The notes below the pieces were generated by a model, which saw nothing but the letters and a program-made list of their open reading frames with translations, ran no database searches and had not been told where the DNA came from. This document shows, one piece after another, positions 1-24,830 of a DNA stretch of 24,830 nt; positions within the stretch are counted from its first letter, which is position 1, and each line of letters opens with the position of its first letter. The stretch is taken from IMG/VR virus record IMGVR_UViG_3300020438_003088, positions 1-24,830 of that record; one strand, written 5' to 3'. This DNA is from a virus. The position numbers and the translations under genes were made by a program.

Positions 1-693
1 AAAGACAAGAGCATGGAAGACATGGGTAGAAAATATTGGAAAAAGAAAAGTTATATTTTCCAAGGTTTTGTTACAACGAATCCCCTAAACGAAGACACTC
101 CACCTGAGAATCCAATTCGAAGATTTATAATTGGTCCTCAAATCTTTAACATCATCAGAAGTGCGTTACTTGATCCAGAAATGGAAGAGTTACCAACTGA
201 TTCTGTTAAAGGCGTAGACTTTAGAATCACTAAAACTTCTAAAGGTGGATATGCTGACTACTCAACATCAAAATGGTCAAGAAGAGAACGTGCATTAGAT
301 GAGGCAGAGAGAGCCGCAATCGAAACACATGGTTTACATAACCTATCAGACTATAGACCTAAAGAACCAACCGAAGCAGAAGTAAAAATAATTAAAGAAT
401 TATTTGAAAAATCTGTTGATGGAGAGGCTTATGATCTTGAGAAATACGGTCAATATTTTAGACCTGCAGGAACTTCTGCACCTAGAGTATCTACACCAGT
501 AGCAAGTGAACCGGCAACAGCGGCACCAGTAACGGCACCTGTAACAGAAGCAGTAGCACAAACTACTGTTACTCCAGAGCCAGTCGCACCAGCGCCAGGA
601 ACAAATCTTACTCCAGAGGCTACTCCAAACGGAGATAGTGCCAAAAGAGCAGAAGATATCTTGAAACTGATAAGAAGCAGACAAAGTCAATAA
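1..693 (+). CDS. 32: gp32-like single-stranded DNA-binding protein, C-terminal part (5' end outside window)
   Basis: The reading frame is already open at base 1 (K-D-K-S before the first Met at 13), so this is the C-terminal part of a longer protein. The text KYWKKKSYIFQGFV followed by PENPIRRFIIGPQIFNII is the signature I associate with gp32 of T4-like marine phages. It coats ssDNA and recruits recombination and replication proteins. The OB-fold and zinc site would lie mainly upstream, outside the window. After about residue 150 of the visible part comes a linker of about 50 residues very rich in Ala, Pro, Thr and Val, ending in a short charged helix (AKRAEDILKLIRSRQSQ). T4 gp32 instead ends in an acidic protein-binding tail, so this tail is organised differently. 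Position directly before uvsX supports the call. Confidence 0.85.
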   Translation, partial: KDKSMEDMGRKYWKKKSYIFQGFVTTNPLNEDTPPENPIRRFIIGPQIFNIIRSALLDPEMEELPTDSVKGVDFRITKTSKGGYADYSTSKWSRRERALDEAERAAIETHGLHNLSDYRPKEPTEAEVKIIKELFEKSVDGEAYDLEKYGQYFRPAGTSAPRVSTPVASEPATAAPVTAPVTEAVAQTTVTPEPVAPAPGTNLTPEATPNGDSAKRAEDILKLIRSRQSQ

Positions 694-707
694 TATAAAA
701 AATTACC

Positions 708-739
708 AGACCCTGATTTTCAATTGACGGTCAGGGTCT
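708..739 (+). terminator. Hairpin after gp32 (possible terminator or processing site)
   Basis: AGACCCTGA (708-716) pairs perfectly with TCAGGGTCT (731-739), giving a 9-bp stem with a 14-base loop, 15 bases after the gp32 stop. No T-run follows, so it is not a classic rho-independent terminator. It may stabilise the 3' end of the gp32 message. The loop and 3' arm overlap the -35 element of the putative uvsX promoter. Confidence 0.55.
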
Positions 740-752
740 AGTATGTTAATAT
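724..752 (+). promoter_or_regulatory. Putative sigma70-type promoter of uvsX
   Basis: TTGACG (724-729) and TAATAT (747-752) are separated by 17 bases, close to consensus. The expected start of transcription, near 758-760, is only about 5 bases before the uvsX ATG at 764. The Shine-Dalgarno-like AAGGGA at 753-758 would then lie at or before +1. Messages from this promoter could be nearly leaderless, while read-through messages from gp32 would carry the ribosome site. Confidence 0.45.
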
Positions 753-763
753 AAGGGATAAAG

Positions 764-1825
764 ATGACAAAAGTATTCGACGCAACAAAATTTAGAAAAA
801 GTATTACAAAATCTATACAAGGATTAGGTATAGGATTTAGCGATCCTACAGATTGGATAAGCACAGGAAATTACGCATTAAACTATTTGATGACTGGTGA
901 CTTTAACAAAGGTATACCACTAGGTAAAGTAACAGTACTTGCTGGAGAATCCGGGGCAGGTAAATCGTATATTGCTTCAGGCAATGTAATTAAAAATGCA
1001 CAGGAACAAGGTATATTTGTTATATTAATTGATTCTGAAAATGCATTAGACGAAGCATGGTTACAAGCATTAAAAGTAGACACATCAGAAGATAAACTTT
1101 TAAAATTAAGTTTATCCATGGTAGATGATGTAGCAAAAACTATTTCGGAGTTTATGAAAGGCTACAAAGATCAACACGCAGACAACAAAGAAGATGCTCC
1201 AAAAGTATTATTTGTAATTGATTCGTTAGGTATGATGCTTACTCCAACAGATGTAAATCAGTTTGAAGCAGGTGAAATGAAAGGTGACTTAGGTAGAAAA
1301 CCCAAGGCATTGACGGCACTTGTAAGAAACTGTGTTAATATGTTTGGTAGTTGGAATGTAGGACTTATAGCAACCAATCACACATACGCATCACAAGATA
1401 TGTTTGATCCAGATGATAAAATATCAGGAGGACAAGGATTTATCTATGCATCAAGTATTGTTGTCGCAATGAAAAAATTGAAATTAAAAGAGGACGAAAA
1501 AGGCAACAAAGTTACAGATGTGAGAGGTATTAGAGCAGGTTGTAAGGTAATGAAAACAAGATATGCTAAACCGTTTGAAGCAGTACAAGTTAAAATTCCT
1601 TATGACACTGGTATGGATCCATACAGTGGATTAGTAGATCTTTTTGAAAAGAAAGGTGTATTAACACAGCAAGGAAACAGATTAAAATACGTTGATTCAA
1701 AAGGAAAGGAGCATTTAGACTTTAGAAAAGCCTGGACTGGAGATAAATTAGATATGTTGATGTCTGATTTTGATAAATTATCTACAGCAACTAATGAAAC
1801 AGTTGAACAACCAAAGGAAGACTAA
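764..1825 (+). CDS. uvsX: UvsX RecA-like recombinase
   Basis: A 353-residue RecA-family strand-exchange protein, the T4 UvsX type, which forms filaments on ssDNA for recombination-dependent replication and repair. Walker A is GESGAGKS at residues 61-68. Walker B is VLFVID at about 148-153, followed by SLGMM. The text ISGGQGFIYASSIVVAM around residues 222-238 fits the L2 and DNA-binding region. Length is close to T4 UvsX (about 390) and cyanophage UvsX. The start at 764 is preceded by AAGGGA with a normal gap. It follows gp32 and its stop abuts the next gene with no gap, so it probably heads an operon reaching to 4540. Confidence 0.95.
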   Translation: MTKVFDATKFRKSITKSIQGLGIGFSDPTDWISTGNYALNYLMTGDFNKGIPLGKVTVLAGESGAGKSYIASGNVIKNAQEQGIFVILIDSENALDEAWLQALKVDTSEDKLLKLSLSMVDDVAKTISEFMKGYKDQHADNKEDAPKVLFVIDSLGMMLTPTDVNQFEAGEMKGDLGRKPKALTALVRNCVNMFGSWNVGLIATNHTYASQDMFDPDDKISGGQGFIYASSIVVAMKKLKLKEDEKGNKVTDVRGIRAGCKVMKTRYAKPFEAVQVKIPYDTGMDPYSGLVDLFEKKGVLTQQGNRLKYVDSKGKEHLDFRKAWTGDKLDMLMSDFDKLSTATNETVEQPKED

Positions 1826-2065
1826 ATGGCAGAAATGACCCACGAAGATATCGAACGTATATGGAATTCATTTTCACACTATCTACCAGAAAGAAATAAA
1901 TTAGACGGAGCAGTTGACTTTATTAACACATTAAGAGATATAGGTGTTGACGATAAAGAACTTAAAGCATCATCTGACTACGATCCTAAATTAGAAGAAG
2001 CAGTTGGTAATGTATTTGAAGATGACGAAGAGGATTCATATGACGATGACGAATTGGTATACTAA
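1826..2065 (+). CDS. Small acidic conserved phage protein
   Basis: A 79-residue protein beginning directly after the uvsX stop codon. It has a helical N-terminal part (HEDIERIWNSFSHYLPE) and a very acidic C-terminus with runs of Asp and Glu (EDDEEDSYDDDE). I recall similar small acidic proteins downstream of uvsX in T4-like cyanophages, always without a function. The tail resembles acidic protein-docking or DNA-mimic tails such as that of T4 gp32, but that is only a suggestion. Translational coupling to uvsX is likely because there is no space between them. Confidence 0.75.
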   Translation: MAEMTHEDIERIWNSFSHYLPERNKLDGAVDFINTLRDIGVDDKELKASSDYDPKLEEAVGNVFEDDEEDSYDDDELVY

Positions 2066-2507
2066 AGTAAGCAAAGATATCTCACTCATTCCAGAGTGTA
2101 TTAATCACTATCAAACAGAATATCAACACGCACGAAAAGAATGTTCTATTTGGGGTAATTTAGAAAAAGCATCAGCATCAATGCCTGGTGTTGTTGAACA
2201 AAGGTTTAACCAACTACAAGAAATAGAAGCAATACTAGAATATCTAAATATTGAAAAAAGAAGACTTAGATCTAAGACTTTTAAAAAGTTTTTAGAAAAC
2301 TATAACAGAGCATTAACTTCACGTGATGCTGACAAGTATGTCGATGGTGAAGCAGATGTTGTAGACTTAGAAAAAATTATTAATGAATTCGCATTATTAA
2401 GAAACCAATGGTTAGGCATCACCAAAGGATTAGACCAGAAACAATGGCAAATAACAAACATTGTTAAACTCAGAGTAGCGGGGATGGAAGATGCCACAAT
2501 CAAATAG
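2040..2507 (+). CDS. Conserved helical phage protein of unknown function, uvsX operon
   Basis: A 155-residue protein read from ATG 2040, chosen because AGAGGA lies five bases upstream; an ATG further upstream in frame at 2004 would overlap more of the previous gene and has no such site. It overlaps the acidic gene by 26 bases. Residues 52-95 (RFNQLQEIEAILEYLNIEKR and on) look strongly helical and charged, likely coiled coil. The C-terminal half has NEFALLRNQWLGI and ends with KLRVAGMED. I recall close relatives in marine T4-like phages, unnamed. Its place behind uvsX raises the idea of a mediator role like UvsY, but no UvsY signature is recognised. Confidence 0.75.
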   Translation: MTMTNWYTKVSKDISLIPECINHYQTEYQHARKECSIWGNLEKASASMPGVVEQRFNQLQEIEAILEYLNIEKRRLRSKTFKKFLENYNRALTSRDADKYVDGEADVVDLEKIINEFALLRNQWLGITKGLDQKQWQITNIVKLRVAGMEDATIK

Positions 2508-3111
2508 AATAATATTAACAGACGTTGACGGTGTACTGTTAGAATGGGAACATCATTTTACAAAATGGATGTTGCAACGAACACTGTTCGATGAGAGAGG
2601 TGCAAGATATCACCCGCATAGATTACTTCCAGACAAACAAAACACATACGAAATGGCCGAAAGGTTTGGTGTAACCAAAGAACAAATAAGGAAAGAAATT
2701 AGAGAGTTTAATAGAAGTGCATGGATGGGTACGCAGAGACCAATGTTGGAATCACAAACATGGGTAAAATTGTTAGCGGCTGAGGGATGGACCTTTATAC
2801 CAATAACATCACAGACATCTGACATACCAGCACAACAATTACGTAAGAGAAGAATGGGAGAACTGTTTGGCGATCATGTGTTTACAAACTATCATATCCT
2901 AGGCACAGGAGCAGACAAAGACGGTGCATTAGCGGAGTTTCATGATACTGGACTATATTGGGTTGAGGACAAACCTCACAACGCACTAGCAGGTCTTAAA
3001 TACGGTTTAAAGCCTATATTAATCGACCACCCATACAACCGAGATTTTGAACATCCTGATATTATCCGTGTAAATAATTGGAAAGATATACACGGATTAA
3101 TAGCAAGATGA
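2491..3111 (+). CDS. HAD-superfamily phosphatase, nucleotidase-like
   Basis: A 206-residue protein with HAD motif I DVDGVLLEW (nucleophile Asp11, acid/base Asp13), a motif II candidate FIPITSQ near residue 110, basic residues LRKRRM as motif III, and motif IV YWVEDKPHNA near residue 153, giving the second acidic site. The arrangement and length match 5'(3')-deoxyribonucleotidase-like HAD proteins common in large phages, which dephosphorylate nucleotides; a sugar-phosphate substrate is also possible since the next gene is a glycosyltransferase. The start overlaps the previous gene by 17 bases and has GGAAG directly upstream. The stop overlaps the next start as ATGA. Confidence 0.8.
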   Translation: MPQSNRIILTDVDGVLLEWEHHFTKWMLQRTLFDERGARYHPHRLLPDKQNTYEMAERFGVTKEQIRKEIREFNRSAWMGTQRPMLESQTWVKLLAAEGWTFIPITSQTSDIPAQQLRKRRMGELFGDHVFTNYHILGTGADKDGALAEFHDTGLYWVEDKPHNALAGLKYGLKPILIDHPYNRDFEHPDIIRVNNWKDIHGLIAR

Positions 3112-3782
3112 AAATATACGTAGGCCACGATAGTCGTGAAGACATAGCATATCAAGTATGCGAACACTCAATTAAAAGACGTGATCCATCAGCAGAAGTT
3201 ATTCCTTTAAAACAAAAACAAATGCGTGACCAAGGATTGTATACTCGTCCTGTAGACAAGTTAGCATCAACAGAATTTACATTCACAAGATTTTTTGTTC
3301 CTTATCTAAACGACTTTAAAGGTTGGGCAGTGTTCTGTGATTGCGATTTTCTTTGGAAGATTCCAAGCCATGAACTTGTAAAATATTGTGATCCATCTAA
3401 GGCAGTTGTAGTTGTACAGCATGATTACACACCCAAAGAAACAACTAAAATGGATGGTCAAACACAAACAGTGTACCCAAGAAAAAATTGGTCTAGCATG
3501 GTACTTTGGAACTGCGAACATCCTAAGAACAAAATACTAACACCAGAATTGTTAAACGAAGAGTCACCAAAATTCCTACACAGATTTAGTTGGTTAGATG
3601 ACAATGAAATTGGATCTATGCCTGCAGAATACAATTGGTTAGTAGGTTGGTACAAAGAACCCAATGACGGGACTCCGAAAATATTACACTACACAGAAGG
3701 TGGACCGTGGTTTGATGGTTACCGAGACTGCGAGTATGGTGACGACTGGAAAAAAGAATTAATAAATCTTTTTAGTTCGTAA
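3108..3782 (+). CDS. GT-A-fold glycosyltransferase (GT8-like)
   Basis: A 224-residue protein from ATG 3108, which overlaps the previous stop (ATGA); an ATG at 3078 would add ten atypical residues. The N-terminus MKIYVGHDSREDIAYQVCEH is typical of a group of stand-alone glycosyltransferases found in marine bacteria, algae and phages. The metal-binding DxD is DCD at residues 78-80 (AVFCDCDFLW). Further hallmarks are RKNWSSMVLWNC and HYTEGGPWFDGY near the C-terminus. It should transfer a sugar from a nucleotide-sugar donor; acceptor unknown. First gene of the glycan island, co-transcribed with the uvsX operon. Confidence 0.8.
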   Translation: MKIYVGHDSREDIAYQVCEHSIKRRDPSAEVIPLKQKQMRDQGLYTRPVDKLASTEFTFTRFFVPYLNDFKGWAVFCDCDFLWKIPSHELVKYCDPSKAVVVVQHDYTPKETTKMDGQTQTVYPRKNWSSMVLWNCEHPKNKILTPELLNEESPKFLHRFSWLDDNEIGSMPAEYNWLVGWYKEPNDGTPKILHYTEGGPWFDGYRDCEYGDDWKKELINLFSS

Positions 3783-4540
3783 TGAATATATATTCTGTAT
3801 TACAAAAATTTAATCCTGCAACAGATTATTTCACTGACCCATATCCTCACATAATAATCAAAGATTGCTTACCACTAAAAACATATGAATTATTGTATGA
3901 AAACTATCCTGTACAGACAGTTAAAGATAATTTTCCAATAGTCGAAGGATCCACTTACAGAGGACTAGCAAACGATTTTATAAAATCTAAAAGAGTTGAA
4001 GCAAAACAATGCTGGTTAGACTTTTTTGAGTATCATACTTCGCAAGAGTTTTATAATCTAGTGTTACGTATGTTTAATGAAAGACGTTGGATTAAAGACG
4101 AAAAAGTAAAAGTTAGACACACAGAAGGAAACGAAGGTATAGTCACTGATACACAATTCGTAATTCATGAACCTATCACCAAAGGAACAACAAGAACACC
4201 TCACATAGATAATCCGGTAGAAATATATGCTGGTTTACTTTATATGAGGCAAAGAGGAGATAAAGCAAAAGGTGGAGATTTTGTGATATACGATACACAA
4301 CCAATGAGTACTGTTGTAGAAGGAACCGGTAGACAAATAACAAACAATCACAAACTAAAAGAATACAAAACTATTCCTTATAAAGAAAATACTTTTGTAA
4401 TGTTTTTAAACTCAAATAAATCTGTGCATGGTGTAACACCTAGACAAGATCCAGGACACGATAGACTGAGTATTAATATTATTGCTGAGGTTAATAACAA
4501 ATCAAATCGTTTGTTTAAATTACTCGAGGTCAGAGAGTAA
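3782..4540 (+). CDS. 2-oxoglutarate/Fe(II)-dependent dioxygenase
   Basis: A 252-residue protein with the iron facial triad His141-x-Asp143 (RTPHIDNP) and His216 (SVHGVTPR), and the 2-oxoglutarate-binding Arg228-x-Ser230 (HDRLSINI). These fit the prolyl-4-hydroxylase-like 2OG oxygenase family. Such enzymes hydroxylate proteins, nucleobases or small molecules and are frequent in marine T4-like phages. Its start shares a base with the previous stop (TAATG), so it is probably coupled to the glycosyltransferase. It may hydroxylate a sugar, lipid or virion protein; this cannot be told from sequence. The 3' end overlaps the convergent gene by 21 bases. Confidence 0.82.
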   Translation: MNIYSVLQKFNPATDYFTDPYPHIIIKDCLPLKTYELLYENYPVQTVKDNFPIVEGSTYRGLANDFIKSKRVEAKQCWLDFFEYHTSQEFYNLVLRMFNERRWIKDEKVKVRHTEGNEGIVTDTQFVIHEPITKGTTRTPHIDNPVEIYAGLLYMRQRGDKAKGGDFVIYDTQPMSTVVEGTGRQITNNHKLKEYKTIPYKENTFVMFLNSNKSVHGVTPRQDPGHDRLSINIIAEVNNKSNRLFKLLEVRE

Positions 4541-5341
4541 ACGCCAAGCAGTACCGTTACGCATTTCTTCCATAGAAAAATTATTATAAGCAAGTGAACT
4601 AAACAGAGACATTCGATCTCCGTATACAGGTGTTTCAATTTTAGTCAAATCACTTTCTGATATAGGTGCCGCTCCGCACACATCTTGTTCACAAAACACC
4701 GGAACACCATTAGTGAAACTTTCAATCATTGTGTTACTGTTGTATGTTACACAGGCAAAATATTCATTCCAATCTATAGGTCCAGCACTTTTATTTGTTG
4801 GTATATCCATTTTAATCGTTGCTCCTACATGGTCTTTTGTAATGCCTGGATTGTATGGTTTGTCTCTAATAACCAGTTCTCTATCCGTGTTTTCACGCAG
4901 TATTTTAACAGTATTTTCTAGCCAGTGTGTAGCACCAAAGAAGTCTGCAATGGCGTTTGTAGGGGGCAGTATGAGGATCTTAGACCCCTTTTTATGCCAT
5001 GGTTTGATGTTTTGTTTAAAGTATTGCTCATATCGGTCGTTTGGTCTTTTGAACAATTTGGTTTGACAATGTGCATTTTTTGTTATTCTTAACCAATGAG
5101 GCTTGTCATGAGCATTGGTAAAATAACCATGATCCATGAAGTAAAAATCTTTATTTTCTTTTTCGCACCATTTGTATACCTCACCTGATCCTGCAAGTAT
5201 TCCATACATTATTAAAGTTTCGTTTGGTAACTCATTTAATTCTCTCCAATGAAACATCTTAAATGATCCCGGGGTACCTTGCACAAAAGCATCAACATAT
5301 CTTTGAGTTCTTGGTTTAGTTGTGTGTATACCTGCTATCAT
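4520..5341 (-). CDS. Capsule-type glycosyltransferase-like protein, paralog A
   Basis: A 273-residue protein, one of four paralogs in the window. Shared marks: LVIRDKP (residues 156-162; other copies IRPHP or IRVKP), NSNTMIE (201-207), GVPVFC (212-217), then a conserved segment with an SDLTKIETP-like stretch and a tail with SLAYNNFSMEEMRNGTAW. The RPHP-like and serine/glutamate motifs resemble the nucleotide-sugar-binding half of capsule polysaccharide transferases of the KpsC/KpsS type. It is closest to paralog B, sharing YF, HW and a KN-H-KL segment in the N-terminal half. Last gene of the minus-strand operon, its start overlapping the upstream gene's stop as ATGA. Confidence 0.65.
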   Translation of the reverse strand: MIAGIHTTKPRTQRYVDAFVQGTPGSFKMFHWRELNELPNETLIMYGILAGSGEVYKWCEKENKDFYFMDHGYFTNAHDKPHWLRITKNAHCQTKLFKRPNDRYEQYFKQNIKPWHKKGSKILILPPTNAIADFFGATHWLENTVKILRENTDRELVIRDKPYNPGITKDHVGATIKMDIPTNKSAGPIDWNEYFACVTYNSNTMIESFTNGVPVFCEQDVCGAAPISESDLTKIETPVYGDRMSLFSSLAYNNFSMEEMRNGTAWRLLSDLE

Positions 5342-6057
5342 TTATATTCCTTAATGAATGTTTTAAGTACATCAACATCTGCATTAAGATGTCTTTCTTG
5401 TATTTTGCTCCATACATAATCATCTCTAAAATTAATATCTAAATGTTTCCTGACTTGTTTTCCTGTATCATCAAATACCTTTTTTGCTTTGATTGTAACG
5501 TTTGGGAAAAATAAACATCTGTTAAGTTTCCTGGAAACTTTTTGTGTATATGTATCTACGTACCAATGCCAAAAGAAAGGAGGTACAAAATATCCTAATG
5601 TGTCTATCCAATTTTTGTGTACTAAAAAATGTGGAGAAGAAAAAGGAATATCTCCTATTAGTGTTGGCTTTGTTGCTTGTAATAATTTTTTAGGTTTATT
5701 TTTTTCTTTTCCGTCATATGGAATAGCCATTAAAATTTTATCTGGATAATCATTAAATCCGTCAGTCATAATCTTATCCCAGTGTTGGGTTTTAAATTGT
5801 ATATCGTCGCCTGCTAAAAATACATAATCAAATTTAGCCTTCTCTGCCATCAAGTTCCAACTGTAACAAGTAGATCTATTAGGACCTACTGTGTAGTGTT
5901 TTTTATCAATGGTGTCTTTATATTCTTGTAACGTAGGGTCGTCGTCATTGAGATAAATTAAAAATTCTATATCTCCTGCGGCGGTATCATACGCAGTATC
6001 TATCATTCTTTTTGCTAGTTCAGGTCTGCCTCGCGATGGACAACTGATAGAAATCAT
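5338..6057 (-). CDS. Glycosyltransferase-like protein (GT2-type GT-A fold)
   Basis: A 239-residue protein starting MISISCPSRGRPELAKRM, the usual opening of GT2-like transferases, followed by FLIYLNDDDP (residues 32-41) and VFLAGDDIQF (79-88) that can supply the acidic metal and donor-binding site. A segment IPFSSPHFLVHKNW and a Trp/His-rich FFWHWYVDTY follow. Similar proteins occur in large phages and act on nucleotide-sugar donors; acceptor unknown. The start overlaps the epimerase stop and the stop overlaps the paralog A start, both as ATGA, so translation is likely coupled along the operon. Confidence 0.65.
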   Translation of the reverse strand: MISISCPSRGRPELAKRMIDTAYDTAAGDIEFLIYLNDDDPTLQEYKDTIDKKHYTVGPNRSTCYSWNLMAEKAKFDYVFLAGDDIQFKTQHWDKIMTDGFNDYPDKILMAIPYDGKEKNKPKKLLQATKPTLIGDIPFSSPHFLVHKNWIDTLGYFVPPFFWHWYVDTYTQKVSRKLNRCLFFPNVTIKAKKVFDDTGKQVRKHLDINFRDDYVWSKIQERHLNADVDVLKTFIKEYK

Positions 6058-7061
6058 ATTAATTTATTCTTCCAAGTATCTGGAGTGTGTTCATTAATAA
6101 TTTCTAAAGGTAAATGATACTGAAACTTTTTTGTTCCACGTAATCTAATATAATCTGCTGTCTTCTTAACTGACTGTCGCATATTAGTTGCTGTACTGTA
6201 ACCTAATAAATCTCTTGCCTTGTCAGATGAACACGTTGCTAGTTTTACTTCTTTAGGTCTGTCTTTATGATGTATTGGATCTAAATTTATTCCAGTTTCG
6301 TTTGCACAGGCTTCTGCTAATTCATTAATAGTAACAGGTTCTTCGTCCGGTCCAATATTGATTACTTCACCAACAACATTATCCTGAAATGCAAGTGCGT
6401 TTAAGCAATATAGACAATCGTCAATATAACTGAAGCATCTTTGTTGTTTGCCATCACCATATATAATAGGTTGTTTGCCTTGTAACATTCTGTTCAACAT
6501 GATAGACATAACGTTTCTAAATGGATCATCATACTTCTGTCTTGGTCCAACAATGTTGTGTGGTACAGCAATAACATACTCAACTCCGTGTGTTTCGCAT
6601 AAATTTCTCAATACATCCTCGCCGGCCTTTTTTGCGATACCGTATGGATCCTGGGGACGACATTCGTAAGTTTCTTTGTACGGTACTTCATCATGATGAC
6701 CGTATCTTGCCATGCTTGAACAATATACAATACGTTTTACTTTGTTCCTTATGGCCGCTGTAATAGTTGTAACTGACGCTTCAAATATATTTCTTGTAAC
6801 CAGCACAGGAGAAAATACTGACAGTCCTTCGTATGCCGTTGCGGCAGTGTGGTATACAATATCACATCCTTCCATTGCTTTAGTTAGATTTTCTAAATCA
6901 GTGCAATCTACTTGATGGAACTCTACATCTTGTGGCACATTATCTGTATAGCCACCGATCATATTATCATTACCAGCAACTGTGTGCCCTTGAGATATCA
7001 TTAGGTCTGCTAGGTGCGAACCTAAAAATCCTGCCACTCCTGTTATAAAAACTTTAGCCAT
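6054..7061 (-). CDS. NAD-dependent sugar-nucleotide epimerase/dehydratase (extended SDR)
   Basis: A 335-residue extended short-chain dehydrogenase. The Rossmann motif is GVAGFLG (residues 8-14), the active-site Ser is in VYCSSMARYG (about 115-116), and the catalytic YxxxK is Tyr140/Lys144 (DPYGIAKKAGED). Text such as YGDGKQQRCFSYIDD and NIGPDEEPVTI is typical of UDP-glucose 4-epimerase and dTDP/GDP-sugar dehydratase relatives. It should convert one nucleotide sugar into another, supplying a donor for the neighbouring transferases. The exact substrate cannot be assigned. It lies nine bases after the FkbM gene and overlaps the next gene by four bases. Confidence 0.9.
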   Translation of the reverse strand: MAKVFITGVAGFLGSHLADLMISQGHTVAGNDNMIGGYTDNVPQDVEFHQVDCTDLENLTKAMEGCDIVYHTAATAYEGLSVFSPVLVTRNIFEASVTTITAAIRNKVKRIVYCSSMARYGHHDEVPYKETYECRPQDPYGIAKKAGEDVLRNLCETHGVEYVIAVPHNIVGPRQKYDDPFRNVMSIMLNRMLQGKQPIIYGDGKQQRCFSYIDDCLYCLNALAFQDNVVGEVINIGPDEEPVTINELAEACANETGINLDPIHHKDRPKEVKLATCSSDKARDLLGYSTATNMRQSVKKTADYIRLRGTKKFQYHLPLEIINEHTPDTWKNKLI

Positions 7062-7070
7062 TTTTAATAA

Positions 7071-7700
7071 TTATCGGCAATATACCTTGTCAGGCCAAAT
7101 GTTGATTATCTCATAAAAGCCTATTTCTTTTAGGTAACCTTCTATTTGAGTATTGCTTGATCCATATTTTTTTGTGTTGTTGTTAAGTTCGATCATTAGT
7201 AATTGTGTATTTTGTAATGTTTTTTCTGCACCATGTAACACTTTCATTTCGTATCCTTCAACATCAATTTTAATTAAGTCAACATCTGTCCATCCAAAAG
7301 AATCTATTGTTCTAATTGGAATTTTACCTTGACTTTCTTCGATCCTTAGTGCCTGTGTAAAATCATCTTTAGTCATGCTGAGAAATCCTTCCTTATCACC
7401 TAAAGCAAAAACCATAGGATTAATATTAGGATATCTACCTGCATTCCTTTCTAAACACTTGAAGTTAGTACTGTTAGGTTCAAATGCTTTAATACTACCT
7501 GCAAATTCTGACATTTCAGATGCCCATGTTCCACACCATGCACCGACATCAATTACTGTTCTAAATCTTTTTTGTTGAGACGTACACCATTCTTTAAACT
7601 TTAGCAAACATTTATTCTGTGTAAATGGTTTTCCCGACTTCCAATCTTCTATATGGATGTCATTATCTGGCACCCAAAAATCATTAACTTTTACTATCAT
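7071..7700 (-). CDS. FkbM-family methyltransferase
   Basis: A 209-residue SAM-dependent methyltransferase. Motif I is VIDVGAWCGTWA (residues 49-60), motif II AFEPN (72-76), and the family-typical DLIKIDVEGYEMKVLHGA spans about 141-158. FkbM enzymes O-methylate sugars and polyketides and are often found in polysaccharide clusters. Here it probably caps or modifies a sugar of the glycan made by neighbouring genes. It overlaps the start-proximal paralog B by 17 bases, with an AAGAG-like ribosome site in that overlap. The epimerase follows closely. Confidence 0.9.
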   Translation of the reverse strand: MIVKVNDFWVPDNDIHIEDWKSGKPFTQNKCLLKFKEWCTSQQKRFRTVIDVGAWCGTWASEMSEFAGSIKAFEPNSTNFKCLERNAGRYPNINPMVFALGDKEGFLSMTKDDFTQALRIEESQGKIPIRTIDSFGWTDVDLIKIDVEGYEMKVLHGAEKTLQNTQLLMIELNNNTKKYGSSNTQIEGYLKEIGFYEIINIWPDKVYCR

Positions 7701-8502
7701 AGTACTCTTTTATAATATTAACAGCAGTTCCGTTTGCAATTTCTTCTGGTGTAAATTGCTGATATGCTAATGAACATAACCACTGGTATGGGTCAGTAAA
7801 ATTAGGACTTTCTATTTTACTTAAATCTGTAGATGCAACAGGCCTTGCAAAACTTTTCTCATGACAAAAAACAGGAACTCCGTTGCATATTGATTCTATT
7901 GCACTAATAGAACACGAAGTAACACAGGCCCATGCATCCTCTAGATCTTTTTCTAATGAGACTGTTGCTTCACTAGGTCCGGAGGTTCCTCTACCACGTG
8001 GCTTTACTCTTATTTTAATTGGACGGTCTGTGTGCTTTTTAATTTGTGCTATGGTATCATCTAGCCATGTTGTTTGTTTAAGATACATATGAATACCTGC
8101 AGAACTAGGACATACTAGAATATATTTTCCTGATCTTTTTGGTGGTTTAACTTTAATTTTAAACGAATCAAATCTTGCCGAATCAACACTTGTAAGTAAT
8201 TTTGCATGAATGCTATTTTTACACATACGCCACCAATGATTGTCTGGCTTTAAGTTTTTATTGTCAAATCTTCCAAAATAAGGAGTGTCAGTAAACCAGT
8301 AATTTAGTTTTTTATGTTCTATCTTATGTACCAACTGGAGATTATTATTAACAAATCCCCAAAACATACTGTTATCAAGTGGATCTGTTGCTTTTGAATT
8401 ATCTAATGTTTGGTAAGCAGTAGGCCAAGATTTCATTACACCGCCAAAAACTTCCCAGGCTTTGCTTTCAATATTTTCTAAAGGTGCATAAATTGTTAGC
8501 AT
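7684..8502 (-). CDS. Capsule-type glycosyltransferase-like protein, paralog B
   Basis: A 272-residue paralog and the first gene of the five-gene minus-strand operon. Shared family marks are KHTDRPIKIRVKPRGRG, CSISAIESICNGVPVFCHE, STDLSKIESP and SLAYQQFTPEEIANGTA. The N-terminal half shares with paralog A the pattern YWFTD-x-x-YF and HWWRMCKN. The function inferred is transfer of a sugar from a nucleotide-sugar donor. The ATG at 8502 lies only six bases after a perfect TATAAT on the minus strand, so the message may be leaderless. Confidence 0.65.
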   Translation of the reverse strand: MLTIYAPLENIESKAWEVFGGVMKSWPTAYQTLDNSKATDPLDNSMFWGFVNNNLQLVHKIEHKKLNYWFTDTPYFGRFDNKNLKPDNHWWRMCKNSIHAKLLTSVDSARFDSFKIKVKPPKRSGKYILVCPSSAGIHMYLKQTTWLDDTIAQIKKHTDRPIKIRVKPRGRGTSGPSEATVSLEKDLEDAWACVTSCSISAIESICNGVPVFCHEKSFARPVASTDLSKIESPNFTDPYQWLCSLAYQQFTPEEIANGTAVNIIKEYYDSKS

Positions 8503-8528
8503 AGTTATATTATAATTAAATAATTGTC
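8503..8528. promoter_or_regulatory. Compact divergent promoter with TATAAT on both strands
   Basis: Only 26 bases, all but a few A or T, separate two divergent genes. TATAAT occurs on the plus strand at 8511-8516 and, overlapping it, on the minus strand at 8514-8509. The plus-strand box is 12 bases before ATG 8529. The minus-strand box is six bases before the ATG at 8502. No strong -35 is seen on either strand (minus: TTGCAT with a 17-base gap). The -35 elements would have to lie inside the opposite coding sequence. Confidence 0.45.
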
Positions 8529-9575
8529 ATGATGCAAGTTAAAAATATTCAAAGTATTCAGTATTTCCATGACAAGTTTGATGTTATTGATTATCCCCAA
8601 GAGTATTTAAACTGGAAAACTAACCCAACGTATCTTGCTGAATTTGAAGATTGTATGGTGCATACTTGGCCTTTCTTAATAACCAAAATGGGTGGACTAA
8701 TATCAGAACACGTTTGGCCTTTAACATGGAAACAAAAGAAAAAATTAGGACCTAGATCAGGAATATATCCTATGTGGGGAGAAAATGTTGACATTAATAT
8801 TCCTCCGCCATCGAGAGAATTTACCGATACACAAAAGTATGTTTGGTTGCCTATAGACGTTTCGTCAGGAAACAATCCATGGCATATATGGATCGATGTA
8901 ATTGCAAAAATGCGATTGATTGAAAAGAGATTAAACAAACCATTTAAAGAGTTTGTGTATGTTATGCCTCACAAAAGTGAATATATGGAAAAAGTTATTA
9001 GTGATATTGTGCCAGAAATAAAACTTATAGTAATGCCAAAAAATTCTACATGGAAGTTTAAACACATATACGTACCTACTATGTGTAATCATGACGACGG
9101 TGTTGTACTACCTCAATCTGTTAACTGGCTTCGTTCTAGATTTTTACACAAACACGTAGAAAAACCGTATAGAAAACTTTTTATTGACAGGGGTGTTGGC
9201 TCTAGAAAGTTGGCAAATAAAGATGATGTGTTTGCAATTTTAAAAGGATATGAAGTATTAAGATTAGAAGAAATGCCTATACTAGAACAAATGAAAGCAT
9301 TTGCAGAAGCAACACATATAGTTGCTACGCACGGAGCAGGACTTGTAAATCTTTTATGGTGCTTACCTGAAACTCGAGTTATTGAAATTGTACATAAGCA
9401 CACTGCTAAAAAAGTATATCCAAATCTTTCTCATTTATTAGGATTAAATCACAAAGTTGTAATGGGAGAACCTGTGCCTATTGCAAAAACAACAAAAGAA
9501 AAACAATATAAAAGATTAAATGATTATAATGATATTAAATTAGATTCTAGTATTTTAGCACGGAATCTGGAATAA
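8529..9575 (+). CDS. GT61-like glycosyltransferase (DUF563)
   Basis: A 348-residue protein. The hallmark is EATHIVATHGAGLVNLLW (about residues 260-277), the THGAGL-N motif of family GT61, preceded by KLFIDRGVGSRKLAN and LEEMPILEQMKAF, all typical of this family (xylosyl- and N-acetylglucosaminyltransferases). It should add a sugar to an unknown acceptor. ATG occurs at both 8529 and 8532; the first is used here. It stands alone on the plus strand between minus-strand genes, and its last 52 bases overlap the convergent paralog C gene. Confidence 0.8.
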   Translation: MMQVKNIQSIQYFHDKFDVIDYPQEYLNWKTNPTYLAEFEDCMVHTWPFLITKMGGLISEHVWPLTWKQKKKLGPRSGIYPMWGENVDINIPPPSREFTDTQKYVWLPIDVSSGNNPWHIWIDVIAKMRLIEKRLNKPFKEFVYVMPHKSEYMEKVISDIVPEIKLIVMPKNSTWKFKHIYVPTMCNHDDGVVLPQSVNWLRSRFLHKHVEKPYRKLFIDRGVGSRKLANKDDVFAILKGYEVLRLEEMPILEQMKAFAEATHIVATHGAGLVNLLWCLPETRVIEIVHKHTAKKVYPNLSHLLGLNHKVVMGEPVPIAKTTKEKQYKRLNDYNDIKLDSSILARNLE

Positions 9576-10534
9576 ACTTTTCCAGATCTTATTTCATCAA
9601 TCGACCACATCATATAACCTAAGTCATTTAGCCATTGTGTTCTATCTGGGTATTTTGGATTTTCGATATCTTCTAAATTAGTGTTTGCTACTGGCCAACA
9701 AATTGCAAGATCTGAGGTAACAAAGGTAGGGACTCCACGAATACAAGAGTCGACGCTGGCAGTAGAATTGTGAGTAATAACAGCATGACAATTATTTAAT
9801 GCTTCTTGAAAGTTGAATCTATAGTACTTTTTCTCATCTCCGGAGAAATGTTTTTGTCCAATTATTAATTCGCAATCTGGTGGAAACTCGTTTCTCCGTT
9901 CTTCCATTGATGCAACATTGTTAGGGTGTGGGCGTATTAAAAATTTTCTTTTAGTTAATGGTCTCAATTTTTTGTATACATCATTAAACCATTCTATGGG
10001 ATCCAACTCGTTCATACTCCAGTTGTCTTTTGGTTGTAATACAAATAATATTGGAGCATCTGGATTAGGTTTTTGCCATTCGTAGTTTCCAATATTAAAC
10101 AGTTGTTGCATTTCTTTCCATCTGTCGTCTGGTGAATTATCTGCTAAAAAATTTCCATTACGCATCGGAGTCCAAAGTGCAACTCTATATCTGTGATTTG
10201 GAACACCTGATGTATTACCAAAACTTGAACACAGTCCTCCGTCAAATGTTACTACAACACTACCTTTCTTCTTTGCATTCTCAACAAGCATATACCTTCT
10301 ACCTTTAGTGTGATGTTGTTGTCTATCTCCACCATATCCGAACATAACCCCAATCGGTGCTGTAATATTCATTTCGCCGTCTTGTGTTGGTCCTGTCATA
10401 TGCTCGTTAACAATTTCAACTTTATCGCCGGATGCTCTTACACCTTCTGCAAAATCGTATAATAGTTTGTAAGAATCGCCCCGTCTACGATCTTTTACTG
10501 TTCTTCTAAAAATTTGTACTGTTAGATTTTTCAT
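9524..10534 (-). CDS. Capsule-type glycosyltransferase-like protein, paralog C
   Basis: The longest paralog, 336 residues. Family marks are FLIRPHPNN, VITHNSTASVDSCIRGVPTFV, NTNLEDIENPKYPDRTQW and LGYMMWSIDEIRSGKVYSRF. The RPHP motif is canonical here, as in KpsC/KpsS-like and related GT-B transferases. About 60 extra residues at the N-terminus relative to A and B contain a Gly-rich stretch (GVMFGYGGDRQQHH). The last residues extend past the homologous end of the family and run into the 3' end of the GT61-like gene on the other strand (52-base overlap). It is a monocistronic unit. Confidence 0.65.
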   Translation of the reverse strand: MKNLTVQIFRRTVKDRRRGDSYKLLYDFAEGVRASGDKVEIVNEHMTGPTQDGEMNITAPIGVMFGYGGDRQQHHTKGRRYMLVENAKKKGSVVVTFDGGLCSSFGNTSGVPNHRYRVALWTPMRNGNFLADNSPDDRWKEMQQLFNIGNYEWQKPNPDAPILFVLQPKDNWSMNELDPIEWFNDVYKKLRPLTKRKFLIRPHPNNVASMEERRNEFPPDCELIIGQKHFSGDEKKYYRFNFQEALNNCHAVITHNSTASVDSCIRGVPTFVTSDLAICWPVANTNLEDIENPKYPDRTQWLNDLGYMMWSIDEIRSGKVYSRFRAKILESNLISL

Positions 10535-10568
10535 TAAATATACATATAATTATCAAAGGAAATACGTC
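10535..10568 (+). promoter_or_regulatory. Divergent promoter region with TATAAT and strong ribosome site
   Basis: TATAAT lies at 10545-10550 with a weak -35 (TTAGAT, 10522-10527, 17-base gap). AAAGGA follows, eight bases before ATG 10569, giving the clearest Shine-Dalgarno site in the island. On the minus strand TATATG or TATATT within ten bases of the paralog C start could serve as its -10. The region is only 34 bases long. Confidence 0.4.
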
Positions 10569-11489
10569 ATGAGAACATTAGCGGTTGTAACAACTTTCCC
10601 ACCTAACAGATGGGAGGCTTATGGAAAAAGAATGATTGAAAGTTTTATTGACCATTGGCCTGAGGATGTAAAATTATATGTATACTACGAAAAAGAATTG
10701 CCACCAATCACAAATCCTAAAATTGAATATGTAAATCTAGAAGAAGTAAATCCAGACTTACTAGCATTTAAAGAACGTCACAAAAACGATCCAGTTGCAA
10801 ACGGAGAGTTAGAAGAAATAGAAGGCGGAGTAAGAAGACTTCCAGAAGCAGGAAAAAACGATAAAGGCAAAGGATCCTTTCTATGGGACGCAGTTAGATT
10901 TGCACATAAAACATTTGCAGTTGCTCATGCAATGAAAACAATTGACGTTGATGTTGTGTTATGGTTAGATGCTGATACCTATACATTTAGATCAATTCCA
11001 AAAGATTTTGTTTTAAATTTGTTGCCCGAAGACAAACTTGTAAACTATCTAGGACGTGGAGAAAAATATCCAGAATGCGGATGGGTAACTTACAATAGAA
11101 GACATCCTAAGATTACAGAATTTATAAATGTGTGGGTCGACTTATACAAAAATGACACAATATTTAAACACCTCGAATGGCACGACTCTTATGTTTTTTG
11201 GCAAGTTGTAAAACAAGTTGCACCAACTGACGGGGTCGATATTGGCAAAGGTGCTGGAGCCAAAGGACATCATATTTTTATCAATAGTGTACTCGGAGAC
11301 TATGTTGACCACATGAAGGGTAAAAGAAAAGTTAAAGGAAAAAGTTCAGCAACTGATTTGAGATCTACACGCCAGGAAGACTATTGGAAAACTGTTGAGA
11401 ATTACAATCCATTTGCAAAAAATGGTTTTGATCCTAAACAAGCAGAAGACATAATCAGTAAAGTTGCGAAAGGAACCCAAGGGAATTAA
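10569..11489 (+). CDS. GT-A-fold glycosyltransferase with DAD motif
   Basis: A 306-residue protein. It opens with MRTLAVVTTFPPNRW and YGKRMIESF, and has VVLWLDADTYTF at residues 129-140, whose DAD (134-136) is the metal-binding DxD of GT-A enzymes. Later come EWHDSYVFW and a SVLGDYVDHMKG segment, also seen in this group in marine phages. It should use a nucleotide-sugar donor. Its start has a strong AAAGGA ribosome site. It leads a four-gene plus-strand unit (to 13490); its stop overlaps the next start as TAATG. Confidence 0.75.
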   Translation: MRTLAVVTTFPPNRWEAYGKRMIESFIDHWPEDVKLYVYYEKELPPITNPKIEYVNLEEVNPDLLAFKERHKNDPVANGELEEIEGGVRRLPEAGKNDKGKGSFLWDAVRFAHKTFAVAHAMKTIDVDVVLWLDADTYTFRSIPKDFVLNLLPEDKLVNYLGRGEKYPECGWVTYNRRHPKITEFINVWVDLYKNDTIFKHLEWHDSYVFWQVVKQVAPTDGVDIGKGAGAKGHHIFINSVLGDYVDHMKGKRKVKGKSSATDLRSTRQEDYWKTVENYNPFAKNGFDPKQAEDIISKVAKGTQGN

Positions 11490-12367
11490 TGAGAATTGCA
11501 GTGTACCCAGACAATTCTAGTTTAAACGGTAGGCCTGTTTTTGCGGCACTTATCGAACATTTAAAAGCAAAAGGTGAAAAAGTTTTTATAAATGAAGATA
11601 AAAATTGCGACGTCGCTATCATTTGGTCTGTGCTTTGGCAAGGACGAATGGAAAAGAATAAAAAAATATGGGAACAGTTTAGAGGTACAGGAAGACCTGT
11701 TGTAGTTTTAGAAGTTGGTGGGTTACGAAGAAACTCATCTTTTAAAATGGGTATAAACGGAATCAACAGAGAGGCAGATTTTGCTAATCAAACATACGAT
11801 GACAAACGTTGGCCACTGTTTAATCATCAGTTTAGAGAATGGAAACAAACAGGTAATATAATTGTGATCTGTGGACAACATCACAACAGTCACCAATGGA
11901 GAGAGAATCCAGGCTTAAAATCTTACTTTAAACATTGTATCGAAGAAATACGTAGGTACACAGACAAACCTATCATTATTAGACCACATCCGCGAAATAT
12001 TGTACATAATTTTCCGGAGCACAAATACAAACACGTTAGAGTAAATTTACCTAAAAGAGATTGGGGAACTTACGACGATACCGATTTTAAAAAAATACTA
12101 AATTCAACGTGGGCCGTTGTAAATCATAGTTCTAATCCTGCCATGGAGGCAGTAATACACGGTATACCTGTTTTTGTATCTGAAAAAAGTTTATGTCATG
12201 ATGTTGGTAATACAGACTTATCTGATATCATGCACCCGGCAATGCCGGCTAGACAAAACTGGGCAAATCAGTTAGCATATACAGAATGGTTCACAGAAGA
12301 ATTTAGAGAAGGAAAACCATGGGCAAGAATAAGAGAAAGACTATTAGAAAAGTACATAAAAAAATAA
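11489..12367 (+). CDS. Capsule-type glycosyltransferase-like protein, paralog D
   Basis: A 292-residue paralog. Family marks are RYTDKPIIIRPHPRN, VVNHSSNPAMEAVIHGIPVFV, NTDLSDIMHPAMPARQNW and LAYTEWFTEEFREGKPW. The RPHP motif and length match paralog C better than A or B. The opening MRIAVYPDNSSLNGRPVFAA is followed by a Rossmann-like N-terminal domain. It is the only one of the four paralogs on the plus strand. Its 3' end overlaps the next gene by 49 bases. Confidence 0.65.
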   Translation: MRIAVYPDNSSLNGRPVFAALIEHLKAKGEKVFINEDKNCDVAIIWSVLWQGRMEKNKKIWEQFRGTGRPVVVLEVGGLRRNSSFKMGINGINREADFANQTYDDKRWPLFNHQFREWKQTGNIIVICGQHHNSHQWRENPGLKSYFKHCIEEIRRYTDKPIIIRPHPRNIVHNFPEHKYKHVRVNLPKRDWGTYDDTDFKKILNSTWAVVNHSSNPAMEAVIHGIPVFVSEKSLCHDVGNTDLSDIMHPAMPARQNWANQLAYTEWFTEEFREGKPWARIRERLLEKYIKK

Positions 12368-12747
12368 TAAAACCTATACACGTTAAGATTGATAAATTAA
12401 TCACATTAGCAGAATTAGGTCTAGGAGTAGAGCGACCGTTGAACAAAGAAAAACGAGATTGGATTAACAAACTAACAAAACAATCAGAACCGTTGAATCC
12501 AATATTGGTTGCACCGATCAAGGATACAGGATACTATGTTTTGTGTGATGGGTGGCACAGAGTACAGGCTACTAAAAAAATGAAAGAAGACAGCATTGAT
12601 GCTCTTATTATTCCAATTAAATCTGGATTAGGATTAGCAAAAGTAAATAAAATTTTGAGAGACATTGACCAAGAACAAAAATACGGCCTAGGAGTTAGTG
12701 GGTTAATAAACAACTGGGCATTTGATAAACTAATGGAGATAGAATGA
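12319..12747 (+). CDS. ParB/sulfiredoxin-like domain protein
   Basis: A 142-residue protein with a very basic N-terminus (MGKNKRKTIRKVHKKIIK). A ParB-like domain follows: NPILVAPIKDTGYYVLCDGWHRVQATKK (about residues 60-87), whose DGWHR (77-81) is the ParB box II pattern used for nucleotide (CTP/ATP) binding or phosphotransfer. Stand-alone ParB-like folds occur in phages as nucleases, kinases or regulators. It is odd in a glycan operon, so it may act on a small molecule or a protein serine. GAAGGA precedes ATG 12319, which lies 49 bases inside the previous gene. Its stop overlaps the next start (ATGA). Confidence 0.65.
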   Translation: MGKNKRKTIRKVHKKIIKPIHVKIDKLITLAELGLGVERPLNKEKRDWINKLTKQSEPLNPILVAPIKDTGYYVLCDGWHRVQATKKMKEDSIDALIIPIKSGLGLAKVNKILRDIDQEQKYGLGVSGLINNWAFDKLMEIE

Positions 12748-13490
12748 AACAAGTATTTCATATAGGTAAACGACCGGATCCTGACGAGCCAATAACATGG
12801 ACACCATACGAAGGTGAGGAAATAATTGCACGTATGACAATACGCCAAGGTAAAAAAATTGAAGAGCGTGAATGGGTCGAGGATAGAGTTAAAGCAGTTC
12901 CAAAAGGAAAGGCATACTGTATAGGTAATGGCCCATCAAGAAAAGGCAAACTAGATTTAAATTGGTTGCATAACAACGGACAAACTTACGGTTGTAATGC
13001 ACTGTATAGAGATTTTATTCCAACGTATTTGTTTAGTGTTGATAGATTTATGTCTGAAAAAATTGTTAAAGACAAAGTATATGAGAAAACTACGTGCTAT
13101 GCACCTGCAATAGAGATGGCTAGGTCAAAATATAAATTGAATTTAATTCCTCATAACCCTCATTGGATATCAGGTAACGCCGCTTTCTGGACTGCTACAA
13201 TGCACGGACATAAAGACATATACCTAATAGGATATGACTTTAGAGAATACGGTAAAGGAGAACTTAATAACATATACCAAGACACAGAAAACTACGGTAA
13301 ACGAAACAGCGATACAATTTTTGAACCATGGTTACAGCAATACAAAAGTATTTGCAAAAGAAGAAATGATTGTAACTTTACTATTGTACATGACAATCCA
13401 CCAGATTACATAGGTACAATACCTTTTCCAAATCATAAAATTATGTCTTATGCTAACTTTATCGAGAAAGTTGTAGACCCAAGTAGTTAA
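12744..13490 (+). CDS. MptE-like / GT42-like protein
   Basis: A 248-residue protein with KAYCIGNGPSRKGKLDLNWL near residues 56-75 and SGNAAFWTATMHGHKDIYLIGYDF at about 143-166. The GNGPS loop plus the later SG-x-A and IYLIGxDF pattern is shared by DUF115/MptE-like proteins and by GT42 sialyltransferases such as Cst-II. In a glycan island a nonulosonate (sialic-acid-like) transferase is tempting, but no CMP-sugar synthesis genes are seen, so this stays a suggestion. About 50 N-terminal residues before the fold have no recognised motif. The 3' end overlaps the SprT-like gene by 32 bases. Confidence 0.6.
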   Translation: MKQVFHIGKRPDPDEPITWTPYEGEEIIARMTIRQGKKIEEREWVEDRVKAVPKGKAYCIGNGPSRKGKLDLNWLHNNGQTYGCNALYRDFIPTYLFSVDRFMSEKIVKDKVYEKTTCYAPAIEMARSKYKLNLIPHNPHWISGNAAFWTATMHGHKDIYLIGYDFREYGKGELNNIYQDTENYGKRNSDTIFEPWLQQYKSICKRRNDCNFTIVHDNPPDYIGTIPFPNHKIMSYANFIEKVVDPSS

Positions 13491-13872
13491 GTCTGTTTTT
13501 AAAACTATAAAATAGTTTATTGTGATTACCTGTGTTATTACGTAATTTCATTTGATACAAATGTATCATTTCGTGTACTAACGTTTCTAAAAATATTTTT
13601 TTAGTAGGATATTTAGGTAACATTTCTAAAGTGTAGTGACATGGTTTTGTTTTATAAACTGTATAAACAACCTGCCCAAATGCTCCATTTATTCTTTTAA
13701 TTTTTATATCATCAAACTTTGGTAATTTATTATCAAAAATAGCACTGTTGTAGTGATCGTACCAACTAGTAATACAATGCATATTGGTATTAAACTCTGT
13801 GCTGGCACTAGGTCTCTGTAACACTTTTTCCAAATGTCTTTTAAATTTTAATGTTTTTCTTCTTTTATTCAT
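13459..13872 (-). CDS. SprT-like zinc metalloprotease domain protein
   Basis: A 137-residue protein with LVHEMIHLYQ (HExxH at residues 100-104) and a third ligand candidate His117 (GNHNKLF), as in SprT/Spartan-type proteases. The text MHCITSWYDHYNSAIFDNKLP and FGQVVYTV match the usual SprT N-terminal half. The domain is at full length for small bacterial and phage SprT proteins. Spartan proteases digest DNA-protein crosslinks; a similar role in clearing protein roadblocks during phage replication or recombination would fit its place beside UvsW, but that is inference. It is monocistronic on the minus strand and divergent from the UvsW unit. Confidence 0.78.
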   Translation of the reverse strand: MNKRRKTLKFKRHLEKVLQRPSASTEFNTNMHCITSWYDHYNSAIFDNKLPKFDDIKIKRINGAFGQVVYTVYKTKPCHYTLEMLPKYPTKKIFLETLVHEMIHLYQMKLRNNTGNHNKLFYSFKNRLNYLGLQLSR

Positions 13873-13882
13873 GTTTATACGG

Positions 13883-13910
13883 TTGACCTTTTTACCATGT
13901 GTGTTATACT
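13883..13910 (+). promoter_or_regulatory. Sigma70-like extended -10 promoter for the UvsW gene cluster
   Basis: TTGACC (13883-13888) and TATACT (13905-13910) with a 16-base gap. TG at 13902-13903 places an extended -10 (TGT-TATACT). Expected +1 is about 13917, leaving a leader of about 30 bases with AGGA at 13933-13936 before ATG 13946. It should drive a long plus-strand unit up to about 19.5 kb and looks like a host-polymerase (early) promoter. Confidence 0.6.
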
Positions 13911-13945
13911 CGTGTTAATAACTGTATTTAACAGGATTTACCACT

Positions 13946-15286
13946 ATGTTATCAACTCAGAAAATGCCCCAAACCGTTCAAGAATGCATAGAAATATTAG
14001 CATATAACGAACATTTCTGGGAAGGATTCCATGCTCATGAAAAAGATCGCAAAACAATAGGCTCACTTGCTGACACTCAATATCCATGGACAGAAAAACA
14101 AGCCATGTTAGGTTTGAGGATAATCAAGCGATATAAAACACTATTTGAAAAGTATAAAATTAGCATAGACGACTTATGTAATGACCCTCAATGGAGAGAT
14201 CCTTTTAGAAAAATTGATTATGCCAAAGTTTTAGAAAAATTTACAAACGAAAATAACGAGGATCAGTTAGAAATAAGATTTCCTTATTCAGAAAAAATGA
14301 TTGGATTGATACGTTGCCTTAAGGATAAACGAGGATTACCTGCAGGATATTTTAAGTACGACGGCGAAACAAAGAAATGGACTGCGAAATATTCAGATGT
14401 TGTTGCTTATTACATGACATTGATTGGAACAAGATACGATTTTGAATTTGCAGATAAAACAATGTTTGACGACTTTTATGAGATACGAGAAGAGAAAAGA
14501 AAGTTTAAACACATAAAAGTTAACGTAGGCAAAAAAAATCTTGGAGTAGACAATGCTCCTGAATCTTTAGCAGAATACTGGAAAAGCAATATTGCAACAA
14601 AACCGTTACTGCAACAAGTTGATAGTTTAAAAACATTTGGATTGTCTATTCCGATCGGCACTGATAAAGTAACATCACTTGCTGAAAAAATTGCAGTTAC
14701 TACTACAAAAGAAGTTCATGTAAGTCCAGAAAAATGGAATAAAACTCAAGTACTATCTGCTTGTGAAGAATTAAATTTGTTTCCTATAATTTGTCCAGTA
14801 TCGGATCTTTCTTCTGCAGAAGATATACAAGAAATGACTAATTGGTTTTTTGCATTTGCAGAACGAGAAATTACAGATAAACAAGTTGCTTGGGGTTTTG
14901 ATCTTGCAAAGTATCCTATCTCAGATCCACTAGACGATAATCTCTCTAACGATAACATGGATAGTTTTGATGACCCGTATTCACATCTGTACACAAGAGA
15001 GATGACTAAAACACAAAAGAAAAATGTATATAATGAATTTAAGATATTAAACAAAAAGTCAGAAAAGAATAAGTTTATTGGTAATGATACTAAAATTATT
15101 TTTATTAGAAACAAAATACCCCGAACACTACTAAAGTCTGGAGTAAGGCCTACAACAACTTTAAGTTTTATTAGTAATTCATATGCACCTTATGGAGAAA
15201 CTGTAAGGAAATGGCTTGATAATATTCAAAAAAGATTGTATTATAGTACATATACAAATTATGGAAGTGCTATAGACAAAATATGA
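13946..15286 (+). CDS. Unknown protein with helicase-like features, coupled to UvsW
   Basis: A 446-residue protein I cannot assign. Around residues 110-160 there is LEIRFPYSEKMIGLIRCLK then GYFKYDGETKKWTAKYSD, a pattern seen at the front of HARP-like and other SF2 helicases, where an FPY stretch precedes a K-W substrate strand. Near the C-terminus IIFIRNKIPRTLLKSGVRP also looks helicase-like. No Walker A or DEAD box is present, so it would be inactive as an ATPase. An ATG at 13964 is an alternative start. Its stop overlaps the UvsW start as ATGA, so the two are probably made together and may act together. Confidence 0.7.
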   Translation: MLSTQKMPQTVQECIEILAYNEHFWEGFHAHEKDRKTIGSLADTQYPWTEKQAMLGLRIIKRYKTLFEKYKISIDDLCNDPQWRDPFRKIDYAKVLEKFTNENNEDQLEIRFPYSEKMIGLIRCLKDKRGLPAGYFKYDGETKKWTAKYSDVVAYYMTLIGTRYDFEFADKTMFDDFYEIREEKRKFKHIKVNVGKKNLGVDNAPESLAEYWKSNIATKPLLQQVDSLKTFGLSIPIGTDKVTSLAEKIAVTTTKEVHVSPEKWNKTQVLSACEELNLFPIICPVSDLSSAEDIQEMTNWFFAFAEREITDKQVAWGFDLAKYPISDPLDDNLSNDNMDSFDDPYSHLYTREMTKTQKKNVYNEFKILNKKSEKNKFIGNDTKIIFIRNKIPRTLLKSGVRPTTTLSFISNSYAPYGETVRKWLDNIQKRLYYSTYTNYGSAIDKI

Positions 15287-16731
15287 GTTCATGTAAACTG
15301 GTAATAAAAGACGAAGTAAATGTCAAATTTGAAAATTTAGATTTGAAATGGAGACAACGTCTGCACCAAAAATTTAAATATCAGATACCTTATGCTTTTC
15401 ATCTACCTGCTGTTAAGTTAGGAAGATGGGATGGAAAAATTGCATTTTTTGGATTGGGCGGTACAACCTATCTTAGTCTGGTTGAACAAATATTACCCAT
15501 ACTAGAAGACGGTGGTGTGTATGTTGATTTTAAAGATGAACGAGAACAACACGACTTTGAATTTAAATCTATAGACAAAAATTATCTATCTAATATTAAT
15601 TGGCCTACAGGTCACCCTCAAGCAGGACAACCAATAGAATTACGAGACTATCAAGTGGACACTATCAATAAGTTTATTGAAAATCCACAATGCATACAAG
15701 AGATCGCCACTGGTGCAGGAAAGACTATAATCACTGCGGCGCTGTGCCAGTTGGTCGAACCTTATGGACGTACACTAACAATAGTTCCAAACAAAAGTCT
15801 AGTGACACAAACAGAAGAAGACTTTGTTGCTTGTAATCTAGACACAGGCGTATATTATGGTGACCGTAAAGAAGTTGGTAGATACAACACAATAGCAACG
15901 TGGCAAAGTTTAAATGTATTAGAGAAGAAGGCAAAAAACGAACACAGCACCGAGTTCAAAGAATTTGTTGAGGGCATTAACACAATTATAATTGACGAAG
16001 TACACATGGCAAAAGCAGATGTACTCAAAAGACTACTGACAGGACCATTTGCACATTGTGGCATACGTTGGGGACTAACAGGTACAGTTCCAAAAGCAGA
16101 GTATGAGTTCATGGGTATCAAGGTATCTATTGGTGATGTTATTAACAAGTTACCTGCTAAAGAATTGCAGGACAAAGGTGTACTTGCAAACTGTCATGTG
16201 AACGTGTTGCAAACGCAAGACTTAAAAGAATTTAAAAACTATCCAGAAGAATTAAAATGGCTAACTACGGACAGCGATAGAATGACATGGGTCGCTCAAA
16301 CAATAAAAGATATTTCGTCATCAGGCAACACATTAATATTAGTTGATAGAATATCTGCAGGAGAAATATTACAAAAGAAAATAAAAGATTCTGTGTTCAT
16401 ATCGGGATCAACTAAAAATACGGAAAGGAAAGAGCACTACGATGAAGTGTCTACAGCAGAAAGTAAAATCATTATTGCAACATACGGAGTCGCCTCTGTT
16501 GGAATTAATATTCCTAGGATATTCAATCTTGTTCTTATTGAACCTGGCAAATCTTTTGTAAGAGTTATACAGAGTATCGGACGAGGTATTCGTAAAGCAG
16601 AAGACAAAGATAAAGTACAAATATGGGATATTACCAGTTCTTGTAAATTTGCAAAAAGACACCTAACACAAAGAAAAAAGTTTTACAAAGAGGCCAATTA
16701 TCCGTATAATATAGAAAAGATAGATATATGA
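15283..16731 (+). CDS. uvsW: UvsW-type DNA/RNA helicase (SF2)
   Basis: A 482-residue SF2 helicase. Motifs in order: RDYQ (residues 121-124), Walker A ATGAGKT (142-148), DEVH (238-241), GLTGTVP (264-270), an ATYGVASVGINIP stretch, and the arginine-finger motif QSIGRGIRK near the end. Length and an N-terminal domain before the motor match T4 UvsW, which remodels R-loops and stalled forks and switches origin to recombination-dependent replication. It starts inside the previous stop and its stop overlaps the next start, both as ATGA. Confidence 0.92.
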   Translation: MSSCKLVIKDEVNVKFENLDLKWRQRLHQKFKYQIPYAFHLPAVKLGRWDGKIAFFGLGGTTYLSLVEQILPILEDGGVYVDFKDEREQHDFEFKSIDKNYLSNINWPTGHPQAGQPIELRDYQVDTINKFIENPQCIQEIATGAGKTIITAALCQLVEPYGRTLTIVPNKSLVTQTEEDFVACNLDTGVYYGDRKEVGRYNTIATWQSLNVLEKKAKNEHSTEFKEFVEGINTIIIDEVHMAKADVLKRLLTGPFAHCGIRWGLTGTVPKAEYEFMGIKVSIGDVINKLPAKELQDKGVLANCHVNVLQTQDLKEFKNYPEELKWLTTDSDRMTWVAQTIKDISSSGNTLILVDRISAGEILQKKIKDSVFISGSTKNTERKEHYDEVSTAESKIIIATYGVASVGINIPRIFNLVLIEPGKSFVRVIQSIGRGIRKAEDKDKVQIWDITSSCKFAKRHLTQRKKFYKEANYPYNIEKIDI

Positions 16732-17231
16732 AAATTTTACAATTAGAAAATCAAACTTATACATTAGAAAAAATACCGGAATACGTAGACGATCAATTAA
16801 GATTTGCTGTATTAGATAATTCAAATCCTGCAGAGCCTGACTACTTTTTTATACCGCTTATATTTTTAGAAAGTTTTAATGCTCCAGCGGCTGTGTTAGA
16901 AATAGGTAAACACAAAATTAAGATGCCGTTGGATTGGAAGATGGTAGTAGGTGAAGCAGAGCAAGGCGAACTACACGTATTGCCCATCACAAGTTTAAAT
17001 GACAGAGGTTTTGAAGCATTTACATTTAATCCTTTAACAAGTGCTAAACCAGACTTTTACCCAATAGATATTGTAGATATCTATCAAGAAGTAAAATGGT
17101 ACTTTCCAAAAATTAAATCAGGACAAATACTTTGTGTTCCTTTAGAAACTAAGAAAAATCCCATATGTGCCTATTTTGTTAAAGACATTTCAAGACAATG
17201 TGAACAAATAGATTACAGCGAAGTATGGTAA
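16728..17231 (+). CDS. Conserved phage protein of unknown function
   Basis: A 167-residue protein directly coupled to UvsW by an ATGA overlap. It has a compact beta-rich look: LEKIPEYVDDQLRFAVLDN, then FFIPLIFLESFNAP, KMPLDWKMVVG, PITSLNDRGFEAF and VKWYFPKIKSGQILCVPL, then ends CAYFVKDISRQCEQID. I recall close relatives in marine T4-like phages, with no function assigned. Position in the UvsW unit suggests a replication or recombination accessory. Confidence 0.75.
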   Translation: MKILQLENQTYTLEKIPEYVDDQLRFAVLDNSNPAEPDYFFIPLIFLESFNAPAAVLEIGKHKIKMPLDWKMVVGEAEQGELHVLPITSLNDRGFEAFTFNPLTSAKPDFYPIDIVDIYQEVKWYFPKIKSGQILCVPLETKKNPICAYFVKDISRQCEQIDYSEVW

Positions 17232-17485
17232 AACCCAAAGGACAATCAGTTACAATACCAGCGCCGGTGTTAATGATCCCGGATGGAAATGACAAACTAG
17301 TGCCTGTGTGGATGGATAAAGGTGACTGGATACAAAATTTGATTAAACAATTACATTACTCAAAATGGCCTTATAAAAATATAAAGTATGGAGAAGGGCA
17401 ACTTACCATTAGATTTATGGACAAGGATCATGCTATAATGTTTTGTTTAAGTTATGAAGGGAAAAAATATGAAACCCAAACGTAA
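17225..17485 (+). CDS. Small conserved protein of unknown function
   Basis: An 86-residue protein that overlaps the previous gene by seven bases. It has no motif I recognise: a proline-containing start (VTIPAPVLMIPDGNDKLVPVW), a tryptophan-rich middle (MDKGDWIQNLIKQLHYSKWP) and a strand-like end (GEGQLTIRFMDKDHAIMFCL). It lies between UvsW-linked genes and the gp62-like gene, consistent with a small replisome accessory, but this is only context. Confidence 0.65.
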   Translation: MVKPKGQSVTIPAPVLMIPDGNDKLVPVWMDKGDWIQNLIKQLHYSKWPYKNIKYGEGQLTIRFMDKDHAIMFCLSYEGKKYETQT

Positions 17486-17915
17486 GTTTTTTGAATTAAG
17501 AAATGGATTAAAGGCCGTTGATTTTAGAAATAAAGATTATTATGATCGTATCGATGATCACGAAAAGTCTTTGTACTCGCCTTATATGTTGATGAGATAC
17601 GTATCTAGTGTATCATCAAAAGATCAATTTTATGTAGAACATTATGTAGAGATGACTAACGAATGTGTTAATAAACACTTGTTTACTTTATCTAGTAAAC
17701 ATAAAAAACTATGCTGGATATTAACTGCTATGTGCGGAGCATTAAAACAAGAATTTCATCCATGGATAAAACCAATGAAACGAGTACCTAATAAATCATT
17801 AAAGCAACTACAACAAATATATCCTAACTGGAAAGAATCAGATTTAGAAACATTAGACAAAATTATTACTGACCGAGAGTTAGAGGAATTGTTAGATGCC
17901 CACGGAATCAATTAA
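17469..17915 (+). CDS. Probable clamp-loader small subunit (gp62-like)
   Basis: A 148-residue protein from ATG 17469, which has AAGGG seven bases upstream; an in-frame ATG at 17454 lacks this and would overlap more. The pattern YSPYMLMRYVSS (residues 34-45), then VEMTNECVNKHLFTLSSKHKKLCW (about 62-85), then a helical end DLETLDKIITDRELEELLDA is like the small clamp-loader subunits (gp62-type) of T4-like marine phages. In T4, gp62 with gp44 loads the gp45 clamp. Neither gp44 nor gp45 is in the window. The call is by resemblance only. Confidence 0.5.
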   Translation: MKPKRKFFELRNGLKAVDFRNKDYYDRIDDHEKSLYSPYMLMRYVSSVSSKDQFYVEHYVEMTNECVNKHLFTLSSKHKKLCWILTAMCGALKQEFHPWIKPMKRVPNKSLKQLQQIYPNWKESDLETLDKIITDRELEELLDAHGIN

Positions 17916-18588
17916 ATTCACTTGCACATATTGTGGCAAGGCGTTTTCACGTGAAAGAACATTACACGTTCATATGTGTGAACCTAAAAGACGACATTTA
18001 CAAAAACATGAAAAATGGGTTCAAAATGCTTTCATAGTATTCCAAAGATTTTATGAAGTAAATCAAAAAAATGCAAAAACTAGGACCTATGATGACTTTT
18101 GCTCATCTCCTTACTATAATGCATTTGTAAAGTTTGGCAGATTTATGATGCATATAAATCCATTGTATCCAGACAAATACATAGACTACATTGTGTTATC
18201 TAGAATAAAACTTGATCATTGGTCACGTGAAGATTTATACGAAACATATCTTGTTGAAACACTGAAAGTTGAACCTGTTGAAGCGGCACTACAAAGATCA
18301 ATTACTACAATGATGGATTGGGCAGATACACAAAACGTACAATGGTCTGATTACTTTAGACTTGTAAACACAAACAGAGCAGTACAAAACATACAGTCGG
18401 GCAAACTATCACCGTGGCTAGTACTAGGTTGCTCTGCAGGCAAAAAAATGTTACAATCGTTTACAGACGAACAATTACAAATGACACAGAAATTTATTAA
18501 CCCAGAATATTGGTCAAGCAAGTTTAAAAGTTATCCGGCAGATTTATTGTTTGTCCAAGAAACAGCCAAAGGAGCAAGAATTGAGTAA
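17896..18588 (+). CDS. Zinc-finger protein of the marine T4-like phage core, unknown function
   Basis: A 230-residue protein. The N-terminus carries a zinc finger: Cys10, Cys13 and His24 with His26 or Cys28 (CTYCGKAFSRERTLHVHMC), a C2H2/C2HC-type knuckle. The remainder is mostly helical (YYNAFVKFGRFMMHINPLYPDKYIDYI, then ITTMMDWADTQNVQWSDYF). Relatives with the same layout occur in marine T4-like phages, unnamed, as far as I recall. The finger suggests nucleic-acid or protein binding. It overlaps the gp62-like gene by 20 bases. Confidence 0.75.
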   Translation: MPTESIKFTCTYCGKAFSRERTLHVHMCEPKRRHLQKHEKWVQNAFIVFQRFYEVNQKNAKTRTYDDFCSSPYYNAFVKFGRFMMHINPLYPDKYIDYIVLSRIKLDHWSREDLYETYLVETLKVEPVEAALQRSITTMMDWADTQNVQWSDYFRLVNTNRAVQNIQSGKLSPWLVLGCSAGKKMLQSFTDEQLQMTQKFINPEYWSSKFKSYPADLLFVQETAKGARIE

Positions 18589-18814
18589 GGTTAAAGTTGA
18601 AATAGCAGAAGAATTAGATTTTGATATAGGAGATTGCTGTATTATTATTAAACCAGATGGCTCTATTGGAAAATTAATATTGCCTGAAGTAAACAGTGAT
18701 ACTGTGCAATCTAAAGGTTACAAAAAAATGCTTGAGGTAGTAGACTTACTGAAACCTGGTAGCGGAAAAGCAATTGACGAATATGAACATAAACAAAAAA
18801 GGAATTTACACTAA
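18581..18814 (+). CDS. Small conserved protein with TTG start
   Basis: A 77-residue protein read from TTG 18581. AAAGGAG at 18568-18574 sits six bases upstream and the frame then starts MSKVKVEIAEELDFDIGDCC. An in-frame TTG at 18551 has no such site, and there is no upstream ATG in a reasonable place. Content: an acidic start, IIIKPDGSIGKLILPE, then a helix KGYKKMLEVVDLLKP. Function unknown. It overlaps the zinc-finger gene's stop by eight bases, and its last base is the A of the next ATG. Confidence 0.65.
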   Translation: MSKVKVEIAEELDFDIGDCCIIIKPDGSIGKLILPEVNSDTVQSKGYKKMLEVVDLLKPGSGKAIDEYEHKQKRNLH

Positions 18815-19428
18815 TGCCTGACGTAGATATTGATTTTTACGATAGACAAGGAGTACTTGATTTATTCAAGCATACCCCGGCAACTATTGTTAAAAACGAC
18901 ACACACGAAAGACACAAAACTGGAATATATTTCCATGACATTCCTGTTAATCCAAACACAAAAGGTTCAAGTATAGATTATAAAAAAGCAGAAGGCAGAG
19001 GCTATTTTAAAATTGACGTGTTAAATGTTAATATCTATAAAGATATAAAATCTGAAAGAGAACTTGTTGAGTTAATGATTGAAGAACCCGATTGGGATAT
19101 ATTAAAGAACGTAACTGTTGTTGATAATTTATTTCATTTGAATGGACATTTTAATATTGTAAACAAATTAGAACCTAAAAATGTAGAACAACTTGCGGCT
19201 GTATTAGCAATTATACGTCCAGCCAAAAGACATTTGATGCACAAATACTGGAAAGATATTTTAAACGAAGTATGGACCAAACCTGCTGACGGATCATACT
19301 TTTTTAAAAAATCCCATGCTATTGCATATGCTCATGCTATTGTAGTACAGATGAATCTAATGCGTAGGAATAAATATAGTTTTGATGCACAATCAGAAAA
19401 AGAAAAAAACAATCCGCAAAAAACTTAA
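18814..19428 (+). CDS. Miniature DnaE-like (C-family DNA polymerase-like) protein
   Basis: A 204-residue protein that looks like a stripped-down DNA polymerase III alpha core. PDVDIDF at residues 2-8 matches the PDxDxDF motif holding two catalytic Asp. GRGYFKIDVLNV (61-72, Asp68) matches the third catalytic Asp motif (G-V-K-F-D-x-L). LEPKNVEQLAAVLAIIRPAKR (119-139) resembles the ALYRPGP segment, and FFKKSHAIAYAH (163-174) the FNKSH-x-x-AYA motif. No PHP, OB or clamp-binding domain is present, and DnaE itself is about 1,100 residues. I recall relatives in cyanophages annotated as hypothetical. Activity is unknown; a regulator or remnant is as likely as an enzyme. Confidence 0.7.
   Translation: MPDVDIDFYDRQGVLDLFKHTPATIVKNDTHERHKTGIYFHDIPVNPNTKGSSIDYKKAEGRGYFKIDVLNVNIYKDIKSERELVELMIEEPDWDILKNVTVVDNLFHLNGHFNIVNKLEPKNVEQLAAVLAIIRPAKRHLMHKYWKDILNEVWTKPADGSYFFKKSHAIAYAHAIVVQMNLMRRNKYSFDAQSEKEKNNPQKT
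19369..19376 (+). promoter_or_regulatory. Weak late-promoter-like box (AATAAATA) inside the DnaE-like gene
   Basis: AATAAATA at 19369-19376, a T4-late-type -10, lies nine bases before ATG 19385 of the small basic gene. In AT-rich DNA this could be chance. Confidence 0.2.
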
Positions 19429-19543
19429 CAAAAAAACTTCTTCTAAAAAATCAGATCCGTATGGCTATAACCCGGATAGTCCTTTAACACAGCACTATCT
19501 TACGACAGGTGCTATACTTCCTGAAAAGAAGAAGACTAGGTAG
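19385..19543 (+). CDS. Small basic protein, 52 residues
   Basis: An ATG at 19385 opens a 52-codon frame ending in TAG at 19541-19543. The first half is almost all lysine, serine and threonine (KKKKTIRKK, then KKTSSKKS). The second half is DPYGYNPDSPLTQHY followed by LTTGAILPEKKKTR. The PYGYNPDSP-TQHYL sentence is not low-complexity and resembles small proteins seen at this place in marine T4-like phages, as I recall. It overlaps the DnaE-like gene by 44 bases and the convergent gene by eight. Function unknown; the basic front suggests nucleic-acid binding. Confidence 0.6.
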   Translation: MHNQKKKKTIRKKLNKKTSSKKSDPYGYNPDSPLTQHYLTTGAILPEKKKTR

Positions 19544-19910
19544 GTTTACGCATTAACTGAATAGTTCTTCGCTTTATTCGTTTCTTCGCAATATCGGCCA
19601 AACGTACTGTTGGTCCGTGTACTATCTTAACATCTTTACCACTTAATGTAGTCAATGTATATTTGAAATGCTTAAAGTCTTTCTTAAGAAATATATTAAT
19701 TGGTAATTTTCTGTTAGACTCCCACCACCAAGTTTCCCCTAGAGTTAAGAATAATTCTCTTTCTCTCGCTGTTGCTACCTTATCGTAGTCATACACACTT
19801 ATAACATTGGTGTCTTGGTTCTGTACAATACCTATATACTCAAAATCACTCTTTCGTACTAGAGTTAAGAATGGGTATTTCTTTCCTAATTTTTCAAATA
19901 TCTCGTTCAT
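19536..19910 (-). CDS. Conserved phage protein of unknown function
   Basis: A 124-residue protein on the minus strand, the only minus gene between 13.9 kb and the end. Its text is KKYPFLTLVRKSDFEYIGIVQNQD, then VISVYDYDKV, LGETWWWESNRKLPINIFLKK, and a basic end AKKRIKRRTIQLMRKP. The WWWESNRKxPINIFL and RIKRRTIQL sentences are ones I recall in unnamed cyanophage proteins. No catalytic motif is seen. Basic C-terminal residues could bind nucleic acid. Its orientation against all neighbours suggests a different expression class. Confidence 0.7.
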   Translation of the reverse strand: MNEIFEKLGKKYPFLTLVRKSDFEYIGIVQNQDTNVISVYDYDKVATARERELFLTLGETWWWESNRKLPINIFLKKDFKHFKYTLTTLSGKDVKIVHGPTVRLADIAKKRIKRRTIQLMRKPT

Positions 19911-19919
19911 TCACTTTCC

Positions 19920-19927
19920 AATAAATA
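19920..19927 (+). promoter_or_regulatory. T4-late-type promoter before the virion protein gene
   Basis: AATAAATA at 19920-19927 differs in one base from the T4 late -10 box TATAAATA. It lies 16 bases before ATG 19944, with no -35 and no clear ribosome site. This fits expression of a structural gene late in infection. Confidence 0.4.
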
Positions 19928-19943
19928 CTGTTAAATATGTACT

Positions 19944-20726
19944 ATGCAAACAGTCTCAAGGTATTTAATAACCAATTTGGTAACTGCCACAATAAGTGGC
20001 TATAACGGAAGGAACGCAAAAGTGTACGATCGTAGGTTAAAAGTATTTAAAGGAGTATCTAATCCTATTACTTTTACATTTAAAAACGAAGATCAAAAAG
20101 CACAATTTATTACTTCCAAAACCTACGAATTTAATTTAATTGATTCGGAAAGTAACAAGTCTGTACTGACTAGAAACTTAACAATTTTAGATGATGGTAG
20201 TACAATAGCAACCAAAGGACAAGCATCAGTAACAATCTCTGATGGTGATTTAATTTCATTAGATGCTAAATTTTACAATTATTCAATTAGAGAAGTTAAG
20301 TCAGATAATTCAAGAGAAGTAACTTACAGCGACACAGGATATAATTCTGCTGGAACCATTGAAATATTAAGTGGTGCATACCCAGAATTTGTAGCAAGTA
20401 TTGAACCTGTGTTTGTTGATATGTCTGGCGCAACATCAAGAAAAACTTCAGGAAATGTTTTTGCAAGACCTGGACAAAATAATAATTCTGCACTTCATAC
20501 TGTTGCGGCATATTGGTCAGGATACACTGGCAACTTTAAAATACAAGGCACACTATCAGCATCTCCAGATGCAACAGATTGGTATACTATACAAAATGTA
20601 GACTATTCCAATCAAACTGGTATTACCTACTACAACTTCACTGGCGTTTGGGAAAACGTTAGATTCACACACGATAGAACATCTGGTAATAACGGCTCAC
20701 TTGACAAATTGTTATATAGACTGTAA
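19944..20726 (+). CDS. Probable virion structural protein
   Basis: A 260-residue protein rich in Ser, Thr, Asn, Gly and Tyr, with beta-strand-like text throughout. The N-terminal half has KVYDRRLKVFKGVSNPITFTF. The C-terminal half has ALHTVAAYWSGYTGNFKIQG, a run TDWYTIQN and an end WENVRFTHDRTSGNNGSLDKLLYR. This resembles beta-sandwich proteins of marine T4-like phage particles (fibres, whiskers or capsid decoration), from memory. No signal peptide or membrane segment is seen. The late-type box upstream supports a structural role. It sits between replication genes, an unusual place. Confidence 0.6.
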   Translation: MQTVSRYLITNLVTATISGYNGRNAKVYDRRLKVFKGVSNPITFTFKNEDQKAQFITSKTYEFNLIDSESNKSVLTRNLTILDDGSTIATKGQASVTISDGDLISLDAKFYNYSIREVKSDNSREVTYSDTGYNSAGTIEILSGAYPEFVASIEPVFVDMSGATSRKTSGNVFARPGQNNNSALHTVAAYWSGYTGNFKIQGTLSASPDATDWYTIQNVDYSNQTGITYYNFTGVWENVRFTHDRTSGNNGSLDKLLYRL

Positions 20727-20736
20727 AATATAGTTT

Positions 20737-21756
20737 ATGAACCTGATCCAGTCGACTATTCTGACATCCTTACCTGCGGGTAAGAAAAAAACTCCATCTG
20801 GATGGATTGCCTTTAATGGACCTTGTTGTGTACACAACGGAGAAAGTCAAGATAGAAAAAAACGTGGCGGTATAATGAATAGTCCTGACGGAACTGTATC
20901 ATATCATTGTTTCAACTGTGGATTTAAAACTTCTTATATCCCTGGTAGAAAAATTTCAGTAAAAACTAAAAAATGGATGTCGTGGCTAGGCATTGACGAT
21001 AACACAATTAAAAAACTTGTCATAGAAGCGATGCGTTTGGAAGAAAGCGATAATGTAATTGAGAAGAAAAAGTTTGTTTCGTTTGTTAAAAAAACATTGC
21101 CAAAGAATGCACACAACCTTGCAGTATGGTTAGAAAAATATTTAAAGAAAGATTTAACAGACAAACAACACAATTATATTGATTCATTATTAAACTATCT
21201 AAAAGCAAGAGGTATCGGTCCCGAATGGTACGACTTTATGTACTCTCCAGACATGACTTTTGATTTTAATAGAAGATTAATAATACCGTTCTACTGGAAA
21301 GGCGATGTAGTAGGATACACTGGAAGATTGTTTGACAACTCTGACAAAGTAAAATATTATACAGAAGTACAACCAGGTTATGTGTTTAATTTAGATGCAC
21401 AAGACTGGAGCAGGAAATTTGTTATTGTGACAGAAGGACCATTCGATGCTATATCCGTTTCTGGTGTGAGCATACTAGGATCAGAGATAAATGATACACA
21501 AAGAGAGTTGATAGATGCCCTAGGTCGTAAGGTAATTGTAGTACCTGATAGAGATGCACCGGGAGAAAAATTAATTAACCAAGCAATGGATTTTCGTTGG
21601 AGTGTTGCATTTCCGGAATGGGAAGAAGGAGTTGACGATGTTGCCGATGCTGTGTTAAAATATGGAAGATTGTTTACAATGCAATCAATATTAAAATCAA
21701 CAGAGTCTAATAGACTTAAAATAGATTTAAAGAGAAAGATGTATGGCAGATTATAA
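20737..21756 (+). CDS. 61: DNA primase, gp61-like
   Basis: A 339-residue T7/T4-type primase. An N-terminal zinc site is formed by CC-x-H (Cys30/Cys31, His33) and CFNC (Cys58, Cys61), which reads the template site. The TOPRIM core has VIVTEGPFDAIS (EGPFDA, residues 233-238) and VVPDRDAPG (DRDAPG, 271-276) with acidic metal ligands. Length agrees with T4 gp61 (342). It makes RNA primers and works with gp41, whose gene overlaps its last 14 bases. Ten bases separate it from the virion protein gene, and no strong ribosome site is seen before ATG 20737. Confidence 0.93.
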   Translation: MNLIQSTILTSLPAGKKKTPSGWIAFNGPCCVHNGESQDRKKRGGIMNSPDGTVSYHCFNCGFKTSYIPGRKISVKTKKWMSWLGIDDNTIKKLVIEAMRLEESDNVIEKKKFVSFVKKTLPKNAHNLAVWLEKYLKKDLTDKQHNYIDSLLNYLKARGIGPEWYDFMYSPDMTFDFNRRLIIPFYWKGDVVGYTGRLFDNSDKVKYYTEVQPGYVFNLDAQDWSRKFVIVTEGPFDAISVSGVSILGSEINDTQRELIDALGRKVIVVPDRDAPGEKLINQAMDFRWSVAFPEWEEGVDDVADAVLKYGRLFTMQSILKSTESNRLKIDLKRKMYGRL

Positions 21757-23206
21757 AGAACAATATTCGCAGGCTAAGAATTATTCGTTTGATGTTCAGA
21801 AATTGTATTTAGAAATGTTTTTAGCAGATGCTGAATCTTTTGCTAGAGCAAGTAATATATTTTTACCACAACATTTTGAAAGAAAATTACAACCTGTTGC
21901 AAAGTTTATTAAAGACTATGTTGAAGAATACAAAGTGATGCCTGAAGTTGATCAGGTTAATGCTAGTCAAGATATTAAACTAAAAGGGGCAAAAGATCTA
22001 GACCCATCTCATTTCAACTGGTTGTTAGATGAGTTTGAAACATTTTCCAGACACAAGGCACTTGAAAGTGCAATACTATCATCTGCAGACTTATTAGAAA
22101 AAGGAGATTATGCTCCTGTAGAAGACATGGTCAAAGAAGCAGTGAATGTAGGACTAACACGTGATCTAGGTACAGACTACTTTGAAGATCCAAAAGGTAG
22201 ACTAGAACTTTTAAAAAGTTCAAATGGACAAGTCAGCACAGGGTGGACAAATCTCGATAAGAAACTGTTCGGTGGATTTAACCGAGGAGAACTAAACATT
22301 TTTGCAGGTGGATCAGGCGCAGGTAAAAGTTTATTCTTACAGAATCTTGCAGTTAATTGGGCACTCGCTGGCTTGAACACAGTTTACATATCTTTTGAAT
22401 TATCTGAAACACTTGCGGCAATGAGAATAGATGCAATGACAACTAACATTCCAACAAAGAATGTAATGAAGTCCATGGACGATGTTGAAATGAAAGTTAA
22501 GATGCTAAAGAAAAAATCTGGTAACTTACAATTAAAATACTTGCCAAGTGGTAGTACAATACTAGATATAAAAACTTATATCAAAGAATTAGAATTAAAA
22601 TCGAAAAAGAAAGTTGATTGTATACTAATTGATTATCTTGATCTAATGATGCCTAAGAGTAAAAGAATATCACCAGCAGACTTGTTTATTAAAGACAAGT
22701 ATGTGTCAGAAGAATTAAGAAATTTTGCAGTTGAATCACAAATGCTACTTGCAACAGCGTCACAATTGAACAGAGCAAGTGTTGAAGAAATAGAATTTGA
22801 TCATTCTCATATCTCAGGTGGCTTATCTAAAATACAGACAGCAGATAATGTAATAGGTATATTCACAAGTAGAGCCATGAGAGAACGTGGCAGATATCAA
22901 ATACAGTTCATGAAAACTAGATCTAGTTCTGGTGTAGGACAAAAAGTTGATTTAGAATTTGACATAGATACGTTAAGAATCAGAAGTTTAGATGAGGAAG
23001 AACAAAGCAGTTATGTTACAAAACAAACTGGACAAGTGTTTGATCAACTTAAACAAAAGTCCAAAGTAACACCTGCAACTCCAAAAGATGCTAGGACAGA
23101 TATAGATCCTAGACAAGGCCAAGACGCTGGCAAAGTAAAAGCAGAAGTTCAAGGTACAAAACTAAGACAACTGCTTAACGAACTCCATTCAGACGAAGAG
23201 CAATAA
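21743..23206 (+). CDS. 41: Replicative DNA helicase, gp41-like (DnaB family)
   Basis: A 487-residue DnaB/RecA-fold hexameric helicase. An N-terminal domain of about 160 residues (LEMFLADAESFARASNIFLPQHF) precedes STGWTNLDKKLFGGFNRGEL, Walker A GGSGAGKS (189-196), FELSETLAAMRIDAM, and Walker B VDCILIDYLDLM (291-302). QLNRASVEEIEF and DNVIGIFTSRAMRERG follow. The last 50 residues are polar and basic, a flexible tail. Length is close to T4 gp41 (475). Together with gp61 it forms the primosome; the start overlaps the primase gene by 14 bases. Confidence 0.95.
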   Translation: MADYKEQYSQAKNYSFDVQKLYLEMFLADAESFARASNIFLPQHFERKLQPVAKFIKDYVEEYKVMPEVDQVNASQDIKLKGAKDLDPSHFNWLLDEFETFSRHKALESAILSSADLLEKGDYAPVEDMVKEAVNVGLTRDLGTDYFEDPKGRLELLKSSNGQVSTGWTNLDKKLFGGFNRGELNIFAGGSGAGKSLFLQNLAVNWALAGLNTVYISFELSETLAAMRIDAMTTNIPTKNVMKSMDDVEMKVKMLKKKSGNLQLKYLPSGSTILDIKTYIKELELKSKKKVDCILIDYLDLMMPKSKRISPADLFIKDKYVSEELRNFAVESQMLLATASQLNRASVEEIEFDHSHISGGLSKIQTADNVIGIFTSRAMRERGRYQIQFMKTRSSSGVGQKVDLEFDIDTLRIRSLDEEEQSSYVTKQTGQVFDQLKQKSKVTPATPKDARTDIDPRQGQDAGKVKAEVQGTKLRQLLNELHSDEEQ

Positions 23207-23413
23207 GCCGTAGGCGTACCGCGTTTTTTTTAGTATACTAGTTGCGTAAATTTTTAGAAAGCGAAAGCGTCTTTTTGCGTAAAATGGTTTATGAATTTGA
23301 CGGTATGCGAGTGTTATAGCGGCAATAGAATACCTAGCAACATAGTTTAAATACATTCTGGCGCGGAGATTAACACAGACAATTCGCGCCATTTCCTAAC
23401 TTAAATATATAAA
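23207..23413 (+). other. Structured, GCG-rich intergenic region without a gene
   Basis: The largest gap in the window (207 bases). GCG or CGC occurs about ten times, against an AT-rich background. It holds a T8 tract just after gp41 (23224-23231 region) that may act as a weak terminator, a direct repeat TTGCGTAAA (23242-23250 and 23275-23283), a TATACT box (23234-23239) without a matching -35, and a strong hairpin near the radical SAM start. No tRNA fold is seen. The minus-strand frame that spans most of it lacks any recognisable protein character. Confidence 0.5.
23359..23391 (+). promoter_or_regulatory. GC-rich hairpin in the leader of the radical SAM gene
   Basis: TGGCGCG (23359-23365) pairs with CGCGCCA (23385-23391), extended inward by a G-T and an A-T pair to nine pairs, with a 15-base loop. 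The stem is six G-C pairs long, exceptional for this AT-rich DNA. It ends 22 bases before ATG 23414 and is not followed by a T-run. It could be an RNA processing site, a protein-binding site or a leader structure controlling the radical SAM gene. Confidence 0.5.
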
Positions 23414-24388
23414 ATGAGTAACAATTATAACGAACAGCCTCCAAAAATTACACGCATACAATGGTTATTTGCAAACGTCTGTAACTATGATTGTTCTTAT
23501 TGTCCAAAAATTTTACACTCTAGTCGAGTGAAGTTTCCTGATGAGAAGATACTAACTGATGCTATACAGTACACAGTTTCATCTTTGAGAATGCTTGATA
23601 GAGAACCTGCGTTTGAATTTGTAGGCGGAGAACCCACACTCAATCCTGGATTGTTGGCCATGTGTCAACGAATGGGCAATCAACAACTCAAAAACAAATT
23701 GACCACTAACGGATCTGCAGATATAAAATGGTATGAAGAACACTATCATTATTTTTCTACAATTGAAATCAGTTATCATATCGGGTGGGCAGACCAACAG
23801 CACATCGAAGAATTAGTTGACTTCTTGGTGGCCCAGGAAGACTACGACGGCAATAAAAAAGTACAAGTGAGAATAATGATTCATTGTACCAACGAAGATG
23901 ATAAATGGGCAAATGCTATCAGTGTGTATCAACAATTCAAAGCAAAAGGGTATCCTGTGGAACTTAAACTTTTGTATTCAAACTTTACTAAAGGATTTCA
24001 ATATCTTCCTTATAAAACATATCAACTGGATTATTATTTCAAAGAGCGAGGAGAAGAATGGGATCCGGAACAGACAATGTACTTGGGAAATTTAAAATAC
24101 GACGGAGTTTCGAGAGCCAGACACGACATAACAAAAGAAGATGTAGACAAAATAAACAAAGACAAACCAATAAAACAAAACTGGAACTTCCAGGGTTATA
24201 GATGTAACGCAGGCAAAGATCAGTTCGTGATTGATCAAAAAGGCAAAGTTTGGAGAGGTTGGTGTGGAGAAGACAAAAGTTTAGGAAATGTTTTATACAG
24301 GAATGTTTCTTGGCAGAACGATGCGTGGAAATGCACAAAACCTGTGTGCCGGAATGGCTTTGACCAACTGGCGACCAAGTTTAAATAG
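23414..24388 (+). CDS. Radical SAM enzyme with SPASM-like C-terminal domain
   Basis: A 324-residue protein. The [4Fe-4S]/SAM motif is Cys23-x3-Cys27-x2-Cys30 (VCNYDCSYCPK). FVGGEPTLNPG at 69-79 gives the GGEP motif, and LTTNG follows near 96. Four late cysteines, Cys264 (YRCNAGKDQF), Cys284 (RGWCGED), Cys307 and Cys312 (WKCTKPVCRNG) fit an auxiliary iron-sulfur site of the SPASM/twitch type, with a SLGNVLY segment between them. Such enzymes modify peptides, proteins or sugars. It is not a QueE-type protein, which is shorter and lacks the late cysteines. No clear ribosome site precedes ATG 23414. Confidence 0.85.
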   Translation: MSNNYNEQPPKITRIQWLFANVCNYDCSYCPKILHSSRVKFPDEKILTDAIQYTVSSLRMLDREPAFEFVGGEPTLNPGLLAMCQRMGNQQLKNKLTTNGSADIKWYEEHYHYFSTIEISYHIGWADQQHIEELVDFLVAQEDYDGNKKVQVRIMIHCTNEDDKWANAISVYQQFKAKGYPVELKLLYSNFTKGFQYLPYKTYQLDYYFKERGEEWDPEQTMYLGNLKYDGVSRARHDITKEDVDKINKDKPIKQNWNFQGYRCNAGKDQFVIDQKGKVWRGWCGEDKSLGNVLYRNVSWQNDAWKCTKPVCRNGFDQLATKFK

Positions 24389-24417
24389 TTGACACTAACC
24401 AAACAATAAATTATAAT
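24389..24417 (+). promoter_or_regulatory. Perfect consensus sigma70 promoter
   Basis: TTGACA (24389-24394) and TATAAT (24412-24417) with the ideal 17-base gap: 12 of 12 consensus bases. It begins on the base after the radical SAM stop codon (24386-24388). Expected +1 falls about six or seven bases after the -10, at or near the A of ATG 24424. It should be a very strong host-polymerase promoter and make a leaderless or nearly leaderless message. Confidence 0.8.
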
Positions 24418-24423
24418 GAAGAC

Positions 24424-24830
24424 ATGGCAAAAGAAACAGTAACAGAAGTAATTCACTTAACAGACAATTTATTTTCATTCAAGACTACCAGAGATCCTGG
24501 ATTTAGGTTTGAAGCAGGACAGTTCACAATGATTGGCCTTGACGGGACACCTAAACGTGCATACTCCATGGTGAGTGGACCTTACGATGAATACTTGGAG
24601 TTTTTATCTATTGTAGTCGAAGACGGACCATTGACATCAGAACTGGTCAAAATTAAAGTTGGCGATACAGTCAACGTTGGAAAAAAAGCAGTAGGTACAT
24701 TGATAACCGATTCATTAACAAAGGGAAAAAATCTTTGGTTGATTGGAACAGGAACCGGTATTGCGCCTTTTGTTAGCATCTGCCGTGATCCAAAAACATA
24801 TGTTAAGTTTGAAAACGTGATTGTGTGTCA
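24424..24830 (+). CDS. Ferredoxin/flavodoxin-NADP+ reductase, N-terminal part (cut by window end)
   Basis: An open frame from ATG 24424 to the window end, 135 codons. It begins MAKETVTEVIHLTDNLFSF, like bacterial Fpr. The FAD-binding marks are FRFEAGQFTMIGL and RAYSMVSGPYDEYLEF (R-x-Y-S), then GPLTSELVKIKVGD, and the NADP-binding start is LWLIGTGTGIAPFVSICRD. These agree with bacterial-type Fpr, which passes electrons between NADPH and ferredoxin or flavodoxin. The domain order is intact as far as seen; the C-terminal half lies outside the window. The promoter upstream is perfect, with no room for a ribosome site. Fpr-flavodoxin is a known reductant of radical SAM enzymes, so the neighbour is suggestive. 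Confidence 0.9.
   Translation, partial: MAKETVTEVIHLTDNLFSFKTTRDPGFRFEAGQFTMIGLDGTPKRAYSMVSGPYDEYLEFLSIVVEDGPLTSELVKIKVGDTVNVGKKAVGTLITDSLTKGKNLWLIGTGTGIAPFVSICRDPKTYVKFENVIVC

Follow-up and report, generated by a model that had tools for sequence, protein, structure and literature searches.

Inserted glycan genes in the replication region of a marine jumbo-type phage, and the virion as their possible target

Why does a phage keep a long run of sugar-handling genes between its replication genes, and where would the glycan that they make end up? The question is raised by a window of 24,830 nucleotides (the whole stretch of viral DNA analysed, positions 1 to 24,830 of IMG/VR record IMGVR_UViG_3300020438_003088). 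From 3108 to 13490, open frames follow each other edge to edge without a break. They form 13 genes, nearly all glycan-related, and eight of these are transferase-like (g06, g08, g09, g12, g13, g14, g15 and g16). The phage that carries this island is of a marine, jumbo-phage type. We found no tRNA genes in the window, and metagenome-assembled genomes with matching contigs provide no usable host signal, since they contradict one another (Verrucomicrobia, Rickettsiales, Flavobacterium, archaea).

The flanks are conserved phage core genes, as had been predicted. Upstream lies g02 (764..1825, plus strand), a uvsX/RecA-like recombinase (PHROG_97, E = 1.7e-65) with 75-97% identity across 80 viral contigs, and g05 (2491..3111, plus), an HAD/NT5C-like gene whose last bases overlap with the first of g06 (phrog_420, 5.8e-28; the NT5C match falls slightly under its cut-off). 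Downstream we find the island's neighbour g19 (13459..13872, minus), a SprT-like metallopeptidase (PF10263, over cut-off) that is conserved in 47 of 47 relatives, together with the UvsW helicase g21 (15283..16731, plus; phrog_16, 6.9e-79), a primase and a helicase. The gap between uvsX and UvsW measures 13.5 kb here, versus 3.7 kb in Phosso, 1.5 kb in XbC2 and about 2 kb in the marine contig L078. Since the site is thus empty or nearly empty both in cultured jumbo relatives and in a marine one, the original prediction was correct to call the island inserted.

The same prediction called the island hypervariable, and here the comparison with relatives divides the claim. A backbone of eight genes, g06-g12-g13-g08-g14-g15-g16-g18, is nearly always kept (g14 in 29/29 relatives, g15 in 36/36, g16 in 40/40, g18 in 43/43, g08 and g13 each in 26/29, and g06 in 17/18). 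Only g07, g09, g10, g11, g17 and some inserted donor-sugar genes come and go. Wherever uvsX identity is at least about 83%, the backbone keeps its genes in a fixed order and hypervariability fails for it; the term holds only for the side genes and for distant relatives (uvsX at 75-79%), in which the order is scrambled and the content varies. The alternation of strands, which had been taken as a sign of hypervariability, turns out to be fixed throughout a whole clade, including relatives whose UvsW is 83-84% identical.

Family matches confirm that the optional genes include the enzymes expected between the uvsX-linked genes and UvsW in addition to the eight transferase-like genes. These are a 2OG-Fe(II) oxygenase, g07 (3782..4540, plus; PF13640, 7.7e-8, 33.6 bits against a cut-off of 27); an NAD-dependent sugar epimerase/dehydratase of the SDR type, g10 (6054..7061, minus; PF01370, 1e-48, 166.2 against 20.9 bits), whose best solved relative is UDP-glucose 4-epimerase and which occurs in 5 of 11 relatives; and an FkbM methyltransferase, g11 (7071..7700, minus; PF05050, 1.5e-14, 54.9 against 22.7 bits; TIGR01444 over cut-off). 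The predicted ParB-like gene, g17 (12319..12747, plus), is present in 6 of 43 relatives, close ones only, and its match is weak (phrog_1033, 2.5e-6, under the Pfam cut-off).

Purifying selection acts on the island backbone, which is inherited together with the downstream flank. The proteins of g06 and g10 are 91-97% identical between relatives while their neighbours are 50-60% identical, a pattern for which we considered recent transfer; because four-fold sites differ by about 0.4-0.65, we reject transfer and attribute the high identity to purifying selection. The tree of UvsW does reject the island clade (p-AU 4e-5). However, that clade is recovered with the flank genes g28, g29 and g30 as well, and UvsW alone disagrees. 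We therefore reject exchange of the island between lineages; the phylogenies point to UvsW as the likelier exchanged gene.

Four of the transferases, g12 (7684..8502, minus), g14 (9524..10534, minus), g16 (11489..12367, plus) and g08 (4520..5341, minus), which we number as GT-B paralogs 1 to 4 in that order, have no Pfam match, and yet profile-profile comparison identifies them as paralogs of each other (hhalign to the g14 profile: 3.7e-36 for g12, 1.3e-45 for g16, 1.8e-32 for g08). The predicted model of g14 (pLDDT 89) has the fold of the retaining beta-Kdo transferases KpsC (GT107), WbbB (GT99) and KrkA (GT140), a GT-B-like one in which the domains are rearranged, with Z of 12.9-14.9 and rmsd of 3.8-5.0 over 244-267 residues, as compared with Z of 11.0 for the next family; sequence similarity between g14-type GT-B proteins and these three is undetectable. 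The CMP-binding motif (K/R)xHP is common to the known enzymes, g14 and g16 (RxHP in 22/22 and 23/23 sequences, respectively), whereas g08 and g12 have KP in place of HP. The nucleophile motif QxxxD, on the other hand, is not kept: g14 reads Q-P-K-D-N, which puts Asp at +3 and Asn at +4, the +4 residue of g16 is Ser in 23/23, and g08 and g12 are without the Q. Because the nucleophilic Asp is missing, we reject g14 and g16 as members of GT99, GT107 or GT140. The known systems also differ from this phage in that four paralogs occur here in one genome.

The link to Kdo rests on the fold of g14, on the (K/R)xHP motif and on the company that these genes keep. Some relatives have a CMP-Kdo synthetase within the island (KdsB in that of L137), and a Synechococcus phage has KdsA/KdsB next to its g06 homolog. 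Among 385 alphaproteobacterial genomes the GT-B family occurs in six, at least one of which owes it to a misbinned phage contig. A genome scan gave five GT-B matches; every contig concerned carries the module or a large part of the island, and we read these as phage contigs. The family would represent a new branch near the Kdo transferases, one whose catalytic site is altered, which is repeated four times in a single locus and which is rare in cells.

The slowest-evolving gene of the island, and the anchor of the module, is the GT-A-like transferase g06 (3108..3782, plus; phrog_28018, 1.6e-58); its DxD is invariant in A9, and its profile matches WbbM at E = 0.015. It occurs alone in 46 of the 385 alphaproteobacterial genomes. 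We therefore conclude that part of the gene set has a cellular use, and reject the description 'virus-only' for the whole. In alphaproteobacterial chromosomes, these lone g06 homologs adjoin TPR-type proteins. Three further transferases are g09 (5338..6057, minus), which is GT2-like and optional (phrog_14945, 1.4e-28; 7/14 relatives); g13 (8529..9575, plus), of glycosyltransferase family 61 (PF04577, 3.3e-20, 73.2 bits against a cut-off of 27); and g15 (10569..11489, plus), of GT-A fold without a family, for whose model (pLDDT 86) the best Foldseek matches are alpha-1,3-galactosyltransferase and glycogenin. The predicted MptE/GT42-like gene is g18 (12744..13490, plus; phrog_30607, 1.5e-21). 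No Pfam or NCBIfam family recognises it, and its profile resembles the sialyltransferase CstII over a short N-terminal stretch alone (positions 56-86, E = 5.5e-4).

It is important, then, to ask where such genes sit in other phages. In a 4.6-Mb alphaproteobacterial chromosome (L351), a prophage has the order terminase, portal, protease, major capsid, module, head-tail adaptor, tail tube, tape measure, and the module consists of a GT42-like gene, two GT-B genes, FkbM and g06. In a second alphaproteobacterial prophage (L352), two GT-B genes, a methyltransferase-like gene, a further ORF and g06 precede the tail tube and tape measure. The Caulobacter phages C1 and CcrColossus carry a smaller module after the tail genes and before lysozyme/endolysin, with the GT42-like gene first, as in the L351 prophage, and the podovirus ctDrO704 has FkbM and g06 between major capsid and head-closure-type genes. 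These contexts belong to homologous modules outside the window's lineage, and they are individual cases with no matched control. In the window itself, the island lies outside the virion gene block, among replication genes. Of 80 divergent viral loci picked by g06, 40 also have GT-B genes; in two, a collagen-like gene is directly upstream of g06.

The best explanation of the locus is that the island is an enlarged, lineage-maintained version of a portable phage glycan module. With a probability of roughly one half, we propose that its soluble enzymes build an oligosaccharide on a phage-encoded protein, most likely one of the capsid, tail or fibres. The virion was one of the targets originally predicted, and it is the best supported one, by virtue not of the window but of the smaller modules found amid the capsid and tail operons of unrelated phages and prophages; the island also contains no membrane-spanning transferase. 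The cytoplasmic enzymes would assemble a single glycan stepwise. Since g06 is the slowest to evolve and almost always present, it is probably responsible for a sugar that comes early and does not vary. CMP-activated ulosonic acids (Kdo or its kin) would probably be transferred by g18 and the four GT-B paralogs, with CMP-Kdo taken from the host pool or, in some relatives, supplied by a phage KdsB; g13, g15 and g09 would extend the chain; and g10, g11 and g07 would supply or modify sugars by epimerisation, O-methylation and hydroxylation. We infer the donor sugars, the sequence in which the steps occur, the acceptor on the virion and any advantage in shielding, adsorption or stability.

What counts against a virion target is the replication-gene setting, the LPS-core-like precursor genes, the cellular g06 and the paucity of late promoters. 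A T4-type late-promoter-like motif, ATAAATA (19921..19927, plus), precedes the virion-protein-like g29, and does so in 51 of 52 relatives, versus 4 of 418 cases before island genes in relatives; given this near-absence, the island is probably expressed ahead of the virion proteins. Consensus promoter and terminator scans returned fewer sites than expected by chance. Such early or middle placement fits the main rival, also named in the original prediction, that during infection the island alters the LPS core or O-chain of the host envelope, so that competing phages can no longer adsorb. The Kdo- and heptose-activating genes of relatives are LPS-core chemistry too, soluble LPS-core-type transferases would suffice, and the same reading has been published for pelagimyophage glycosyltransferases (PMC7029224). 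We nevertheless regard it as rather unlikely, given the capsid and tail operons that hold homologous modules and the rarity of the GT-B family in cells. The island has no initiating phosphoglycosyltransferase or flippase of polyprenol-dependent O-antigen or capsule assembly, and the corresponding families, PF02397 and PF01943, are absent from the records of 16 relatives, with positive controls. Moreover, cyanobacterial LPS is reported to be free of Kdo (PMC4515613), and yet the Synechococcus phage with a g06 homolog has Kdo-synthesis genes.

The replication-gene neighbours and scarce late promoters would be accounted for if the island glycosylated phage DNA (hypermodified bases) against restriction, and PMC9023294 reports a precedent, the multi-sugar thymidine substitution of about 1 kDa in YerA41. 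We consider this most improbable: the island genes match no known DNA-glucosyltransferase family, a hydroxymethylase of the thymidylate synthase family was not found in the 16 relatives' records (fragments, one of 203 kb), and the homologous modules lie in virion operons. The several optional genes and the TPR-type neighbours of lone g06 homologs would suit another intracellular target, be it a storage glycan, a protein of the host or a phage protein outside the virion, or else a mixed load without a single pathway. This is improbable as well, because a fixed eight-gene backbone under purifying selection argues for one pathway.

Returning to virion glycosylation, we suggest tentatively that the island could be the largest form, in this marine lineage, of a widespread phage module that adds glycans with ulosonic acids to capsid or tail proteins. 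Its members might then include jumbo phages, Caulobacter giant phages, pelagiphages and alphaproteobacterial prophages, and its make-up would be a GT42-like gene, Kdo-transferase-like GT-B genes without the known nucleophile, FkbM and g06, a combination unnamed in the libraries and literature searched. Marine phages often carry glycosyltransferase genes, which usually receive the tag 'LPS' or 'auxiliary' and no target. In this case, homology ties a defined set of enzymes to capsid- and tail-operon modules of cultivable phages and chromosomal prophages, and the choice between virion, envelope and DNA is therefore accessible to experiment.

Several known systems invite comparison. The 'moraphages', large aquatic phages with several glycosyltransferases in their conserved gene set (PMC12619734), are a different lineage, likened here by description, and neither an island nor a target is given in that paper. 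In mycobacteriophages, phage-encoded glycosyltransferases are believed to modify protein of the capsid or tail (Freeman et al. 2023, as cited in PMC12619734); our island, known from its genes alone, has far more enzymes, and the hosts are unrelated. The 'host recognition cluster' of pelagimyophages and cyanomyophages is non-syntenic and shares the structural region with tail-fibre genes (PMC7029224). Both it and our locus are large islands, rich in glycosyltransferases, that marine T4-type phages carry in addition to the T4 core. However, that cluster is located between VrlC and gp14, whereas the island described here occupies the interval from uvsX to UvsW, is free of tail-fibre genes and keeps a conserved backbone. 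In Pelagibacter phage Mosig, homologs of g15, g06 and two GT-B genes stand in a single run.

Within this 24,830-base virus record, positions 3108–13490 are filled by open reading frames edge to edge; together with the family matches, these show that both the gene list and the coordinates of the original prediction are correct. The first island gene, g06 (GT-A-like, phrog_28018), and the 2OG-Fe(II) oxygenase g07 lie on the plus strand; the minus-strand run g08–g12 holds two GT-B paralogs (g08 and g12), a GT2-like gene (g09), an SDR epimerase (g10) and an FkbM gene (g11). There follow a GT61 gene (g13, plus), a further GT-B paralog (g14, minus) and, all on the plus strand, g15, whose predicted structure is a confident GT-A fold, the GT-B paralog g16, the weakly ParB-like g17 (12319–12747) and the last island gene, the MptE/GT42-like g18. 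The g17 frame overlaps both g16 and g18 and is present in the closest relatives only (6/43). To the left lie a gp32-like protein, recognized by position and homology, uvsX and g03–g05; to the right lie the SprT-like g19, g20, UvsW, primase and helicase. Beyond the helicase, 23414–24828 encodes a radical SAM protein and then an FAD/NAD oxidoreductase-like gene truncated at the window end.

Our comparison drew on 160 viral contigs from the uvsX and UvsW loci. Every close relative is a fragment from a metagenome, and the contig counts contain near-copies. Where UvsW is at least 82% or uvsX at least 83% identical, the backbone g06-g12-g13-g08-g14-g15-g16-g18 is nearly universal. One large group of relatives has g08 and g14 strand-flipped, with g08 positioned after g13. 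The optional genes are g07, g09, g10, g11 and g17; in some relatives g14 and g15 are separated by a gene for an asparagine-synthase-type amidotransferase, and other extras (CMP-Kdo synthetase, GDP-mannose 4,6-dehydratase, aminotransferase, sulfotransferase) occupy particular island sites. Relatives with 75–79% uvsX identity have the island at the same site in scrambled order, the paralog labels of distant relatives being assigned by best hit. In a 203-kb record, GT-B, g06, g15 and FkbM matches are confined to the uvsX–UvsW interval. Elsewhere this interval is empty or nearly so (contig L078, about 2 kb; phage Phosso, 3.7 kb; phage XbC2, 1.5 kb), or, in Atu_ph07, is taken up over 11 kb by other small genes.

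The island proteins show low dN, with synonymous sites near saturation, and g06 evolves more slowly than uvsX within four contigs (L012, L013, L014, L017). The window's strand arrangement forms one clade in the g14, g16 and g18 trees, which genes of the flank recover as well, with support of 100 for g29 and of 89–90 (not starred) for g28 and g30. Together, the low dN and the clade common to island and flank genes indicate that the island encodes a pathway of long standing that has been kept, and whose side chemistry can change. The proposal that the island is hypervariable is not borne out for the backbone: dN is low, the backbone is nearly always present, and the arrangement is that of an inherited clade. 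The UvsW tree rejects the clade backed by island and flank genes, and UvsW (15283–16731) is 91–93% identical in contigs L090, L091 and L093, whose neighbouring genes are mostly 30–80% identical; the UvsW gene appears to have been exchanged between lineages.

The T4-type late-promoter core, ATAAATA, occurs 5' of the virion-protein-like g29 in 51 of 52 relatives. Among 418 cases at island genes it does so in 4, and islands contain the motif about seven times less often than the sequence outside them. In the window it lies at 19921–19927, about 20 bases 5' of g29 (19944–20726), which has a weak virion structural PHROG match. Reading the motif as a late promoter, as we infer from T4 biology, g29 is probably a single late gene within the replication block, and the island is probably expressed alongside the replication genes, ahead of virion proteins.

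Pfam, PHROGs and NCBIfam gave nothing meaningful for g08, g12, g14 and g16. The g08, g12 and g16 profiles match that of g14 at E-values of 1e-32 to 1e-45, which marks the four as diverged paralogs of a single family. The closest structures to the predicted g14 model (pLDDT 89) are those of KpsC, WbbB and KrkA, all of them retaining Kdo transferases (Z 12.9–14.9; next family 11.0). Two motifs have been defined for these enzymes, QxxxD with the nucleophile and (K/R)xHP for binding CMP (PMC12887879, PMC9587256). In alignments of relatives RxHP is invariant in g14 (22/22) and g16 (23/23), the QxxxD aspartate is displaced or absent, and g08 and g12 have KP at the HP site. By these motifs the paralogs look like CMP-sugar enzymes, and membership of GT99, GT107 or GT140 is ruled out by the shifted or missing aspartate and the KP of g08 and g12. 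Several g14-fold proteins of Tetraselmis virus 1, which is a giant virus of algae, are found in BFVD (including A0A2P0VP54 and A0A2P0VNK4), two of them annotated 'capsule polysaccharide biosynthesis protein'.

Smaller sets of the same families occur elsewhere. Pelagibacter phage Mosig has a g15-like gene, g06, two GT-B genes and a sulfotransferase together; Caulobacter phages C1 and CcrColossus have g06 and GT-B homologs with tail genes on one side and lysozyme or endolysin on the other; and of 80 divergent viral loci, 40 hold both g06 and GT-B homologs. Among 385 sampled alphaproteobacterial genomes, GT-B was found in 6 and g06 in 46. Two of these carry the module within a morphogenesis operon, context counts for which a matched control is absent: L351 reads terminase, portal, protease, major capsid, [GT42-like, GT-B, GT-B, FkbM, g06], head-tail adaptor, tail completion, tail tube, tape measure, and L352 reads [GT-B, GT-B, methyltransferase-like, further ORF, g06], tail tube, tape measure. 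In podovirus ctDrO704, FkbM-g06 is flanked by major capsid and head-closure-type genes. A counter-example is the low-GC genome G182, whose single GT-B shares an island with a gene that by eye is integrase-like, and whose g06 is separate on the chromosome. TPR-type proteins, also recognized by eye, adjoin lone chromosomal g06 homologs of Alphaproteobacteria (L353; G182:C1:283921-288181), a neighbourhood which suggests that such homologs may act in cellular protein glycosylation. In two divergent viral contigs, collagen-like (G-x-y repeat) proteins, possible fibre substrates, lie directly 5' of g06-type transferases (L290:3078-4121, L307:4159-5121). Contigs with island or module in five species-representative MAGs (L174, L175, L176, L177, L178), labelled Verrucomicrobia TMED56, Flavobacterium, Rickettsiales MED657, a Pacearchaeota and a Euryarchaeota, are apparently misbinned phage; one such contig, NZHE01000029.1, equals an IMG/VR contig in length (60,409).

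What would the island modify? The island has no membrane-spanning transferases, and the records of 16 relatives hold no lipid-carrier transferase or flippase families. Because of these absences, and because the module recurs in virion operons and GT-B is rare in cells, we favour a reading in which a phage protein would be glycosylated stepwise in the cytoplasm. Remodelling of the host envelope, the published reading for pelagimyophages (PMC7029224), stays a serious rival, since both Kdo and heptose belong to the sugars of the LPS core, and the island enzymes are probably made early. Glycosylation of DNA is unlikely, as no hydroxymethylase family gene was found in the relatives' records, which are fragments. 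CMP-Kdo is suggested as a donor by the fold, the motif, an island-borne KdsB in a relative and the KdsA and KdsB of a Synechococcus phage. The LPS of that phage's host group is reported to be without Kdo (PMC4515613), and in the phage itself KdsA and KdsB adjoin a g06 homolog.

Follow-up and report, generated by a model that had tools for sequence, protein, structure and literature searches.

Results

Gene content of the locus

The window (the whole stretch of viral DNA analysed here, 24 830 nt in length) contains a 204-aa ORF located among replication genes, which our study identified as the C-terminal half (C-half) of a predicted split minimal DNA polymerase of the C family. Translation confirmed the ORF of the original prediction, and the features relevant to it, with the evidence for each, are as follows:

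15283–16731, + strand: UvsW-like helicase, the start of a conserved replication cluster (match in the window; relatives including RaK2, PAC2 and contig G103)
17896–18588, + strand: C2H2 zinc-finger protein, phrog_11058, a conserved neighbour (PHROG match; same place in phage PAC2 and contig G103)
18551–18814, + strand: small ORF, the stop of which runs into the C-half start codon (TAATG), with AGGA at 18800–18803 (sequence)
18814–19428, + strand: CDS of the C-half, phrog_11778, 204 aa with an ATG start (translation, PHROG match, conservation, structure)
18817–18837, + strand: PDVDIDF, residues 2–8, with catalytic D5 and D7 equivalent to D401 and D403 of E. coli DnaE (PDFDVDF) (residue mapping, conservation)
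19006–19026, + strand: FKIDVLN, residues 65–71, with catalytic D68 equivalent to E. coli D555 and K66 to K553 (VKFDFLG) (hhalign, mapping, conservation)
19216–19227, + strand: R135-P-A-K138, within IIRPAK (133–138), occupying the position that the FRPGP loop has in DnaE (LFRPGP) (hhalign, mapping, conservation)
19303–19329, + strand: FKKSHAIAY, within FFKKSHAIAYA (163–173), equivalent to DnaE GFNKSHSAAYA / YGFNKSHSAAYA (mapping, profile, conservation)
19536–19910, − strand: phrog_11637, a convergent conserved neighbour (PHROG match; same arrangement in Phosso, Atu_ph07, RaK2 and PAC2)
20737–21756, + strand: gp61-like primase (match in the window; relatives)
21743–23206, + strand: gp41-like DnaB-type replicative helicase (match in the window; relatives including contig G103)

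The conserved order runs from the UvsW helicase through phrog_11279, phrog_11758, phrog_11058, the small ORF, the C-half, phrog_11637 and a virion-like protein to the primase and the DnaB-type helicase, and in RaK2 a gene for a DnaQ-like exonuclease stands directly before uvsW. The TAATG overlap suggests that the small ORF and the C-half may be translationally coupled. A scan for promoters and terminators around the C-half returned nothing above chance. Surface-sugar genes, most of them reversed (glycosyltransferases, a nucleotide-sugar epimerase and a methyltransferase), form an island at positions 4520–10534, inside the replication and recombination cluster, with SSB, UvsX and UvsY upstream.

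Homology of the C-half to DNA polymerase III alpha

Mapping on E. coli DnaE placed all of the motifs originally claimed (PDVDIDF, the D68 of FKIDVLN, RPxK and KKSHAIAYA) in the DnaE order, and additionally matched RHKTG (C-half residues 33–37) to KHAGG. The PHROGs profile match was to phrog_11778 (‘DNA polymerase’, 197 aa) over residues 3–187 with E=2.1e-64. Alignment of profiles with hhalign placed C-half residues 31–138 onto residues 508–642 of E. coli DnaE (E=1.5e-4). AlphaFold models, built from input alignments that left out rows from annotated records, had a pLDDT of 85.8 for the C-half and 91.2 for the N-terminal half (N-half) described below; the first 11 PDB matches of the C-half model, and the first 17 of the N-half model, were all Pol III alpha/PolC chains. 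The TM-scores of these models were modest (0.3–0.5, the best for the C-half being 0.50), as is to be expected because the models represent halves. The structural comparison called for by the original prediction did not refute it and, with hhalign, confirms homology to the C family. This call needed profiles and models, as Pfam and single-sequence PDB searching were too weak alone: the Pfam finger-domain match of the C-half was partial and below the cut-off (E=0.018), the single-sequence PDB search returned no Pol III alpha match, and HMMER comparison of the C-half profile with DnaE was weak (best E=0.01).

Several parts of DnaE are missing from the C-half. The chain begins at PDVDIDF and does not contain the GRGS nucleotide-binding loop; no counterpart of the finger motif LRRAMGKK (E. 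coli 708–715) was present between IIRPAK (ending at 138) and FFKKSH (starting at 163); and no Pfam match to PHP, clamp-binding or tau-binding domains was obtained in the 204 aa. As it lacks the GRGS part and the DnaE finger segment, the C-half represents half of an active site and not a whole mini-polymerase.

The N-half and the split point

The GRGS part of the palm is borne by the N-half, a separate gene of ~170 aa (phrog_11127). In DnaE, the GRGS loop binds the triphosphate of the incoming nucleotide. With Pfam PF07733, the N-half was detected in Phosso, Atu_ph07, RaK2 and PAC2 as an ORF of its own, 34–223 kb from the C-half, and hhalign placed it onto residues 323–394 of E. coli DnaE (E=4.4e-6). 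It was invisible to the original prediction, since any N-half of this genome would lie outside the window, and what had been described as a miniature polymerase-like protein does not stand alone but is one of two parts of a split enzyme, the C-terminal one.

Judged by sequence, the split point is clean, with the N-half ending where the C-half begins, directly before the PDxDxDF catalytic strand. The C-terminus of the N-half lies one residue past EFL in 118/130, and E. coli DnaE reads FERFLNPERVSM-PDFDVDF at the split. GxGRGS, S152, L155 and H161 of the N-half (Phosso protein numbering) were invariant in 130/130. A search for fusions of the two halves in one ORF yielded no candidate that was retained; in the loci examined, the GS and DxD motifs occurred together only in ORFs of a distinct 562-aa enzyme.

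Distribution and conservation

Relatives of the C-half were detected in 90 phage records by tblastn and are encoded in at least 426 viral contigs in a viral contig scan. Apart from two Alishewanella phages of 141 kb, the isolates among them were all jumbo phages of the Atu_ph07/RaK2/PA5oct kind; unnamed relatives had been suggested in cyanophages, but no cyanophage was among the isolates. In Atu_ph07, the CDS YP_009611739.1 is annotated from an internal codon past PDIDIDF, and the longer frame (L083:7992-8567; NC_042013 58304-58879, − strand) restores the aspartates. Contigs with the C-half gene were also found in a Rickettsiales MAG, MED657 (L374), and a Natrialbaceae MAG (L375), and are probably phage contigs that were binned in.

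Nineteen residues (D3, D5, D7, H34, G37, P44, K66, D68, L70, Y75, P92, W94, A128, R135, P136, K138, H168, Y172 and N181) were invariant in 106/106 distinct full-length C-half relatives. Natural variation at D5, D7 and D68, which had been put forward as grounds for refutation, was seen in 0/106, and the aspartates were unsubstituted in relatives as distant as ~32–36 % identity. Comparison of the window with close marine relatives gave a dN/dS of 0.05–0.10 for the C-half, which is under strong purifying selection. Together with its conservation across phage records and contigs, this upholds the earlier view that the gene is not a relic.

Co-inheritance of the two halves

The N-half was present in 79 of the 80 listed phage records with a C-half (77 by BLAST and 2 more by HMM); the N-half of Slicko01, found by HMM, and that of CM1 had been missed in the BLAST listing. 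The sole exception, PP728206, is an unverified, incomplete record of 109 kb from a genus with genomes of ~346 kb. Conversely, 18 of the 21 contigs of at least 200 kb with an N-half also carried the C-half. It was not detected in contigs G007 (349 kb, L140), G074 (359 kb, L362) and G064 (203 kb, L306), all classed as linear, which represent either incomplete genomes or real loss. A weak C-half ‘match’ in G007 was rejected as a hydrolase-like ORF.

Pairwise distances of the N- and C-halves were correlated across the 28 genomes with both (r=0.78), and none of 5000 permutations reached this value (best 0.44); in the absence of a control gene, the correlation of these sequence distances shows joint inheritance and does not by itself prove contact. 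Both halves, ~11 kb apart, were found in the complete 141-kb genome of Alishewanella phage Slicko01 (L294, L370), and the split enzyme is therefore not confined to genomes >200 kb.

The N-half in marine relatives of the window

No N-half was found in the 24.8-kb window, which is only a fragment of its genome, and none of the contigs in the clade closest to it contained one either. We rejected a missing N-half as a feature of the marine clade, since the contigs in question cover only the part of a genome near the C-half, and a marine N-half is encoded on complementary contigs. Contigs G013 and G014 of the window clade map to ~226–328 kb of contig G103, and the marine N-half contig G092 maps to ~18–150 kb of it, with almost no genes common to G092 and G013/G014. 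G092 and the contigs of the window clade thus look like pieces of a single genome type that complement each other, which suggests that the genome of the window may also encode an N-half. A ParB-like nuclease/partition domain protein of 142 aa at positions 12319–12747 of the window is 64 % identical to the ORF adjoining the N-half in G092 (50911–51294), which again ties the window clade to G092. The joint occurrence of marine N- and C-halves at the level of samples was regarded as habitat evidence only.

Other polymerases of the same phages

A B-family polymerase was encoded by 12/12 relatives tested, and the original notion of a second polymerase-like fold beside a B-family enzyme is borne out in these genomes; none was found in the 24.8-kb fragment that forms the window. 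In many marine contigs, a gene for a single-chain DnaE-like protein of 562 aa was located downstream of the helicase, 3.8–7.6 kb from the C-half. Examples in marine jumbo-type contigs are:

L181:1414-3102 (+ strand): 562-aa DnaE-like protein
L182:1369-3060: 562-aa DnaE-like protein
L249:9100-10782: 562-aa DnaE-like protein

This protein (P0004) has GS, DxD, D, RP and HA motifs of its own and the finger motif YRRAFAKK, without a PHP domain, and its nearest relative in the annotated collection (38 %) belongs to the uncultured 484-kb phage LR756508. An hhalign comparison of the C-half with the 562-aa family was out of register over the first 25 residues and was dropped for those residues. The N-half, the C-half and the 562-aa gene occurred together in contigs G102 (320 kb) and G103 (328 kb), the latter also encoding the B-family polymerase. 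In five contigs (L065:11091-11162, L066, L070, L072 and L074), the 562-aa gene was cut to its last 24 codons, a precise deletion scar flanked by the helicase stop and a new gene, and the C-half was intact, indicating that the 562-aa gene is optional at that place. It was not present downstream of the C-half in the window. A radical SAM protein (23414–24388) and the start of an FAD-binding oxidoreductase (24424–24830) occupy the post-helicase place that it holds in many relatives.

Discussion

Our study suggests that the C-half and the N-half probably constitute a split minimal C-family DNA polymerase that belongs to T4-related jumbo phages; its parts would assemble and work beside a B-family polymerase. 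The break lies directly before the PDxDxDF strand, so joining the halves would rebuild one polymerase-beta-like palm. In the assembled enzyme, the GRGS loop of the N-half would hold the phosphates of the incoming nucleotide, and the C-half, with its three metal-binding aspartates, would bind two metals and the primer end and would also supply an RPxK loop and a KKSHA helix. Such an enzyme would probably be slow and distributive, because it has almost no fingers (E. coli ~650–745 is lost) and no PHP, tau-binding or clamp-binding domains. The gene adjoins those of the primase and helicase, which suggests that its role may most plausibly be primer extension or gap filling beside the primase-helicase, next to the B-family replicase.

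An active two-piece polymerase appears to be the most likely function from these comparisons, although templated synthesis is not assured, since the LRRAMGKK segment is without a counterpart in the C-half. It is conceivable, if unlikely, that the assembled halves are catalytic as a fingerless nucleotidyltransferase, performing terminal or primer-end addition or the modification of nucleotides or proteins. The polymerase-beta-like fold is widely used in other nucleotidyl transfers, and here nothing is lost from the metal-binding residues or the GRGS loop while the finger segment that holds template and nucleotide is gone. However, the equivalents of the DnaE polymerase motifs (H34, K66, RPxK, KKSHA and Y172) are invariant or nearly so, and the gene sits with a primase and a helicase. 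The sensor and regulator roles that had also been proposed are less likely than an active enzyme in two pieces. A catalytically dead module of the replisome, such as a nucleotide sensor or scaffold, would fit the modest size, the absence of the other DnaE domains and the presence of a B-family replicase in any case, yet dead modules usually lose their metal ligands, whereas the three aspartates here are unsubstituted throughout the 106 distinct sequences; we regard this as improbable.

The position of the 562-aa gene a short distance downstream (~4–7 kb), in marine contigs where no N-half was seen, could indicate that the marine C-half partners the 562-aa protein and not an N-half. This is very improbable: the 562-aa protein has a complete set of GS, DxD, D and HA motifs, all three genes occur together in G102 and G103, the five contigs with the 24-codon scar keep the C-half, and the gene is absent downstream in the window. 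We attach negligible probability to a chance resemblance or a host DnaE fragment in decay, for which the short length and the description of the phage CBB N-half as ‘truncated’ (PMC5259590) might speak, given that the gene is kept under strong purifying selection in so many records and contigs.

Should the split polymerase prove active, its two halves would form the smallest C-family polymerase core known so far. They would also provide a natural example of a polymerase palm broken in mid-active-site into two genes, the break point of which could be copied for engineering. Such a core would further reveal which portions of the 1160-aa bacterial replicase its chemistry depends on, and would explain a second polymerase in phages that have a B-family replicase. 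A bolder and rather doubtful extension is that marine jumbo phages of the window kind replicate with three cores, namely the B-family replicase, the single-chain mini-DnaE and the split fingerless C-family enzyme, the last of these being a dedicated primosome polymerase for primer extension or gap filling with the smallest C-family active site known. The question is directly testable, as laboratory E. coli jumbo phages of the 121Q kind carry both halves. Our literature searches found no biochemical test of the split enzyme.

Compared with bacterial DnaE (E. coli; Taq Pol III alpha, 3E0D and 4IQJ), the phage protein has the catalytic aspartates and motifs in the same order and the palm fold in common. 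The bacterial enzyme is a single chain of 1160 aa with PHP, full fingers, clamp-binding and tau-binding domains, whereas the phage pair keeps ~250 homologous residues without the LRRAMGKK segment. The single-chain phage DnaE-like enzymes without PHP (the 562-aa protein, proteins of Streptomyces and Cronobacter phages, and LR756508) are likewise reduced C-family polymerases, but they consist of one chain, keep YRRAFAKK and, in marine phages, are found alongside the split enzyme; the window protein is not of that type. Parts of the split system have been encountered before. CBB_328 (172 aa, ‘DNA polymerase III alpha’) is an N-half by size and annotation (PMC5259590) and gp316 of Atu_ph07 is probably another by annotation (PMC6102473), the separate C-half being recognized in neither case, and PF07733 was present in 51.9 % of the largest group of a marine survey (PMC9123017).

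A Pol III alpha of such small size had been thought undescribed, but the available text of Iyer et al. 2021 (PMC7824862) already predicts a split minimal Pol III alpha in group 2.2 jumbo phages, from comparative genomics without experiments. On that text, the window protein belongs to the same family, with the same two-gene division and a B-family polymerase likewise alongside; it is a new, marine member, and the text reports neither residue conservation across many genomes nor a test of co-inheritance. In summary, our study adds to this system the exact split point, the conservation and co-inheritance of the halves, a non-jumbo carrier of 141 kb and marine relatives with the 562-aa enzyme.
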